Assembly: GCF_003660165.1 (NCBI RefSeq)
Contig: NZ_CP032829.1
Span: 806,001-870,000 of the forward strand
Direction of reading: 5' to 3'
DNA from: Sphingomonas paeninsulae
GTDB taxonomy: Bacteria; Pseudomonadota; Alphaproteobacteria; Sphingomonadales; Sphingomonadaceae
DNA: 64,000 bases
The position numbers and the translations under genes were made by a program. Shown piece after piece: positions 1 to 64,000 of this stretch. The notes below the pieces were generated by a model. The model saw only the letters and a list, made by a program, of their open reading frames with translations. It made no database searches and was not told the DNA's origin. Position 1 is the first letter of the stretch, and the number at the start of each line of letters is the position of its first letter.

Positions 1-717
1 CGCGGATGATCTCCGCGATAATCGTCGGCGACATCGTGACGCAGCGTTCGCCGTCCCACGCCGGAAACATGATGTGCCCCGTCATCGCCATCGGTGCATT
101 GTTCAGTCGTTCGAACGGCCGCAAATCTATCGCCAGTTCCTCGTCTGTCGCATCGACCACCGGCAAGTCATGGTGGCTATCGACCACCGCGCGCCCCTGG
201 CCCGGCATATGTTTGACGATGCCGACCACGCCCCCTTCACGCAGGCCGTCGATTACGAACCGCCCCAGTGAAGCCACCCGCATCGGATCGGCACCCAATG
301 CGCGGTCGCCAATTGCAGGGTGTGTCTCGGCTGTCCGCACATCGAGCAACGGCAGCGCATCGACGGTGATCCCGACCTCCGCCAGCGTCAGCCCGATCGC
401 CTTTGCATTGACGCGTGCCGCCTCCATCGCTGAAATCGGAGCCACATTGTAAAGCGCATCGAACGCCGCGCCCGCTGGGAACGCCGGCCATTCGGGCGGC
501 TGCATCCGGGATACGCGCCCCCCTTCCTGATCGATCAGGATAGCCAGATCGTCCCGTCCGCTCAGCGCGCGCAAATCATCGGTCAGCGCCCGTAACTGCG
601 TCCGGTCGACGCAGTTACGTTTGAACATGATGTAACCAGCGGGTCACAATCGCGAAAGAACGCGCGTTCGTCAGGGGTCAGTTTGGGGCCGGACAGGCCA
701 AAGATTACGGGCTTCAT
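1..717 (-). pseudogene. nagZ: beta-N-acetylhexosaminidase NagZ, frameshifted and cut by the left edge
   Basis: GH3 family enzyme that removes N-acetylglucosamine from muropeptides during cytoplasmic peptidoglycan recycling. Reading leftward from the ATG at 717, MKPVIFGLSGPKLTPDERAF leads into FFRDCDP. The frame then breaks at the GGG run 641-643. One base later the normal family sequence resumes (GYIMFKRN, then IDQEGGRV) and stays open to the window edge, including the catalytic segment KHMPGQGR followed by VDSHHDLP. The expected Asp-Pro-Ala-Gly-Tyr junction needs one extra base. The C-terminal part lies outside the window. It follows argS and the SPOR gene in the same direction, a familiar alphaproteobacterial order. 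The identity is clear; whether the frameshift is biological or a sequencing error is not. Confidence 0.85.
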
Positions 718-732
718 CGAAAACGCATACTC

Positions 733-783
733 CGCTTCCCTGAGCCTGTCGAAGGATTGCCCTTCGGCAGGCTCAGGGAAGCG
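733..783. repeat. REP-like palindrome between the SPOR gene and nagZ
   Basis: The arms CGCTTCCCTGAGCCTG (733-748) and its reverse complement (768-783) form a stem that continues through TCGAAGG/CCTTCGG with one G-T pair and a 5-nt loop (756-760). A related palindrome with the core CTGAGCTTGTCGAAGG sits at 35315-35378. I recall such elements as widely dispersed in sphingomonads; mobility or function is inference. Confidence 0.75.
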
Positions 784-806
784 ATATCTACTAAGTTCGT
801 CAGCCC

Positions 807-1538
807 TTAATTAACCAACAGACAGTTCTCACCGGCAACCTTCAGCTTGCCACAGATCGTGCTGGCGTCGGCTCCGGCATTCGCGCGCAGGCGATAGAAA
901 TCGCTGCCGTTGACCGTCGCAGCTTCGACCGATTTCGTCAGCGGTGCCAGATAGGCAAACCGCTTCGTCAGCTTGACCCAGGCCGCACTCGCCTGTGCTT
1001 CCGAATTGAACGAACCCAGTTGCACCAGCGAACCCGAAGCCGCCGCCGCGCTGCCGCGAGCAGCAGCCTTTGCTGGCGGAGTCGCAACCAGCGTGCCACC
1101 CGACGCAGGCATTGATGTCGTCGCGACCTTCGATGCGGGCGCCCCCGCAGGTGTCGCCAGCCCGGCCTTGCCACTCGCAACCGGCGCTTCCGCTGTCGCG
1201 TTCAGGTCTATCTTGCCATTCGCCTCAGCCCCTTCCGAAGCTGCAAACGCGCTGTCGCCCTGTCCTTCGACCTTCATGCCACCAGGCGCATCGGGACGCA
1301 CTTTATAGTCGCCCTCCTGCGCCGCGATCAGCTTGCCATCGCCCTGCGGCCCCGGCCCATGATTACGCAGCAGCCACACGCCGCCAATGACCAGCCCCAG
1401 CGCCGCGAGTGCCGCCAGAACGAATCCGGCCAGCTTCCCCGTCGAAACGCGGTCATTGTCCTCGTCATTCACCGCCTCAAGCCAAGGCAGCCGGTCTTCG
1501 TCGTTGAGCGACAGTGCTTCGCGATCGGTATCGGTCAA
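807..1538 (-). CDS. SPOR-domain inner-membrane protein
   Basis: This 243-aa protein has a short acidic cytoplasmic N-terminus, one transmembrane helix at about residues 37-58 (GFVLAALAALGLVIGGVWLL), a long Ala/Gly/Pro-rich linker and a C-terminal SPOR domain from about residue 168 (SLVQLGSFNSEAQASAAW ... FYRLRANAG). SPOR domains bind denuded septal glycan strands, so a role at the division site, FtsN- or DedD-like, is likely. The start is a TTG at 1538 preceded by AGGAG seven bases upstream, inside the end of argS, whose stop is one base away; the two are probably translationally coupled. The order argS - SPOR - nagZ recurs in alphaproteobacteria. Confidence 0.85.
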   Translation of the reverse strand: MTDTDREALSLNDEDRLPWLEAVNDEDNDRVSTGKLAGFVLAALAALGLVIGGVWLLRNHGPGPQGDGKLIAAQEGDYKVRPDAPGGMKVEGQGDSAFAASEGAEANGKIDLNATAEAPVASGKAGLATPAGAPASKVATTSMPASGGTLVATPPAKAAARGSAAAASGSLVQLGSFNSEAQASAAWVKLTKRFAYLAPLTKSVEAATVNGSDFYRLRANAGADASTICGKLKVAGENCLLVN

Positions 1539-1539
1539 A

Positions 1540-3249
1540 TTACATCTCCTCGGCGGCGGTCACGCCCATGATCGACAAGCCATTACGGATAATCTGTCCG
1601 ATGCCATCCACCATGAAAAGCCGGGCCTGTGTCAAATCGGGATCGTTAACTATCAGAACCCGCCGATCAGGCCGATCATTGCCAACATTAAAAAATGCGT
1701 GGAACGCGGCGGCGAGGTCATAAAGATAGAATGCAACACGGTGCGGCTCCCGACTCGACGCTGCCGACTCGACGATTCGCGGAAACTGCGCCGCCATTTT
1801 GATGAGCGTCAGATCCTCGGCATCAAGCTTTGCAACATCGGGATTCCCCCCTGAAATGCCCGCCTCTGCAATCTTGCGCGCCAGCGACCTGATCCGCGCA
1901 TGGGCATATTGGACATAGAAAACCGGATTGTCCTTCGACGCCTCGACCACCTTGGCAAAGTCGAAATCCATCTGCGCATCGGCCTTGCGGCTCAACATCG
2001 TGAACCGGACGACATCCTTGCCGACTTCGCCCACGACATCGGCCAGCGTCACAAAATTACCCGACCGCTTTGACATCTTCACCGGCTCGCCATCGCGTAA
2101 CAGCCGCACCATCTGGATCAGCTTCACGTCGAACGGCTTACCCCCCGTCAGCGCCGCAACCGCCGCCCGGATACGCTTCACCGTGCCCGCATGATCCGCA
2201 CCCCAAATGTCGATCAGCGCATCCGCCGTCTCCGACTTCTGGAAATGATACGCCATGTCGGCACCGAAATACGTCCAGCTACCATCGGACTTTTTGATCG
2301 GCCGATCCTGATCGTCACCGAACTTCGTACTACGGAACAACGGCAGCTCGACCGGCTCCCACTCCTCATCGACCTGCCCCTTTGGCGCTTCCAGCACGCC
2401 GTCGTAAACCAGCCCCTCAGCTCGCAATCGCGCTTCCGCAGCCTCGGGCTTTTTCGCAGCCTGAACCTCTGCTTCCGAAGAAAACACGTCGTGATGAATA
2501 CCGAGCAGCGCCAGATCGGCCTTGATCAGCACCAGCATCGCCGCAACCGCACGCGTCCGAAACGGCACCAGCCACTCAGCCTCGGGAGCATCGACGTATT
2601 TGTCGCCAAACTCCGCCGCTAACGCCTGCCCAACCGGGATCAGATAGTCGCCCGGATACAATCCCTCCGGTATCTCCCCGACATCGGAACCCAGCGCCTC
2701 ACGGTACCGAACGTGCGCCGATCGGGCCAGAACATCGACCTGCCCGCCAGCGTCGTTGACGTAATATTCCTTGATGACCCGGTGCCCCGAGTACTGAAGC
2801 AATGTCGCCAGAGCATCGCCGACAACCGCACCCCGGCAATGCCCCATGTGCATCGGCCCGGTCGGATTGGCCGACACATATTCAATATTGACGATCTGGT
2901 TCGCGCCCGTGTCCAACCGCCCATAATCGCCAGCCGCCGCGTGAATGCGCGTCAATTCATCACGCCAAACCTGATCCGCCAGCCGCAGATTGATGAAACC
3001 CGGCCCAGCGATTTCCACCGCAGTCACACCCGGTACCGCCTCCAGCAGCGGCTTCAACGCCTCCGCCAGATCACGCGGCTTTACGCCCGCGCCCTTTGCC
3101 AGCACCATCGCCGCATTGGTCGCCAGATCGCCATGCGCCGGATCGCGCGGCGGCTCGACCGCGATGTTGGCGCGGTTCAGCCCCTCGACAAGAGGAAGCT
3201 GGTCGAGCGCGGCGTTCAGATGCGCGGTGTAATCGAGGTAAAGCGTCAA
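1540..3249 (-). CDS. argS: arginyl-tRNA synthetase
   Basis: Class I aminoacyl-tRNA synthetase that charges tRNA-Arg in the cytoplasm. The HIGH-type motif lies in ANPTGPMHMGHCRG, the KMSK loop is PVKMSKRSGNFV, and the C-terminal anticodon-binding domain ends in QIIRNGLSIMGV. The upstream additional domain (Add1) is present (VEPPRDPAHGDLATNAAMVL). I chose the TTG at 3249 (product begins MTLYLDYTAHL, 569 aa) because family members start this way and GGGA lies six bases upstream. A TTG at 3267 would add six residues. The gene lies about 70 bases after pepN and next to the SPOR gene. Confidence 0.93.
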   Translation of the reverse strand: MTLYLDYTAHLNAALDQLPLVEGLNRANIAVEPPRDPAHGDLATNAAMVLAKGAGVKPRDLAEALKPLLEAVPGVTAVEIAGPGFINLRLADQVWRDELTRIHAAAGDYGRLDTGANQIVNIEYVSANPTGPMHMGHCRGAVVGDALATLLQYSGHRVIKEYYVNDAGGQVDVLARSAHVRYREALGSDVGEIPEGLYPGDYLIPVGQALAAEFGDKYVDAPEAEWLVPFRTRAVAAMLVLIKADLALLGIHHDVFSSEAEVQAAKKPEAAEARLRAEGLVYDGVLEAPKGQVDEEWEPVELPLFRSTKFGDDQDRPIKKSDGSWTYFGADMAYHFQKSETADALIDIWGADHAGTVKRIRAAVAALTGGKPFDVKLIQMVRLLRDGEPVKMSKRSGNFVTLADVVGEVGKDVVRFTMLSRKADAQMDFDFAKVVEASKDNPVFYVQYAHARIRSLARKIAEAGISGGNPDVAKLDAEDLTLIKMAAQFPRIVESAASSREPHRVAFYLYDLAAAFHAFFNVGNDRPDRRVLIVNDPDLTQARLFMVDGIGQIIRNGLSIMGVTAAEEM

Positions 3250-3319
3250 AGGAAAATCCCGGATCAAGGCAAAGCGCGGCCCTTAACCGGGAATGCCGAA
3301 AAGGTCACGCCGCCTAAGA

Positions 3320-5926
3320 TTAAGCCAGCGACTTGGAAACCTGCTCGAACACATCCTTCGACAATCCCGGCGTCGCCAAAATCCGCTCCAGCGCCGCCCG
3401 CATTAACGCCTGCCGCTCCGCATCGAACCGCCGCCAGCGGCCCAGCGACGGCACCATCTTCGCCGCCGTCTGCGCATTCACCGGGTCGAGCGCGATGATC
3501 TGGTCGGCGAAAAATGCATAACCCCGCCCGTCCGCCGCATGGAACGACCGCTGATTCATCCCGAACGCCCCGACCAAAGCCCGGAATCGATTTGGATTGC
3601 TCAGCGTGAAATCGGGATGCCCCGCCAGTTCGATAACCGCCTCTACCGTATCGGCCCGCGTTGAAACCGCCTGCGTCGTGAACCATTTGTCCAGCACCAG
3701 CGCATTGTCGCGATACCGCCGATAAAAGATGTCCAGCGCCGCCACCCGCAATTCGGCCTGACTGTTCGCCAGCGTACCCAGTGCGGCCAGCCGGTCGGTC
3801 ATATTATCCGCCGCCCCGAATTGCGTGAAAGCCAGCTTTGCCCCCGCATCGGCATCGGCCGCCATGATATAGCCCAGCGCCACATTCCGAATCCGCCGCG
3901 CGCCCTTGGCCGCTGGCGAATATTCGAACGACCGCCCGCCATTCGCGGCATAAATCTCCTGCCACTTCGCCAGATGCGCATTTGCCAGGGCAAGCCGCAG
4001 CGCCTCTCGCGCCGTCGCAATCGCATCGGGATCGACCACCAGCATCTGATCGCCGATGAAGGCATCGCTGGGCAACACGACCGCCTCACCAATAAACGCC
4101 GGATCGAGCGCCCCATCGCTCAGCGTCTCGCCCACGCCCTTGATGACCGCCGCATGGTCCGCAACGCCGGTCGAAATCGCCGCGACCAGCGTATTCAGCA
4201 TCAACTGCTGCATCGCCTCGTAACGCGCGAACGGATCATCATCCTCCGCCGCCAGAAACGCCAGGTCGGCCTCCGTACGGTTCGTTTCCAGAACAACGGG
4301 CGCACTGAAATCGCGATTGATCGACAATACCGGCGGCTGGGCAAACCCGTCGAACGTCAGCGTTGTCGTATCGGTATCGAGCACAACCAATTGCTCGCCC
4401 CCGCTCTCTCCCGTCGCGCGATCGAACAGCGCCATTCGGATCGGCAGGGTCATCGGCTGCTTCACCGGTTGCCCCGGCGTCGGCGGCACCAGTTGAGTCA
4501 GCGTCAGCGTTGCCTGCTTCGTATCCGCATCATGCGCGATTGCCGCCATCAGCTTCGGCGTCCCCGCCTGCGCATACCAGCGTTTGAACACGCTCAGATC
4601 GACCCCGCTCGCATCCTGCATCGCGGCCACGAAATCGTCACACGTAACCGCTTGCCCGTCATGCCGTTCGAAATACAGATCCGACCCTGCGCGAAATTTC
4701 TCAGCACCCAGCAAAGTGTGGATCATCCGTATGATTTCGGCGCCCTTGTTATAGATGGTCGCCGTATAGAAATTGCCGATCTCCATATAGGAATCGGGCC
4801 GGATCGGATGCGCCAGCGGGCCGCCATCCTCGGGAAACTGGCTCCCGCGCAATGCCCGCACATCCTCGATCCGCTGAACCGCCGCCGATCCCTGATCCGC
4901 CGAAAAACTCTGGTCGCGAAAGACCGTAAAGCCTTCCTTTAACGATAGCTGGAACCAGTCGCGGCAGGTGACGCGATTGCCCGACCAGTTATGAAAATAC
5001 TCATGCGCCACGACGCCCTGAACATTGTCATAATCGACATCGGTCGCCGTATCGGCATCCGCCAATATGTAGCGCGAGTTAAAGACGTTGAGTCCCTTGT
5101 TCTCCATCGCGCCGAAGTTGAAATCATCGACCGCGACGATGTTGAACACCCCCAGATCATATTCGCGACCGTAAACATCCTCGTCCCATTTCATTGATGT
5201 TTTCAGCGCCGCCATCGCGTACGCGGTCTTCGGCACATCGGCCTCGCGCACCCATATCCCCAGTTCGACCGTTCGCCCCGACATCGTCGTGAAACTGTCG
5301 CGATTGGCCTTCAGATCGCCCGCTACCAGCGCAAAAAGATAGCTCGGCTTCAGGAACGGGTCGTTCCATTCGGCCCAATGCCGCCCCTCACCCGCATCGC
5401 CGTTCGCGACATTGTCACCATTCGCCAGCAACACCGGATAGGCGCTCTTGTCCGCCGTCATGCGCACCGAATACCGGCTCAGAACATCGGGCCGGTCGGG
5501 AAAGAAAGTGATCCGTCGAAACCCCTCGGCCTCGCACTGGGTACAAAGCAGCCCGCCGCTCGCATAAAGCCCCATCAACTGCGTATTGCGTTCGGGGGAA
5601 AGTTCGACTTCGGTTTCGATGACATGATCGTCGCCCGACAGGTCGATAACCAGCCGACCATCGTCGATCCGCCAGTCATTGATCGCCTGCCCATCGACCC
5701 GAACCGCCAGCGGCGTCAGCGTCTCGCCCTCAAGCACCAGTGGCCGACCGTGCCCGCCATTACGTGAAACCGTCAGTCGCGCCGTCACCCGCGTTTTCGC
5801 CGGGCCAAGATCGAAATCCAGCCCAATCTCCGGCACCATCCAGTCGGGCGGGCGATAATCCTCGCGTCGAATGATGTGCGGCGTTGAAAGCGGAACCGCA
5901 GTGGCGGTGGTCTGAATATCGAGCAT
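3320..5926 (-). CDS. pepN: aminopeptidase N, M1 metallopeptidase
   Basis: Zinc-dependent aminopeptidase that trims N-terminal residues from peptides in the cytoplasm. At 868 aa it matches the proteobacterial PepN type, with the additional Ig-like and C-terminal helical domains. The exopeptidase motif GAMEN is near residue 272 (FNFGAMENKGLNVF) and the zinc site HEYFHNWSGN is near residue 306, followed by the second-ligand region LKEGFTVFRDQ. The ATG at 5926 gives MLDIQTTATAVPL and the usual N-terminal YRPPDW segment. It probably runs into argS as one transcript. Confidence 0.95.
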   Translation of the reverse strand: MLDIQTTATAVPLSTPHIIRREDYRPPDWMVPEIGLDFDLGPAKTRVTARLTVSRNGGHGRPLVLEGETLTPLAVRVDGQAINDWRIDDGRLVIDLSGDDHVIETEVELSPERNTQLMGLYASGGLLCTQCEAEGFRRITFFPDRPDVLSRYSVRMTADKSAYPVLLANGDNVANGDAGEGRHWAEWNDPFLKPSYLFALVAGDLKANRDSFTTMSGRTVELGIWVREADVPKTAYAMAALKTSMKWDEDVYGREYDLGVFNIVAVDDFNFGAMENKGLNVFNSRYILADADTATDVDYDNVQGVVAHEYFHNWSGNRVTCRDWFQLSLKEGFTVFRDQSFSADQGSAAVQRIEDVRALRGSQFPEDGGPLAHPIRPDSYMEIGNFYTATIYNKGAEIIRMIHTLLGAEKFRAGSDLYFERHDGQAVTCDDFVAAMQDASGVDLSVFKRWYAQAGTPKLMAAIAHDADTKQATLTLTQLVPPTPGQPVKQPMTLPIRMALFDRATGESGGEQLVVLDTDTTTLTFDGFAQPPVLSINRDFSAPVVLETNRTEADLAFLAAEDDDPFARYEAMQQLMLNTLVAAISTGVADHAAVIKGVGETLSDGALDPAFIGEAVVLPSDAFIGDQMLVVDPDAIATAREALRLALANAHLAKWQEIYAANGGRSFEYSPAAKGARRIRNVALGYIMAADADAGAKLAFTQFGAADNMTDRLAALGTLANSQAELRVAALDIFYRRYRDNALVLDKWFTTQAVSTRADTVEAVIELAGHPDFTLSNPNRFRALVGAFGMNQRSFHAADGRGYAFFADQIIALDPVNAQTAAKMVPSLGRWRRFDAERQALMRAALERILATPGLSKDVFEQVSKSLA

Positions 5927-6018
5927 AAACGACAGTTAAGGGCACGGAGAGGACGGCACAACCGCTTGCCACACGCTAATCCAGGCGTATCACGTCAGTA
6001 ATACACAGGGAGTTTCAT

Positions 6019-7248
6019 ATGCTCGTCAACATATTGGCAGCAGCAGCCACGACATTCGACCCCGAAGCGGCAACACAGGCCTATCTCGCCACGGTAAAGG
6101 GGGCCGCCCGCGTGAAATCGGACGGCTATTTCGAAGGGGGCTATTGGCTGATCCTCTGGGGCGCAATCGTCGCGATCCTCTCCGACTTCATCATCCTGCA
6201 ATCGCGCCTCTCCGCCCGTTTCCGCGACTGGGCGACACGCGTCTGCAAATGGCGCTGGCTGGTCCCGGCGCTCTACGTCATTCCTTACACGATCATCGGC
6301 ACCCTGATTATGTTGCCTTGGACGATCTACACCTGCTTCATCCGTGAAAAACAATATGACCTGATGAACCAGAGTTTTGCCGACTGGGCGCTCGATCAGA
6401 GCAAGGGGCTTGGTGTCGGCATTATCTCGGCGGCAGTCATGTTCGTGATTATCTTTGCCGTGATCCGCAAAAGCCCGAAACTCTGGTGGCTATGGGGGGC
6501 GGTCGCGATGAGTGCCGTGCTTGCGCTGACCGTGATGATCTCGCCGGTCTATCTCGCGCCCCTGTTCAATACGTACACTGAAATGAAGCCCGGCCCGGTA
6601 CGCGACCGCATTGTTGCGATGGCAACCGCAAACCATGTGCCGGCCGAACATATCTATGTCTTCGACGCATCGAAACAGACCAAACGCATCTCGGCCAACG
6701 TCTCCGGCCTTGGCCCCACGGTGCGCATCTCGCTCAACGACAACCTGCTGAACCGCACCACGCCTGCGCAAACCGCGGCGGTCATGGGCCATGAATTGGG
6801 CCACTACGTCCTCGGGCATATTCCACGCATGATGGCGATGTTCACCGTGCTGTTCCTGCTCGCCTTCTGGCTCTTGTCGCGCATTGCGCCAGCGATAATC
6901 GCCCGGCGTGGCGAACGATGGGACGTGCACGGGATCAGCGACCCAGCCGTCATTCCCCTGTTCGGAATCCTCGCCACGACATTCCTGTTCGTGCTGACGC
7001 CAGTGACCAACACTATGGTCCGCATCAACGAAAGCGAGGCCGATGCCTTCGGTCTCGAAGCCGCGCGCGAACCCGATGGTTTTGCCCAGACCGCGCTCGC
7101 CATATCCGAATATCGCAAGCTCGAACCCGGCCCGATAGAGGAAGCCCTGTTTTTCGATCACCCGTCGGGCGCGACGCGCATCAGGATGGCGATGAACTGG
7201 AAAGCGGCTCATCTGGCCGAGGTCGAAGCAAAGGCAAAGGCGAAGTAA
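6019..7248 (+). CDS. M48 family membrane metalloprotease (Ste24/CAAX-type)
   Basis: A 409-aa integral membrane protease. Several hydrophobic helices precede the zinc motif HELGHYVLGH at about residue 257, and the third ligand lies in NESEADAFGLE near residue 338. The N-terminal part (YFEGGYWLILWGAIVAI, then REKQYDLMNQSFADW) is typical of the Ste24 branch rather than the shorter HtpX. The expected role is proteolysis of membrane or misfolded proteins; the substrate is unknown. GGGAG lies six bases upstream of the ATG. A small SDR follows four bases after the stop, so the two are likely cotranscribed. Confidence 0.9.
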   Translation: MLVNILAAAATTFDPEAATQAYLATVKGAARVKSDGYFEGGYWLILWGAIVAILSDFIILQSRLSARFRDWATRVCKWRWLVPALYVIPYTIIGTLIMLPWTIYTCFIREKQYDLMNQSFADWALDQSKGLGVGIISAAVMFVIIFAVIRKSPKLWWLWGAVAMSAVLALTVMISPVYLAPLFNTYTEMKPGPVRDRIVAMATANHVPAEHIYVFDASKQTKRISANVSGLGPTVRISLNDNLLNRTTPAQTAAVMGHELGHYVLGHIPRMMAMFTVLFLLAFWLLSRIAPAIIARRGERWDVHGISDPAVIPLFGILATTFLFVLTPVTNTMVRINESEADAFGLEAAREPDGFAQTALAISEYRKLEPGPIEEALFFDHPSGATRIRMAMNWKAAHLAEVEAKAKAK

Positions 7249-7252
7249 CGGA

Positions 7253-8080
7253 ATGGCACGACTGTGGATATTCGGGCTGGGTTACACCGCGTCGCGGATA
7301 GCAGCGCGGTTGCGTGCGGACGGCTGGGAAGTCTCGGGAACGGGTCGGGCGGGCGTGGCTTTCGATGACGATGCGGCGGTGCGTGATGGCGTCGCCCGCG
7401 CCACGCACGTCCTGTCCTCCGTCCCGCCCGCTGACGACGGTGATCCGGTTCTGATGCGATACGGCGATGTGATGGGCGGGGCATTGGGCGGGCGCTGGCT
7501 TGGCTATTTGTCCTCAACCGGCGTCTATGGCGACGTCGGCGGCGCGTGGGTCGATGAAAGCGCACCCGTTCGCGGACGTCGCGCCAATCGCAACCGTGCC
7601 GATCTCGACTGGCAGGACAACGGCGCGCATGTTTTCAGATTGCCGGGAATCTATGGCCCCGGCCGCTCCGCCCTGGAACGTGTGGCAGAGGGAAAGGCGC
7701 ACCGGATCGACCTTCCCGACCAGATATTCAGCCGGGTTCATGTCGATGATATCGTCACCGGCGTGATTGCGGGGTTCGACGCACCGGCTGGCGTTTACAA
7801 CCTGTCCGACGACCATCCCGCACCCCAGAACGCGGTGATCGAGGAAGCGGCAGCTCTGCTCGGCTTACCCGTTCCCGGTGGCGTTTCGCTCGAAAACCTG
7901 TCGCCGATGGCACGCAGTTTCTATGCCGAAAACCGCCGCGTCGCCAATGGCAAGGCAAAGCGCGTACTCGGCTGGAAACCCATTTACGCCGATTTTACCG
8001 CCGGTTTACGCGCACTAAGCGCCACTATCAGCCCGATAAGCGCCACAACACCGCCCGAAACCGCCAATAACGTCCAGTGA
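7253..8080 (+). CDS. SDR-family epimerase-like protein (YeeZ-like)
   Basis: A 275-aa extended-SDR protein with an N-terminal Rossmann loop (LWIFGLGYTASRIAARL) and a SSTGVYGDVGG segment that supplies the catalytic-type Tyr region. RLPGIYGPGRSALERV and FSRVHVDDIV are typical of nucleotide-sugar epimerase relatives. The substrate is not known. It follows the M48 protease closely. The last 32 codons (ATISPISATTPPETANNVQ at the end) are low-complexity and overlap the 3' end of the convergent DMT gene by 97 bases. Homologues usually stop soon after GLRAL, so the tail may be a read-through extension. Confidence 0.8.
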   Translation: MARLWIFGLGYTASRIAARLRADGWEVSGTGRAGVAFDDDAAVRDGVARATHVLSSVPPADDGDPVLMRYGDVMGGALGGRWLGYLSSTGVYGDVGGAWVDESAPVRGRRANRNRADLDWQDNGAHVFRLPGIYGPGRSALERVAEGKAHRIDLPDQIFSRVHVDDIVTGVIAGFDAPAGVYNLSDDHPAPQNAVIEEAAALLGLPVPGGVSLENLSPMARSFYAENRRVANGKAKRVLGWKPIYADFTAGLRALSATISPISATTPPETANNVQ

Positions 8081-8901
8081 TAGTGTTCGAACACCGTCGA
8101 TAACAGCATTGCGATAACTGGCGTTATCACTCCCGAATAAGCCGCTCGCCCCGGCCCGATCGCCCGGATCACTCCAAAATAAAGCGTAAACGCGACAGCA
8201 CTCGCCATCACTCCAAGGTACAGCGTCCCCGCGAGATATACCGGCGTCAATTCAATCACCGGTGCACCCACCGTGACCAAACCCATCACCGCATTCATCC
8301 CCGCTCCCCAGAACATTCCCCACGCCAGCATCGCCGCCATCGACATCCCGCGCCCCCGGTCGGTCCCCTGCATGACGTTCGCCGCGGAAGCGGAAAAGAC
8401 ACCCGCCAGAGTCAGGCCCAGCCCCAGTAACGAAGTATGCGCACTGGCAGTATCGGCACGGGCTTCCTTAAGGATCAGCAATCCGACACCGGTCAGCGCG
8501 ATCAGCGATCCGACCAGGAATCTGCCGGTAATCGGCTGCTTCAGAAAGGCGCGGGCGAAAATCGCATTGGGAACGAACAGCAGCGAAAACACCACGGCCA
8601 CCAGACCGGATGTGATCAGCCCTTCTGCACGATAGACGAAATTGAAGTTCATGAAAAACTGCGCAAAGCCAAGCAAGGCAGCAAACATATGCCCCCGCCA
8701 GTCGAGCCTCAGCGGTGCCTTCGTCCCGAGCGCGTAAATGAACATCGCAACCGCCCCCACAAGGAAGCGATAGCACACGGACCATGTCGGCGGCACGACA
8801 CCTAGCTGTCCCCGGATAACCAGCCAGGTCGAACCCCAGATGATTGTCACGATGGCAAAGGGGATCATGATCCGCGCGCTGAGCATCGGACTGTTACTCA
8901 C
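7984..8901 (-). CDS. EamA/DMT-family transporter
   Basis: An inner-membrane permease of the drug/metabolite transporter superfamily, with about ten hydrophobic helices in two EamA repeats. The first opens with IPFAIVTIIWGSTWLVIRGQLG and PPTWSVCYRFLVGA; the second includes LGVMASAVAFTLYFGVIRAIGPGRAAY. Such proteins usually export amino acids or other metabolites; the substrate cannot be read from the sequence. Candidate starts are GTG 8901 (chosen), ATG 8886 and TTG 8922, none with a strong ribosome site. The gene follows the threonine aldolase in the same direction. Confidence 0.85.
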   Translation of the reverse strand: MSNSPMLSARIMIPFAIVTIIWGSTWLVIRGQLGVVPPTWSVCYRFLVGAVAMFIYALGTKAPLRLDWRGHMFAALLGFAQFFMNFNFVYRAEGLITSGLVAVVFSLLFVPNAIFARAFLKQPITGRFLVGSLIALTGVGLLILKEARADTASAHTSLLGLGLTLAGVFSASAANVMQGTDRGRGMSMAAMLAWGMFWGAGMNAVMGLVTVGAPVIELTPVYLAGTLYLGVMASAVAFTLYFGVIRAIGPGRAAYSGVITPVIAMLLSTVFEHYHWTLLAVSGGVVALIGLIVALSARKPAVKSA

Positions 8902-8925
8902 GGGCGCCGCCCCACAGTGCAAAAA

Positions 8926-9927
8926 TCACAGGGCTGCCAGTGCAGTAGCGAGCGCTGCGATCTCGGCCTCGGGTTGGTCCCAGGACACGACGAACCGCGC
9001 TTCACCCGGACCCCAATCGTAAAAGTCGAAACCCTGTTCGCGCAGTTTCGCGACCTCCCCGGCGTGCATCACGACAAATACTTCGTTGGCCTGTACCGGA
9101 TTAATCAGGCGACCAGCAGCGGCTTCAGCTAACCGGATTGCGCCAGCATTCGCCGCCCGCGCATTCGTCAGCCAGAGATCGCCTTTCAGCATCGCCAGTA
9201 TCTGCGCCGCCTGATAGCGACCCTTCGACGACAAATGACCGGCCCGCTTGCGTCGGATGCGAACTTCGTCGGCAAGGCTGCGGTCGAACAGGATCAGCGC
9301 TTCGGCGGACAAACCCCCGTTCTTGATAAAGCCGAAACTCAGCGCCTCGACACCGCTGCGCCACGTCAGGTCGGCGGGAGTAGCGCCGGTATGGACGACG
9401 GCGTTAGCGAACCGTGCCCCATCCATATGCAAACGCAGGCCACGCTCTTTCGCCAATGCACCGATGGCAGTGACCTCTGAAGGAGCATAGCTTTGCCCGT
9501 ATTCGGTAGCGTTGGTGATCGAGATCGCGGCGGCCTGTGTACGGTGGACGTCGTTAGCAATCCCGTCGAGCAACCCGGTGATCGTGGCAGGCGTCAGCTT
9601 GGCTGCCTCACCCTCTGCGCCCAACAACTTTGCGCCCCCTGAATAAAACTCAGGAGCGCCAGCCTCGTCGTTCTGAATATGTGCATCGCGGTGACAGACG
9701 ATGCCGCGATAAGGGGGGCACAATGTTGCCAAAGCAAGTGCGTTCGCCGCCGTTCCCGTAGCGATCCACAGGGCCGTCACCTCGGTTTCGAAAACTTCCG
9801 AAAACGCGGCATCGAGTGCGCCACTCAGCGCATCGCCGTCATAAGCCGTGTCCACATGGTTGGCCTGCGCCATTGCGTCGAGAACACTGGGATGGACCGA
9901 AGCCGCATTGTCTGAGAAAAACCGCAT
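8926..9927 (-). CDS. ltaE: low-specificity L-threonine aldolase (PLP enzyme)
   Basis: Fold-type I PLP enzyme that cleaves L-threonine or allo-threonine to glycine and acetaldehyde. The product starts MRFFSDNAASVHPSVLDAM, with the conserved substrate segment HVDTAYDGD, cofactor-contact segment ATGTAANALAL, the catalytic Asp region LRLHMDGARFANAVV and a Lys in GFIKNGGLSAEAL at the usual Schiff-base position. At 333 aa it is normal length. The ATG at 9927 is preferred over the TTG at 9951 because homologues begin MRFFSDN. An 8-bp inverted repeat (9922-9942) spans this start codon. Confidence 0.88.
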   Translation of the reverse strand: MRFFSDNAASVHPSVLDAMAQANHVDTAYDGDALSGALDAAFSEVFETEVTALWIATGTAANALALATLCPPYRGIVCHRDAHIQNDEAGAPEFYSGGAKLLGAEGEAAKLTPATITGLLDGIANDVHRTQAAAISITNATEYGQSYAPSEVTAIGALAKERGLRLHMDGARFANAVVHTGATPADLTWRSGVEALSFGFIKNGGLSAEALILFDRSLADEVRIRRKRAGHLSSKGRYQAAQILAMLKGDLWLTNARAANAGAIRLAEAAAGRLINPVQANEVFVVMHAGEVAKLREQGFDFYDWGPGEARFVVSWDQPEAEIAALATALAAL

Positions 9928-9942
9928 GGGTATTCCATGCGG
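9922..9942. repeat. short inverted repeat over the ltaE start
   Basis: CCGCATGG - GTATT - CCATGCGG: a perfect 8-bp stem with a 5-nt spacer. It overlaps the ATG of ltaE and sits between the aqpZ stop and ltaE. There is no T-tract, so it is not a standard terminator. In the transcript it could mask the start codon; that is inference. Confidence 0.45.
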
Positions 9943-9958
9943 TCCTCTCAACCGCGCG

Positions 9959-10657
9959 TCAATCGCGCAACGGGCTCAGCCATTTATACCCTGCGCCGCC
10001 GATGATCCCGCCCAGAATTGGGGCAAGCCAGAACAGCCAGAGCTGGTGCAGCGCGATACCCCCCTCGATCAAGGCAGGCCCGGTCGACCGCGCCGGATTG
10101 ACCGAAGTATTGGTAACGGGAATCGAGATTAAATGGATCAACGTCAGGCACAGTCCGATCGCAATCGGGGCAAATCCTTTTGGCGCATTACCGTGGGTGG
10201 CCCCCATAATCACGAACAGGAATCCTGCCGTCAGCACCACTTCGATGATGAATGCCGATCGCAGCGAATACCCGCCCGGTGAGTGTTCGCCAAAGCCGTT
10301 GGATGCGACGCCCCCGGTAAACGATCCATCCATCTTGCCGCTCGCGATCAAGTACAGGAGCGCGGAGGCAACGACGGCACCCAAGACCTGTGCAACGATA
10401 TAGCCAGCGATATCACGGCCCGGAAACCGACCACCCGCCCACAAACCGATCGTTACGGCAGGGTTCAAATGGCAGCCTGAAATGTGGCCGATCGCAAAGG
10501 CCATCGTCAGCACCGTCAGGCCGAATGCCAAACTGACCCCGACAAAGCCGATGCCCAGCGCAGGAAAGCCCGCCGCCAGAACAGCGCTGCCACAACCGCC
10601 GAACACCAGCCAAAACGTTCCAAACGCCTCGGCCGCCAGTGGATTGAGATTTTTCAT
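9959..10657 (-). CDS. aqpZ: aquaporin Z
   Basis: Inner-membrane water channel of the MIP family (232 aa). Six helices and both half-helix NPA boxes are visible: [16 protein letters not shown] (first) and [16 protein letters not shown] (second, with the aromatic/arginine-filter Arg after NPA). [15 protein letters not shown] in helix 1 and the His in SGCHLNPA point to the water-selective AqpZ branch rather than a glycerol facilitator. AGGA lies ahead of the ATG at 10657. Confidence 0.95.
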
Positions 10658-10722
10658 ATTTTCCTCCCCCTTGCACAGAGCAAGTAGGGGAGGTTTGATA
10701 CGACACCGTTCCGATGTAAAGC

Positions 10723-11145
10723 CTAGCTTCCGAAACGCTCTTTCAGTGCCATCATGGTCAGGGCCGCGCGCGCAGCCTCGCCGCCCTTATTCTTTTCGTC
10801 GGGTCGAGCGCGGGTCAGCGCCTGGGCTTCGTTTTCGACGGTGAGAATACCGTTACCGATCGCCAGTCCGTCCATTGTCAAAGCCATCACGCCTCGCGCG
10901 CTTTCGCCGGCAACGATTTCGAAATGATAGGTTTCGCCCCGGATCACGACACCCAGCGCAACATAGCCATCATAGCGACCGCTCTCTGCGGCCAACGAAA
11001 TTGCCCCCGGAACCTCGAGCGCGCCCGGGACCGTGATCGTGTCGTGATGATGGCCAGCATCCTCGATCGCTGCACGTGTTCCGCTAAGCAGCAGATCGTT
11101 CAGATGGTCGTAGAACCGTGCTTCTACGATGAGCAGCTTTGCCAT
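10723..11145 (-). CDS. ribH: 6,7-dimethyl-8-ribityllumazine synthase
   Basis: Penultimate step of riboflavin synthesis: condenses 3,4-dihydroxy-2-butanone 4-phosphate with the ribitylamino-pyrimidinedione. This 140-aa protein has the family hallmarks: substrate-binding [32 protein letters not shown] with the catalytic His, and the phosphate-site region [17 protein letters not shown]. Its ATG overlaps the TAA of the upstream ribB-type gene by one base (TAATG), so RibB and RibH, which act in sequence, are translationally coupled. Confidence 0.95.
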
Positions 11146-12446
11146 TATTGAATACCTGTCAGTGGAATGGGTCGCTCACCGACAATCGACAGGCCGTAGC
11201 CCTCGAGTCCGATGAGCATATGATGCGTATTGGTCAGCAGGATCATGTCCTGCACGCCCAGTTCGGCCAGCACCTGCGCACCGATGCCATAATCACGCAG
11301 TTCCTCCGCCTCCGGCTCCCCTGCCCGCTTGCCCTGCGCGCGCAGATTCATGAGACGGGTCACGCTATCCTGCATGTTGCGATTTATCACGACGATAACG
11401 CCGGAACCTTCCTCGGCGATCACTTTCATCGATTCCGAAAGCAGTCCTGACCGCTGGTTCTGCTCACCGAAAGTATCGACGAAGATCGAATGGGTGTGCA
11501 TCCGCACCAGCACGGGCTTTTCGGGATCGAGATACCCTTTGACCAGCGCGACGGTCTCATCGCCGGTGGCCTTGTTGTAAAACGTCATCGCGGTCCAGTC
11601 GCCACCCCAGCGACTGACGAAGCGCATCTCAGTCCGCTTTTCGATCAGATGGTCGTGCTTATGGCGATAAGCGATGAGGTCGCGAATCGTACCCATCTTC
11701 AGTCCATGCAGCCGCGCAAAGGAGATAAGATCGTCCATCCGCGCCATCGTGCCGTCGTCTTTCATGATCTCACAGATCACACCCGACGGGTTAAGACCGG
11801 CAAGCCGCGCAACATCGACAGCAGCTTCGGTATGACCGGTGCGCACCAGCACGCCACCATCGCGTGCAATCAGCGGAAAAACATGTCCCGGTGTAACGAT
11901 ATCGGCCGCGCCCTTTGCGCCGTCGATGGCGACCGAAATTGTCCGCGACCGATCTGCCGCCGAAATACCCGTCGTGACCCCCTCGAGTGCTTCGATCGAA
12001 GTCGTGAAGGCGGTTTCATGACGCGTGCCATTCGCGCGGCTCATCAATTGAAGCCCGAGGGTGTCGACCCGCTCCTTGGTCAGCGCGAGACAGATCAGCC
12101 CGCGGCCATGCGTCGCCATGAAGTTGATTGCGTCGGGAGTAGCCATCTGGGCCGGTATGATCAGATCGCCTTCGTTCTCACGGTCCTCATCGTCGACCAG
12201 AATGAACATTCGCCCATTGCGCGCCTCATCGATAATTTCCTCGATCGGCACCAGCGATGGCCGGTCGTCGTTCGCAAGCAAATAAGTTTCAAGCTTCCGA
12301 AGCGTGTCGGACGTCGGGTTCCAATCTGCGGAATCCAGATCACGCAGAGTGTTTGCATGAAGCCCCGCCGCGCGGGCGAGACCCGAACGCGAAACGCCAC
12401 CGATGGAGACGTGTTCACGTACTTTATCTATCAGGGATGTGCTCAT
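11145..12446 (-). CDS. ribB: HTH - 3,4-dihydroxy-2-butanone-4-phosphate synthase - degenerate GTP cyclohydrolase II fusion
   Basis: This 433-aa protein has three parts. Residues ~1-65 resemble an XRE-type helix-turn-helix ([19 protein letters not shown], then [10 protein letters not shown]). Residues ~68-265 are RibB, with the acidic Mg/substrate loop [15 protein letters not shown] and the phosphate segment [13 protein letters not shown]. The rest is a GTP cyclohydrolase II-like domain that lacks the zinc cysteines: the segment reads [19 protein letters not shown] where RibA has its Cys cluster. The C-terminal half is therefore probably not a GTP cyclohydrolase, as in other RibBX-type fusions. 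RibB makes the four-carbon precursor from ribulose 5-phosphate. A palindrome lies 12 bases before the start, so the HTH may control its own gene. Confidence 0.92.
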
Positions 12447-12458
12447 AAAGCCACAATC

Positions 12459-12474
12459 TCACATTATAATGTGA
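12459..12474. promoter_or_regulatory. perfect 16-bp palindrome at the ribB promoter, candidate operator
   Basis: TCACATTATAATGTGA is a perfect palindrome. Read leftward it contains TATAAT (12468-12463), a consensus -10 that would start transcription about ten bases before the ribB ATG at 12446. A dimeric HTH protein bound here would block the promoter. The RibB fusion itself carries an HTH domain and is the obvious candidate; that link is inference. Confidence 0.6.
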
Positions 12475-12570
12475 TCGTCAACTTCCCTCACATCGGAAAG
12501 ACATCGGCGGATAAACCGGCCCTGTCGCGGGGAATTACACGCCAATCCCTGCCTTGCCAACCGACCGGCT

Positions 12571-12595
12571 AAAAAGAAACCGTCGTTCGCGACGG
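12571..12595 (-). terminator. intrinsic-terminator-like hairpin upstream of ribB
   Basis: Read leftward: CCGTCG-CGAA-CGACGG followed by TTTCTTTTT, a 6-bp GC-rich stem with a tetraloop and a U-tract. It would stop leftward transcripts before they reach ribB, either as a boundary or as an attenuator. A second possible stem (GGGAGT with ACTCCC) lies just 5' and shares its last bases with the terminator's first arm. Confidence 0.5.
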
Positions 12596-12697
12596 GAGTT
12601 ACCTGCCCCACTCCCCCATGCTCGGAAAAGGCCGTCAGAGCGATACCAAACGACGAAGTTCCCGCAAAACTTCCGTTTTCATTGGTCATATGCGGAT

Positions 12698-12742
12698 TTT
12701 AGATTGACATTGATTACGCATACAACCGATAGTGAGCGAATA
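12698..12742 (+). promoter_or_regulatory. promoter of the TonB receptor with shared TACGCATACAA element
   Basis: TTTAGA (12698-12703), a 17-base spacer and TACAAC (12721-12726) form one -35/-10 pair. TTGACA (12704-12709) with GATAGT (12728-12733) is an alternative. ATTACGCA (12713-12720) abuts the TACAAC box. The same arrangement recurs at 24852-24880, and a variant on the minus strand at 22961-22934. Confidence 0.6.
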
Positions 12743-12762
12743 ATAATAAGGGGAGAGGGAAT

Positions 12763-15305
12763 ATGTCCGTTCGAATTTTGCGCGCCACCCAATGGTTGGC
12801 GCTCGCTACAAGCAGCCTCACAATGGCAACTGTTGCCCTGGCCCAAGAGGCTGCGCCTCCGGTTAACTCCGGCCTCGATGAAATCGTTGTGACGGCACAA
12901 AAACGCGCACAGAATTTGCAGGATGTGCCGATCGCCATCAGCGCCATCAGTGCGGAAAAAATCGCCCAGCTTGGGATCCATGATTCCCGCGATCTGAGTG
13001 GCCTGGCACCCAATGTCACCATCGTGCAGGGAACGACGAGCAATAGCGCAGCGGTATTCTCGATCCGGGGCATTTCCAACGGCGGAAGTGAGAGTTTCGG
13101 CGTCGATTCCGCCAACGGCCTATATATCGACGGCGTTTATATCGCCCGTTCCGGCGCAGCTGGCATGGACGTCATGGATGTCGAGCGTGTCGAAGTCTTG
13201 CGGGGCCCGCAGGGCACGTTGTTCGGTCGCAACACCACGGGCGGCGCCATTCATTTCATATCGCGCGCACCCAGCCCTACGTTTCAGCTCAAAGCCGAAA
13301 CCGGGTATGGCAATTTCGACGCCTGGAACGGCAAGATTACGCTCGATCCAGGTAAGATCGCAGGTATCTCCACGAGCTTTTCCTACAGCCATCGCCAACG
13401 TGACGGCGTTGTCGATAATATTTTACAGCCTCAGGATTCGAAAGACCCGGGCGCTCTCAAATCAGACTCTTTCCGCATAGCGGCGCGGACGGAACTGGGT
13501 GGCACCGGCAGCATCCAATATATATTCGACTGGAGCCGGGTCAACGGCACGCCGATGCCTTTCCAGTTGACCAACACGGCCAACGGCGCGCCTCTGGCCC
13601 CGATAAATGTGAACGGCCAGCAAGTCGTATCGGTACAGCAAGCTCCGGTTGCCCAGTATCTCGCTGCCGCGACTTTCCTGAACCCGGCATGCGCGGCACT
13701 GGCCGTGCCCACGCGCGTCTATCGGGATAAAGTGTGTAACAACATACTCAGCACGGCCCGCGACCAGACATGGGGCCACAATCTGCAAATAGAAAACGAC
13801 TTTGGCATCTTTAAAGTTAAGTCCACCACCGGCTATCGCTTCTGGAACAGCAGTAGCACTAACGATCTCGACGGCATCGGCAGTTTCAGTGGACCGGCTT
13901 TTTCCAGCGCTTCGCTGTTTAACGGCATGCCCGTATCGCTACTGCAATTCATCCCCTCCATTCCTGCAGCGGCGCGGGCTAGCATCGCCGCCGCTCCCGT
14001 TCCCACAGTCGTCCAGGATCTGTTCGACACTAACAATCGGCGGAAACACAAACAGTTCAGCCAGGAAATCGAGTTTTCCGGTAGTGGCGATTCGCTCGAC
14101 TGGGTCGTGGGTGGTTTCTACTTCTGGGAGAAAGGATCGGAATATAATCCGCAAAGCAGCGGCTTCATTCTCGACACTAACAGCACCTTTCTCTCCAGTT
14201 TCGGTGCCTTGGGACCCAGCTTTGTCGCCGCCAATCCGGCCCGCTACCGGCTCGTGCCGACACTGGCGATACTCAATTACACGGCAACCAGCGAAAGCAC
14301 CGCTGTATATGGGCAATTCACATACTATCCCGGCGGCCATGCCAGCGGCATCCGCCTGACAGCCGGCGGACGCTATACATGGGATCAGAAGCGGCTATTC
14401 CGCCAACAGAACGGACCCGCGCCGCTTGCCATACCCGAAACCGGCAGCGCAGGATTCCAGAAATTCACCTGGAACCTGATGGCCGGTTATAATGTTGCCG
14501 AGGGCATTAATCTCTATGCCCGTGCGGCGACCGGTTACCGGTCAGGGGGTTCAACTCGCAGGATCCGGTCATTCCGGGCACCCACACCTTGGCGAGTTTC
14601 AAGCCGGAAACCGTGACCTCCTATGAGATCGGGGTGAAAACCGAACTATTCGACCGTCGCCTGCGCGTGAACATTGCGGGCTATCACAACATATACAAGA
14701 ATCTGGCCGTCAATATTCCCCGCACCGATGCACCGGCTGGCACTTTCGCCACGCAGATCGGTAACGCGGGAAGGGTTAACTATACCGGCGTCGAAATGGA
14801 CATGCAGGCCATTTTGACCGACAATTTTTCGGTCGACGGCAATATCGGCTATGTCGACGTGAAATATAAGCAATTCCTTGCCGGCCAGTCTCCGACGGCT
14901 GGGGCGCCACCAGTCAACATCGCCTCGATCGTCACGCCGGGCTATACCTCGCCGCTTACGGCCAATGCTGCAATCAATGCTCAATTCCCGTTAAACCGGG
15001 GTAACGCCCGGCTTATCGGTCGTGTTGGCTATACGCACGAGGATGGCAAATACAGTTTTTCCAGCATCAATTCGGCACCGTTCAACGAAGCGTTGAAGGG
15101 TGACAATCGGGACACTATCGACGCGCAGTTAGGCGTCGACCGCATCTCCATTGGCGGTGCCGAGGGCGAAATTCGTTTCTGGGCAAAGAACCTAACCAAC
15201 GCGAAGGATTTCGTTCGCGGTGTCGATTTTGGCCAACTCGGATTTGCAGGCGGCTACTTCGCCGAACCGCGGACCTACGGAGTAACGGTAGGCGCGAAAT
15301 TCTGA
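12763..15305 (+). pseudogene. TonB-dependent receptor, single-base frameshift
   Basis: Outer-membrane active transporter for large or scarce substrates. It has a signal peptide ending near AQEAAPP, a TonB box DEIVVTAQKR, a plug domain (SIRGISNGG, RVEVLRGPQGTLFGRN) and a 22-strand-type barrel ending in TYGVTVGAKF. The frame breaks at the G5 run 14545-14549: upstream reads YARAATGYRSGG, and one base later the sequence resumes as FNSQDP ... LASFKPETVTSYEIGVKTEL. Adding one G gives an uninterrupted 847-aa protein of normal length. A strong GGGGAGAGGGA site precedes the ATG. It heads the accessory catabolic block and probably imports its substrate, which is unknown. Confidence 0.85.
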
Positions 15306-15320
15306 CACTCGGGTTCGAAA

Positions 15321-15359
15321 TATGGCCTAATCCCATCAGGGGTTAGGCCATACTTTTTT
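15321..15359 (+). terminator. intrinsic terminator after the TonB receptor
   Basis: A 14-bp stem (15321-15334 with 15339-15352, TATGGCCTAATCCC and its complement with one G-T pair), a 4-nt loop and TTTTTT at 15354-15359. Confidence 0.85.
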
Positions 15360-15433
15360 CGCTTCGGGCGATCGCAGCCCATACGCCGCAGCGGGATCTG
15401 ACCTATCGCATTATCAAAACGCTTGAAACGGCG

Positions 15434-17557
15434 TCAGGCGGATAGTTTCGCCACTGACTTTGCACCGCCCCTGATCGCCCCCTCGATGTAAGTGACGCCA
15501 AGGCAGTCACCGACCGTCTCAACCTGAAACCCCTCTGCGCGCAAGCTGTCGGCGAGAGACGTATCGCCCCGCGCGCCCATTGCGACAATCACATGATCCG
15601 CCCGCGCATCGTGCGACGCGCCATCTGCAGCGCTGAACGATACCGCCTCGGGTCCGATCGCAATGTCTCTTGCACCGGCATGCAGAGCCACACCATGTTC
15701 CTTCAGTTCCGACACCAGACGCATCCGCCGGACCAGCAGCAATCCCTTGCCCACTCGGGGGCCGGGTTCCACAACAGTCACATGACGACCGCGCTCGTGC
15801 AGAAATTCAGCCAGTTCCAGACCAACCAGTTCACCGCCGATAATCACGATACGCTTGCCAAGGGGCATCCATTTCCGGCTGGCCGCGCGAACGAATTCCA
15901 GATTACTCGTAAGACCCGTAGCCGCGCCCAATCGAGTGGCCACGCGCGTCGCCAACCCCAGCTTTCGCGTCAAAGCGCCCGAGGTCTCGCCCATAAGCAT
16001 ATTGCGCATATCGTCGCCGCTGAAAACATGGGCCTGATCGCTGCCCGAAATGTCGGGCATATCCCGTCGCGCGCCGGTCGCGACAATGATGGCATCGGGT
16101 GCAAGGACGCGAAGCATGTCAGGCGTAGCGTCCGTATTGAGCCGCACATCGACCCCGGACCGCTGGGTGCGGGCTGCGAGCCAAACGAGCAGATCTTCGT
16201 TCGGAGGATAGGCAAGTGCAGCGAAACGCAGCGTCCCGCCCAAACGATTGCCTTTCTCGATCAGGGTGACGGTATTGCCTGCCTCCGCCATTCGACAGGC
16301 GGCCTCCATGCCGCCCGGACCGCCCCCGATAACCACGATGCGCATTCCCGTGCGCACGGGCGGCACACGCTCGCATTCAAAGCCTGTTTCGGGATTAACC
16401 GCACAGCGCAGCGGCTCTCGCGTGTAAGCCGCGCTGACACAGGTGTAGCAATAGATGCATGGCCGTACTGTATCCGCCATGCCCGCCGCTAACTTGTTCG
16501 GCAGCGCGGGATCGGCCAGCAATTTGCGGCCCATCGCGAGGAAATCATAATCACCAGCACCGATATGCGTATTGGCCGCCTTCGCCTCGACACGCCCCGA
16601 CGCAATAATCGGGAGCGCTACAGCCGATTTGAACGCACGGGCGGCAGCGATATTGGTTTCCGGCACATGCGGAATATTCGAGCCGGAATGCAGCTTTCCC
16701 ATACCGACATTGTGATAAGACGTAACGGTGATGGCATCGACACCCGCCGCTTCGACCAGACGCGCGGTTTCGATCGCCACGTCGAGGGTAATGCCGCCGT
16801 CCTTGCCGATCTCACGCGCGTCAAGCTTGCACCAGACAGGGAAATCGGAACCGACCTCAGCGCGTATCGCCCCGATCACTTCGAGCAGGAGGCGCGCGCG
16901 GTTTTCCAGCGGACCGCCGTAGCGATCGGTTCGGCTGTTCGTCTTGGGCGACAGAAAGGACGATAGCAGATAGCCATGCCCGGAATGGATTTCGACACCA
17001 TCGAATCCCGCCTGCTTGGCGCGCCGCGCGCCCGCTGCAAATTGCGACACGACAATAGCGATGTCCGCCTCGTCCATCACCTTGATCCGGGGCATCTTAC
17101 CGCCAGCAAAGGAAGCCATTTCTTCGGGCAAAAAATAGCTCAGAAAATCACCTTGCATCGGTGGTGGCAAGCAGGGCGCCCAGATCATCTCATCGAAAGC
17201 ATCGCCGGAATAGCCGGCCACCAGCCCGCCATGATGCAATTGCGCTGCGATTTTCGTGCCGTGGCGGTGCACCCGCTCGGCAAGCGCCCGCAGGCCGGGC
17301 AGGAAGCGATCGTGAGAAATGGCGCTCTGATTGGGTTGAACCGCGCCCGTCGGCCAGGCGACACCCGCAACGCCAGAAATAATAAGCCCCGCCCCGCCCC
17401 GGGCCTGCTCTTCATGATAGGCGATCAGCCGTTCGCCACACTGGCCATCCGGCTCGGACAGGCTGACCCCCATGGCCGTAACAAAGATGCGGTTACGCAC
17501 ATCGAGTGTTCCGATCCGACCCGGCGCGAGTAGATGCGCATAGTCATCGTTCGCCAT
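15434..17557 (-). CDS. NADH:flavin oxidoreductase with Fe-S and FAD domains (2,4-dienoyl-CoA/enoate reductase type)
   Basis: A 707-aa enzyme of the FadH/BaiCD class. An N-terminal FMN TIM barrel (about 1-350) carries the paired histidines in FDGVEIHSGHGYLLSSFLSP. Cysteines for a 4Fe-4S cluster follow (RPCIYCYTCV ... LRCAVNP). The C-terminal FAD/NAD domain has GGGPGGMEAACRMAEAG and a second nucleotide fold (IVIIGGELVGLELAEFL). Such enzymes reduce C=C bonds conjugated to carbonyl or CoA thioester groups, or act on cyclic enones; the substrate here is unknown. AAGGA lies before the ATG. It follows the OYE gene by 34 bases, so two ene-reductases share one transcript. Confidence 0.88.
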   Translation of the reverse strand: MANDDYAHLLAPGRIGTLDVRNRIFVTAMGVSLSEPDGQCGERLIAYHEEQARGGAGLIISGVAGVAWPTGAVQPNQSAISHDRFLPGLRALAERVHRHGTKIAAQLHHGGLVAGYSGDAFDEMIWAPCLPPPMQGDFLSYFLPEEMASFAGGKMPRIKVMDEADIAIVVSQFAAGARRAKQAGFDGVEIHSGHGYLLSSFLSPKTNSRTDRYGGPLENRARLLLEVIGAIRAEVGSDFPVWCKLDAREIGKDGGITLDVAIETARLVEAAGVDAITVTSYHNVGMGKLHSGSNIPHVPETNIAAARAFKSAVALPIIASGRVEAKAANTHIGAGDYDFLAMGRKLLADPALPNKLAAGMADTVRPCIYCYTCVSAAYTREPLRCAVNPETGFECERVPPVRTGMRIVVIGGGPGGMEAACRMAEAGNTVTLIEKGNRLGGTLRFAALAYPPNEDLLVWLAARTQRSGVDVRLNTDATPDMLRVLAPDAIIVATGARRDMPDISGSDQAHVFSGDDMRNMLMGETSGALTRKLGLATRVATRLGAATGLTSNLEFVRAASRKWMPLGKRIVIIGGELVGLELAEFLHERGRHVTVVEPGPRVGKGLLLVRRMRLVSELKEHGVALHAGARDIAIGPEAVSFSAADGASHDARADHVIVAMGARGDTSLADSLRAEGFQVETVGDCLGVTYIEGAIRGGAKSVAKLSA

Positions 17558-17591
17558 CAGACATCATTCCTTATGTCATTGCCGCCACGCG

Positions 17592-18670
17592 TCATGCCGA
17601 GGCACTCGCCACAAGGGGAGGGTAATCGATATACCCCCTCTCCTCACCCGCATAGAGCAGGGAGAAATCGGGTTTTGCCAGCGGCGCGTTGTCGCGAAGC
17701 CTTTCAACAAGATCGGGATTGGCAATAAAGGCCCGGCCGAAACTGACGGCATCCGCCCTGTCCTGCTCGAGCAGCCTTCGAGCCGAATCGGACTTCAGAT
17801 TGTTGTTGGCGATTATCGGGCCCGACCAGCGCCCCCGCAGCATTTTCAGGATCGGCAGGTCAGGAATCTGCATATCGACAAGATGCAGATAGGCCAGTCC
17901 CAGACCGTCAACCGCCTGAACGAACGGGAGAAACGTATCGACGGGGTTGGCCGGGTCCATGCCGTTATAGGGGTTGCCCGGCGAGATACGGAACCCGACG
18001 CGATCCGCACCGATTGCGGCTGACATGGCCTCCAATACCTGAACTGGAAAGCGGATCCGGTTTTGCACTCCGCCGCCATAATCATCGTCGCGCGCGTTAC
18101 TGATGGGATTGAGAAACTGGTTGATCAGATAACCGCTGGCACAATGCAGTTCTACGCCGTCCATCCCTGCGTCCATGGCATTTCTGGCTGCGGTCGCAAA
18201 ATCATCGATCAGTGCCGGGATTTCGCTCCTCGGAATGGCGCGGGGCATGGCCGTGGGTGCCGGCACACCATCCGGACCGGGGACTTTTTCCGGACAGGAA
18301 ATCGCAGACGGCGCGATGATATCCGCTTCGAATCCCCGATTGGCTGGCACGACCACACGGCCACAGTGCATGAGTTGCATGACTATTCGCCCCCGCGCTT
18401 GTGAACGGCGCTCGTTACGGCCCGCCAACCCTCGATCTGCGCCTCACTATGGATACCCGGTGTGCGCCAATAACCCTTACCCGCTGGTGTCGGCTGCACA
18501 CCCTCCGTCACGAGCAAACCGGCGGTGGCGCGCTGTCGATAATAATCCACCATCAGCGAGGTTGGAATGTCGTCATCCCCTGCGCGACCACGAGTCATCG
18601 GCGCCATAACGATCCGATTGGAAAGCGCTATTCCACCAAGAAGTGTGGGGACAAATAAAGGATCAACCAC
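17592..18670 (-). pseudogene. alkene reductase of the old yellow enzyme family (NemA-like), single-base frameshift
   Basis: FMN-dependent ene-reductase acting on alpha,beta-unsaturated carbonyls. The N-terminal part reads LFVPTLLGGIALSNRIVMAP and ends HKRGG. The downstream frame reads RIVMQLMHCGRVVVPANRG, then MDGVELHCASGYLINQFL with the substrate residues, and YIDYPPLV at the end. The break is in the C5 run 18390-18394 (G5 in the gene); one more base joins the halves into 359 aa, the usual length. I took the GTG at 18670 (product VVDPLFVPTLL) as start; a TTG at 18682 is also possible. The gene is divergent from the SDR at 18754. Confidence 0.83.
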
Positions 18671-18694
18671 GTAGTTCGCTTTCAATATGGACCG

Positions 18695-18742
18695 TTGACC
18701 GGTGTTTGCGTCGTAAACTATACCTTTGGATACGCAATTCAA
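18695..18742 (+). promoter_or_regulatory. promoter and TACGCA-type element ahead of the SDR at 18754
   Basis: TTGACC (18695-18700), 17 bases, CTATAC (18718-18723). The spacer holds TTTGCGTCGTAA, and GATACGCAATTCAA lies at 18729-18742, a variant of the element found at other promoters of this block. The same gap must also serve the divergent OYE operon. Confidence 0.5.
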
Positions 18743-18753
18743 GGATGATGCGC

Positions 18754-19503
18754 ATGAATTATGGTTTTGAAGGACGGGTCGCGCTGGTGACCGGAGCGGG
18801 CGGCGGAATCGGTCGCGCCACAGCGATCGCCTTCGCTGCATCGGGAGCATCGGTTGTTGTATCTGACATCGCTGAGGAAGGAGGACGGGAAACCGTCGAA
18901 CTCATCGTAAAAGCTGGCGGCCGCGCACTTTTTCAACGGTGCAATGTTGCTGACCCGGAAGATGTAAAGGCGTTGATCAATCACACGATCACTGAATTTG
19001 GCGCTCTCGACTTCGCCCATAATAACGCGGGCATCAACAGTCCGACGGCCAACGAATATGAGGACGACGTCTGGGCACGCAGCCTGTCGATCAACCTGTC
19101 AGGCATCATGTATTGTATGCGCGAGGAAGCAGAGGCGATGCTCAAGCGCGGCAAGGGTGCCATCGTCAACACCGCTTCCATCAACGGGCTTGTCGGCAAC
19201 GGCGCACAACCTGCCTATGTTGCGGCCAAGCATGGCGTGGTTGGCCTTACTCGTCACGGCGCGCTGCGCTGGGCCAAAAATGGCATTCGCGTCAACGCCG
19301 TGTGCCCCGGCGTTATCGAAACTCCGATGACAGCACCGCTCACATCAAACCCAGAAATGCGCAAGGTTCTGGATGGCATGACTCCGATGGGTCGCATGGG
19401 TCAACCCGAAGAAATCGCCGCAGCGGTGCTCTGGCTTTGCTCCGATCAGGCCAGTTTCGTTACTGGCCATCCTCTGGTCGTCGACGGCGGTGCCACCGCC
19501 TGA
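18754..19503 (+). CDS. classical short-chain dehydrogenase/reductase
   Basis: A 249-aa NAD(P)-dependent oxidoreductase of the FabG-like classical SDR class. Cofactor loop TGAGGGIGRATA near residue 13, acidic VVSDIA after beta-2 (suggesting NAD preference), NNAGIN, catalytic Ser in NTASINGL and YVAAKHGVVG with the Tyr/Lys pair, then CPGVIETPM and the C-terminal VDGGATA. The start ATG 18754 is preferred because AAGGA lies eight bases upstream. Probably an alcohol/ketone interconversion in the catabolic block; the substrate is unknown. Confidence 0.88.
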   Translation: MNYGFEGRVALVTGAGGGIGRATAIAFAASGASVVVSDIAEEGGRETVELIVKAGGRALFQRCNVADPEDVKALINHTITEFGALDFAHNNAGINSPTANEYEDDVWARSLSINLSGIMYCMREEAEAMLKRGKGAIVNTASINGLVGNGAQPAYVAAKHGVVGLTRHGALRWAKNGIRVNAVCPGVIETPMTAPLTSNPEMRKVLDGMTPMGRMGQPEEIAAAVLWLCSDQASFVTGHPLVVDGGATA

Positions 19504-19524
19504 ACGACGAGGTGGCACCGCATT

Positions 19525-19559
19525 CTACGGGGTGGTCCTGATCGGGACCGCCCCCGTAG
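19525..19559. terminator. hairpin between convergent SDR and Lrp genes
   Basis: CTACGGGG (19525-19532) pairs with CCCCGTAG (19552-19559), and the inner GGTCC pairs with GGACC. It lacks a T-tract on either strand, so it is a weak or factor-assisted terminator shared by convergent genes. Confidence 0.45.
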
Positions 19560-19626
19560 CACGCCATCAAACTGCAACTGGAAATCGCCGATAGGCACGG
19601 GGTTTGCAGAATTGTTATTCTACACA

Positions 19627-20124
19627 TCAAGCCAGGTTGGGCGCGCCCTCCGTGGTCACCAAGTCCGTGATGCGCACGATCCGCGGATTATATTTGACGG
19701 TTTTAACTGCGATCGAGGTTTCGATATGGTGGACACCCGGCAACGATAATATCTGTTCCGACGCCAGTTCATGCAATTGATCGAGATCGTCGAACAGGCA
19801 AATGGTCAGAATATTGAATCGGCCCATGGTAATCATCACCGCCTTCACCATCGGCAATTCAGAAATCTTCTGCCCGATCTCACGCGCATTCTGAATTTCC
19901 GCCTGAACACCGACAAAAGCGAGCTTGGCGGAATTGGCGAGCCCGAGGCTGGTGATCGCGGTAAAAGCGATCATTCCATCCTGCTGCAGCCGCTTGATCC
20001 GTCCGCGCACCGTCCCTTCGGTGACTTTAAGATCAGCCGCTATCTTGCGGTTCGACACGCGCGCGTCACGCGCCAATATTTCGATTAACTGCCTGTCGAG
20101 TTCATCAAGTTGCGGCGTGCTCAT
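19627..20124 (-). CDS. Lrp/AsnC family transcriptional regulator (second of a tandem pair)
   Basis: A 165-aa regulator. The N-terminal winged HTH (LDELDRQLIEILARDARVSN, then VTEGTVRGRIKRLQQDG) is followed by an AsnC/RAM ligand-binding domain (AFVGVQAEIQNAREIGQKI ... FNILTICLFDD). Family members form dimers to octamers and sense amino acids or related small molecules. The ATG at 20124 starts one base after the stop of the neighbouring Lrp gene, so the two are translated together. The pair is a candidate regulator of the surrounding block; this is inferred from position only. Confidence 0.87.
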   Translation of the reverse strand: MSTPQLDELDRQLIEILARDARVSNRKIAADLKVTEGTVRGRIKRLQQDGMIAFTAITSLGLANSAKLAFVGVQAEIQNAREIGQKISELPMVKAVMITMGRFNILTICLFDDLDQLHELASEQILSLPGVHHIETSIAVKTVKYNPRIVRITDLVTTEGAPNLA

Positions 20125-20125
20125 A

Positions 20126-20599
20126 TCATTCCCTCGCCTCGATCGGCGCCACATCAAAGTGGTATTTGAGGACATCGAGCGCAATCGCCGGAGTAATCGA
20201 GCGGATACCGCGCACGTTCGCGAATTTGGCCGACATGAGATTCGACAGTTCGTCAAAATCACGCAGCACGACCAACAGGTCGATGTCGTAACGTCCCGTG
20301 ACCAGATGTGCAGCGAACACTTCCGGAAAAGCTGCCAGTTCCTCGGCCACTTCGGATGCCGGTCGCCCCTTCACTTCTATCACCATCTGCATGAGCACAT
20401 TATAACCATGCGCCGCAAAGTCCGACACCGCGACCACACGCAGCTTATTGGCATCCTCCAGGCGGCGAATGCGTGCCGAAACGGTCGCCGCCGTCAGGTC
20501 GAGCATGTCGGCAATCTGCTGATTGGTCGCTCGCCCGTTGGCCCGCAGAAGCTCTACGATCTTCCAATCGACGTTATCGACGGCGAAACGATCACCCAT
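20126..20599 (-). CDS. Lrp/AsnC family transcriptional regulator (first of a tandem pair)
   Basis: A 157-aa regulator with N-terminal HTH (NVDWKIVELLRANGRATNQQ, then LTAATVSARIRRLEDAN) and a RAM domain (VLMQMVIEVKGRPASEVAEE ... YDIDLLVVLRDFDEL). It is clearly diverged from its partner downstream, so the two could form hetero-oligomers or sense different ligands. The ATG at 20599 (MGDRFAVDNVDWK) is chosen as the family-typical start. The upstream gap 20600-20823 holds no other gene that I can see. Confidence 0.87.
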   Translation of the reverse strand: MGDRFAVDNVDWKIVELLRANGRATNQQIADMLDLTAATVSARIRRLEDANKLRVVAVSDFAAHGYNVLMQMVIEVKGRPASEVAEELAAFPEVFAAHLVTGRYDIDLLVVLRDFDELSNLMSAKFANVRGIRSITPAIALDVLKYHFDVAPIEARE

Positions 20600-20823
20600 G
20601 CGTTTACCTGATCCCTTGTTAGTTGGCACCTGCCCCCCTGTTCTAATAAAGGTCAACTGGAATGTGCATCACGCCCCCGCACAGTCGACGACGTTGCGGA
20701 CGCACCGAGTTCGTGTCCCATCATCGCGAGACTAAAGCCAACTTGTAGCGCGGATAGCGATGGTCACCGACCGACGCAAAGCGGATTATCGGAACATCCG
20801 GTTCGGGGACCGAAAGCACCGCC

Positions 20824-22125
20824 TCATCCCGCCGCGGCCGTGGAGCGCACCCGCACACTCAATGCTTCGTCCAGCGCATCCAGCGCCGCCCGGCCCCGCT
20901 CCACCTTTATGCTTGCCAGCCATCCAAACAGCGCGGCCAGAAATCCGAACGGAATGACGACGCTGAGCGCAATCCGAAGCGAATGAATATCGTTGCCGAG
21001 CGACTCGCTGATTACGCCAACCGCCCATGGTCCGACACAAAAGCCGATCAGAGTCGTTACCGACAGGAACAGGGCCGTTGCGCCCGCACGGATGCGACCG
21101 GGCAATATATATTGCAGCGTCGCCAGGAAACCGACCGACCACCCGCCACCCAACAGGCCGGCGGGAATGGCGAGCAATCGGGCAACAGCAAAGCTGTCGG
21201 CCCAGGTCGCAACGAGGATCGCCATCGTCGCGGCACCCACCGCAATGGCGGAAAGCCGTGCTGGCCAGACCATGCCCCGACGCGACATCCGGTCGGAAAT
21301 GGCTCCGAACGAGAGCATACCGATTATACCCGACAGCCCGAAATTTACCGCAAACGTCGTTTTGGCAACCACCGGATCAAGCCCGTAACTGCGCGCAAAC
21401 AACTCCGGCCCCCAATAGCCGAAAGCGACGCCCGACAACGCTCCACAGGCAAAGGCCAGCATCATCCATACATAAGCCGGCGTGGCACCGAGCGCCCGCA
21501 CCAGCGCCATGAACGGCATGGCTACGCCCGTGCGTCCACCAGACGAAACGCGCTCCGGCTCGCGGATCACAAGCAAAGCCACGATCGCCAGCACCACGCC
21601 GATGCCACCCATGAGATAAAATGCGCTGCGCCATTCGAAATGCGCAGCAATGGCGGGTCCACCGCCCTGACCTGCGATCTGACCAATATAAGTCGCAAGC
21701 CCCAAGATCGCGAAAGCCATGCCCCGACGTTCGGCACGAAAATAGTCGGACAGCAGCGAATAAGCTGGCGCAACAAAAGCCGCTTCACCGACCCCAACTC
21801 CGACCCGCGCCAATGACAAGTCCAAAAGACTGGTCGCCAGTCCCGTCGCTGCGGTCGCGCAACTCCAGAGCAAGCAGCCTATGGCGATGATCCGAACGCG
21901 CGACCACCGATCCGCCAGTCGGGCGAATGGAACGCCGAGCACCACATAAAGCAGCACGAAAGCCGGCCCCATCAACAGGCCCATCGTTCCGTCGCCAACG
22001 CCGAATTCAGCCTTGATCGGCCCGACCAGTCCCGTGATCAGATAACGGTCGGCAAAGCTGAAAATATAGATAAACAACAGCGTCGCGAGAACGACCCAGG
22101 GATTGGAAGCGCGGGTCATGGGCAT
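20824..22125 (-). CDS. MFS transporter, spinster-like
   Basis: A 433-aa permease with 12 hydrophobic helices. The motif after helix 2 is GVPFARLADRWSRVRII (MFS motif A variant), and the N-terminal YIFSFADRYLITGLVGPIK resembles spinster-type carriers common in sphingomonad catabolic islands. It likely imports or exports a substrate or intermediate across the inner membrane. AGGAGG lies just before; the ATGs at 22125 and 22119 are both possible, 22119 having the better spacing. It is downstream of the SDR at 22134 in one operon, the SDR stop being eight bases away. Confidence 0.87.
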   Translation of the reverse strand: MPMTRASNPWVVLATLLFIYIFSFADRYLITGLVGPIKAEFGVGDGTMGLLMGPAFVLLYVVLGVPFARLADRWSRVRIIAIGCLLWSCATAATGLATSLLDLSLARVGVGVGEAAFVAPAYSLLSDYFRAERRGMAFAILGLATYIGQIAGQGGGPAIAAHFEWRSAFYLMGGIGVVLAIVALLVIREPERVSSGGRTGVAMPFMALVRALGATPAYVWMMLAFACGALSGVAFGYWGPELFARSYGLDPVVAKTTFAVNFGLSGIIGMLSFGAISDRMSRRGMVWPARLSAIAVGAATMAILVATWADSFAVARLLAIPAGLLGGGWSVGFLATLQYILPGRIRAGATALFLSVTTLIGFCVGPWAVGVISESLGNDIHSLRIALSVVIPFGFLAALFGWLASIKVERGRAALDALDEALSVRVRSTAAAG

Positions 22126-22133
22126 TTACCTCC

Positions 22134-22892
22134 TCAATCGCGAAACAGCGATCCGCCATTGACGTGCCACAACTGGCCATTGACCCACGCGCTGTCTTCC
22201 GACGCCAGAAAGGCGACAGCCGCCGCGATATCCTCTGGCTGGCCGAGCCGCCGATGAGGCACGGTGCGCAGCATTGAGGTGACATATTCGTCGGTCAGAT
22301 GCTCCGCCACTGCCTCGGTCAGGACCACGCCCGGACAAATGCCGTTGGCGCGAATGCCCTTCTTGCCGTATTTGCGCGCAACGTGGCGGACAAGGGCGTG
22401 AACCGCGTTCTTTGTCATTGGATAGGCAACCTGCAACGGATTGCCTCCGATCGCCGCACCGGAAGACGTATAGATCATCGCTCCGCCACCGCTCTCGATC
22501 AGCACGGGCAAGGCGGCCTGGGTCGCGAGGAAATGGCTCTTGGCGTTAATCGCGAAGGATCGATCCAGCACTTCTTCGGTGCAATTCAGCACGTCGATGT
22601 CACCTTCTGTCCCGCCCGCAAGGTTGGAATGATAGAAGTTGAGCGCACCGAACTCGTCGATCGCCATTGCCACGATGGCAGCCTGCGATGCTGCTTTGGT
22701 TCCATCAAGATGCACGCCAACCGCCTTGCCACCGCCACCACGGATGGCGGCGGCCGTATCAACCGCCCATTGTTCGACGATATCGCCAATGACGACGCTC
22801 GCACCTTCCTCAGCAAGACGCCGCGCTGTCGCGGCACCGATGCCTCGTCCGCCGCCCGCCACCACGCCTACCTTGCCAGCTAATCCGCGCAC
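22134..22892 (-). CDS. classical short-chain dehydrogenase/reductase
   Basis: A 252-aa SDR. Cofactor loop GGGRGIGAATARRL, acidic VVIGDIVEQW (NAD-type), catalytic Ser in YTSSGAAIG and AYPMTKNAV with Tyr/Lys, C-terminal HVNGGSLF. The usual NNAG is replaced by SNLAGG, which changes the structural Asn segment. The start is the GTG at 22892, six bases after GGAG; the upstream TTG at 22904 would itself contain that ribosome site. First gene of an operon with the MFS transporter. Confidence 0.85.
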   Translation of the reverse strand: MRGLAGKVGVVAGGGRGIGAATARRLAEEGASVVIGDIVEQWAVDTAAAIRGGGGKAVGVHLDGTKAASQAAIVAMAIDEFGALNFYHSNLAGGTEGDIDVLNCTEEVLDRSFAINAKSHFLATQAALPVLIESGGGAMIYTSSGAAIGGNPLQVAYPMTKNAVHALVRHVARKYGKKGIRANGICPGVVLTEAVAEHLTDEYVTSMLRTVPHRRLGQPEDIAAAVAFLASEDSAWVNGQLWHVNGGSLFRD

Positions 22893-22908
22893 TTCCGTCT
22901 CCAATGCA

Positions 22909-22985
22909 ATTTATGCGTTATTTTCTAGAATTATTTATACGCGTTACACGGGCGTATTCAAGTTAATACTTTTGATTTGCGTAAT
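22909..22985 (-). promoter_or_regulatory. promoter of the SDR-MFS operon with three TACGC-type elements
   Basis: Leftward: TTGAAT (22961-22956), 16 bases, TATAAA (22939-22934). TAACGCG (22946-22940) abuts the -10, as in the TonB and 24974 promoters. Further copies are AATAACGCATAA (22922-22911) and ATTACGCAA (22985-22977), one on each side of the promoter, which would suit cooperative repressor binding. Confidence 0.6.
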
Positions 22986-23009
22986 CCACGTCCGTCGTCG
23001 GAAAGTCGA

Positions 23010-24530
23010 TCAGAGTATCGGCCGCCGATCCTTCCAGGGCGCAGCTTTCTCCAGTTGGCCCGCCAGACGAAACAGCGTCGCTTCGTCGCCGTAACGCCCC
23101 ATGAACATCACGCCGATGGGCAGCCCCGTGCTCGACATGCTGAGCGGCACCGACATGGCCGGCTGGCCGGTCATATTGGCAAGCTGGGTGAAGGGAGAGA
23201 AGGTCGCCGCGCGCTCGCCCCAATGCATGAAATCAGTATCGGGTGAGAGGTTGATCCGCCCGATCGCGAGCGGCGGCGCACCGAGCGTGGGCGACAGGAT
23301 TACGTCGTAGTTCGCCATGAACCGCGCCACCGCCAGCGCTGCGGTCTGAAGCGTGTTATTGGCGCGGGCAAAATCCATTCCCGTGGTTTTCTGCCCATAG
23401 GCGACGAAGTCCCGCGTGATCTGTTCCAGCACATCGGGTCCGATCGCCACACCCGTAGCTTTCGCACGGTCGAGCATATCGGCAGCGACCGACGACGCGA
23501 TCAGCACGAAGCTGGCCCCACCCAGCGCAGCCGCATCGATTGGCGGCGCAGCTTCCTCAACATGATGCCCAAGGCTTTCGCACAGCCGCGCCGCCGCCCG
23601 CGCAGCTTCGACACATTCCGGATCGATCGGGCTACCCGTCGCAGATTTCAACATCAGCGCCACGCGCAACCGCTGCGGCGCTTTCGTCACCTGCGACAGA
23701 AAACTCTCGCCGGGCGTCGGCGCCGCATAACGGCTACCCAGTTCCGGCCCCTGCGTCGCATCAAGGATAGCCGCCGAATCGCGCACGCTGCGAGATACGG
23801 CATGATGAACCGACAGACCCGCCCAGCCCTCGGTACGCGGTGGCCCCATTGGCACACGCCCCCGACTCGGCTTCAAGCCAAAAAGTCCGCAACAGGATGC
23901 CGGAATACGGATGGAGCCTCCGCCATCTGTGGCGTGAGCCGCGGGCAGCACACCCGCTGCCACCGCCGCCGCCGCTCCGCCCGACGATCCGCCGGTGGTA
24001 TGAGCCGGGTTCCACGGGTTGCGGGTATCACCGGTCAGTTTATTCTCGGTCGTGCCTGTCAGGCCCAGTTCGGGCACTGTGGTCTTGCCAAAAACGACAA
24101 AACCCGCCCGCTCGATCCGGTTGACCAATTCCGATGTAACATCGGGCCGGTAGCCCTTGAAGAAACGGCTACCATTTTCGGTAGGCAGACCCGCGATATA
24201 GGTATTGAGATCCTTCAGCAGCCAGGGAGCGCCGGTAAACGGCCCCTGTGGCAGACCTTTGGCGATCGCCGCCCGACCATAAGCATAATGCCTCTGGGCA
24301 ATGAAGTTGAAACGCGGGTTGAGCGCCTCCGCTCGGGCGATCGCGCGGTCCAGCAACTCCGTTGGCGACACCTGTCGCTTGCGGACCAGTTCGGCGAGCC
24401 CCAGCGCATCATGGCTATCGAGCGGATCGGCGGCCTTTACCGCCGCGCCAGTCGAAATATTCGCCATGCCCAGCGCCGCCGCGCCACTCGCCACAATCTC
24501 GCGGCGAGTCATGCCCCTGCCTTCGCCCAT
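23010..24530 (-). CDS. amidase signature family hydrolase with Tat-type signal
   Basis: A 506-aa amidase. The Ser-cisSer-Lys triad regions are visible: Lys in PWLLKDLNTY, GGSSGGAAAAVAAG, and DGGGSIRIPASCCGLFGLKPS. The N-terminus carries a twin-arginine motif followed by a hydrophobic stretch (MTRREIVASGAAALGMANI), so export is likely. It hydrolyses an amide or possibly an ester; NylA-type cyclic amide hydrolases are similar in layout. I chose ATG 24530 (AGGAG six bases upstream); ATG 24512, which overlaps the stop of a preceding small ORF as ATGA, is an alternative. No partner gene follows in the same direction. Confidence 0.87.
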   Translation of the reverse strand: MGEGRGMTRREIVASGAAALGMANISTGAAVKAADPLDSHDALGLAELVRKRQVSPTELLDRAIARAEALNPRFNFIAQRHYAYGRAAIAKGLPQGPFTGAPWLLKDLNTYIAGLPTENGSRFFKGYRPDVTSELVNRIERAGFVVFGKTTVPELGLTGTTENKLTGDTRNPWNPAHTTGGSSGGAAAAVAAGVLPAAHATDGGGSIRIPASCCGLFGLKPSRGRVPMGPPRTEGWAGLSVHHAVSRSVRDSAAILDATQGPELGSRYAAPTPGESFLSQVTKAPQRLRVALMLKSATGSPIDPECVEAARAAARLCESLGHHVEEAAPPIDAAALGGASFVLIASSVAADMLDRAKATGVAIGPDVLEQITRDFVAYGQKTTGMDFARANNTLQTAALAVARFMANYDVILSPTLGAPPLAIGRINLSPDTDFMHWGERAATFSPFTQLANMTGQPAMSVPLSMSSTGLPIGVMFMGRYGDEATLFRLAGQLEKAAPWKDRRPIL

Positions 24531-24625
24531 ATCCTGCTCCTCAGCCCTGCGCATAATAGCGCGAAAAAGCGTGTGCGGAATTGCGGGGTCAGCCCAGTGA
24601 CAGGAGCCACATTCGCTTCAGACAT
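24509..24625 (-). CDS. 38-aa ORF upstream of and overlapping the amidase
   Basis: An ATG at 24625 with GGAGAGGG four bases upstream begins MSEANVAPVTGLTPQFRT and ends WAKAGA. Its TGA overlaps an in-frame amidase ATG (24512) as ATGA. The ribosome site is better than the amidase's own. It may be a leader peptide that couples translation, or the true N-terminal end of a small coexpressed protein. I recognise no family. Confidence 0.4.
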   Translation of the reverse strand: MSEANVAPVTGLTPQFRTRFFALLCAGLRSRIWAKAGA

Positions 24626-24973
24626 TTGACCCTCTCCGATTCAACGCATCATTTTTATTGATTGGACGATATTACACTATTTGCGAAATTCAAGCTTATT
24701 TTGATTACGCATTATTCAGAAAAAACGCCTTTTATACCAACAAGCGCGAAAAATATGATCATTGACCTCTTTCATTGCTTGCTACTGCACACCCCGGCCA
24801 GCGTCGCGATCAAAACTGGCGACAATCATCACTCACCCGATATATTCGTAATTTACATGCCTTTAAGATACGCATACAATCAGTATCAACAGGTCGCGCA
24901 TGTTGATTGCGTTTTGACCGGAAAAATATGTCGGACACATAAATCAAGACATTATTAAAGGATCGGATTGCTG
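24626..24973. promoter_or_regulatory. AT-rich divergent control region, amidase / SDR
   Basis: This 348-base gap has no convincing gene. On the plus strand TTTACA (24852-24857), 17 bases and TACAAT (24875-24880) form a near-consensus promoter for the SDR at 24974, with GATACGCA (24867-24874) directly ahead of the -10. ATTACGCATT lies at 24704-24713 on the amidase side. The block from TACGCATACAA onward matches the TonB promoter almost base for base. Confidence 0.6.
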
Positions 24974-25747
24974 ATGAGTCAGGATTTTTCAGGCCAGGTC
25001 GCCATCGTCACAGGTGGTAGCGACGGCATCGGCCTCGCGACCGCCGCACTGCTCGTGCGCCGTGGCGCGCAGGTTGTCATTTGCGGACGTCGACAGGAAC
25101 AGCTCGATAAAGCGCTGGCCCGAATCGCGAGCGAAGGCGGCAAGGCAGAAGCGATCCAGCTCGACGTCTCGGACGATGTGGCCTTTACCGCGATGGTCGA
25201 GGGCGTCGGTCAGAAATATGGCCGTCTCGACATGATGGTCAATAATGCCATGTCCGCTCACTATGCTCCGATTTCCCAGCTAACGCTGGAACAGTGGCGC
25301 AAGGATTTCACGGTCAATGCCGACGCTGTCTTCGTCGGCACCAAGGCCGCGATGAAAGTCATGGCGGCGGCCGGCAAGGGAGCCATCGTCAATATTTCTT
25401 CGACCTGCGGCATTCGCGCGACCCCCAACATGTCGAGCTATTCTGCGTCAAAGGCTGCGCTTATCCAGTTCACAGCCGTCGCCGCGATGGAAGGTGCCCG
25501 GTTAGGCATCCGTGTCAACGCCATCGTACCGGGTCAGGTGCAAACCGCCGGAACGGAAGATTTTGCCGCTCGCGCGCCGGAAATCGCGGGCAAGACGATG
25601 GACGCCATCCCCATGGGCCGTGGCGGTCGCCCGGAGGAGTTGGCAGAAGCCATCGTCTTTATGCTTTCCGACGCCGCAAGCTATATTACCGGCGCGGCGC
25701 TGCCCGTCGATGGTGGCAAGGCGGCGCAGCTTTACATGCCGGGCTGA
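24974..25747 (+). CDS. classical short-chain dehydrogenase/reductase
   Basis: A 257-aa SDR. TGGSDGIGLATAALL cofactor loop, CGRRQEQ after beta-2 (basic residues suggest NADP preference), NNAMSAHY in place of NNAG, catalytic NISSTCG and SSYSASKAAL, then VPGQVQTAG and a C-terminal PVDGGKAAQLY. The ATG at 24974 is chosen as family-typical; an in-frame TTG precedes it. It is followed 71 bases later by another SDR in the same direction, so the two probably act on consecutive intermediates. Confidence 0.87.
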   Translation: MSQDFSGQVAIVTGGSDGIGLATAALLVRRGAQVVICGRRQEQLDKALARIASEGGKAEAIQLDVSDDVAFTAMVEGVGQKYGRLDMMVNNAMSAHYAPISQLTLEQWRKDFTVNADAVFVGTKAAMKVMAAAGKGAIVNISSTCGIRATPNMSSYSASKAALIQFTAVAAMEGARLGIRVNAIVPGQVQTAGTEDFAARAPEIAGKTMDAIPMGRGGRPEELAEAIVFMLSDAASYITGAALPVDGGKAAQLYMPG

Positions 25748-25818
25748 CACCGCCTTGATCGGCGCAAAAAAATAAAGCGTGCGCCAAAGGTGACACGCCA
25801 AATAATTGAGGAGAATGA

Positions 25819-26634
25819 ATGATGGCAGGACGTCTGGACGGCCGCGCGGCGATCGTGACCGGCGCGGGGCGCGGCATCGGTCGCGCCATAGTCGAACGGC
25901 TGGTGGCAGAGGGCGCGCAGGTCGCCGCGCTGGACCTCAATCCGGGTGAGGTTGAAACCCTTTCCGGCGTGCTGCCGATCGCCTGCAACGTCGCCGACTC
26001 TGCATCGGTGGCAAAAGCGATCGCCGTCGCGCGAGAAAGCTTCGGCCGACTCGACATAGCGGTCAATAACGCCGGCATCGGCCGTGCGGCCGGTGACGGG
26101 TCGGACGAATTTTACGGCGCAATGGCCGCTCGAGAAGCCGAGGTCGCAGAGAAAGGCAGTTCCACCATCTTCGTGGATCAGTTGATTCACATGGAGGACG
26201 ATGGCTGGGCGGGCGTCATGGCCGTCAACCTCAACGGCACCTTCTATGTCTGTCGCGAATTTGCCCGCCAGCAGGCGAGGGACGGCCGTGCAGGCGCAAT
26301 CATCAATGTCAGTTCGACCAGCGCACAGTCGGGCGAAGGAAGCACCCATTACGTCGCCAGCAAGGCGGCGGTAATCGGCCTCACGCGGCAGTTGGCGCGC
26401 GAGTTGGCACCCCGCAAGATCCGGGTCAACGCCATCGCCCCCGGCCCTACCGACACCCCGATCATGCAGGGCATTCCCGATGCGTGGATCAAGTCGATGG
26501 AACAGTCCGTGCCACTGGGTCGAATGGCCGACCCGGCCGAAATCGCCGCGGCCGTCGCCTTTTTGGCCAGCGACGACGCCAGCTTCGTCAATGGCTCCGT
26601 CCTCGCAGTTAACGGTGCCAGTTACTATATCTGA
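25819..26634 (+). CDS. classical short-chain dehydrogenase/reductase with an internal insertion
   Basis: A 271-aa SDR with TGAGRGIGRAIVERL, ALDLNPGE (acidic, NAD-type), NNAGIGRA, catalytic VSSTSAQSG and THYVASKAAV, PGPTDTPIM and C-terminal VNGASYYI. Between NNAG and the alpha-5 helix it carries about 25-30 extra residues (GDGSDEFYGAM ... STIFVDQLIHMEDD), which would sit over the substrate pocket. GAGGAG lies six bases before the ATG at 25819; ATG 25822 is the alternative. Confidence 0.87.
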   Translation: MMAGRLDGRAAIVTGAGRGIGRAIVERLVAEGAQVAALDLNPGEVETLSGVLPIACNVADSASVAKAIAVARESFGRLDIAVNNAGIGRAAGDGSDEFYGAMAAREAEVAEKGSSTIFVDQLIHMEDDGWAGVMAVNLNGTFYVCREFARQQARDGRAGAIINVSSTSAQSGEGSTHYVASKAAVIGLTRQLARELAPRKIRVNAIAPGPTDTPIMQGIPDAWIKSMEQSVPLGRMADPAEIAAAVAFLASDDASFVNGSVLAVNGASYYI

Positions 26635-26640
26635 ACGGGT

Positions 26641-26660
26641 CGGGAGGCAAAAGCCTCCCG
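26641..26660. terminator. hairpin between convergent SDR and SnoaL-like genes
   Basis: CGGGAGGC-AAAA-GCCTCCCG, an 8-bp perfect stem. There is no T-tract, but its placement between two convergent stops fits a bidirectional stop signal. Confidence 0.5.
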
Positions 26661-26675
26661 GTCCATCCTTGCGGC

Positions 26676-27326
26676 TTACTCCGCCCGCACCTTGACCTTC
26701 GGTGCCGCCGCACCCCGTCGCATGGCGTTCAGGAACCCCTCCAGTGGCGCAGGCTCGGCGACCGGGCCACCGTGATCGTCGGCACGCGCCCAGAACTCGG
26801 CATAACTCGGGAAAAGCTTGTGGAAGTTTCCCGCTACCCACTCAGTATCAGGCCAGCGCATCTTGCGCTCGCCAATGGGCGGCTTGTTCAGGTCGGTCGC
26901 GTACCAATACAGCGGCAGCCGTCGCGCGAAATACCAGCGCAGGCCGTCCGGTCCGGCGGCACGGACATAATCATCCACGTACATCATCTGCATGATGACC
27001 CATTCGTCGCCGGTTTCATGCTCGTTCTTGGAATAGACTATTCCATGAGCATGGTCCGGATCGTCGAATTCGATCACATGCCCGCCAATGTGATGGGACG
27101 TGCCGGTAAAGGGCGAACGCAGGGTCCCGTCCATATAACTCCGTAGCGCCATGCGGCCCGACGCGTCTCGACCGACGCGCACATCGTCCGGAAAAAGCGA
27201 AACCATCGCGTCCATGTCCCGCATGTCGAGCGCCAGCGCATATTTGGCTGGCAATTGCCGGATTGCATCAAGCGATTCCAGGCGATCCACGCGCGCAAGC
27301 AGCGTTTCCGATTCTACAGGCCCCAT
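26676..27326 (-). CDS. SnoaL/NTF2-like family protein
   Basis: A 216-aa protein of the NTF2-like cone fold. RLESLDAIRQLPAKYALALD begins the first helix, followed by DMDAMVSLFPDDVRV and the strand region TSHHIGGHVIEFDD. Bacterial relatives include SnoaL-type isomerases, scytalone-dehydratase-like enzymes and ring-hydroxylase small subunits; no catalytic assignment can be made from this alone. Its place beside four SDRs and two ene-reductases fits a dehydratase or isomerase in the same pathway. The start ATG 27326 has AAAGG four to five bases upstream. Confidence 0.75.
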   Translation of the reverse strand: MGPVESETLLARVDRLESLDAIRQLPAKYALALDMRDMDAMVSLFPDDVRVGRDASGRMALRSYMDGTLRSPFTGTSHHIGGHVIEFDDPDHAHGIVYSKNEHETGDEWVIMQMMYVDDYVRAAGPDGLRWYFARRLPLYWYATDLNKPPIGERKMRWPDTEWVAGNFHKLFPSYAEFWARADDHGGPVAEPAPLEGFLNAMRRGAAAPKVKVRAE

Positions 27327-27423
27327 GTGCCTTTTCTCCCAAAATAATATACCCGTTCCGCCATATGCGGAACATTGATAGCCGCACCCCTTGATACAAC
27401 AAGAATTATAACCGCACAAATTC

Positions 27424-27465
27424 TCAATACGCGTAATATTATATAACTATTATTACGCATGATCG
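27424..27465. promoter_or_regulatory. paired TACGCG/TACGCA elements upstream of the SnoaL-like gene
   Basis: ATTACGCGTATTGA on the minus strand (27437-27424) and ATTACGCATGATCG on the plus strand (27452-27465), in opposite orientation. A TATAAT also occurs leftward at 27410-27405. This is the right-hand limit of the element family in the window. Confidence 0.5.
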
Positions 27466-27629
27466 GCGTATCGAAGCAAACTCTCCGCGCCCTGCTGAAC
27501 GGCCACGCCAGCCAGTCTGCCAAAGTGGAAGTTCGCTTTGAAAAAACGTTCGGCATAAGGGCCGATACGTTGACGCGGGTGCAAACTGCATATGGACTTA
27601 CACAAGCACACGCGCATGAAGATAACTAA
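27459..27629 (+). pseudogene. remnant of a HigA-type antitoxin (C-terminal half)
   Basis: A 56-codon frame reading MIGVSKQTLRALLNGHASQS, then VRFEKTFGIRADTLTRVQTAYGL and a TAA. This is the recognition helix and downstream part of XRE/HigA antitoxins (family pattern 'xVxxxTLxxLLNGxxxxS ... RLxKAFGxxxxxWLxxQxxYDL'). The first helices of the HTH and any HigB toxin gene are absent upstream, where AT-rich promoter DNA lies instead. No ribosome site is visible. It is best read as a decayed toxin-antitoxin fragment marking an old insertion or deletion boundary. Confidence 0.6.
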
Positions 27630-27726
27630 AGGTGGAACGTATCGCAAAGGCAGCCTGATCGACAGGCACCGCGCGCAAAATCGCGCGCATGGCCGGTTTG
27701 ATTGATTGAGCTAGGAGGGCTACATT

Positions 27727-27855
27727 ATGCGCTGTTATTATACCGTCAGGCACCAGACTGAAGCGGCCAAGATCGGCCTCTTTCTTGGTTCGATCCTCTC
27801 CGCGCTCGCCGACTTTGCGATTCTGCGCATGGCACCATGGACAGCGCACTCATGA
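27727..27855 (+). CDS. 42-aa hydrophobic ORF coupled to the ClC channel gene
   Basis: AGGAGGG precedes the ATG at 27727. The product begins MRCYYTVRHQTEAAKIGLFL and continues with a hydrophobic stretch (GSILSALADFAIL). Its TGA overlaps an in-frame ATG of the channel gene at 27852 (ATGA), the classic coupling arrangement. It could be a small membrane protein or a leader peptide. Not recognised as a family. Confidence 0.4.
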   Translation: MRCYYTVRHQTEAAKIGLFLGSILSALADFAILRMAPWTAHS

Positions 27856-29242
27856 GGTTGTTTCCCCGCGTGAAGCAACTGGCCGCCGTATGGCAGGGCC
27901 TGGTGTCAGGCGATGCGACCGATAAAGCCCGCGACGCACTGTCCGTGTTCAGGCGCCGGATCGCTACCGGCATCGGCGCCGTGCTGCTGGGTCTGTTTGC
28001 CATCGCCTTCGCGAAAATGGGCGACCTGGCACAGCGGATATTTCTCCAGGTGGATAATCTATGGCCTTATGGGGCCTTGCTGCTGACGCCGGCAGTGTTT
28101 GCCGGCGTCATCTATTTCACCAATCGCCTTGCACCCGAAGCGCGCGGCTCCGGTATACCCCAGGTGATCGCGGCCTCTCGCAATCCAGGTCGGGAAGCCT
28201 TGGGGCCCCTGGTATCTCTGAAGACGGCTGCGGTGAAGCTGATCATGACGATCGTGATGCTCTGCGCGGGCGGATCAGTCGGGCGGGAAGGGCCGACCGT
28301 GCAGGTCAGCGCCGCAATCATGGTGGCGGTGCATCGCGCGCTGCGGGTTCCGATAACGGCGGGGTGCTGATTGCAGGCGGCGCTGCCGGTGTAGCCGCCG
28401 CCTTCAATACGCCGCTGGCGGGCGTCGCCTTTGCGATCGAGGAGCTGGCGTCTGCCTATGAGCAGAAGGTCGCTGTGCTGGTCATGGCGGCAGTCATGGT
28501 GGCTGGCCTCGTCAGCCTGGGTATCGCGGGTGACTATATCTATTTCGGCGCGATGCGACAGACGCTCGATTTGCGTTCGGTCCTTGTCGTAGCCCCTCTT
28601 GCAGGTATCGCTGGAGGATTGGCGGGAGGGCTGTTCTCGCGTGCGTTGCTGGCCTTCGCCGCTCCGACCCATCCCTGGATTCGTGTCGCCAAAAAGCGGC
28701 CAGTTCTGCTCGCGGCTGTCTGCGGCCTGATCGTCGCCGTGCTGGGCATCGCGACTGCGGGCGCGACTTGGGGGACGGGCTATGAAGCGACCCGTCATCT
28801 CGTTGAATCCCAGGGCGGCTCATCCTGGTTCGGCCCCGCGAAGTTCCTGGCCACGATGGCGACCGCCTTGAGTGGCGCGCCGGGCGGTATATTCGCGCCA
28901 TCGCTGTCCGTTGGTGCGGGGTTCGGCGATCTCCTGACCGGAATCTTTCCCGATGATCCCAAGGGGGCAATCGTGCTGCTGGGCATGATCGGCTATTTTG
29001 TGGGGGTCGTGCGCGCGCCCCTGACGGCGGTAATCATCGTGACCGAGACCACCGCCAGTCGCGGAATGATCGTGCCGCTGTTTGTGACTGCCCTGATCGC
29101 GGATCTCGTCAGTGCGCTGGTCTGCCGCGAGCGACTCTATCATGGCCTGGCCAAACCTTTCACCCATGGGCGCGGTGCGCCACAGGACAGCGGTCAGACA
29201 AAGGATGCTGCGACCACCGATGGACATACGCAGCAGGGTTAG
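27852..29242 (+). pseudogene. ClC-type chloride channel/antiporter, single-base frameshift
   Basis: Membrane Cl- channel or Cl-/H+ exchanger. All selectivity-filter motifs are readable: RGSGIPQVI, GREGPTVQ (gating Glu) and GGIFAPSLSVGA. The frame breaks at the G4 run 28361-28364: upstream ends ALRVPITAG, and after one missing base it resumes VLIAGGAAGVAAAFNTPLAG. One added G gives a full 463-aa protein. The C-terminal tail is hydrophilic with no CBS domains. The ATG at 27837 is an alternative start. The preceding 42-aa ORF is coupled to it. Confidence 0.83.
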
Positions 29243-29522
29243 CGCGCTCTTCCTGTCAAAAGTGGTCGATCAGTGCGGCACCGCGCCCGCTTCCATGCCG
29301 GTCCTGACGTAGCGACGGTGGCTGCCTTGGTAATCACCGAATTGGGCGAATTTCTGCTAAATCGCGCTGGTGTATGGGGGGATGAAAAATAAAAATCGCT
29401 ATTTTGAGGCCCATTGGTCTCAAACCATTCGGATCAATCAGCGGCGCTTATCCAGTGCTTGTGCGGACCCATTCGCCTCTTATCTCAAAACCCCCAAACA
29501 CCACCCAAGTGCCTGAGAGTAA

Positions 29523-29597
<75 letters not shown>

Positions 29598-29683
29598 ACA
29601 TTGACTCAAACGAGCGTCAATAGAGGCGCGCCTATGAACAAAGCCGGTGGACGGGTCAAGGCACAGGAGCCTATCAAGAGCAA

Positions 29684-29851
29684 ATGGTTCAGGCAGACCC
29701 CGAAAAACTGGCAGCGGCGCTGCGCGAGAATCTTCGCAAGCGCAAAGCTCAAAGCCGCGCGCCGCAGCCAACTTATGGCGCTGATGAAGAAGGCGATTTC
29801 CCCCCGGAACAGGACGCCCGAAAACAGCCTGACAAAGGTTCATCGGAATAA
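29684..29851 (+). CDS. small basic hypothetical protein, 55 aa
   Basis: Starts MVQADPEKLAAALRENLRKR and continues with a hydrophilic tail ending DKGSSE. The helix DPEKLAAALRENLRKRKAQ matches a type of short uncharacterised protein I recall in alphaproteobacteria. An overlapping longer frame also covers this stretch, but its protein makes no sense until the separate small membrane gene at 29919. AAGAG lies close before the ATG; spacing is not ideal. Confidence 0.55.
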   Translation: MVQADPEKLAAALRENLRKRKAQSRAPQPTYGADEEGDFPPEQDARKQPDKGSSE

Positions 29852-29863
29852 GATTCCGCATGT

Positions 29864-29888
29864 GGAACGTGTTGTTTCACGGAACGTT
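29864..29888 (+). promoter_or_regulatory. EcfG-type general stress promoter
   Basis: GGAAC (29864-29868), 16 bases, CGTT (29885-29888). This is the -35/-10 signature of the alphaproteobacterial general stress sigma factor EcfG. It lies 31 bases before the small membrane protein gene at 29919. Confidence 0.65.
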
Positions 29889-29918
29889 CTTCCTTCTGGT
29901 ATCACGGAAGGAAATCCA

Positions 29919-30068
29919 ATGTTCGGAATGATAGCAGCGGTTCTCGTCGTGCTGTGGTTGCTCGGGTTCCTGGCGTTTCACGTCGCCGGCGGGTTGATCC
30001 ATCTGTTACTGGTTGTCGCCGTAATCATGCTCGTGATTCATTTCGTCAGCGGTCGTCGAGCGGTCTAG
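29919..30068 (+). CDS. small lmo0937/DUF5670-type membrane protein
   Basis: A 49-aa protein starting MFGMIAAVLVVLWLLGFLAF, then AGGLIHLLLVVAVIMLVIHF and a short basic tail. Two hydrophobic helices separated by a His/Gly turn are the whole protein, as in the lmo0937 family found in stress regulons. GGAAGGA precedes the ATG, and an EcfG-type promoter lies just upstream, so stress induction is likely. The molecular role is unknown. It ends seven bases from the convergent flippase gene. Confidence 0.75.
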   Translation: MFGMIAAVLVVLWLLGFLAFHVAGGLIHLLLVVAVIMLVIHFVSGRRAV

Positions 30069-30074
30069 CCGACC

Positions 30075-31583
30075 TCAGGCACGGGTTCGCCGCGCGAGGC
30101 CGAGGATATCGTTCAGGATCGGACGAGCAAATATCCCGGCTGCGGCGGCGAATGCGATCGCCCCAGTGGTGACCAAAATAATTAGGTGGGGAAGTGTCGA
30201 GAGCGTTGGCAACGCATTATCGACCATCGCAACCACCACCGCCATTAATGCGGCAGCAGTCACCGGCCCAGCCAAACCGCGCAACAACGTATTTGCGCCC
30301 AGCCCTATCACCGGCAAAGACATGGCTCCGGTCGCTATCGTCAATATCGGAAATCCGACCATCCAAGCCTTGGTCAGGCCGATTGTTCCATGCTGGACGC
30401 CGATCGCAAAGCACGCCGTCATGATTATCGCGCCCGCCATCGAGCTATAGACCGCCATCCTTGGCTTACCCAGGGCATTGGTCACCGGAGCAAACAGGAT
30501 TTGCAGTGTCACGAACGGCATGATCCACGCAAGATGCGTGATCAACGGTGCCACGCCCGCCCAGTGTGGCCCCAGCACCGTCAGCACCAGCGGCTTGGCC
30601 GTCAGCGCCATTCCGGCGTAAAACGGCAACGACACGAACATAATCATCGCCGTCGACCGGACGAAGGCATCGGCCACGGCAGGACGGTCATCCTGCAAAC
30701 GTGCATAGGCGGAATAGGCGATCTCGTTCATCGGCGGCACGAATTTGCTGGTCAGTAACTGAGCCAGAAACAAAGCGGTCGTATAAAGCCCAAGGTCGCT
30801 GGCCGACAGGAACCGCCCGCCGATAAAAATATCCGACTGCGTTTGGATGAACCAGAAAAGCTGGCTTGTAATCATCGCAATGCCAAAGCCCATCGTCGCC
30901 CCGGCACCGCGAAAGGTGAAACTCGGCGTCAAATCGACCCTCGCGGCAATCGCCATGCCGATCGTGCGCGTCCAGATCATGGCTATTGGTGCGAATACGA
31001 GGGTCCATACCCCCCACCCCGCCAGCGCCCCTGTAAGGGCCGTCCCAGCGCCCGCAAACGCCGAAGCAAAGTTCGCCAGAGCCTGTGCTTTGAAGTCCAT
31101 CTTGCGACTGAGCAACGCGACCGACAGGGCCAGCACGGGATTGGCAAGGTAGATCAGCGTCTGCACACGCAGCAAATCGGCGATGATGGGCTGGCGATAA
31201 TAGGCGGCAACTGTCGGTGCGACCATGAACTGCACGATCCCAAGCGCACCGTTCAGCAGGATCAGCAGTCCCAGAACTTGCCGAACATGGTGCTGATCCA
31301 ATGACGGGGAACGGACGAGTGCGCTTGCAAAACTTCCCCCGCTCAACATGCTGAGCAGAAAGAGCACGCTGGATGTCATGGCAAACACGCCATAATCGGC
31401 GGGGGCCAGCAGGCGAATGACGATGAACGTCGCCGACCAGGTGAATAGCTGGGCGAAAATCTGGCTGCCAGACCGCCACACAAGACTTTTCACGACGTGC
31501 GAGCCAAGTCCGGCAGAGGCCATGGGCATATCATCGGCCGTGACGATTGGGCCATGATGGCTGAGTTCGTCAGATATCGACAT
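30075..31583 (-). CDS. polysaccharide flippase/oligosaccharide transporter (Wzx/MOP type)
   Basis: About 502 aa with 12-14 hydrophobic helices. VWRSGSQIFAQLFTWSATFI and RLLAPADYGVFAMTSSVLF are characteristic of the N-terminal part of the lipopolysaccharide-type flippases (MurJ/Wzx/MOP superfamily, WzxC-like branch). It would move lipid-linked sugar units across the inner membrane. No glycosyltransferases flank it, so it is an isolated copy. Starts at 31583 (MSISDELSHHG), 31613 and 31628 are in frame; none has a strong ribosome site. Confidence 0.82.
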   Translation of the reverse strand: MSISDELSHHGPIVTADDMPMASAGLGSHVVKSLVWRSGSQIFAQLFTWSATFIVIRLLAPADYGVFAMTSSVLFLLSMLSGGSFASALVRSPSLDQHHVRQVLGLLILLNGALGIVQFMVAPTVAAYYRQPIIADLLRVQTLIYLANPVLALSVALLSRKMDFKAQALANFASAFAGAGTALTGALAGWGVWTLVFAPIAMIWTRTIGMAIAARVDLTPSFTFRGAGATMGFGIAMITSQLFWFIQTQSDIFIGGRFLSASDLGLYTTALFLAQLLTSKFVPPMNEIAYSAYARLQDDRPAVADAFVRSTAMIMFVSLPFYAGMALTAKPLVLTVLGPHWAGVAPLITHLAWIMPFVTLQILFAPVTNALGKPRMAVYSSMAGAIIMTACFAIGVQHGTIGLTKAWMVGFPILTIATGAMSLPVIGLGANTLLRGLAGPVTAAALMAVVVAMVDNALPTLSTLPHLIILVTTGAIAFAAAAGIFARPILNDILGLARRTRA

Positions 31584-31716
31584 TGATACTGCATTTCCCT
31601 GCGGCTCGGACATCCATGCGTCCGCCAAGGATCAGACCAGTATCAGCAATTCCGTTAAACAACCGCCCGGTTGTTCAAATAATCTCGCGGCGACTTCCGT
31701 GCATGAACAGACGATA

Positions 31717-31902
31717 TCAACGCCCGCCAAAGCGCGCTGGCGGCGATTCGATCTCGATCTGGCTCTTTGCGACGATCTTTTCGTAATGCTCCGCCATCTC
31801 GATATGAATGCGCGCAATTGACGCATTGGCGGATGTCCGCGCCAGTTCACGTTCACGAAGGGCGCGGCCCTGATAATATTCCATGTTATTGTGCTCGTTC
31901 AT
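31717..31902 (-). CDS. small conserved-type hypothetical protein, 61 aa
   Basis: MNEHNNMEYYQGRALRERELA begins a single amphipathic helix rich in Glu/Arg/Ala (IARIHIEMAEHYEKIVAKSQ). The pattern 'YxxxRAxxERELA ... A-IHxEMAxxYE' is one I recall in short sphingomonad proteins of unknown function. No signal or membrane segment. It is divergent from the Crp/Fnr gene. Confidence 0.6.
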   Translation of the reverse strand: MNEHNNMEYYQGRALRERELARTSANASIARIHIEMAEHYEKIVAKSQIEIESPPARFGGR

Positions 31903-31984
31903 TAAAACAGCCCCTCGCCGACCCCTGAATATGCCTCTGAAACGAAATCACGAATAACCTCGATCAATTCATTTTGACGCAAAG

Positions 31985-32009
31985 GGAGCTAACGCGGGAA
32001 CGAAACGTT
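31985..32009 (+). promoter_or_regulatory. possible EcfG-like promoter of the Crp/Fnr gene
   Basis: GGAGC (31985-31989), 16 bases, CGTT (32006-32009): one mismatch from the GGAAC-N16-CGTT pattern, 41 bases before the regulator start. Confidence 0.3.
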
Positions 32010-32049
32010 GCGCTCAGGACACGAATATTGGGCGTGCATATTGGGGGAC

Positions 32050-32766
32050 ATGATGCTGAGCAGCCGGTTTTTGATGGGCCGTCACCGCGAAGACCTGAGT
32101 GAAATTGAATTGACCGCGCTGGAACAGGCCGCCGATTCGGTAACGACCTATGGCGCGCGTGAGGAACTGGTTCACCACGGCACCGAGATCAATCACAGTA
32201 TGTTGCTCGTGGAGGGGTTCGTCTGCCGTTACATGGACGGGCTGGAAGGTGACCGGCAATTGGTCGCGCTCCATGTTCCCGGCGATTTCGTTGATCTGCA
32301 CGGATTTCCATTGCGGCGGCTGGATCATGACATCGCCTCGCTGATCGAGGTTAAAGTCGCGAATTATCCGCACCCCGTTTTGTCGAAACTTATTATCGAC
32401 CACCCCAATCTTGGGCGGATGCTGTGGTTCAGCACGTTGCTCGACGCGGCAATGCATCGTGAGTGGATTTTCCGGCTTGGGCGTCTGGGCGCGAGCGGCC
32501 GGGTCGCGCATTTCTTTGCAGAGATTGGGCGGCGGCTTCAGATGGTCGGGCTGAGCGACGGTTGCAATTTCCCGTTACCGCTCCACCAGTCCGACCTCGC
32601 AGAAGCCTGTGGCATCACGGCAGTCCATGCCAACCGCGTTCTGCGCGAATTGCGCGAGCGCAATATCGTCACATTCAAGGGCGGCCATGTGAACGTCACC
32701 GACATCCGTGCGCTCCACTCGATTGCGGAGTTCGATGATGGATATCTTTATCCGTCCGCGCATTGA
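32050..32766 (+). CDS. Crp/Fnr family transcriptional regulator
   Basis: A 238-aa protein with an N-terminal cyclic-nucleotide-binding-fold domain (REELVHHGTEINHSMLLVEG, then LVALHVPGDFVDLHGFPLRR) and a C-terminal winged HTH (LHQSDLAEACGITAVHANRV, LRERNIVTFKGGHVNV). It lacks the N-terminal Fe-S cysteines of FNR, so it is not an obvious oxygen sensor. The ligand is unknown. Two adjacent ATGs (32050, 32053) follow GGGGGA. A 63-aa gene starts 21 bases after the stop and is probably cotranscribed. Confidence 0.87.
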   Translation: MMLSSRFLMGRHREDLSEIELTALEQAADSVTTYGAREELVHHGTEINHSMLLVEGFVCRYMDGLEGDRQLVALHVPGDFVDLHGFPLRRLDHDIASLIEVKVANYPHPVLSKLIIDHPNLGRMLWFSTLLDAAMHREWIFRLGRLGASGRVAHFFAEIGRRLQMVGLSDGCNFPLPLHQSDLAEACGITAVHANRVLRELRERNIVTFKGGHVNVTDIRALHSIAEFDDGYLYPSAH

Positions 32767-32786
32767 ACCCTAAAGGAGTTGGCTGG

Positions 32787-32978
32787 ATGAGCAGCAAGAC
32801 CGAAAATCAGGCCGGCAAGGTACAGGCCGAAAGTGGTGTCGTCATAATCGATGGCCCCGATGCGGTAGCGTTATCGATGACACCCGAGGCCGCGGCCAAA
32901 ATGGGCAAACGGATGATCGACGCCGCCGGGGAAGCTGTTGCACACCCCGAAACCAAAGAAAAACGCCGCCGCCCCTGA
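32787..32978 (+). CDS. small hypothetical protein, 63 aa
   Basis: AAAGGAG lies about nine bases before the ATG. The product reads MSSKTENQAGKVQAESGVV, then IIDGPDAVALSMTPEAAAKM and a basic tail KEKRRRP. There is no membrane segment. The tail codons and the stop form part of an intrinsic terminator, the TGA being exactly the loop. It is likely coexpressed with the Crp/Fnr regulator; the function is not recognisable. Confidence 0.6.
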   Translation: MSSKTENQAGKVQAESGVVIIDGPDAVALSMTPEAAAKMGKRMIDAAGEAVAHPETKEKRRRP

Positions 32979-32995
32979 GGGGCGACGGCGTTTTT
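32959..32995. terminator. bidirectional intrinsic terminator with a stop codon in its loop
   Basis: AAAAACGCCGCCGCCCC (32959-32975), loop TGA, then GGGGCGACGGCGTTTTT (32979-32995), with one mismatched pair. A T-tract follows on the plus strand and, because the left arm starts with A5, also on the minus strand, serving typA. Confidence 0.85.
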
Positions 32996-33016
32996 GAATC
33001 AAGCAGCCTAGGTTAA

Positions 33017-34849
33017 TCAGGCAGCCTTGGCACGACTGGCGCGCTTGCGCTCGTTCGGATCAAGGTAACGCTTGCGAAGACGAATGCTCTTGGGCGTAAC
33101 TTCGACCAGTTCATCGTCATCGATATAGGCAATCGCCTGCTCCAGCGTCAGACGCTTCGGCGGGGTCAGGCGGATCGTGTCTTCCTTGCCGCTCACCCGG
33201 AAGTTGGTCAGCGCCTTCGACTTCATGGGATTGACTTCCAGATCGTCGGTCTTCGCGTTTTCGCCGACGATCATGCCCTCATAAAGCTGCTCCTGTGGAG
33301 CAACCATCAGGATGCCGCGCTCTTCAAGCGGGCCGAGCGCATAGGCATTCGCCTCGCCCGCTCCGTTCGAAATCAACACGCCATTCTTGCGGCCTTCGAT
33401 CTTGCCCTTGTGCGGACCGTACTTCTCGAACAGCCGGTTCATGATCCCGGTGCCGCGCGTGTCGGACAGGAATTCACCGTGATAACCGATCATCCCGCGT
33501 GCTGGCGCACTGAAGGTGATGCGGGTCTTGCCGCCGCCCGACGGACGCATGTCGGTCATTTCGGCTTTACGGATGTTCATCTTGTCGACGACCGTGCCCG
33601 AATATTCCTCATCGACGTCGATGATGACGATTTCATACGGCTCGGTCTTCGCGCCGCTGTCATCCTCGGCGAACAGCACGCGTGGGCGGCTGATACCGAG
33701 TTCGAAACCTTCGCGACGCATCGTCTCGATGAGAACGCCAAGCTGAAGCTCGCCACGACCGGCAACTTCATAGCTGTCCTTGTCGGACGATTCGGTCACC
33801 TTGATCGCGACGTTCGATTCGGCTTCGCGGAACAAGCGATCGCGGATCATGCGGCTCGTAACCTTGCTGCCTTCGCGGCCCGCCATCGGCGAATCGTTCA
33901 CGGCAAAACGCATCGACAGCGTTGGCGGATCGATCGCCTGCGCATGCAGCGGCTCAGTTACGCTCGGATCGCAGATCGTGTTTGCGACGGTGGCGACGGT
34001 CAGGCCGGCAAGGCTGATGATGTCGCCCGCATTGGCTTCATCGACAGGAACACGCTCAAGGCCACGGAACGCCATGATCTTCGATGCCCGGCCGGTTTCG
34101 ACGATCTTGCCGTCCGGGTCGAGCGCATGGATCGCCATGTTGGTCTTGACCGAACCACTGAACACCATCCCGGTCAGAATACGACCAAGGAAGTTATCGC
34201 GGTCGAGCAGCGTGACGAGGAACTTGAACGGACCATCAGGATCGGCCGACGGTGCTGGCACATGCTTGACGATCGTTTCGAACAACGGGGTCAGCGTACC
34301 TTCGCGAACGTCAGGCGTATCGCCCGCATAACCGTTACGGCCACTGGCGAAAATGACTGGGAAATCAAGCTGTTCGTCGGTCGCATCAAGGCTGACGAAA
34401 AGGTCGAACACCTCGTCCAGCACTTCCTGGGCGCGCGCATCCTGACGATCGATCTTGTTGACGACGACGATCGGACGCAGCCCCAGCGCAAGTGCCTTGC
34501 CGGTGACGAACTTGGTCTGTGGCATCGCGCCTTCGGCTGCATCGACCAACAGGACAACGCCGTCGACCATCGAAAGAATCCGCTCCACTTCGCCGCCGAA
34601 ATCGGCATGGCCGGGCGTGTCGACGATGTTGATCCGGGTCTTTTCGCCGTGATGGTCATCCCATTCGATCGACGTGCACTTGGCAAGAATCGTGATCCCG
34701 CGCTCTTTTTCAAGATCGTTCGAATCCATCGCGCGCTCTTCAACCCGCTGGTTGTCGCGGAAAGTTCCCGACTGACGAAACAGTTGATCGACGAGAGTTG
34801 TTTTACCATGATCGACGTGCGCGATGATGGCTACATTACGTAGGCTCAT
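33017..34849 (-). CDS. typA: ribosome-associated GTPase TypA/BipA
   Basis: A translational GTPase related to EF-G (610 aa) that binds ribosomes under stress and low temperature. G1 [11 protein letters not shown]3 [10 protein letters not shown]4 NKIDRQDAR, then EF-G-like domains and the BipA-specific C-terminal domain ([39 protein letters not shown]). A C-terminal tail ([12 protein letters not shown]) is basic. The length is normal and the ATG at 34849 starts [15 protein letters not shown]. Confidence 0.97.
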
Positions 34850-34959
34850 GAAATATCCTGGGTGAACGAACTGGGAGTTGGCGCGCGCTTAGCCGAAATG
34901 ACGCTCTGCAACAAGGTGCGAGGTCAGGCGTTACGCGCTTCTGGAAAAGGAGAGCCGAA

Positions 34960-35253
34960 ATGCCCCGTGGATCGAAGGACGTTTATACCGACAAACAGAA
35001 GCGTAAAGCCGAGCATATCGAGGAGAGCTACGAAGACCGTGGCGTCCCGAAAAAAGCCGCAGAAGCACGGGCATGGGCCACCGTGAACAAGGAAAGCGGC
35101 GGCGGGAACAAGTCGGGGTCGGGACGCGGCAAGAAGGACACCCACGTATCCTCATCGCGCGGCGGAAAAGCAAATGACGGCACATCGGCAGAAGGGCGTT
35201 CGGCGGCAGCCCGCAAAGGCTGGGTGACGAGACGCAAGAATGCCGGGAAATAG
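34960..35253 (+). CDS. small basic disordered protein ('plasmid stabilization'-type annotation)
   Basis: A 97-aa protein beginning MPRGSKDVYTDKQKRKAEHI, with EESYEDRGVPKKAAEARAWA followed by a Gly/Ser/Lys-rich region and WVTRRKNAGK. It matches short proteins often labelled plasmid stabilization protein, without known mechanism. Nearly all residues are polar and it is probably unfolded alone; the basic charge suggests nucleic-acid contact. AAAGGAG lies about six bases before the ATG. Confidence 0.65.
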   Translation: MPRGSKDVYTDKQKRKAEHIEESYEDRGVPKKAAEARAWATVNKESGGGNKSGSGRGKKDTHVSSSRGGKANDGTSAEGRSAAARKGWVTRRKNAGK

Positions 35254-35314
35254 CTGAGCACAGTCGCGGTTGAGCGCAAGCCCACTAATCTCAACCCCAA
35301 TAGTCTCCGTTTCT

Positions 35315-35378
35315 CTGAGCTTGTCGAAGGGCTGCCCTTCTAAAGGGTCAACGCAGGACAACCCTTCGACAAGCTCAG
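35315..35378. repeat. REP-like palindrome
   Basis: CTGAGCTTGTCGAAGGG (35315-35331) and its exact complement (35362-35378) flank a 30-base spacer. The core is related to the palindrome at 733-783. It lies between the small basic protein gene and the cyd operon end. Confidence 0.75.
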
Positions 35379-35419
35379 GAACACGGGTTTTATGGCAGAC
35401 AGATTATGGCTTCAACAAC

Positions 35420-35527
35420 TTATGGTTTCAGCAACGCTCTGATCGCAAATCCGACCACGCCAAGTGTGGCGACGCTGGCGACCCAGATCAGGATCAACCA
35501 GCCCACCTGCTTAATGGTCGTGCGCAT
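35420..35527 (-). CDS. DUF2474 family small subunit of the bd-type oxidase
   Basis: A 35-aa peptide, MRTTIKQVGWLILIWVASVA followed by GVVGFAIRALLKP: one transmembrane helix with a Trp-rich start, as in DUF2474 peptides found after cyanide-insensitive oxidase genes. It plays a CydX-like role, stabilising the oxidase; this is inferred from family context. Its start overlaps the end of cydB by 17 bases. Confidence 0.8.
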   Translation of the reverse strand: MRTTIKQVGWLILIWVASVATLGVVGFAIRALLKP

Positions 35528-36518
35528 GATAGCCGTCTTCGCCGACCTTTCCGCGAAACACCCAATACGACCAGCCTGTGTAGGCAAGGATAAGGGGCAC
35601 CATGACTCCCGCCCCGACCAGCATGAATAACTGGCTGACAGGCGGCGACGCAGCTTCCCAGATCGTAACACGACCGGGGATTACGTCCGGCCAGATCGAC
35701 ACGGCCAGACCCGCCATCGACAGGCCAAAGATAGCAAGCGCCCAAAGGAATGGTGAGTGGTCCTTGCCCTTATGTACAGTACGCCACAACATGATCGCCG
35801 CCACACCGACCAGTATCGGCATCGGGATCGCAACGAACAGGCCCGGCGAACTTAACCAGCGTACGTAATATTGCCCGTCCAGAAAAGGTGTGGCGAGACT
35901 TACCAGGCCAAGGGCAACGACCATTGCCGGGGTCAACCATTTGGCAAATCGGCGCGCATCGTCATGGACCGGTCCTTCGGTCCGCCAGATCAGCCAACAG
36001 GCACCCAGCAGGGCATAACCGACCAGCAGGCTGAACCCGCAGAGCAACGAGAACGGGGTCAGCCAATCCCACCAGCCACCGCCATAGCTACGCCCGTTGA
36101 CGGCAATACCCTGTAACAGCGCGCCCAGAGTGATCCCTTGAGCAAATGTCGCGACCGACGAACCGATACAAAATGCCGCATCCCAAGCCTTGCGATGGTT
36201 CGGGTCGCGCCATCTGAATTCAAATGCGACCCCGCGAAAGATCAGCCCAAGCAACATCGCGATCAACGGCGCATAAAGAGCAGGCAGGACAATCGCATAG
36301 GCCAGCGGAAACGCAGCCATCAGCCCGCCTCCACCAAGCACCAGCCATGTCTCGTTCCCGTCCCAGACCGGCGCGATGGCGTTCATTGCCATGTCGCGTT
36401 CGCTGCCCACCCTGAAACGCGGAAACAGGATACCGATGCCCAGATCGAAACCATCCATGACGACATACATGGCAACGGCGAAGGCGATGATTCCAGCCCA
36501 GATTACGGTCAGGTCCAT
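35511..36518 (-). CDS. cydB: cytochrome bd-type ubiquinol oxidase subunit II
   Basis: A 335-aa inner-membrane subunit with about nine helices. DLTVIWAGIIAFAVAMYVVM and DGFDLGIGILFPRF form the conserved N-terminus, and GNETWLVLGGGGLMAAFPLAY is the quinol-oxidase signature. It works with CydA to reduce oxygen to water with quinol as donor, without proton pumping. The ATG overlaps the cydA stop by one base. Confidence 0.95.
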   Translation of the reverse strand: MDLTVIWAGIIAFAVAMYVVMDGFDLGIGILFPRFRVGSERDMAMNAIAPVWDGNETWLVLGGGGLMAAFPLAYAIVLPALYAPLIAMLLGLIFRGVAFEFRWRDPNHRKAWDAAFCIGSSVATFAQGITLGALLQGIAVNGRSYGGGWWDWLTPFSLLCGFSLLVGYALLGACWLIWRTEGPVHDDARRFAKWLTPAMVVALGLVSLATPFLDGQYYVRWLSSPGLFVAIPMPILVGVAAIMLWRTVHKGKDHSPFLWALAIFGLSMAGLAVSIWPDVIPGRVTIWEAASPPVSQLFMLVGAGVMVPLILAYTGWSYWVFRGKVGEDGYHAHDH

Positions 36519-37924
36519 TACGCTTTCTCCGCCATCTGGCCCTCCATCGCGGGCGTGGTTCCGCTTGTGCGGATCGGTCCGGCGACATTGTCGGGCTCAT
36601 CCTCGTGCGGGGGGACCGCCATCAGCTTCAGAATATACCATGTGCCCGCCGAGAACGCGGCGAAATAGACGATCACGAACGCCGCCAGCGACGTTGCGAC
36701 GCCCGGCGTGGCGATGGCCGACGAAGCATCCGACGTGCGCAACAAGCCAGTTATTACCCAAGGCTGGCGGCCCACTTCCGTCGTCGCCCAGCCTGCAAGA
36801 ACGGCAACCGTTCCAGACGGTCCCATCAATATCCCGGCACGGTGCAGCCAGCTCCAGTCATATAGTTTGCCACGAGCCCGTGCGAGCAAGCTCCACAGGC
36901 CCAGCCCAAGCATCGCAAAACCGATGCCGACCATGATGCGGAACGTCCAGAATACGATCGCGACCGGCGGCTGGTCGGCGCGCTTTACCGTATCCAGGCC
37001 TTTCAGCGGCGCGTTCAGGTCATGCTTCAGGATCAGCGATGACAGCTTCGGAATCTCGAGCGCATAGCGCACGGTCTGGGCATCCTGATCGGGCAGGCCG
37101 AACAGGATCAGTGGCGCGCCGTCAGGATGGCTTTGAAAATGCCCCTCCATCGCCATGATCTTTACCGGCTGATGTTCCAGTGTGTTCAGGCCGTGCATAT
37201 CGCCCGCGAAAATCTGGATCGGCGCGACGATCGCCGCCATCCACATCGCCATTGAAAAGCTCTTTTTGACCGCAGGGGTCTTGTTGCCCTTCAACAAATG
37301 CCACGCCCCGACCCCGCCGACGATAAACGCGGTCGTCAGATAGGCCGCGATAACCGTGTGGACGAGGCGGAATGGAAAGCTGGGGTTGAAGATGATCGGC
37401 AACCAACCGTCCTTCGGCACGAACTGACCGACGGCGTTGACCGCCCAGCCCGTCGGCGTCTGCATCCAGCTATTAACGCTCAATATCCAGAATGCAGAGA
37501 TAAACGTGCCGATGGCTACCATCAGCGTCGCACCGAAGTGCAATCGCGGACCGACCTTTTTCATGCCGAACAGCATGACGCCCAGGAAACCGGCTTCGAG
37601 GAAGAACGCGGTCAGCACTTCATAGGCCATCAGCGGCCCGATGATCGGTCCCGCCTTGTCAGAGAATACCGCCCAGTTGGTCCCGAACTGATAGGACATG
37701 ACGATGCCCGAAACGACACCCATCGCGAACACGATGGCAAAGATGCGGACCCAATATCGGAACAGGTCGATGTAAACCTGCTTGCCGGTCTTCAACCACA
37801 GCCCCTCAAGGACAGCGAGGTAGCTCGCCAGTCCGATCGAAAAGCTGGGGAAGATGAAATGGAATGAAACCGTGAACGCGAACTGGGCGCGAGCAAGGAT
37901 TAGCGCGGTTTCGGCTGGGGTCAT
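36518..37924 (-). CDS. cydA: cytochrome bd-type ubiquinol oxidase subunit I, CioA-like
   Basis: A 468-aa subunit carrying the three hemes. ARAQFAFTVSFHFIFPSFSI contains a heme-ligand His, and GLNTLEHQPVKIMAMEGHF is the conserved GxxxxEHQPxKxAAxEG-type segment. The quinol loop is short, which is typical of the cyanide-insensitive CioA type rather than E. coli CydA. A 17-bp palindrome lies 56 bases upstream, between this gene and the divergent telA. Confidence 0.95.
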   Translation of the reverse strand: MTPAETALILARAQFAFTVSFHFIFPSFSIGLASYLAVLEGLWLKTGKQVYIDLFRYWVRIFAIVFAMGVVSGIVMSYQFGTNWAVFSDKAGPIIGPLMAYEVLTAFFLEAGFLGVMLFGMKKVGPRLHFGATLMVAIGTFISAFWILSVNSWMQTPTGWAVNAVGQFVPKDGWLPIIFNPSFPFRLVHTVIAAYLTTAFIVGGVGAWHLLKGNKTPAVKKSFSMAMWMAAIVAPIQIFAGDMHGLNTLEHQPVKIMAMEGHFQSHPDGAPLILFGLPDQDAQTVRYALEIPKLSSLILKHDLNAPLKGLDTVKRADQPPVAIVFWTFRIMVGIGFAMLGLGLWSLLARARGKLYDWSWLHRAGILMGPSGTVAVLAGWATTEVGRQPWVITGLLRTSDASSAIATPGVATSLAAFVIVYFAAFSAGTWYILKLMAVPPHEDEPDNVAGPIRTSGTTPAMEGQMAEKA

Positions 37925-37979
37925 TGCGCGCGATTACGCCTGTTATGGCCGCGATAGAAGAAGAATCGACGACAGTGCG

Positions 37980-37996
37980 ATTGCAGTAACTGCAAT
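37980..37996. promoter_or_regulatory. 17-bp perfect palindrome in the cydA-telA divergent gap
   Basis: ATTGCAGTAACTGCAAT: perfect 8-bp arms around a single central base. It is placed 56 bases before cydA and 64 before the telA start, where one dimeric regulator could control both. It does not match the FNR/Crp box TTGAT-N4-ATCAA. Confidence 0.6.
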
Positions 37997-38059
37997 TAAC
38001 TGTGTCACTTGAATAAGACACGTATCCCCGCTTATCTAGGGGGGAACTTGAAGAAGGCG

Positions 38060-39265
38060 ATGACGATGGCGACCCAGACTGCCGAACCCGCAGACCTTGT
38101 CCTGACCGCGCCCGATCCCGTGCCGGTTGTCGCTCCTGAAAAGGCGAGCGGGCTTGTCCCTCTGGAGGATGCACAAAAGACTCAGTTGGAGGCCAAGGCA
38201 GAGAATTTCGTCGAAGAACTGGCCGCGCAGGATGTGAACTCGCCTGAATTCGGCAAGCGCGTCGATCAGATTTCCGACATGGGCCGCCGCGAGATCGCCG
38301 ATGCTGCGGGCCAGTCAAACCGCTTTCTCGACCGTCCGGTACGCGCGATGGACAAGGAGAGCGGCGTCGGCACCGACCTCGCCGAACTGCGCCGCACGAT
38401 AGAGGATCTGGACCCCGGCGCGCGCGGCAACCTGACCGCACCGCGCAAGCTGTTCGGCATCCTGCCCTTCGGCAACAAGATGCGAAATTACTTCGACGGC
38501 TATAAATCCGCACAATCGCACATCGCGTCCATCCTCACCCGCCTTCAGGGCGGCAAGGACGAGTTGCTGAAAGACAATGCCGCGATCTCGGTCGAGCGTC
38601 AGTCTCTATGGGCGGCAATGGGTCGGTTGGAACAAATGATCCACGTCTCAAAGGCTCTGGACGCAAAGCTCGAAGCCAAGGCGTTCGAACTGGAAACCAG
38701 CGACCCGGCCAAGGCGAAGGCGATCCGCGAAACCGCTCTGTTCTACGTCCGCCAGCGCACGACCGATCTACTCACTCAGATGGCCGTGACGGTGCAGGGT
38801 TATCTCGCGCTCGATCTCGTCAAAAAGAACAATGTCGAACTGGTAAAGGGCGTCGATCGCGCCTCGACCACTACGGTCTCCGCGCTGCGCACCGCTGTCA
38901 CCGTGGCGCAGGCCATGACCAACCAGCGGCTGGTGCTCGAACAGATCACCGCACTGAACACCACGACCGCGAACATCATCGATTCGACCGGTGCGCTGTT
39001 GAAAGCGAATACGGCCGCCATCCACGAACAGGCCGCTGGATCGACGATCCCGCTCGACACCCTGAAACGCGCGTTCCAGAATATCTATGACACAATGGAC
39101 AGCATCGACACGTTCAAGGCCAAGGCGTTGATCTCGATGAAAACCACGATCGACGCGCTGGGAACCGAAGTCGAGAAATCGCGCGGCTATATCGCCCGTA
39201 CCGAAGGCGCATCGCAGGCCCGCATCGGGAGCAGCACCGCGCCCAGCCCATTCGAGCCGGTATGA
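38060..39265 (+). CDS. TelA family protein (toxic anion resistance)
   Basis: About 400 aa and almost entirely alpha-helical. DPGARGNLTAPRKLFGILPF and KMRNYFDGYKSAQSHIASIL, then RQSLWAAMGRLEQMIHVSKA, are the TelA core. The family is linked to tellurite and envelope-stress tolerance, but the biochemical role is not established. Starts at 38060 and 38066 follow GAAGAAGG; an upstream ATG at 38009 lacks a ribosome site. The stop overlaps the next gene as ATGA. Pairing with a two-helix membrane partner mirrors the xpaC-yaaN pair of Bacillus. Confidence 0.87.
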   Translation: MTMATQTAEPADLVLTAPDPVPVVAPEKASGLVPLEDAQKTQLEAKAENFVEELAAQDVNSPEFGKRVDQISDMGRREIADAAGQSNRFLDRPVRAMDKESGVGTDLAELRRTIEDLDPGARGNLTAPRKLFGILPFGNKMRNYFDGYKSAQSHIASILTRLQGGKDELLKDNAAISVERQSLWAAMGRLEQMIHVSKALDAKLEAKAFELETSDPAKAKAIRETALFYVRQRTTDLLTQMAVTVQGYLALDLVKKNNVELVKGVDRASTTTVSALRTAVTVAQAMTNQRLVLEQITALNTTTANIIDSTGALLKANTAAIHEQAAGSTIPLDTLKRAFQNIYDTMDSIDTFKAKALISMKTTIDALGTEVEKSRGYIARTEGASQARIGSSTAPSPFEPV

Positions 39266-39966
39266 ACTCCAACGAAGTCCTCGCCCGCGCAGAAGCCGTT
39301 CTCCAGCGTCACGGCACCGCCCCGCGCATGGAACAACGCGTCCGCGCGGCACAGCGCCGTTCCGCCGCGCGAAAGGCTATGCGGATAGTCTGGGCCGCGA
39401 TGGCAATCCTGCTGACCGTCATCATCGCCGGCTTCATCCTGCCAACCGGGGTCGGCACCACTGGCGTGATGATCGCCGGCCTCATATTCCTGCTGGTCGC
39501 GCTGGGTGTCATCATGATGCCGGGCGAACGCCAGCCCGATGCAGCAGCACTCCCCACCACCGCGCTGGCACAACTGCCGCTGCGCACCGAAAACTGGCTC
39601 GCCAGTCAACGTGCGCTGCTACCCGCTCCAGCCCAACGGCTAAGCGACGGCATCGGCCTGAAACTCGAAGCACTCGCCCCGCAACTTCAGACGCTGGATG
39701 AGCGCGAACCCGCCGCGGCTGAGATCCGCCGCCTGATTGCCGACGAACTGCCCGAACTGGTGAAAGGCTATGGCCGCGTCCCCGTCGCTCTCCGTAGAGA
39801 GGGCGTCGATGGCATGGCTCCCGACAAACAACTGATCGACGGCCTGACCGTCGTGGACAGCGAACTGGCCCGAATGAGCGAACAACTGGCGCGCGGCGAT
39901 CTTGAGAAACTGGCGACGCAGGGCAAGTATCTGGAATTAAAGTATCAGGGCGACGTGCTCGGTTAA
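39262..39966 (+). CDS. XpaC-like membrane partner of TelA
   Basis: A 234-aa protein with a basic N-terminal helix, two adjacent transmembrane segments at about residues 39-84 (IVWAAMAILLTVIIAGFILP and GVMIAGLIFLLVALGVIMM) and a soluble helical C-terminal half (ELARMSEQLARGDLEKLATQ, then KYLELKY). The last part resembles the C-terminus of 5-bromo-4-chloroindolyl phosphate hydrolysis (XpaC) proteins. It is coupled to telA by a 4-base overlap, so the two probably form a membrane-tethered complex; that is inference. Confidence 0.65.
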   Translation: MNSNEVLARAEAVLQRHGTAPRMEQRVRAAQRRSAARKAMRIVWAAMAILLTVIIAGFILPTGVGTTGVMIAGLIFLLVALGVIMMPGERQPDAAALPTTALAQLPLRTENWLASQRALLPAPAQRLSDGIGLKLEALAPQLQTLDEREPAAAEIRRLIADELPELVKGYGRVPVALRREGVDGMAPDKQLIDGLTVVDSELARMSEQLARGDLEKLATQGKYLELKYQGDVLG

Positions 39967-39976
39967 ACCCCGGCGA

Positions 39977-40672
39977 TCACCGCGTCCCGCACGCCTTGAT
40001 TGCGTCCGCCTCAGGTCGCAGCCCGCGTGGTTCATAGGCCGCCAGATACCCGCCCGCCGACGGCATCACCTGCATATCGACCCGCGCATAGCCGACCGCC
40101 GCAAACTCGCAGTCGAGCAATTTCGGCGGCGTACCATGCTGATTGGTCGGGCGGTCGGCATCGACCACGATCACCCGCCCCCCGCTTTTGACCGCAGGCC
40201 GCAGGTTCCAGAGAAACGCATAGGGACTCGCGATCTCGTGATACATATGAACCAGAAATATCCGGTCGAAACTGTTTTCGGGCAATTCCGGGTTATCGGG
40301 TTCACCCAGTTTCACGCTGACAGTATCGAGCCGTTCCCGCGTCACGCGTTCGGCCAGCGCATCGCGTACCTCGGGTACGATATCCTGCGCCAGAACGCGC
40401 CCCTTGGCACCCACACGAGCGGCAAGGCGGACGGTGTAATAACCCTCGCCCGCGCCGATATCGGCTACCGTCATGCCGGGCTTCACGCCGGCGCGGTTCA
40501 TCACCTCGGTCGCTTCACCGGCACGGTCGCGCGTATCCTCATCGGACCAGCGCGGCGACACAATGGACGCAACCGGACGTTCGGCCGACGGAAAATCGGT
40601 TGAGCGCGGATTTTGCGGCTGAGCATGGCAGGCGGTGAAGAGAAACATCGAAAACAGTCCGACATTTTTCAT
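39977..40672 (-). CDS. predicted lipoprotein/periplasmic class I methyltransferase
   Basis: A 231-aa protein. MKNVGLFSMFLFTACHAQPQ looks like a lipoprotein signal with Cys at position 15. The rest is a SAM-type Rossmann fold with motif I VADIGAGEGYYTVRLAA, followed by SFDRIFLVHMYHEI and GGRVIVVDADRP. Exported methyltransferase-fold proteins of this type are known in proteobacteria but their substrate is not, and SAM supply outside the cytoplasm is unexplained. The GTG at 40705, overlapping the prfB stop, would hide the signal and is less likely. Confidence 0.75.
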   Translation of the reverse strand: MKNVGLFSMFLFTACHAQPQNPRSTDFPSAERPVASIVSPRWSDEDTRDRAGEATEVMNRAGVKPGMTVADIGAGEGYYTVRLAARVGAKGRVLAQDIVPEVRDALAERVTRERLDTVSVKLGEPDNPELPENSFDRIFLVHMYHEIASPYAFLWNLRPAVKSGGRVIVVDADRPTNQHGTPPKLLDCEFAAVGYARVDMQVMPSAGGYLAAYEPRGLRPEADAIKACGTR

Positions 40673-40701
40673 CACCCGCACGTACCGAGGCTCGCTCACG
40701 C

Positions 40702-41829
40702 TCAATCCACGTCCTCCACTTCGACAGTTTCTCCGGTCACGCGCTGCGACAGGGCCGCCGCCATGAACATGTCGAGATCACCGTCTAGGACATCGCCGGG
40801 CGCAGTCGAAACGACGCCAGTCCGCAAATCCTTTACCATCTGGTACGGCTGCAAAACATAGGATCGGATCTGGTGCCCCCATCCGATGTCGGTCTTGCTC
40901 GCCGCCGTTGCGTTTGCTTCCAGCTCGCGCTTGCGCAACTCAGCTTCATAAAGCCGCGCGCGAAGCTGGTTCATCGCCTCCGCCTTGTTCTTGTGCTGCG
41001 ACCGCTGGTTCTGGCACTGAACGACGATGTTGGTCGGAATATGGGTGATGCGCACCGCAGAATCGGTCGTATTGATGTGCTGCCCACCGGCACCCGACGC
41101 GCGGTAGGTATCGATGCGCAGTTCGCTCTCTACGATCTCGATGTCGATATTCTCGTCCACCACAGGATAGACCCAGACGCTGGCGAAACTGGTGTGCCGC
41201 CGCGCCGCCGAATCATACGGACTGATGCGGACAAGCCGATGCACACCGCTTTCGGTCTTCGCATAACCATAGGCGTTCTCGCCCTTGAGCATCAGCGTCG
41301 CCGATTTCAGCCCCGCCTGCTCACCCGAATGGCTGTCGATCAGTTCGACCTTCATGCCGCGCCGTTCGGCCCAACGCTGATACATGCGTGTCAGCATCCC
41401 GGCCCAGTCCTGACTTTCCGTGCCGCCCGCGCCCGCATTCACTTCGACATAAGTGTCGTTGCCATCGGCCTCGCCAGCCAGCAGCGCCGAAACCTTGTCG
41501 CGCTCGGCCCGTTCGGCAAGCGCAGCCAGTCCCGCCACGCCTTCATCGACCATGGCCGAATCGCCCTCGGCCTCGGCCATTTCCATCAGCTCGGTCGTGT
41601 CGTCCATTTCACTCTGGATGGCACGCGTCGCAGTGATCGCCTCGTCCAGACGGCGACGTTCGCGCATGACCGCCTGCGCCGCCTTTGGATCGTTCCAAAG
41701 CGCCTGATCCTCGACCTTTGCATTCAGTTCGTCGAGCCGCTTCAGCGCGCGATCCCAATCGAGAAAGCGGCGCAACAGCTCTAGAGCGGCATTGATCTGA
41801 TCGATATGAGCCTGCGCTTCGGCGCGCAT
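40702..41829 (-). CDS. prfB: peptide chain release factor 2
   Basis: Releases the peptide at UAA and UGA codons. The GGQ motif is in [20 protein letters not shown]. The stop-recognition segment reads [16 protein letters not shown], so SPY stands where E. coli RF2 has SPF. There is no in-frame UGA near codon 25, so the programmed frameshift known in many bacteria is absent: the gene is one continuous frame of 375 codons. It lies downstream of the PBP1a gene in the same direction. Confidence 0.95.
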
Positions 41830-41883
41830 GGTCTTTTCCTTAAATAAACTTAGGGGCAGTAACGGGGAATATAGGTTCGGTAG

Positions 41884-44409
41884 CTAGTAAATGCCGCCCT
41901 GCCTTTGCAAGAAATCGCTGTCGGGGCGGTTTGTCGATTGCGCCTTCGCCGCAGCCTTTGGACGCGCGACCGGTAATTCGTCCTTGCGGATCGAACGTCG
42001 CGGTTCGCTCTCGGGCTTGAACGCTTCCCATATCACAGCCGCCTTGGGGTCGTCGATATTGGGCCATACGCCATACACGCGCTTGCCCGATCGCCGGTCT
42101 ATACGCACCATGCGAATGCCCGCCGTCGCGCGGAATGGCACGACCGGCATATCCTTCATGGCCCTCTTCGCAAACTGGTCGAAGATCGGCGCGGCAATCC
42201 GTCCACCCTGGGCATAACCACCCATCGAGCGGGGTGTGTCGAAACCCATATAAATGCCGCCGACCAGATCCTGTGATCCGCCGACGAACCACACGTTGGT
42301 TGGCCCGGACGTCGTCCCCGTCTTGCCGAAAATCGGGCGGTTCAAATCGCGCAACACCGTTGCCGTTCCACGCTGAACAACACCTTCGGCAATATGGACG
42401 ACCTGATAGGCGGTCATCGGATCGATCACCTGCTTTGTGCTGGCGGGCGGGCGCGGCATCGGTTTGCCGTCATATTGCGCCATGTTGCAACGATCGCACG
42501 GGCGTCCGTCGGCACGATAAATGACCTTGCCGTTACGGTCCTGAACGAAATCGATCAGCGTCGGCTTCAGCGCGCGCCCGTTATTCGCCAGTATCGAAAA
42601 GGCATTGGTCATACGCATCACGGTCGTCTCACCCGCGCCGAGCGCAATCGCGAGCACCTTTGGATAGGGTTTGCCCGGCGCGCTGATCCCGACGGCGTCC
42701 GCCATCTTCACGACGTTATCCATGCCGGTCTCGCTTGCGGCCCGCACGGTCATCAGGTTGCGCGACTGTTCCACGCCCCAGCGCATCGTTTGCGGTCCCG
42801 CGCCACGCGCGTTGCCAAAGTTGCGGAAGCATTTCTGGCCGAGCCTCGCGCCCTGATAAACGCAGAACGGCCCATCGACGATGATCGACGCAGGGGTCAT
42901 GCCGTGGTCGAGTGCGGCGGCGTAAACGAATGGTTTGAAACTGGAACCCGGCTGGCGGAGCGCCTGCGTCGCGCGATTGAACGAAGCCAGACGCGCGTCG
43001 AATCCGCCCTGCATCGCCAAAACCTGACCGGTATGGGGATTTTGCACCATCATGCCGCCCGAAACCTCCGGCACGTTGCGGAGTGCCCAATTGCTGCCTT
43101 CAGGGGCCACAACGATGATATCGCCCGGCTGCATGGCACTGAACGCGCTCGTCGCAGTCCCATGCCGTGGCATCGTGGCGGAGGCAGCCGACATGGTGCC
43201 CGAACTGCCATTTGCAAAGCCGATCTGTGCCGCTCCGCCCGTCTTTGCGAGCACGACGGCCGTACGCCAGTCCTTATACGATATACCGATATTGGCGGCC
43301 GCAAACTTGCCGGGCCATTCATCGTCCATCGCGATGTGTCCCGACGGCCCGCTCCATCCGTGGCCGCGATCAAAGCGCAACAAGCCGTCCCGAAGCGCGT
43401 CCTGCGCATATGTTTGCAAAGCGGGGTCAAGGGACGACCGCACCCACAGCCCGCCGGAATAAACCGAGTAAGGACCATCTTTCGCGGTTTCGCCGAACTT
43501 TGCGATCAACGATCGGCGAACTTCCTCCATGAAATAATCGCCGACATCGGTTTCACGCGCCGCAACGCGATTAACGGTGCCGAGGGGAGCCGAACGGGCA
43601 GCGGCATATTGATCGTCGGTAATATAGCCGTTCTTGTTCATTTCGGTCAGCACATAGTTGCGCCGATCGGTTGCCTTCTTGGTATCCCGGTCGGGATCAT
43701 AGTTTGACGGAGCCTTGGGCAAAATCGCAAGATACGCTGCTTCGGGCAGAGTCAGCTCGCCGACATCCTTGCCGAAATAAGCGCGCGATGCCGACTGCAC
43801 GCCATAGGCATTACGCCCAAGGAAAATCTGGTTGAGATAGATTTCCAATATCTGCTTTTTAGAAAGAGCGGCTTCGATTCGATAGGCAAGGATCGCCTCC
43901 TTTACCTTGCGCCCGATGGAATATTCGTTGCCGACAAGCAGGTTCTTGGCGACCTGCTGGGTGATGGTCGACCCGCCTCGCGCCCGCCTGCCGCTCCCGA
44001 TCTTGCTCACATAATCGACTACCGCGCCCGCAACGCCCGTGTAATCGACGCCGCCATGCGAAAAGAAAGTCTTGTCCTCGGCGGAAATGAACGCGTCGAT
44101 GACGAGCTTGGGATATTCATCGAAAGAAAGCTGGACGCGGCGTTCGCGGGCATAACTATGAATCGGCGTCCCGTCATAACCGCGCACATTGGTCGGCAGC
44201 GGTGGTTGATAGGCAAGCAATTGATGCGCGTCAGGCAGGTCGCGCGCAAAAACCATCCAGACCCCAAACCACACCACGATCAGCGCCGCGACCGCGAGCA
44301 CCACACTGCGACCGATGCGGTTCGCCCACACGCCACGGCCCCAGCCAAGCGCGGCACCCCCTTCGCGCGTCAGGCGCAATTTCAGCGGTTCGTCTTCTGG
44401 TTCGGCCAT
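41884..44409 (-). CDS. mrcA: penicillin-binding protein 1A, bifunctional transglycosylase/transpeptidase
   Basis: An 841-aa class A PBP anchored by one N-terminal helix (SVVLAVAALIVVWFGVWMVF). The GT51 glycosyltransferase domain has EDKTFFSHGGVDYTG and RGGSTITQQVAKNLLV; the transpeptidase domain has the SxxK box PGSSFKPFVYAAAL, SRN in EQSRNLMTVRA and KTGTTSGPTNVWFVGG. It polymerises and crosslinks peptidoglycan in the periplasm. A proline/lysine-rich tail follows the enzyme domain. Length is typical. Confidence 0.95.
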   Translation of the reverse strand: MAEPEDEPLKLRLTREGGAALGWGRGVWANRIGRSVVLAVAALIVVWFGVWMVFARDLPDAHQLLAYQPPLPTNVRGYDGTPIHSYARERRVQLSFDEYPKLVIDAFISAEDKTFFSHGGVDYTGVAGAVVDYVSKIGSGRRARGGSTITQQVAKNLLVGNEYSIGRKVKEAILAYRIEAALSKKQILEIYLNQIFLGRNAYGVQSASRAYFGKDVGELTLPEAAYLAILPKAPSNYDPDRDTKKATDRRNYVLTEMNKNGYITDDQYAAARSAPLGTVNRVAARETDVGDYFMEEVRRSLIAKFGETAKDGPYSVYSGGLWVRSSLDPALQTYAQDALRDGLLRFDRGHGWSGPSGHIAMDDEWPGKFAAANIGISYKDWRTAVVLAKTGGAAQIGFANGSSGTMSAASATMPRHGTATSAFSAMQPGDIIVVAPEGSNWALRNVPEVSGGMMVQNPHTGQVLAMQGGFDARLASFNRATQALRQPGSSFKPFVYAAALDHGMTPASIIVDGPFCVYQGARLGQKCFRNFGNARGAGPQTMRWGVEQSRNLMTVRAASETGMDNVVKMADAVGISAPGKPYPKVLAIALGAGETTVMRMTNAFSILANNGRALKPTLIDFVQDRNGKVIYRADGRPCDRCNMAQYDGKPMPRPPASTKQVIDPMTAYQVVHIAEGVVQRGTATVLRDLNRPIFGKTGTTSGPTNVWFVGGSQDLVGGIYMGFDTPRSMGGYAQGGRIAAPIFDQFAKRAMKDMPVVPFRATAGIRMVRIDRRSGKRVYGVWPNIDDPKAAVIWEAFKPESEPRRSIRKDELPVARPKAAAKAQSTNRPDSDFLQRQGGIY

Positions 44410-44451
44410 TGCAAGGGCGGCTCTAGCAAGTTTACGCGCGCTTGCCAGCCA

Positions 44452-44727
44452 TCACGGCTGCGAACTTTTTGCAGATTGCGCAGCGACCATCAGCCACTGA
44501 CGGATTGCGCTCGCCAGATTTGGCGGATCGGCGGTGGCAATACGCTCCACATCGATGCGTGCGATCAGGGCATTCAGGGGCAAGGATTGCGCCTGTGCTG
44601 CGACTCGCAATGCCGTCCAGAATATCGGCTCCAACGTAATCGCCGTCTCATGACCCGCGATCGTAACTGAATGTTTGACGGGGGACCGGTAAACGAAGGT
44701 CGTCCCGTCTTTCCCTTCTCCGCTCAA
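44452..44727 (-). CDS. ribbon-helix-helix domain protein (RHH_4 type)
   Basis: A 91-aa protein with SVTIAGHETAITLEPIFWTA and LRVAAQAQSLPLNALIARID, which fits the RHH_4 family of small alphaproteobacterial proteins: a beta strand followed by two helices. DNA binding is expected from the fold but not demonstrated for this family as far as I know. Its ATG overlaps the stop of the PhaB-like gene by four bases (ATGA), an arrangement that suggests fixed expression ratio. Confidence 0.8.
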   Translation of the reverse strand: MSGEGKDGTTFVYRSPVKHSVTIAGHETAITLEPIFWTALRVAAQAQSLPLNALIARIDVERIATADPPNLASAIRQWLMVAAQSAKSSQP

Positions 44728-45446
44728 TACATATGCTGCCCGCCGTTGAGCGACAGTGTCGATCCTGTCACGAAGCCGCCATTCTCGGACACCAGAAACG
44801 AAACACCGCGCGCGATTTCACGCGCGTGGCCCAAACGGCCGACGGGTATCTTTGCCACGATCTTGGCAAGCACATCGGCAGGAACGGCAGCAACCATGTC
44901 GGTGTCGATATATCCAGGCGCGATCGCGTTGACGGTCACACCCTTTTTCGCGCCCTCCTGCGCCAGAGCTTTGGTAAAACCATGAATGCCCGACTTGGCA
45001 GCAGCATAATTGACCTGTCCATATTGCCCGGCCTGCCCGTTGATCGAACCGATATTCACGATCCGTCCCCAGCCACGCGAAACCATGCCGGGAAATGTCG
45101 CCTTTGCCATGTTGAAACACCCGCCAAGGTTCACGCGCATGACGTCGTTCCAATCCTCGAACGACATCCGGGCCAGTGTGCCATCGCGTGTGATACCTGC
45201 GTTGTTGACGACGATATCGACCGCCCCGATTTCATCTTCGACCCGCGCGCAACCGTCCAGACAGGCCTGATGATCGCCGACATCCCAGCGATAAACCGCG
45301 ATTCCGGTACGTTCGGAAAATTCCTTCGCCTTCACATCATCGCCGCCATAATTCGCGGCAACCGTGATGCCCATTTTTTGCAGGGCAAGACAGATCGCTT
45401 CGCCGATTCCGCGTGTTCCCCCGGTTACGATTGCGACGCGTGGCAT
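44724..45446 (-). CDS. phaB: acetoacetyl-CoA reductase (PhaB-type SDR)
   Basis: A 240-aa NADPH-dependent SDR that makes (R)-3-hydroxybutyryl-CoA for polyhydroxybutyrate. TGGTRGIGEAICLAL, VVNNAGITRDGTLARM, catalytic NIGSINGQAGQYGQVNYAAAK and the C-terminal LSLNGGQHMY are all PhaB-like; NGQ and GQ residues around the active Tyr are typical of PhaB as against FabG. No PHB synthase is in the window. An AGGAGAG site precedes the ATG. Confidence 0.88.
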   Translation of the reverse strand: MPRVAIVTGGTRGIGEAICLALQKMGITVAANYGGDDVKAKEFSERTGIAVYRWDVGDHQACLDGCARVEDEIGAVDIVVNNAGITRDGTLARMSFEDWNDVMRVNLGGCFNMAKATFPGMVSRGWGRIVNIGSINGQAGQYGQVNYAAAKSGIHGFTKALAQEGAKKGVTVNAIAPGYIDTDMVAAVPADVLAKIVAKIPVGRLGHAREIARGVSFLVSENGGFVTGSTLSLNGGQHMY

Positions 45447-45475
45447 TCTATCTCTCCTGGTTACTCCGCGTGAGA

Positions 45476-46485
45476 CTAAACGGGCGCACTCCAGCCTTCA
45501 AGCTCACGCCCAAGTATAATTCGTAACATTTCAATACCCGGCGCGCTGTCGTTCAGGCATGGCAGACAAGCGAAATTCTGTCCCCCGCCGCCATGAACGT
45601 TCCGCGTCCCCGGATGGCGATTTCCTCGAGCGTTTCCAGATTGTCGGCAGAGAATCCCGGCGTCACCACCGCCACGGATCGCACGCCCTCACCCGCCAGC
45701 CGCGCCAATGTCGCCTCAGTCGAAGGCCCCAGCCATTTCGCCCGCCCCAGCTTCGACTGGAAACTCACCACCAGATCACGCCCGAGCGCCGCCCCCAGCA
45801 ACCGCGCCGTCTTCTGGCATTGGCAGTGATAGGGATCGCCCTTCATCAGCGTGGCTTCGGGCATCGAATGGAAACTTGCCACCACCACGTCGGGCTGAAA
45901 ATCCAGCTCCGCCAGCGCCCCCTCGGTCGAAGTCTTCAGCGCCGCGATATAGGCCGGGTCATCGTGATACTGCGGCAGCGTGCGGATCGCCGGTTGCCAG
46001 CGCATCGCCGCCAGCGTCTCGAACGCCTTGTCGTTGACCGTCGCCGTCGTCGCCCCCGAATATTGCGGATACAGTGGCGCAATCAGGATTCGTTCACACC
46101 CCGCCGCCTTCAGGGCGTGAAGCTTTTCGGGAATGCCGGGCCGACCGTAACGCATCGCGAAATCGACCGCGACATTCGGCCCAAAGCTGCCCGCCAGCGC
46201 CCGGACCTGCGCACGCGTGATCGCATCCAGCGGCGACCCGTCATCCGTCCACACCTGACTATACGCATGAGCCGATATCTTTGGCCGCGTATTCAACACG
46301 ACCCCGCGCAAAATCGGCTGCCAAAGGAGCGGCGGCAGTTCGACCACCCGCCGATCCGACAGAAACTCCCGCAGATACTTTTTAACCGCCCCCGGCGTCG
46401 CCGCATCGGGCGTCCCCAGATTAACGAGCAGCACGCCAATCTTCGGCTCAACGACCGGCGGATGATCGGCTGGCTTTTCCATCAA
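45476..46485 (-). pseudogene. hemH: ferrochelatase, frameshifted near the C-terminus
   Basis: Inserts ferrous iron into protoporphyrin IX, the last step of heme synthesis. VLLVNLGTPDAATPGAVKKY opens the protein, and the active-site His lies in VASFHSMPEATLMKGDPYH. The open frame stops early after RISLVCHA (45553). One base out of frame, PCLNDSAPGIEMLRIILGRE and a short tail continue to a TAG at 45476; this is the normal ferrochelatase end. Adding one base near 45560-45567 gives 336 aa, the usual length. Heme synthesis is essential in an aerobe, so a sequencing error is likely. The ATG overlaps the oxidoreductase stop upstream. Confidence 0.87.
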
Positions 46486-48731
46486 TCAGTCTCTGGCCCC
46501 AGCAACGGCAGCGTCCGATAGCGTCGCCCTGTAGCTGCAAACAAAGCATTCGCGATTGCGGGTCCAACCGGCGGCACCGATATTTCGCCCACGCCGCCAG
46601 CAGGATGCGGACTGGCAAGCAATTCGATCGTAATGCGCGGCGCATCGCCCAGCTTTGGCAGGTGCAGCGCACCCAGCCGTTCAGGCCCGGCAAGTCCCCG
46701 CCCAACATGGACCGGCGCACCCGTCGCTGCCGACATGCCAAAGATCATTCCGCCCGCGATCTGCTGGCGCACGATATCGGGGTTGATGATCTGACCACAG
46801 TCAACGACCGCGACCAGCCGATCGACCTTTACACGCCCGTTATCGCCGATCCGCGCCTCTGCCATGACCGCGACATGCGACCCCGCCATCGAGTGGCAAG
46901 CGATCCCCTGCCCCGTACCCGGTCCGCCGCCGTTCCATCCGCCAAGCGTCGCAGCTTTCGACAGGCACAGTGCCAGCCGGGGATTGTCCACCAGCAATCC
47001 CATGCGGAACGAAAATGGCTCGATCCCCTGCGAAGCCGCCAGTTCGTCGATAAAACATTCGGTGAAAAACGCGCTCAGCCCATGCGCCCGCCCGCGCCAG
47101 TCGCCCGTCGGCACACCGATATTGACCGGATGATGATCGACCGCGACACTCGGGATGGCATAAGGTGGCACCGCACCGGCAACCGACGCCGGCATCGAAA
47201 CCCCGGCCTGCGCGATCATAGCATCATGCGCACGGACACCATCCAGCGCCCGCGCCTTCAGTTCGCCAGTCGTGGCAGGCGAAGCAATCTTTGCAAGCCA
47301 CGCCTCGATCCGCCCGCCCGGAGCCATCCGCGCCGCCATCTTTGCCGCCGCTGCGGGTCGAAAGCGGTCCTGCCGCATATCCTCCGCCCGCGACCAGGTC
47401 AGTTGAACCGGGCGTTTCAGCTTGTGCGCAAGGATTGCGGCCTGTGCGGCAATTTCCACCTCGTACCGGCGACCGAACGATCCTCCGATCAGCATCGGAT
47501 AAACCGTGACTTTCGCCTCATCGAATCCGATGGCGCGCGCTGCCGCTTTGGCCGCAAGCCCCGGAACCTGCGTCCCGATCCACAATTGCAGCTCGCCATG
47601 ATCGATGCTCGCGGTCGCACTCATCGGCTCGATGGCCGCATGGGCTGCAAGACCGATGCGGTATTCGGCGGTCAACACTTGGGCGTCGCGAAAGGCCGCG
47701 CCAACATCCCCCATGCTCGAAACGCGCATGCCCCCGCCCAACGTAGCGTCGAATGCAGCGTCCAACGCCTTGTCGATTCTGTGGTCGCTCGCAAATCCGC
47801 CAGTCGTTTCAAACTTCGGACGCATCGCCAGCAGCGCCTTGTTCGCGGCCCACCAGTTCGTCGCGACGGCGGCGACCCAGCCGTCGGTCTGCACCACCGC
47901 CACCACCCCGGCGATCTTCTCACCTGCCTGCCGATCGATGGATTTCAACCGCGTATCGCCCAGCGGCCCCTGCGCGATGCTCGCATAAACCATATCGGGC
48001 AGGCGCACGTCGGCGGCATATTGCGCGGTGCCATCGACTTTCGACGGAGCATCCAGCCGAGGCAGAGACTTGCCCGTCAGCCGATTTTCACGACCCTCGC
48101 GGCGCTCCACCCCGGTCGGCAGCTTTTGTGTGGCGGCGTCCGCTGCCACTTCGCCAAAACGCACCCGGTCGTTACCGCGCGTCACGAACCCGGCCGCCGT
48201 ATCGCAGGCCTGCCAGTCCGCATCCCAGCGCGCCGCCGCCGCAACGCAAAGCAACGCCCGCGCCGCCGCCCCCGCATCGCGCAACCGTTGTTCGAAACCA
48301 CGAACGGAGGTCGATCCGCCTGTCACCATCAACCCCTCGCGCGCCGACCACTGGTCGACTATCGCTCGTGGCATCCGGCTTCCCGCCTCGTCTTCCCATT
48401 CTTCGACAAACAGCGTGTTGGCATATAGCGGATTGTGGGGTGCCGCCTCGACCCCGATCGTCCGCCAGTCCGCACCCAGTTCGTCGGCAACGATCTGCGG
48501 CAATGTCGTATAGACTCCCTGCCCCATTTCGACCTGCGGCACGATTACCGTGACATGACCGTCCACGCCGATCTTCACGAACGGGTTGAATATCTTTTCG
48601 CCGGGCGCGGTGTTCAAATTGGCCCGGTATGTCCGGGGCCAGACAGCCCATCCGATCAGCAGGCCAACACCCGCGCCACCACCGATCAGCAAGCCGCGGC
48701 GGGTTATAAAAGGGGATCGGTCGACAGCCAT
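46482..48731 (-). CDS. molybdopterin-dependent oxidoreductase, isoquinoline 1-oxidoreductase beta-subunit type
   Basis: A 749-aa large subunit of the xanthine oxidase family, IorB/aldehyde dehydrogenase branch. Tat signal: SPFITRRGLLIGGGAGVGLL. The cofactor domains include VPQVEMGQGVYTTLPQIVAD, GGSFGRRYEVEIAAQAAILA and GVGEISVPPVGPAIANALFA, where the Glu is the expected catalytic residue. Such enzymes hydroxylate aldehydes or N-heterocycles in the periplasm together with a 2Fe-2S alpha subunit and a cytochrome; neither gene is adjacent here. The ATG at 48731 follows AGGCAGGT; the stop overlaps hemH. Confidence 0.85.
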   Translation of the reverse strand: MAVDRSPFITRRGLLIGGGAGVGLLIGWAVWPRTYRANLNTAPGEKIFNPFVKIGVDGHVTVIVPQVEMGQGVYTTLPQIVADELGADWRTIGVEAAPHNPLYANTLFVEEWEDEAGSRMPRAIVDQWSAREGLMVTGGSTSVRGFEQRLRDAGAAARALLCVAAAARWDADWQACDTAAGFVTRGNDRVRFGEVAADAATQKLPTGVERREGRENRLTGKSLPRLDAPSKVDGTAQYAADVRLPDMVYASIAQGPLGDTRLKSIDRQAGEKIAGVVAVVQTDGWVAAVATNWWAANKALLAMRPKFETTGGFASDHRIDKALDAAFDATLGGGMRVSSMGDVGAAFRDAQVLTAEYRIGLAAHAAIEPMSATASIDHGELQLWIGTQVPGLAAKAAARAIGFDEAKVTVYPMLIGGSFGRRYEVEIAAQAAILAHKLKRPVQLTWSRAEDMRQDRFRPAAAAKMAARMAPGGRIEAWLAKIASPATTGELKARALDGVRAHDAMIAQAGVSMPASVAGAVPPYAIPSVAVDHHPVNIGVPTGDWRGRAHGLSAFFTECFIDELAASQGIEPFSFRMGLLVDNPRLALCLSKAATLGGWNGGGPGTGQGIACHSMAGSHVAVMAEARIGDNGRVKVDRLVAVVDCGQIINPDIVRQQIAGGMIFGMSAATGAPVHVGRGLAGPERLGALHLPKLGDAPRITIELLASPHPAGGVGEISVPPVGPAIANALFAATGRRYRTLPLLGPETD

Positions 48732-48794
48732 TACCTGCCTGATAGGCAAGCCTATGGAATCGCGCCAGACCCCGCACCAATCCTTTCCACAGGA

Positions 48795-50525
48795 CTAGGC
48801 GTGAACAGGGCTCGGGCTATAGATTTCGCGATAGGCGCGGCGGATGCTGACCTTGTCGATTTTCTCGGTTCCCAGCTTCGGCAAAGGTGCTTCGGAAATC
48901 CAGACCTGCGCCGGCACTTTGAACGCGGCCAGTTGCTCACCAACAAAAACCCGCAGCGCGTCTTCGCTCAGGTGATCGCCGGGATGAAAGTAAACCACCG
49001 CCCCCACGATCTCACCGAGCCGCTCGTCGGGCAGGCCGAATACACATGCTTCTGCGACGGCAGGATTGGTATAGATCGCCGCCTCGACCTCCTGACAGCT
49101 AATATTCTCACCACCACGAATGATGATGTCCTTCTTGCGGTCCACAATGAAAAGATAGCCTTCGGGGTCGAGGTAGCCGATGTCACCGGACCGGAAATAG
49201 CCATCCTTCGTGATCGAAGCCTCGGTTGCTTCCGGCAGATTCCAGTAACCGGAAAAATTGGCGACCGAACGAATGCAAATTTCGCCGCGTTCACCCTGCG
49301 GAACCGCTGCGCCCGCATCGTCAAGGATGGCAACTTCGACGATTGGCTTGGTCGCCTTGCCGGTCGAATTGGGCTTGTCGATATAGTTCGACATAAAATT
49401 GCCGCAGCCGACCGCATTGGTCTCCGTCAGGCCATAGCCAAGCGCAGGGGGAGCAGACATTTCATCGTTGAGCCGTCGGACATGCTCAGGCGCGCGCGGT
49501 GCGCCTCCGGCAAAGAAGGATTGCACCGTGGACAAATCATATTGGCTGCGGTCGGGATGGTTGAGGATTTCCCAGCTCATCAGCGGGACACCTGTGAAAT
49601 TGGTGACCTGCTCCTTTTCGATCAGCTTCATTGCCTCAAGCGCATCCCATTTCGGCATCAGGACCATCTTGCGCCCGATGGCAAAGCTCATCAGCATCAT
49701 CGGAACCTCGCCAGTCACATGGAATAGCGGAACGGTCATCAACTGCGCGTGTTGCGGCCGGTCTTCCTTGATCAGGCCGTCCTCAGTGCCCAGCTTCAGG
49801 ATCACCAGAGCGGTGGCAAGATAACTATAGGTTGCCTGCACGACCGCGCGATGAGTGGAATACGCCCCCTTCGACTGGCCGGTCGATCCACTGGTAAACA
49901 GGATCGTCGCCAGATCGTCCGGCCCGATTTCAGGAAGAACGGCGTCATCGCCCGCTCCCCTAACAGCCCGTGACGTAACGGGTTTGAGTGCCTCGGCCAT
50001 CGGCAACGCAACGTCGATCGACACGATTTCGCACTTGGGGTCACGGCCGCACTGGCCGATACGCTTGACGCGCGGGGGGTCGGCGAACACGAGTTTGGCC
50101 TCAACATTCTCGATGCCGCTGAACAGTTCGGAACCCTGCCACCATCCATTCAACAGGGTGGCGACACCGCCCGCCATCAACGTTCCCATATACAGGATGA
50201 TCCAGCTTGGCGCGTTACGCATCGCTATGCCCACCCGGTCGCCCGGCTTTATGCCGAATCCGCCGACCAGCGCGTTCGCCACTTCGACAGCCGCGGCATA
50301 ACCCTGGGTGAAACTGATCCGTTCGCTGCCATCGACGATAAAATCGGCATCGCCATGCTCGGCACAATAATGGGCGAAATAGGCGTTGAGCGTCGGGGGA
50401 GCGGTCGCGATCATCGGAACCACCACACCGCCGGGCAGCGTAAAATCGTTCAGCGGTAAGGGGCCGCCTTCCTTTATCAGGTCACGGATGGCCTGTTCGA
50501 TCCGAACGTCCAGTACCGATTGCAT
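48795..50525 (-). CDS. class I adenylate-forming acyl-CoA ligase
   Basis: A 576-aa AMP-binding enzyme that activates a carboxylic acid to an acyl-CoA. The P-loop-like motif is [20 protein letters not shown], the substrate segment [18 protein letters not shown], the hinge [20 protein letters not shown], and the C-terminal lysine is in [17 protein letters not shown]. The chain-length or aromatic preference cannot be read. I chose the ATG at 50525 ([13 protein letters not shown]); an upstream in-frame ATG at 50651 would run back through the lgt leader. Divergent from lgt. Confidence 0.88.
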
Positions 50526-50594
50526 TGCAATTTCTCTCCGCTTGGTCTTCGCCAATCCCCTCTGTATGGAACGCAAAACCCTCGGGGAAAAGCA

Positions 50595-51458
50595 TTGATC
50601 GTACAGATTGCAAGTGACGCTACGGCAGCCATCAATTGGAGCGACCTTCACCTGTCGCCGATTGCTCTGGACCTCGGATTTTTCAAATTACGCTGGTACA
50701 GCCTCGCCTATATTTCAGGGATTCTCATCGGTTGGTGGTATCTCCTGAAACTCCTCGCCCAGCCCGGCGCACCGATGGCGCGGCGTCATGCCGACGACCT
50801 CGTTTTCTATGTGACGCTCGGCATCATTCTCGGCGGTCGATTGGGGTACATCCTGTTCTACAAGCCAGAGATGATCGCCACGCCGCTCGAAATGCTAAAG
50901 CTGTGGGAGGGCGGAATGTCGCTCCACGGCGGCTTCATCGGCGTCATCCTCGCGCTGCTCTACTTCACCCGCAAACATAAACTGAACATGATGCGAGTGT
51001 GCGATTACGTCGCCTGCGTCACACCGTTCGGCCTGTTTTTCGGGCGGCTCGCGAATTTCGTAAATGGTGAGCTTTGGGGACGCCCAACGACGGTGCCGTG
51101 GGGAATCATCTTTCCGGGTACCGGCGACGGCATCCCCCGCCACCCCAGTCAGCTTTATGAAGCAGGACTCGAGGGCGTGGTGCTGTTCACGGTCCTCAGC
51201 CTGATGTTCTGGAAAACCGATGCGCGGTATCAACCGGGCAAACTCGTCGGCACCGGCATGATCGGATATGGTATTTCGCGGACGTTGCTCGAAATGGTGC
51301 GCCAACCCGATGCCGGGCTGGAACATCTGTGGTGGGGACTGACGATGGGTCAAACCCTGTCGATCCCGATGATTCTGATCGGCATCTGGCTGGTGATGAC
51401 GGCAAAGGCGCGGCGCGTTCGGGTTGAAGGTACGGCGGGTCTTGCCAGCATCTCCTGA
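50595..51458 (+). CDS. lgt: prolipoprotein diacylglyceryl transferase
   Basis: Inner-membrane enzyme that adds diacylglycerol to the lipobox cysteine, first step of lipoprotein maturation. Seven-helix protein with [20 protein letters not shown], the HGG motif in [14 protein letters not shown], and the signature [20 protein letters not shown]. The proposed TTG start ([13 protein letters not shown], 287 aa) has GGGGA eight bases upstream; a longer frame from 50520 runs through the CoA-ligase start region. It opens a tight operon with a methyltransferase and PgeF. Confidence 0.93.
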
Positions 51459-52509
51459 AACCGGCGCACTGCCTGCCAGCGCTTTACCCGAACGTCTCGC
51501 CCGCGCGATAACGCTGGGTGGGCCGATGTCGGTCGCCCAATTCATGGCAGCCGCCAACGCCGAATATTACGCGACAAAGGCATCGGTCGGGGCCGCTGGC
51601 GACTTCATAACCGCACCTGAAATCAGCCAGATGTTCGGCGAATTGATCGGCGTCTGGCTGACCGATCTATGGGATCGGGCGGGTCGACCTGTGGTCCATT
51701 ATGTCGAACTGGGACCGGGCCGGGGAACGCTGGCTGTCGATGCGCTGCGGGCTATGGTGCGGAGCGGGCTGGAGCCGGACGTGCATCTCGTCGAAACATC
51801 CCCCCGGCTGCGCGCCGAACAGAAACGGGTTTTGCCGAACGCGATCTGGCATGACGATATCGGCACTTTACCCGAAGATGGTGCGCTAATTGTCGTCGCT
51901 AACGAGTTTTTTGACGCATTACCGGTACAACAGGTTGTGCGCACGCCCGATGGCTGGCGGCAACGTATGGTCGCTTGTCAGGATACGCTGTTCCTGCCGG
52001 TTTCGGGCAAGCTGGTGCCGGATACGATCGTTCCTGAATCGCTAAGGGATTCGCCGGTCGGGAGCATCCTCGAAACATCGCCGCCGGGCGTTGCAACAAT
52101 TCGCGCGCTTTCTCAACGGCTTGAACGACAGGGTGGCGCGCTTCTGGTCGTCGATTACGGCTATGACGGCCCCGCTATCGGCGAAACCCTGCAAGCCGTC
52201 CGCGCACACAAACACGCAAATCCCTTCGACGCGCCCGGCGATGTGGACCTCAGCGCCCATGTCGATTTCGCCACATTGGGCGCGGCGGCGACACTTACCG
52301 GCTCCACGGTGCACGGCCCGGTATCGCAGGGCGATTTCCTGGGAACTCTCGGCATCGCCGCACGCGCTGCATCGCTGGCGCGAAAATCCCCCGAACGCGC
52401 GGACGAAATTACCGTTGCGCACCAACGCCTTACATCGGAAATGGGAACTCTCTTCCGCGCAATGGCAATCACCGCGAGGGGTTGGCCCACCCCCAGCGGA
52501 CTCTCCTGA
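51424..52509 (+). CDS. SAM-dependent methyltransferase, NDUFAF7/MidA-like
   Basis: A 361-aa protein of the PF02636-type family. [20 protein letters not shown] and [19 protein letters not shown] are diagnostic, followed by SAM motif [19 protein letters not shown]. The eukaryotic relative methylates an arginine of complex I subunit NDUFS2; a similar role in respiratory complex assembly is possible here but untested. It overlaps lgt by 35 bases, and its stop overlaps the next ATG (TGATG). The exact TTG start is uncertain. Confidence 0.85.
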
Positions 52510-53273
52510 TGCCCCTCGAAATCATAATCGCGCCAGCACTCGCCAACACTCCCCACGGTTTCCTCGGTCGCTCCGGCGGAGTCTCAACCGGAATCGTAAA
52601 CGGCCTCAACACCGGCCTCGGTTCCAGCGATTCCCCTGAAGCAGTAACCGAAAATCGCCGCCGCGCCACCGAAGCCGTCGCACCCGGCTCTCTGCTCACA
52701 ACGGTTTACCAGACCCATTCCGCTGACGCTGTCACCGTAACAGCTCCCTTCCCCGACGACGCGCGACCACATGCCGATGCGCTGGTCACCGATCGCCCTG
52801 GACTGCTTCTCGGCATCGTAACCGCCGACTGCGCACCGATCTTGCTGTCCGATATCGAAGCCGGCGTCGTAGGCGCGACCCACGCCGGATGGAAAGGCGC
52901 GCTGAACGGTGTGACCGACGCTGCCATTGCCGCAATGGAGAAACTGGGCGCACGACGCGAACGCATCGCCGCCGCCATAGGCCCCTGCATCGCCCGCGCC
53001 TCTTACGAGGTGGATGACGCGTTCCGCCTGCGCTTTGCCGAAACCGACCCAGCCACTGAATGCTTCTTCGCAGACGGCCGTCGCAGCGGGCATTTCCAGT
53101 TCGATCTGGAAGCCTATGTCACACATCGGCTGGCGACGGCAGGGATCAAACGGATTGAGGCACTCGGTCTGGATACGTATTCACAGCCCGATCGGTTTTT
53201 CAGCTTTCGCCGCGCGACCCATGCTGGCGAGCCCGATTATGGGCGGCAGATTTCGTTGATTGCGGTGGCCTGA
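52509..53273 (+). CDS. pgeF: peptidoglycan editing factor PgeF (YfiH/laccase-domain)
   Basis: A 254-aa multicopper-like fold protein that removes L-Ser-containing muropeptide precursors; older annotations call it polyphenol oxidase. The metal-site motifs are TVYQTHSADAV, GIVTADCAPILL and GATHAGWKGALNG, with AAIGPCIARASYEV near the C-terminal half. The ATG at 52509 overlaps the preceding stop. It completes the lgt-methyltransferase-pgeF operon. Confidence 0.92.
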   Translation: MPLEIIIAPALANTPHGFLGRSGGVSTGIVNGLNTGLGSSDSPEAVTENRRRATEAVAPGSLLTTVYQTHSADAVTVTAPFPDDARPHADALVTDRPGLLLGIVTADCAPILLSDIEAGVVGATHAGWKGALNGVTDAAIAAMEKLGARRERIAAAIGPCIARASYEVDDAFRLRFAETDPATECFFADGRRSGHFQFDLEAYVTHRLATAGIKRIEALGLDTYSQPDRFFSFRRATHAGEPDYGRQISLIAVA

Positions 53274-53376
53274 CTCCGCGAAGGGTCTTCTCGCCTTCCG
53301 GTGATTGAGGCGCGGTATCGCCCTGTCGATCCGCGCGTTAGAACCGACTCATGCGAAGATGCGAAGGATTTTAACA

Positions 53377-54681
53377 ATGACAGACGAAGCAGAACTGACG
53401 GGTGCCAGCCCGCGCCGCCGTCCCAGGAAAGACATATTGGAAATTGGTGGAAGACGCCTTTCGCCTGAAACTCTGATGATGGGGCATGGCTTCGATCCAG
53501 CGCTGTCCGAAGGGTCGTTGAAACCGCCGATTTTCCTGACCTCGACATTCGTTTTCGAAAATGCCGCAGCGGGTAAACGCTTTTTCGAAGGCATCACCGG
53601 CAAACGGCCCGGCGGGGCCGAGGGACTGGTATATTCGCGCTTCAACGGTCCAAACCAGGAAATCCTCGAGGATCGACTGGGGATCTGGGAAGATGCCGAG
53701 GATGCTCTCGTGTTCTCGAGCGGCATGTCGGCGATCGCAACGGTCATGCTCGCCCTCGTCAAGCCCGGCGACGTCATCGTCCATTCGGCACCTCTCTACG
53801 CCGCTACCGAAACCTTGATCGGTCGGATATTAGGCCGGTTCGGCGTGCACTGGCTTGATTTTCCGGCAGGCGCCACACGCGAAGAAATCGACGCGGTGAT
53901 GGTGGCAGCAAAAGCAAAAGGCAATGTCGCCCTGGTCTATCTGGAAAGCCCAGCCAACCCAACCAATGCGCTGGTCGATGTGGAGGCGGTAAAAGCGTCG
54001 CGCGATGCGGCGTTCCCCGACGAAAAGCCGCCGATCGTGATCGACAACACGTTTTTAGGGCCGTTGTGGGCCAAGCCACTGAAACAGGGTGCGGATCTCG
54101 TCATCTATTCGCTGACCAAATATGCGGGCGGCCATAGCGATCTGGTTGCGGGCGGCGCAGTCGGCTCGAAGGCAATCATCAATCCGATCCGCATGATGCG
54201 AAATACCATCGGTACGATAACCGATCCGCATTCGGCGTGGATGTTGTTACGAAGTCTGGAGACTTTGGAACTGCGGATGAGCCGGGCAGGTGAAAATGCC
54301 GCCAAGGTCTGCGAGTTCCTGCGCGAACAGCCGCAAGTCGAAACGGTCGGCTATCTCGGTTTCCTGGAAGCTGGATCGCGGCAGGCCGACATTTACAACC
54401 GGCATTGCACCGGCGCGGGATCGACTTTCTCGCTCTATCTCAAAGGCGGCGAGCGGGAGTCGTTCGCATTTCTCGACGCACTGAAGATCGCCAAGCTGGC
54501 GGTCAGCCTTGGCGGAACCGAAACTCTGGCAAGCGCACCTGCGGCGATGACCCACATTTCCGTACCGCAAGAGCGTAAGGACGCGCTGGGGATTAGCGAT
54601 AATCTGGTGCGAATATCGGTGGGTGTCGAAAATGCGGATGACTTGATCGCCGACTTCCGACAGGCGCTGGGCGAAATTTGA
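53377..54681 (+). CDS. cystathionine gamma-synthase family PLP enzyme
   Basis: A 434-aa fold-type I enzyme of Cys/Met metabolism. SRFNGPNQEILEDRLGIWED and LVFSSGMSAIATVMLAL hold the cofactor-phosphate site, VIDNTFLGPLWAKPL has the Asp, and DLVIYSLTKYAGGHSDLVAG has the Schiff-base Lys. This subgroup with the long N-terminal extension (RRPRKDILEIGGRRLSPETL) could be cystathionine gamma-synthase, O-succinylhomoserine sulfhydrylase or methionine gamma-lyase; the sequence does not decide. ATG 53377 has AAGGA nine bases upstream. No SAM riboswitch is recognisable ahead of it. Confidence 0.87.
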   Translation: MTDEAELTGASPRRRPRKDILEIGGRRLSPETLMMGHGFDPALSEGSLKPPIFLTSTFVFENAAAGKRFFEGITGKRPGGAEGLVYSRFNGPNQEILEDRLGIWEDAEDALVFSSGMSAIATVMLALVKPGDVIVHSAPLYAATETLIGRILGRFGVHWLDFPAGATREEIDAVMVAAKAKGNVALVYLESPANPTNALVDVEAVKASRDAAFPDEKPPIVIDNTFLGPLWAKPLKQGADLVIYSLTKYAGGHSDLVAGGAVGSKAIINPIRMMRNTIGTITDPHSAWMLLRSLETLELRMSRAGENAAKVCEFLREQPQVETVGYLGFLEAGSRQADIYNRHCTGAGSTFSLYLKGGERESFAFLDALKIAKLAVSLGGTETLASAPAAMTHISVPQERKDALGISDNLVRISVGVENADDLIADFRQALGEI

Positions 54682-54696
54682 AAAGATCGTAATCGG

Positions 54697-54732
54697 ACCG
54701 CCTCCCCCAAGCGCCACGGGAGAGGCGGTTTT
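54697..54732 (+). terminator. intrinsic terminator after the PLP enzyme
   Basis: ACCGCCTCCC (54697-54706) pairs with GGGAGAGGCGGT (54718-54729) with a bulge, followed by TTTT. It lies between convergent genes. Confidence 0.7.
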
Positions 54733-54752
54733 CCCTGATCTTCCCTCCAGCC

Positions 54753-55424
54753 TCAGCTCCAGTCGTCGATGTTCCACTTCATGTTCCGCGCGAGTTTCTG
54801 CAACGGACCATGCGCATTCACCGCAAAGGCTTCGTCAGCCCATGCCAGCACCGGCGCGTCGGAGACATGGTCGGAGTAAAACCGGATGTGAGCATCTTCA
54901 CGTGCGACGCCCATGTTTTTCATCCAGGCCGTGACCATCCGTAGTTTGGCGGGGCCGTAGCAGTTTTCGCCATCGATCTTTGCCATGATCCGCGTATCCA
55001 GACCGACAAGCGTGTTCGTTGCAATTACGTCGTCGAAGCCCATGCGGGTGCCAATGGCTTCGGCATAAAGACGGTAGGATGCCGTCGCGAGGACGAGAGT
55101 ATAACCCTCTGCCCGGTCGCTGGCGATACGTGCGACGGCACCCCGGCGAATGTTCTTAACGGCCGTCTTTTCGGCAAAACTATCGACCACTTTTGCCAAT
55201 CGGGCGGGATCGATCGAGCGGCCCAGCAACAGGCTCTGCATCGTCTCTTTCAGCGTCGCGCGATCGATCAACTTTACCGTGTATAAAAGAATCGCGACCA
55301 GAACGACCGGCGCAAGGAGCAAACGCAACGGATTGAGCGTTAGGGCTGCGTGAACAAGAAATGGGGTAAAGGTCGGACGTGCGGTAATCGTCCGGTCCAT
55401 GTCATAGATTGCAAGGCGTTTCAT
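54753..55424 (-). CDS. HAD superfamily phosphatase, subfamily IB (CicA-like)
   Basis: A 223-aa hydrolase. Motif I IYDMDRTITARPTF has the nucleophile Asp and the acid Asp; motif II is the Thr region LVLATASYRLYAEAIG; motif III/IV is FYSDHVSDAPVLAWADE. Two hydrophobic segments follow motif I (VHAALTLNPLRLLLAP, VVLVAILLYTVKLI), as in CicA/phosphatidylglycerophosphatase-like members, so it may sit at the membrane. It is convergent with the PLP gene and divergent from mlaE. Confidence 0.82.
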   Translation of the reverse strand: MKRLAIYDMDRTITARPTFTPFLVHAALTLNPLRLLLAPVVLVAILLYTVKLIDRATLKETMQSLLLGRSIDPARLAKVVDSFAEKTAVKNIRRGAVARIASDRAEGYTLVLATASYRLYAEAIGTRMGFDDVIATNTLVGLDTRIMAKIDGENCYGPAKLRMVTAWMKNMGVAREDAHIRFYSDHVSDAPVLAWADEAFAVNAHGPLQKLARNMKWNIDDWS

Positions 55425-55486
55425 CACGCCCTCCTAACGTCCGGGCGTCTTGCCGTCGCGGGCATAATGTATCATGTCCGCCATAG

Positions 55487-56602
55487 ATGAGCCAAGCTAG
55501 CGAATTCACTGAAGAAGAGCGTGCAGGCAAGCACGAACTTGTTTTTACAGGCGATTTGACGCTCGCGCATTTGGGCGACCTGCCCGCGCGGTTGGCCGGA
55601 CGCAGCCACGGCAGCGAAGTCGCGGTGATCGACGTGTCCGGCGTCAAACGTGTAGATACGGTCGGCGCGCTAATTTTGCTAAAGCTGGAAAAAGATAGCG
55701 GCGCATCGATAAACGGGGCCAGCGGACAAGCTGCGCAGGTGTTGAAACAGGTCGGTGACGCGCAACAGCCGGTCAAGATGCGGCCCGACAATATCAATGC
55801 ATTCGAACGCGTTCTTGGTGAGATCGGTGCCGCGACAAAAACAGCCGGCGGGACGCTTCTGGGCCTGCTCGGGTTTTTCGGTGGCGTTTGCATTTCGTTT
55901 GCGAACACCATTTTACATCCGTCGAAATTCCGCATTCATGCGGTCGTACAGCGGTTCGAGGTTGTCGGTGTCTCGGCGCTGGCGATCATCGGCCTGATGA
56001 GTTTCCTGATTGGCATCGTCATCGCGCAACAAGGCGCGGTGCAGCTTCGTCAATTCGGTGCGGAAATCTACACAATCAATCTGATCGGCCGCATCACCAC
56101 GCGCGAGCTTGGCGTGTTGATGACCGCAATCATGGTTGCAGGACGTTCGGGTTCGGCATTCGCGGCGCAACTCGGCACAATGAAGCTGACCGAAGAAATC
56201 GACGCCATGCGGACGATCGGTGTGTCACCGACCGAAGCGCTGGTGTTGCCGCGCGTCTATGCCGCCGTGTTGATGATGCCATTGCTTGGATTTTATGCGT
56301 CGATCCTGTCGATCATCGGCGGTGGTCTATTGTGCTGGGTTTCCCTCGGGATACCGCCGGTGACTTATGTCCAGCGCATCCGCGAGGTCGTACCGATGAC
56401 CGACGTTTATGTCGGATTGATAAAGGCACCCGTGTTCGGGCTGATCATCGCACTGTCCGGTTGTTTTCAGGGTATGCAGGTTAAGGGCAATGCCGAGGAA
56501 GTCGGTTCGCGCACGACCGCGGCCGTCGTGCAGGCGATCTTTCTGGTAATCGTGCTGGATGCATTCTTTGCAGTGTTCTTCACGCAAATCGGGTGGAACT
56601 GA
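55487..56602 (+). CDS. mlaE: ABC transporter permease MlaE with an N-terminal STAS domain
   Basis: A 371-aa protein: residues ~1-110 form a STAS domain (VAVIDVSGVKRVDTVGALIL) of the MlaB type, the rest a MlaE/YrbE permease (ISFANTILHPSKFRIHAVVQ, GAEIYTINLIGRITTRELGV, MKLTEEIDAMRTIGVSPTEA). The system moves glycerophospholipids between the inner and outer membranes and keeps outer-leaflet asymmetry. Fusing the STAS subunit replaces a separate mlaB gene. It starts a four-gene operon with 1-4 base overlaps. Confidence 0.93.
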   Translation: MSQASEFTEEERAGKHELVFTGDLTLAHLGDLPARLAGRSHGSEVAVIDVSGVKRVDTVGALILLKLEKDSGASINGASGQAAQVLKQVGDAQQPVKMRPDNINAFERVLGEIGAATKTAGGTLLGLLGFFGGVCISFANTILHPSKFRIHAVVQRFEVVGVSALAIIGLMSFLIGIVIAQQGAVQLRQFGAEIYTINLIGRITTRELGVLMTAIMVAGRSGSAFAAQLGTMKLTEEIDAMRTIGVSPTEALVLPRVYAAVLMMPLLGFYASILSIIGGGLLCWVSLGIPPVTYVQRIREVVPMTDVYVGLIKAPVFGLIIALSGCFQGMQVKGNAEEVGSRTTAAVVQAIFLVIVLDAFFAVFFTQIGWN

Positions 56603-57432
56603 TGGCTGATAACGATCAGGTCGCCAGCATCGCGGCGGAGAACGACGAAATCGCTATTAAAGTGCGCGGGCTGGTCAACAGCTTTGGCGATTTCCGCGTG
56701 CACGACGGTGTCGATCTGGACGTTCGCAGAGGCGAGATACTGGGCGTCGTGGGCGGTTCGGGCACAGGCAAGTCGGTGCTGATGCGGTCGATTATCGGAC
56801 TGCAGATTCCTGATGAAGGCGAGATCACCGTGCTGGGTATCCCGATCGGTGGTGGCGGTGAGCTGGACGATCCATCGCTAAGCAAGCGGTGGGGCATATT
56901 GTTTCAGGGAGGCGCGCTTTTTTCGACGCTGACGGTCGCTGAAAATGTGCAAGTGCCCTTGCGTGAATTCTACCCCGACCTTGGTCAGGGACTGCTTGAT
57001 GAGATTGCTTCGTTCAAGGTGGTGACATCGGGCCTTCCGGTCGATGCCGGGCCGAAATATCCATCCGAACTGTCGGGCGGTATGCGGAAACGTGCAGGGC
57101 TGGCGCGGGCGCTGGCGCTCGATCCCGACCTGCTGTTTCTGGATGAACCAACTGCGGGGCTGGATCCGATCGGGGCGGCGGCGTTCGATGAACTGACATT
57201 ATCGCTAAAGAAAACGCTGGGATTGACCGTTTTCCTTATCACTCACGATCTGGATACATTGTACGCCATTTGCGATCGGGTCGCGGTGCTGGCGGATAAA
57301 AAGGTCATTGCCATCGGCACGATCGACGAACTGTTGGCAACCGATCACCCGTGGATACAGGAATATTTCAATGGCCCACGTGGCCGCGCCGCGACCGCCG
57401 CGAAAGCTGCGCATGAGAAAGAGGCAGTCTGA
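56602..57432 (+). CDS. mlaF: ABC transporter ATPase MlaF
   Basis: A 276-aa ATPase of the phospholipid transporter. Walker A GGSGTGKSVLMRSIIG, signature LSGGMRKRAGLARALALD, Walker B LLFLDEPTAGLDP and switch LITHDLDTLYAICD. The RKRAGLARA variant after LSGGM is characteristic of MlaF. Its ATG overlaps the mlaE stop by one base and its stop overlaps the mlaD ATG. Confidence 0.94.
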   Translation: MADNDQVASIAAENDEIAIKVRGLVNSFGDFRVHDGVDLDVRRGEILGVVGGSGTGKSVLMRSIIGLQIPDEGEITVLGIPIGGGGELDDPSLSKRWGILFQGGALFSTLTVAENVQVPLREFYPDLGQGLLDEIASFKVVTSGLPVDAGPKYPSELSGGMRKRAGLARALALDPDLLFLDEPTAGLDPIGAAAFDELTLSLKKTLGLTVFLITHDLDTLYAICDRVAVLADKKVIAIGTIDELLATDHPWIQEYFNGPRGRAATAAKAAHEKEAV

Positions 57433-58385
57433 TGGAAACCCGCTCCAACAATGTGCTCGTCGGCGGCGTCGTGCTTGGCCTGCTGGTCGCACTCGCGGCG
57501 TTCATGGTGTGGCTGTCCGGCGTATCGGGCGGCCATATGAAAGAATATGACATCTTCTTCAAACAGTCTGTCGAAGGCCTTGCAAAGGGTTCCACTGTCA
57601 CATTCTCGGGCGTGCCATCGGGACAAATCATCGAGATCGAACTGTGGAAGCAGAACCCCGAATTCAAGCGTGTTCGTATTCAACTAAAGGATGAAACGCC
57701 AATCCTGCAGGGAACGGCAGCGACAATTCTGGGCAGTTTCACCGGACCATCTTCGGTGGTGCTGGACGGAGCCGTTAAGGGTGCTCCACCGATTACAGAC
57801 GCGGGGCCAATGGGCGTACCGGTCATTCCGACCAAGCAGGGCGGACTTGGCGCGTTGCTGAATTCCGCACCGCAGTTGCTCGAGCGGATTTCGACGCTGA
57901 CCGAGCGGCTGACCGAGTTGCTTGGTGATAAGAACCAGCAGTCGATTGCCGGAATCTTGGCCAATGTGAACCGCCTGTCGGATTCGCTGGCGGATCGCGG
58001 GCCGGAAATTGCGGCCACGCTGGCGCAGGCACGAATTGCCGTGAAGCAAGCTGGCGATGCCGTCGAAAAGATCGGTAATCTGGCGGAAGCGACGAATGGC
58101 ACGCTGAACGGCGAAGGCAAACCACTGATCGCGGACCTCCGTAAGACCGTGCAGGCAGCGCAGCAGAGCATGGAATCACTGAACGGAGCGGTGAATGACG
58201 CACGGCCAGGCATTCAGGCGTTTTCCAAACAAACTTTGCCTGAGGTCGGGCAACTTGTCCGCGATCTTCGCATAATGTCCGAGAGCCTGTCCGCGGTGGC
58301 CCTCAAGATTGATCAAGGCGGGGCTGGCAGCATCGTCGGCAGCAGTAAATTACCCGATTATAACGGCCGTGGAGGCAGCAAATGA
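57432..58385 (+). CDS. mlaD: MCE-domain substrate-binding protein MlaD
   Basis: A 317-aa protein with one N-terminal transmembrane helix (VLVGGVVLGLLVALAAFMVW), an MCE domain (FFKQSVEGLAKGSTVTFSGV ... VRIQLKDETPILQGTAATIL) and a long helical tail with repeated amphipathic stretches. MCE hexamers form the periplasmic lipid channel of the Mla complex. The helical tail is longer than in E. coli MlaD and may form part of a needle or tunnel; this is inference. Confidence 0.92.
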   Translation: METRSNNVLVGGVVLGLLVALAAFMVWLSGVSGGHMKEYDIFFKQSVEGLAKGSTVTFSGVPSGQIIEIELWKQNPEFKRVRIQLKDETPILQGTAATILGSFTGPSSVVLDGAVKGAPPITDAGPMGVPVIPTKQGGLGALLNSAPQLLERISTLTERLTELLGDKNQQSIAGILANVNRLSDSLADRGPEIAATLAQARIAVKQAGDAVEKIGNLAEATNGTLNGEGKPLIADLRKTVQAAQQSMESLNGAVNDARPGIQAFSKQTLPEVGQLVRDLRIMSESLSAVALKIDQGGAGSIVGSSKLPDYNGRGGSK

Positions 58386-58984
58386 AGATCCCGCGTATCG
58401 CTTCCCTTGGTCGCCTCGCATTGGGTGGCGCTGCCGCGCTTGCGCTGTCGGGTTGCATTAGCTTCGGAGCAAAACCTCCCAAGACACTGCTTACCCTTGT
58501 CCCGGCGTCGACAATGACGGCAAACACCGTGCGGCAAGCTGGACCGGGACAGACTTTGACAATCCTGTACCCGACCGCGCCAGCAGCGATCAGCGTGACC
58601 CGCGTGCCGGTTTATGAAGCCAGCGGGACGATTTCCTATGTGAAGGGTATCGCCTGGAATGACACGCCGTCGCACCTATTCCAGAATTTGATGTCCGAAG
58701 TCGTCGCGGCAAAGACCGGCAAGGTTGTTGTGGACGTACGCCAGTACACGCTGGATCCCGGCACGAGGGTTTCAGGATCGCTTGCGAAGTTCGGTATCGA
58801 CGCACAATCGATGCAGGCCGTGGTCGTTTACGATGCTATTTTGATGCGATCGGGCGGCACGGCAATCGAAACGCGACGGTTCGAGGGCCATGCTTCGCTG
58901 ACGTCGATCAATGCGGGAGCCGGGCCAGCGCTCAATCAGGCGGCGAACGACGTCGCGGCTCAGGTTGCTGGATGGGTAGGCTGA
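58382..58984 (+). CDS. ABC-type transport auxiliary lipoprotein of the Mla system
   Basis: A 200-aa lipoprotein: signal LALGGAAALALSGC with lipobox LSGC, then a PqiC/LptE-like ABC_trans_aux domain (RVPVYEASGTISYVKGIAWN, HLFQNLMSEVVAAKTGKVVV). Such proteins are thought to dock MCE tunnels to the outer membrane. It overlaps mlaD by four bases and is the last gene of the operon. Confidence 0.85.
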   Translation: MKIPRIASLGRLALGGAAALALSGCISFGAKPPKTLLTLVPASTMTANTVRQAGPGQTLTILYPTAPAAISVTRVPVYEASGTISYVKGIAWNDTPSHLFQNLMSEVVAAKTGKVVVDVRQYTLDPGTRVSGSLAKFGIDAQSMQAVVVYDAILMRSGGTAIETRRFEGHASLTSINAGAGPALNQAANDVAAQVAGWVG

Positions 58985-59107
58985 ACGCTGCCGATCGTTC
59001 ATTTTCTGGGCGAGCCGAGCGTGAGCCGCAAACCTAAAATCAACAAGCTAATTAATTTTGTCGCCTGTGCCTCGATGGTCGAACTTAGTGAAGCTATAAA
59101 AAAACAA

Positions 59108-59140
59108 AAACCCGGCCTGTTTTCACAGACCGGGTTTGTT
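59108..59140. terminator. intrinsic terminator between the mla operon and the cold-shock gene
   Basis: AAACCCGGCCTG (59108-59119) pairs with CAGACCGGGTTT (59126-59137) with one mismatch. The T-run after the right arm serves the mla operon, and the A-run before the left arm gives a T-run for the leftward cold-shock gene. Confidence 0.8.
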
Positions 59141-59166
59141 AGGTAATTAAGCTGGTCGAAAGTGGC

Positions 59167-59994
59167 TTACTGAGCCTGACCCGGAACCAGATTAACGGCA
59201 GCATGTTTGCCACGACGGTCAACTTCCAGTTCGAATTCGAGCCGGTCACCTTCGTTCAACGTGGTCATGCCAGCGCGTTCGACGGCCGAGATATGGACGA
59301 ATGCGTCGGGCTGTCCATCGTCGCGCTGAATAAAGCCAAAGCCCTTCATCGCATTGAAGAACTTTACTGTGCCGCTAGCTTTTTCACCGGTCAGTTCGCG
59401 CTGTGGTGCGCCACCGAAACCGCCGCCAGCTCCGCCGCGAGGGGCAGGGGCCGCATCGCGATCGCGCGGAGGACCACGATCGGTGACAGCCATCGGCTCG
59501 CCGTCGATCTTCAGGTCTGTTGCCGAGATACGGCCGCCACGGTCGACGAGAGTAAAGCCTAGGGGCTGACCCTCGGCGAGACCGGTCAAACCAGCTTGTT
59601 CGACTGCGGAAATGTGAACGAACACATCTTCGGCACCATCATCGCGAACGACAAAGCCAAAACCCTTTTGTCCGTTGAAGAACTTTACGATGCCGGTGCC
59701 TTCTCCAACAACCTGGGCAGGCATTCCGCCACGAGCGCCGCCGCCGCCAGCGAACCCGCCACCGCCGCTGCCGCCGCCGCTGCGGAAACCGCCGCCACCG
59801 CCGCCGCCGCCGAAGCGATCGCCGCCACCGCCGAAACGATCACCGCCGCCGCCGCCGCCGCCGAAACGGTCGCCACCACCGGCAAATCCGCCGCCGTAGC
59901 TGCTGCCGCCGCCGCCTTCATCGCCGCCGAAGCTGTCGCGTTTGTCGCGCCCACGTCCGCCGCGTTCACCGCGACCACCTCTATTGAAACCCAT
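59167..59994 (-). CDS. double cold-shock-domain protein with a Gly/Arg-rich N-terminus
   Basis: A 275-aa protein. Residues ~1-95 are a low-complexity region of FGGGGGGGD and RGG-type repeats (MGFNRGGRGERGGRGRDKRD). Two cold-shock domains follow, each with the RNP1/RNP2-type motifs: GTGIVKFFNGQKGFGFVVRD with DVFVHISAVEQAG, and GTVKFFNAMKGFGFIQRDDG with DAFVHISAVERAG. Cold-shock domains bind single-stranded RNA/DNA and open secondary structure. The Gly-rich arm is not part of ordinary CspA-type proteins and could drive self-association. Start ATG 59994 is used; a longer upstream frame is not protein-like. Confidence 0.88.
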   Translation of the reverse strand: MGFNRGGRGERGGRGRDKRDSFGGDEGGGGSSYGGGFAGGGDRFGGGGGGGDRFGGGGDRFGGGGGGGGFRSGGGSGGGGFAGGGGARGGMPAQVVGEGTGIVKFFNGQKGFGFVVRDDGAEDVFVHISAVEQAGLTGLAEGQPLGFTLVDRGGRISATDLKIDGEPMAVTDRGPPRDRDAAPAPRGGAGGGFGGAPQRELTGEKASGTVKFFNAMKGFGFIQRDDGQPDAFVHISAVERAGMTTLNEGDRLEFELEVDRRGKHAAVNLVPGQAQ

Positions 59995-60258
59995 GCCCTG
60001 CCGTACTCTTTCGAAAATATTCGCCCGCTTGCCGTATCGAGAACATACTACACCGGACGGCGGGCAGCAGTTCCCCGGCGCGAATCCATTAAGCGCCAGT
60101 GAGTCGCAATACCCGAACAACGCAAATCCTGCGAGCGATTTTGAGCGCTTAGCCAAAATGTGGCGATTTAGTGGCCCTGAACGGCATTTCCCTAGCAAGG
60201 TGTGGCCGATACATCACGTGCTACAGTGGGCGACGGGCTTGCCGCAATGGTTCGGGTC

Positions 60259-61092
60259 ATGCAATTGCAGCCGATCATGACCGACCTCATTACCTTATTC
60301 TCCGATCCAGCAGTCTGGGCCGCACTTCTCACGCTGATCGTGATGGAAGTCGTGCTGGGCATCGACAATCTCGTGTTCATTTCAATATTATCGAACAAAC
60401 TGCCCGCCGAAAATCGCGAGAAGGTCCGTCGCATCGGCATCGGCTTGGCGTTGATCATGCGCCTCGGCCTGTTATCGATGATCGCCTGGATTGTCGGACT
60501 GGTCCATCCGGTCTTCGATCTCGGCATATCGGGATCGCTCGACGCGCACGGCACGCCAAGTTTCGAAACCGCTTTTTCGTGGCGGGACATAATCCTGCTG
60601 GCCGGTGGACTGTTCCTGATGTGGAAGGCGACGACCGAGATACACCATAGCACAGACGATCATGACAGCGACGATATGCTGGACAAGAATAAGAGTCCGA
60701 TCGCGCTGGGTATCGGCGCGGCAATCGTCCAGATCGTTTTGCTCGACATCGTGTTTTCGGTCGATTCCATCCTGACCGCAGTGGGCATGACCGATCAACT
60801 GCCCGTGATGGTAATCGCAGTTATCGTGGCTGTTACCCTCATGCTCGTCGCCGCCGGGCCACTCGGTAATTTTATCGAACGAAATCCGAGTGTCGTCATG
60901 CTCGCGCTGGGTTTCCTGCTAATGATCGGCATGGTTCTGATCGCCGAAAGTCTTGGGATGCACATTCCCAAGGGGTATATCTATGTGGCGATGGCTTTTT
61001 CGGGCGGTGTCGAGGGATTGAATATGCGGGCGCGGAATATTCGCGCCAGAAAAGCGGCTGCCCATGGCGCGGCTAATAAGGAAACAATGTGA
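60259..61092 (+). CDS. TerC family integral membrane protein
   Basis: About 277 aa and seven to eight helices. [20 protein letters not shown] carries the two conserved acidic residues of TerC, and [20 protein letters not shown] the second pair. These proteins are implicated in metal (Mn2+) export and metal loading of secreted enzymes. A cytoplasmic acidic/His loop ([19 protein letters not shown]) could bind metal. Starts at 60259 and 60277 are both plausible. It overlaps the exonuclease gene by four bases. Confidence 0.87.
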
Positions 61093-61706
61093 CCGTATAT
61101 TTTCACGAAGAAGACCTACCTGCCGACGTCCTTGCGTCGGGACCGGTCGCCGTCGATACCGAGACAATGGGCCTGCATCCGGCGCGCGACCGATTGTGTC
61201 TTGTCCAGATTTCGGATGGTGGCCCCGACGAACATCTCGTCCGATTCGGACCAGGCAGCGATTTTGCAGCACCCAATCTGCGGGCGGTACTGACCGATCC
61301 GGCACGGGTGAAGCTGTATCATTTTGCGCGTTTCGATCTTGCGTCCATCCACGCTTACATGGGAATAATCGCAGGGCCAGTATTCTGCACCAAGATCGCG
61401 TCGCGCCTGACCCGGACCTATACGGATCGGCACGGACTGAAGGAACTCGTCCGGGAAATGCTGAGCACAGAGATTTCCAAGGCTCAGCAATCGTCCGATT
61501 GGGGAGCTCCCGTGCTGACCGATGCGCAGCGCGAATATGCCGCGTCTGACGTTCGTTATCTCCATCGGCTGAAGGACCAGTTCGAAGTGCGCCTTGCCCG
61601 TGAAGGGCGAACCGCGCTGGCTCAGGCTTGTTTCGACTTCCTCCCTGCGCGCGCGATGATCGATCTCGCCGGTTGGGATGAGGTCGATATCTTCGCGCAC
61701 ATCTGA
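61089..61706 (+). CDS. RNase D-like 3'-5' exonuclease
   Basis: A 205-aa single-domain DEDD exonuclease. Exo [21 protein letters not shown], exo [20 protein letters not shown], exo [22 protein letters not shown]. It lacks the HRDC domains of full-length RNase D, as in the short NdRnd-type proteins. The start is GTG at 61089, overlapping the TerC stop (ATGTGA). It trims the 3' ends of RNA. The lptC gene follows after eleven bases. Confidence 0.88.
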
Positions 61707-61717
61707 CACACGAGACC

Positions 61718-62362
61718 ATGTCCGAACTTGCCGAACAAACCCGCGATCAGCGCCGCCACTGGGCCGCGCCGGGGAGCAACCATGACCGGGTCATCAAGAC
61801 GGCAATGATTATCCTGCCGTCGGCAATCGGTGCATTGGCAGCGGTTTTACTGATCGCGCCGTTGCTTGCCCGAAGCGAAATCAGCTTTGTGCTGGACAAG
61901 GACAAGGTTGCACTGGCGAAAGAGCGGATGCGGGTCAGCGATGCGCAATATCGGGGGCAGGACGACAAGGGGCAGCCGTTCACGCTGCATGCGGGCAACG
62001 CGGTTCAGCGGACGTCGCGGGTGCCAGTAGTCCAGATGACCGATCTTTCGGCACGAATGCTATTGGATGATGGCCCGGCTGTTCTGACGACCAAGAACGC
62101 GAATTATAATATGACGAACGAAAATATCCGCGTGCCGGGCGAAGTCCTGTTTAAATCACAGGGCGGATATAGCATGATTACGCGCGGTGTTGGCGTTGAT
62201 ATGAAGGCGCGGACGATGGCGAGCGACACGCCGGTAGATGGTCAGATGCCCCTCGGAACTTTCAGCAGTGACCGGATGCAGGCTGACCTGAATGGCCGGA
62301 TCGTTATTCTGAATGGTCGCGCCCGCTTGCATATCGTTCAAGGTGCGGCCAGAGCAAAATAA
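61718..62362 (+). CDS. lptC: LPS export periplasmic bridge protein LptC
   Basis: A 214-aa protein with a single N-terminal membrane anchor (TAMIILPSAIGALAAVLLIA) and a beta-jellyroll OstA-like part (VSDAQYRGQDDKGQPFTLHA, SAGN-type repeats). It passes lipopolysaccharide from LptB2FG to LptA. The sequence is diverged from E. coli LptC as usual in sphingomonads, many of which make glycosphingolipids; identification rests on fold features and on its place before lptA. Confidence 0.85.
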   Translation: MSELAEQTRDQRRHWAAPGSNHDRVIKTAMIILPSAIGALAAVLLIAPLLARSEISFVLDKDKVALAKERMRVSDAQYRGQDDKGQPFTLHAGNAVQRTSRVPVVQMTDLSARMLLDDGPAVLTTKNANYNMTNENIRVPGEVLFKSQGGYSMITRGVGVDMKARTMASDTPVDGQMPLGTFSSDRMQADLNGRIVILNGRARLHIVQGAARAK

Positions 62363-62889
62363 TGACTATGCGACCTCTTCTCATGCTCGTTTTGCTAACG
62401 GCTTCGCCTGCGGCTGCTCAAGCTTTGAAGGGCCATGACACCAACGCGCCCGTCGATTTTGCCGCAGACCGGATCGAGGTTCAGGACAAGGCCAATCGAG
62501 CGGTGTTTTCGGGCAATGTGCATGCGATACAAGGTAATATGACTCTCGACGCAGCGCGTATGACAGTTGCCTATACCAATCAGAAACAGGCTAGCAGCCC
62601 GAGCGTACAGCGCCTCGACGCTTCGGGCGGGGTAACGGTTCGCAGCCCCGATCAGACCGCGCGCGGAGATTTCGGAATCTACGATCTGAATCGCAAGCTT
62701 ATCACGATGCTGGGTGCCGTGACACTGGTTCAGGGTACCAATACCGTACACGGTGGCAGGTTGGTGATCGACCTGAACTCCGGACGCTCGGTGATGGACG
62801 GCAGCGCAGTCAGTGGCGGCGGCGCAGGCGTTTCGACGGGTGCGGGCGGGCGCGTGACCGGGCGGTTTACGGTGCCTCAGCGCAACTGA
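62362..62889 (+). CDS. lptA: LPS-transport periplasmic protein LptA
   Basis: A 175-aa protein with a signal peptide (MRPLLMLVLLTASPAAAQA) and the OstA/LptA domain: HDTNAPVDFAADRIEVQDKA, then NRAVFSGNVHAIQGNMTLDA. It forms the periplasmic bridge for lipopolysaccharide or its analogue. Its ATG overlaps the lptC stop (TAATG). The Gly/Ser-rich end (AVSGGGAGVSTGAGGRVTG) is low-complexity. The 103-base gap to lptB has no other gene. Confidence 0.88.
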   Translation: MTMRPLLMLVLLTASPAAAQALKGHDTNAPVDFAADRIEVQDKANRAVFSGNVHAIQGNMTLDAARMTVAYTNQKQASSPSVQRLDASGGVTVRSPDQTARGDFGIYDLNRKLITMLGAVTLVQGTNTVHGGRLVIDLNSGRSVMDGSAVSGGGAGVSTGAGGRVTGRFTVPQRN

Positions 62890-62992
62890 TCCATGTCGAA
62901 AGCATTTCGGACACATCGTTATGCATGAAACCTGCCAATTGCCGCTAAGATAACCTTCGGGTAACGGATGCATGTCACCGGATGGAACTGTA

Positions 62993-63772
62993 ATGGCCGA
63001 TACCGAAACATTAGACCGCACCCACGCCGCTGCCCCCGATTTATCGCTTGCAGACGGACTTTCTGTGGTTTCCATCGCAAAATCATATGATCGTCGCGCC
63101 GTGCTGTCCGACGTGTCCCTGTCTGTGGGTCGCGGCGAAGTGCTGGGGCTTCTCGGACCAAATGGCGCTGGCAAGACGACGTGTTTCTATTCGATCATGG
63201 GGCTGGTAAAACCGGATTCAGGCCGCATCTTGCTGGATGGGGCGGATATTACCGGACTACCGATGTATCGCCGCGCGGTTCTGGGGCTGGGTTATTTGCC
63301 TCAGGAAACATCGATCTTTCGCGGGATGACGGTCGCTGAAAATATTATGTCGGTGCTGGAACTGGCAGAACCGGACAAAGAGACACGGCTTGCCCGACTG
63401 GATGAATTGCTGGGCGAGTTCAGGCTCGACGGGTTACGCGATTCGATGGCAACGGCGCTATCGGGTGGTGAACGGCGACGGTGTGAAATTGCGCGCGCAC
63501 TGGCGGCGAACCCGTCCATCATGCTGCTGGACGAGCCGTTTGCGGGTATCGATCCGATTTCGATTTCGGACATTCGTGACCTGATCATTCAGTTGAAAAA
63601 ACGTGGAATCGGTGTGTTGATTACCGACCATAATGTTCGCGAGACGCTCGATATCGTCGATCGCGCCTGCATCATCTATGATGGTCAGGTGCTGTTCGCG
63701 GGATCTCCCGAAGATCTGGTTGCCGATGAAAACGTCCGTCGCCTGTATCTGGGCGAGGGTTTCTCGCTTTAA
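62993..63772 (+). CDS. lptB: LPS export ABC transporter ATPase LptB
   Basis: A 259-aa cytoplasmic ATPase. Walker [22 protein letters not shown]-loop [19 protein letters not shown], signature [17 protein letters not shown], Walker [16 protein letters not shown]-loop [18 protein letters not shown]. All match LptB closely. A 25-residue N-terminal extension precedes the usual start. Two bases separate its stop from rpoN. Confidence 0.95.
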
Positions 63773-63774
63773 TC

Positions 63775-64000
63775 ATGGGTTTGGGGCCGCGCCTTGATTT
63801 GAGGCAAAGCCAGTCGCTGGTGATGACGCCACAGTTGCAGCAGGCGATTCGCCTGCTCGCGCTGTCGAACCTCGAGGTTGAGACGTTTCTGGCTGAAGAG
63901 ATCGAAAAGAACCCGTTGCTAGAGGGAGGACCTGCCGATGAGGGCGACCTCCCAACCGAAGGCCCAGTTCCCGTTGAAGCAGAACCCGTCGCCGACCTGA
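63775..64000 (+). CDS. rpoN: RNA polymerase sigma-54 factor, partial (right edge)
   Basis: Only the N-terminal 75 residues are in the window: the activator-interacting region [21 protein letters not shown] and [20 protein letters not shown], followed by [12 protein letters not shown] and an acidic linker. This is the conserved sigma-54 start; the core-binding and HTH/RpoN-box parts are beyond the edge. Its position after lptB is a widespread proteobacterial arrangement. Confidence 0.93.

What the first reader, a model, noticed from the sequence alone, without database searches (positions are those of the whole stretch)
12698..27465. A shared promoter element ties the 12.7-27.5 kb block into one putative regulon
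Nine copies of an (A/G)(T/A)(T/A)ACGC(A/G) element lie in the gaps of this block: 12713, 18729, 22946 (-), 22922 (-), 22985 (-), 24704, 24867, 27437 (-), 27452. In three clear promoters the element abuts the -10 hexamer: TTTAGA-N17-TACAAC (TonB), TTTACA-N17-TACAAT (SDR 24974), TTGAAT-N16-TATAAA (SDR 22892). The stretch TACGCATACAA is identical at 12715 and 24869. The core ACGCGT copies are palindromic, as expected for a dimeric regulator. ATTACGC also occurs by chance inside some genes, so the extended form matters.
Basis: partly seen in the sequence, partly recalled or inferred. Interest (0 to 1): 0.75.

Follow-up and report, generated by a model that had tools for sequence, protein, structure and literature searches.

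The report
Shared operator of bile-steroid degradation genes
Six copies of a 30-base mirror-image DNA site sit before a block of bile-steroid degradation genes in a sphingomonad bacterium, and the site's close tie to a pair of neighbouring Lrp-type regulator genes gives a testable answer to how such bacteria may switch on steroid degradation.

Summary
A sequence model built only from relatives finds seven places at E<=10 in the 3.99-Mb genome: five in this block, two in a second steroid locus that has its own tandem Lrp pair. In 34 related loci a 23-bp arm spacing dominates (70 pairs against at most 8). The block looks like a bile-steroid catabolic cluster; its amidase is 82% identical to one in strain Chol11. 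In 397 family genomes the exact operator goes with LrpB homologs (36 of 48 LrpB+, 9 of 349 LrpB-; 24 of 24 genomes with two or more operators are LrpB+). In relatives operators precede KshA-type, extradiol dioxygenase, CoA-ligase, SDR and TonB genes. They overlap putative core promoters, which fits repression. Best reading: the operator of a tandem LrpA/LrpB steroid regulator. Binding, ligand and sign are inferred.

The parts
12691..12720 (+). Operator O1, before the TonB-dependent receptor; TTGACA lies inside it
18707..18736 (+). Operator O2, between the divergent OYE2 and SDR1 genes; covers the putative -10 of SDR1 (TTGACC at 18695, -10 near 18718)
   Evidence: not among the E<=10 places
22914..22943 (-). 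Operator O3, before SDR2 (same-strand run SDR2-MFS-LrpB-LrpA)
   Evidence: E 4.9, weakest of the block's five hits there
22978..22984 (-).
24682..24711 (-). Operator O4, before the amidase
   Evidence: E 1.8
24845..24874 (+). Operator O5, before SDR3
27430..27459 (-). Operator O6, before the SnoaL-like gene
   Evidence: best hit in the genome, E 0.008
20126..20599 (-). LrpB, Lrp/AsnC-family regulator
   Evidence: Pfam (longer ORF to 20656); family searches; HTH alignment
19627..20124 (-). LrpA, Lrp/AsnC-family regulator
   Evidence: Pfam (longer ORF to 20262), NCBIfam; family search; HTH alignment
12763..15305 (+). TonB-dependent receptor, split over two frames
15434..17557 (-). OYE1, FMN/FAD oxidoreductase; best NCBIfam match is BaiCD, below that family's cut-off
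17592..18607 (-). OYE2, FMN oxidoreductase, split over two frames
18754..19503 (+). SDR1; start at 18754 inferred from the starts of relatives (the gene caller took the in-frame 18745)
20824..22125 (-). MFS transporter
22134..22892 (-). SDR2; start at 22892 by analogy with relatives (caller took 22865); 7alpha-hydroxysteroid dehydrogenase models are among its top matches, below cut-off
23010..24554 (-). Amidase; best relative is in Novosphingobium sp. Chol11, 82% identical
24974..25747 (+). SDR3
25819..26634 (+). SDR4
26676..27326 (-). SnoaL-like protein (fold class of bile-acid 7-dehydratases, recalled; only weak matches to solved structures)

Best explanation
The element is the operator of a steroid (bile-salt) degradation regulon, read by the products of the tandem genes lrpA and lrpB. 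Shown by sequence: six copies of wTGCGTAr-N16-yTACGCAw in the block's gaps; few equally good copies elsewhere in the genome, two of them in a second steroid locus with its own Lrp pair; tight co-occurrence with the Lrp pair and with KshA across the family; overlap with putative core promoters. Inferred: each arm (a quasi-palindrome TTGCGTAA) is gripped by one Lrp-type dimer, and two dimers about two helical turns apart form one complex. Without substrate the complex covers the -35/-10/start region and represses. A steroid or steroid-CoA intermediate bound by the Lrp ligand domains relieves repression of uptake (TonB, MFS), deconjugation (amidase) and ring-modifying enzymes (SDRs, OYEs, SnoaL). 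Because LrpB and LrpA lie on one strand with SDR2-MFS behind O3, the pair may also control itself. The confidence is for 'operator read by the Lrp pair'; repression is somewhat less sure.
For: Relatives-only PWM: the six operators are the six best hits in the window plus 400 kb. Whole-genome model search: 5 of the 7 places at E<=10 are in this block, the other 2 in the second steroid locus (150 of 174 first-look candidates were scored), where L216 has a second tandem Lrp pair. Spacing in 34 relatives' loci: 70 pairs at 23 bp against at most 8 at any other of 7-60 bp (arms >=12/14), 31 against 3 (>=13/14), 88 against 20 (>=11/14). Exact arms in gaps of 49 loci: 38 pairs at one offset, at most 2 at any other. 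81 of 88 sites are in gaps. Operator and LrpB: 36 of 48 LrpB+ and 9 of 349 LrpB-; the reversed control pattern is not associated (8 of 48 and 36 of 349, P 0.22); 24 of 24 genomes with two or more operators are LrpB+. LrpB is in 43 of 45 genomes with KshA_C below 1e-50 (cut-off chosen after seeing the table). Operator 84-103 bp before an LrpA homolog with little else of the cluster in L160, L162, L163, L164, all one genus. HTH segments near-invariant in LrpA and in LrpB. Promoter overlap by eye: TTGAC inside the operator at 13 of 14 TonB promoters, TTGACC upstream with the -10 region inside at 9 of 11 SDR1 promoters, TTGAA upstream at 7 of 8 SDR2 promoters.
Against: No binding, expression or ligand data. 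The operator follows steroid genes as closely as it follows Lrp (36 of 45 KshA+ and 9 of 352 others), so phyletic association alone cannot name the binder. Genomes are related, so Fisher P values overstate. 12 of 48 LrpB+ genomes have no exact operator (two of these, G319 and G230, have inexact ones in their Lrp loci). 3 of 34 Lrp loci (L158, L159, L165) show no site at >=11/14. O2 misses the E<=10 list. At 10/14 the 23-bp spacing does not stand out in the window, and an 11/14 match lies outside the block at 7961 (PWM 3.2 bits). At two mismatches the own-genome search is background (97 matches, 148 for the reversed control).
Confidence: 0.75

Rival explanations
1. The operator is real but is read by another regulator of the steroid regulon, for example the AraC-type protein beside an operator in the second steroid locus; the Lrp pair does something else.
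For: AraC gene L218:18369-19211 starts about 160 bp from an operator; the operator follows KshA as closely as LrpB. AraC regulators are proposed for bile-salt clusters in PMC12882949 (section 20 read).
Against: No homolog of that AraC protein at E<=1e-15 in 16 of the 36 operator+/LrpB+ genomes, several with 3-4 exact operators (counted by hand). AraC proteins read direct repeats (as PMC12882949 puts it), and this is an inverted repeat. In four loci of one genus the operator sits before an LrpA homolog with little else of the cluster. Other regulators were not tested this way.
Confidence: 0.15
2. The Lrp pair reads the sites, but as activator or DNA-wrapping sites, not as repressor operators (overlaps with the best explanation except for the sign).
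For: Lrp-family proteins can bind clusters of sites and wrap DNA (PMC2995911 and PMC10201364, passages). A few operator pairs lie 62-64 bp apart (L144, L148, L156).
Against: Operators sit at the -35, at the -10, or from the -10 onward in different promoters; activators usually need a more uniform upstream position (general knowledge). Promoters were assigned by eye.
Confidence: 0.2
3. Chance clustering of an 8-mer in AT-rich gaps, with no regulator.
For: The loose 8-mer is common; its window-wide count is near expectation.
Against: Six copies of a 30-bp relatives-derived motif rank first in 464 kb; fixed 23-bp spacing in relatives; 0 of 400 shuffles for the tighter 8-mer.
Confidence: 0.01

Closest known systems
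Lrp/AsnC family regulators and their operators (E. coli Lrp and AsnC, archaeal BarR and FL11)
   Same: LrpA and LrpB carry AsnC-type HTH and Lrp/AsnC ligand domains. Literature: dimers take 13-17 bp sites, and neighbouring dimer sites lie two or three helical turns apart (PMC2995911, passages); the 23-bp arm spacing is near two turns.
   Different: Here two short, strongly conserved arms make a 30-bp inverted repeat with a nearly unconserved centre, repeated before many genes of a catabolic regulon. That review calls natural Lrp-type sites degenerate and hard to predict. The linked pathway is steroid, not amino-acid, metabolism.
Tandem Lrp/AsnC genes NCHOL11_RS15865 and NCHOL11_RS15860 of the Chol11 catabolic cluster (PMC12882949, passages and section 20 read)
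   Same: Probably the orthologs: contig G371:C6 has the length of the Chol11 contig and carries LrpA and LrpB at 62%; gene order amidase-SDR2-MFS-LrpB-LrpA as in the window.
   Different: That section gives no operator for them and speaks of amino acid metabolism; here an operator is defined and tied to steroid genes.
KstR/KstR2, TetR repressors of actinobacterial sterol catabolism (PMC8399759, passages)
   Same: Works like it: a symmetric operator repeated before the genes of a steroid catabolic regulon, probably relieved by a pathway intermediate.
   Different: Regulator family and operator differ; [quoted passage not shown]

Membership tests
Lrp/AsnC regulators (LrpA, LrpB) | AsnC-type HTH plus Lrp/AsnC ligand-binding domain | tested here: met
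   Pfam PF13404 and PF01037 above cut-off in both; LrpB matches solved Lrp/AsnC proteins by sequence, best E 3.5e-18
Lrp/AsnC regulators (LrpA, LrpB) | Binds this operator | not testable with these tools
   Only co-occurrence and proximity
Lrp/AsnC operator | 13-17 bp imperfect inverted repeat per dimer with an AT-rich centre | tested here: inconclusive
   The conserved symmetric unit is 30 bp with arms 23 bp apart; each arm is at most an 8-bp quasi-palindrome; definition
Lrp/AsnC operator | Neighbouring dimer sites two or three helical turns apart | tested here: inconclusive
   23 bp is about 2.2 turns; what sits on each arm is unknown
Steroid/bile-salt catabolic regulon | Operators precede steroid-catabolic genes | tested here: met
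   KshA_C/Rieske (L142), BphC-type dioxygenase (L225, L149), FAD_binding_2 flavoprotein (L166, KstD type by inference), AMP-binding ligases (L152, L161, L228), TonB, SDR. 20 chosen neighbours scanned: 2 had no Pfam family; several have no clear steroid role (MucR, luciferase-like, DUF1214/1254, alkyl-sulfatase-like), and one (AraC, L226) does not have the operator at its 5' end
AraC-read operator (rival) | The AraC homolog is present wherever the operator is | tested here: not met
   No hit at E<=1e-15 in 16 of 36 operator+/LrpB+ genomes
KstR-type (TetR) regulon | TetR regulator encoded in the block | tested here: not met
   No TetR domain among the block proteins scanned

The most novel reading that the evidence does not exclude
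LrpA and LrpB form an obligate hetero-complex, one dimer per operator arm, that senses a steroid or steroid-CoA intermediate and is the general switch of bile-salt/steroid degradation in this family: a paired Lrp-type master regulator with a sharply defined 30-bp bipartite operator.
Probability: 0.4. Interest if true: 0.75.

Novelty: new variant of a known kind. Interest (0 to 1): 0.6.

Why it matters
[quoted passage not shown] A precise operator plus a candidate regulator pair makes the question directly testable, lets the regulon be predicted in sequenced members of the family, and speaks against a published guess that the Chol11 Lrp pair serves amino acid metabolism (PMC12882949). It would also be a case of Lrp-type regulators with predictable, non-degenerate sites.

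Tried and rejected
Rejected: the 8-mer as the functional unit (its window-wide count is ordinary; pair spacing shows the larger unit). Rejected: ACGCGT as the dyad. Rejected: the AraC protein as the general reader. Taken as mostly chance: the nine operator+/LrpB- genomes, each with one exact site; the reversed control pattern turns up in 44 of 397 genomes (hand count). Led nowhere: a literature search for the arm sequences (839 papers, ten listed, none relevant by title) and for heteromeric Lrp (no paper). Searches listed few papers; of the papers I opened, only PMC12882949 names the Lrp pair. PMC12175502 (passages) and PMC5343134 (passages) have no mention of Lrp. Operator pairs about 63 bp apart are too few to claim. 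The own-genome control sample includes L021, which turned out to lie in the second steroid locus; at >=11/14 that 400-kb sample had 10 sites, 7 in CDS and 3 in gaps.
Full report
WHAT WAS CLAIMED. Nine copies of RWWACGCR in the gaps of 12.7-27.5 kb, tying the block into one regulon. All nine are there (two coordinates one base off), plus two more in the gaps. The loose 8-mer is unremarkable over the window (54 seen, mean 45 in shuffles, 11 of 100 shuffles at least as many). In the block's 11 gaps (2,207 bp) the tighter RWTACGCA occurs 6 times, against 11 times in 57,832 bp of other gaps, and in 0 of 400 dinucleotide shuffles as often; ATTACGCA leads the gap 8-mer list. ATTACGCA occurs 80 times in the 3.99-Mb genome, four times in this block.

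WHAT THE ELEMENT IS. Relatives' loci showed pairs of arms 23 bp apart. The unit is a 30-bp inverted repeat, TGCGTAA-N16-TTACGCA. In the window: O1 12691-12720, O2 18707-18736, O3 22914-22943, O4 24682-24711, O5 24845-24874, O6 27430-27459, with 11 to 13 of 14 arm positions matching; one further 11/14 match lies outside the block at 7961 and scores only 3.2 bits. In 34 loci around LrpA homologs, arm pairs with >=12/14 matches number 70 at spacing 23 and at most 8 at any other spacing from 7 to 60; at >=13/14, 31 against 3; at >=11/14, 88 against 20. With exact hexamers in gaps of 49 fetched loci, 38 pairs lie at one offset and at most 2 at any other. 81 of the 88 sites at >=11/14 are in gaps; 31 of the 34 loci have at least one, L158, L159 and L165 none. 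The same threshold gives 10 sites (7 CDS, 3 gap) in 400 kb of the window's own genome. A symmetrised logo of 80 non-redundant sites reads wwTGCGTAr with a nearly unconserved centre. The arms were selected for, so only the flanking W positions and the spacing are independent evidence.

A PWM from 68 sites of relatives, no own-genome site included, ranks O6, O1, O5, O4, O3, O2 (28.7 to 20.7 bits) as the six best hits in the window plus 400 kb of the same genome; the next are 20.1 (L021, second steroid locus), 16.2 (before a MucR-type gene, L010) and 13.5 (L021). A calibrated sequence model from 38 of those sites, run over the whole genome (150 of 174 first-look candidates scored), lists 12 strand hits at 7 places with E<=10: O6, O1, O5, O4, O3, and C3:1988165 and C3:2067657; O2 is missed. 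At up to one mismatch the pattern TGCGTA-N18-TACGCA has 17 places in the genome, five in this block and eight between 1.968 and 2.074 Mb (hand count; one of the eight, 2018519, lies in a called gene, and 1983188 scores low). At two mismatches the search is background (97 against 148 for the reversed control). The second region holds an amidohydrolase, an OYE, two SnoaL proteins, a FAD_binding_2 flavoprotein (KstD type by inference), an acyl-CoA-dehydrogenase-like protein, an alpha/beta hydrolase, two TonB receptors, an AraC regulator and a second tandem Lrp/AsnC pair, and both KshA_C matches of the genome.

WHAT THE BLOCK DOES. TonB receptor, two OYE-type oxidoreductases, four SDRs, MFS transporter, amidase, SnoaL-like protein and the tandem Lrp pair. 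The amidase's best relatives in a genome collection are in Novosphingobium sp. Chol11 (82%) and two other Novosphingobium (72%, 70%). Chol11 (now Sphingobium) is a bile-salt degrader with a bile acid amidase Bsa (PMC8399759, passages); that this amidase is Bsa's ortholog is my inference. In Chol11 the order amidase-SDR2-MFS-LrpB-LrpA is the same.

WHO READS IT. In 397 genomes of the family, LrpA homologs at E<=1e-25 occur in 36, LrpB homologs at E<=1e-15 in 48, and the exact operator in 45. Operator and LrpA: 31 of 36 LrpA+ and 14 of 361 LrpA-. Operator and LrpB: 36 of 48 LrpB+ and 9 of 349 LrpB-. Genomes with two or more operators: 24 of 24 LrpB+. The reversed control pattern shows no association (8 of 48 and 36 of 349) (lists copied by hand). 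Five operator+ genomes under the LrpA threshold (G139, G161, G168, G296, G383) have a diverged LrpB homolog, on an operator's own contig in three (G161, G168, G383). KshA_C matches below 1e-50 (a cut-off chosen after seeing the table; 65 genomes match at 1e-20) occur in 45 genomes, 43 of them LrpB+ and 36 operator+; the two KshA+ LrpB- genomes (G114, G380) have no exact operator. So operator, Lrp pair and steroid degradation travel together, and phyletic data alone cannot separate Lrp from another steroid regulator. Three things favour Lrp. In 26 of the 34 loci picked by LrpA, other cluster proteins lie within about 10 kb (two more have a TonB match only). In L160, L162, L163 and L164 (one genus) the operator stands 84-103 bp before an LrpA homolog with little else of the cluster. 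The best rival, an AraC protein beside an operator in the second locus, has no homolog at E<=1e-15 in 16 of 36 operator+/LrpB+ genomes. Recognition-helix segments are near-invariant within LrpA (TEGTVRxRIxRLQ) and within LrpB (TVSxRIxRxE) and differ from each other.

HOW IT PROBABLY WORKS. The operator overlaps putative core promoters at different registers: TTGAC in its centre at 13 of 14 TonB promoters; TTGACC just upstream, with the -10 region inside, at 9 of 11 SDR1 promoters; TTGAA upstream, with the -10 near the left arm, at 7 of 8 SDR2 promoters (rows chosen by me, near-identical ones left out; promoters assigned by eye). Operator start to called start codon is 46-49 bp at 7 of 8 SDR2 and 8 of 12 SDR1 sites. 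Repressor operators lie like this. Lrp dimers take 13-17 bp, and neighbouring dimers sit two or three turns apart (PMC2995911, passages); arms 23 bp apart fit two dimers, one per arm. Relief by a steroid intermediate is inference.

COMPARISON AND NOVELTY. It works like the KstR regulons of actinobacteria but is not one: no TetR protein was found in the block. PMC12882949 (passages and section 20) names two contiguous Lrp/AsnC genes in the Chol11 cluster, gives no operator for them there and speaks of amino acid metabolism. The review PMC8399759 (passages) says regulation is largely unknown in these bacteria. I found no printed operator, all limited to an open-licence library; the Chol11 proteome paper cited by that review did not appear in the listing. 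I rate the finding a new variant of a known kind.

Noticed in passing
12763-15305, 17592-18607, 27837-29242: Three genes in 16 kb (TonB receptor, OYE2, chloride channel) are each split over two frames; relatives carry single ORFs for the first two. Real decay or sequencing indels cannot be told apart here.
   Followed up: partly
L216:10146-11131 (G000:C3 about 1.9901-1.9911 Mb): A second, diverged tandem Lrp/AsnC pair in the same genome, about 2 kb from an exact operator, in a second steroid locus.
   Followed up: partly
L010:13374-13847; L222:9094-9558: A Ros/MucR-type regulator gene follows an operator in the window's genome and in another genus (G139), hinting that the regulon may reach MucR.
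   Followed up: no
27459-27630: Short ORF starting at O6's right arm that by eye resembles part of a HigA-type antitoxin; not tested (one search failed).
   Followed up: no
L144:5698/5762, L148:8276/8339, L156:10453/10515: Pairs of operators 62-64 bp apart, about six helical turns; too few to test.
   Followed up: partly
L024:11495-12423: In Novosphingobium sp. Fuku2-ISO-50 another, diverged pair of Lrp genes (31-35%) lies next to the amidase, besides the closer pair at 20815-21437.
   Followed up: no
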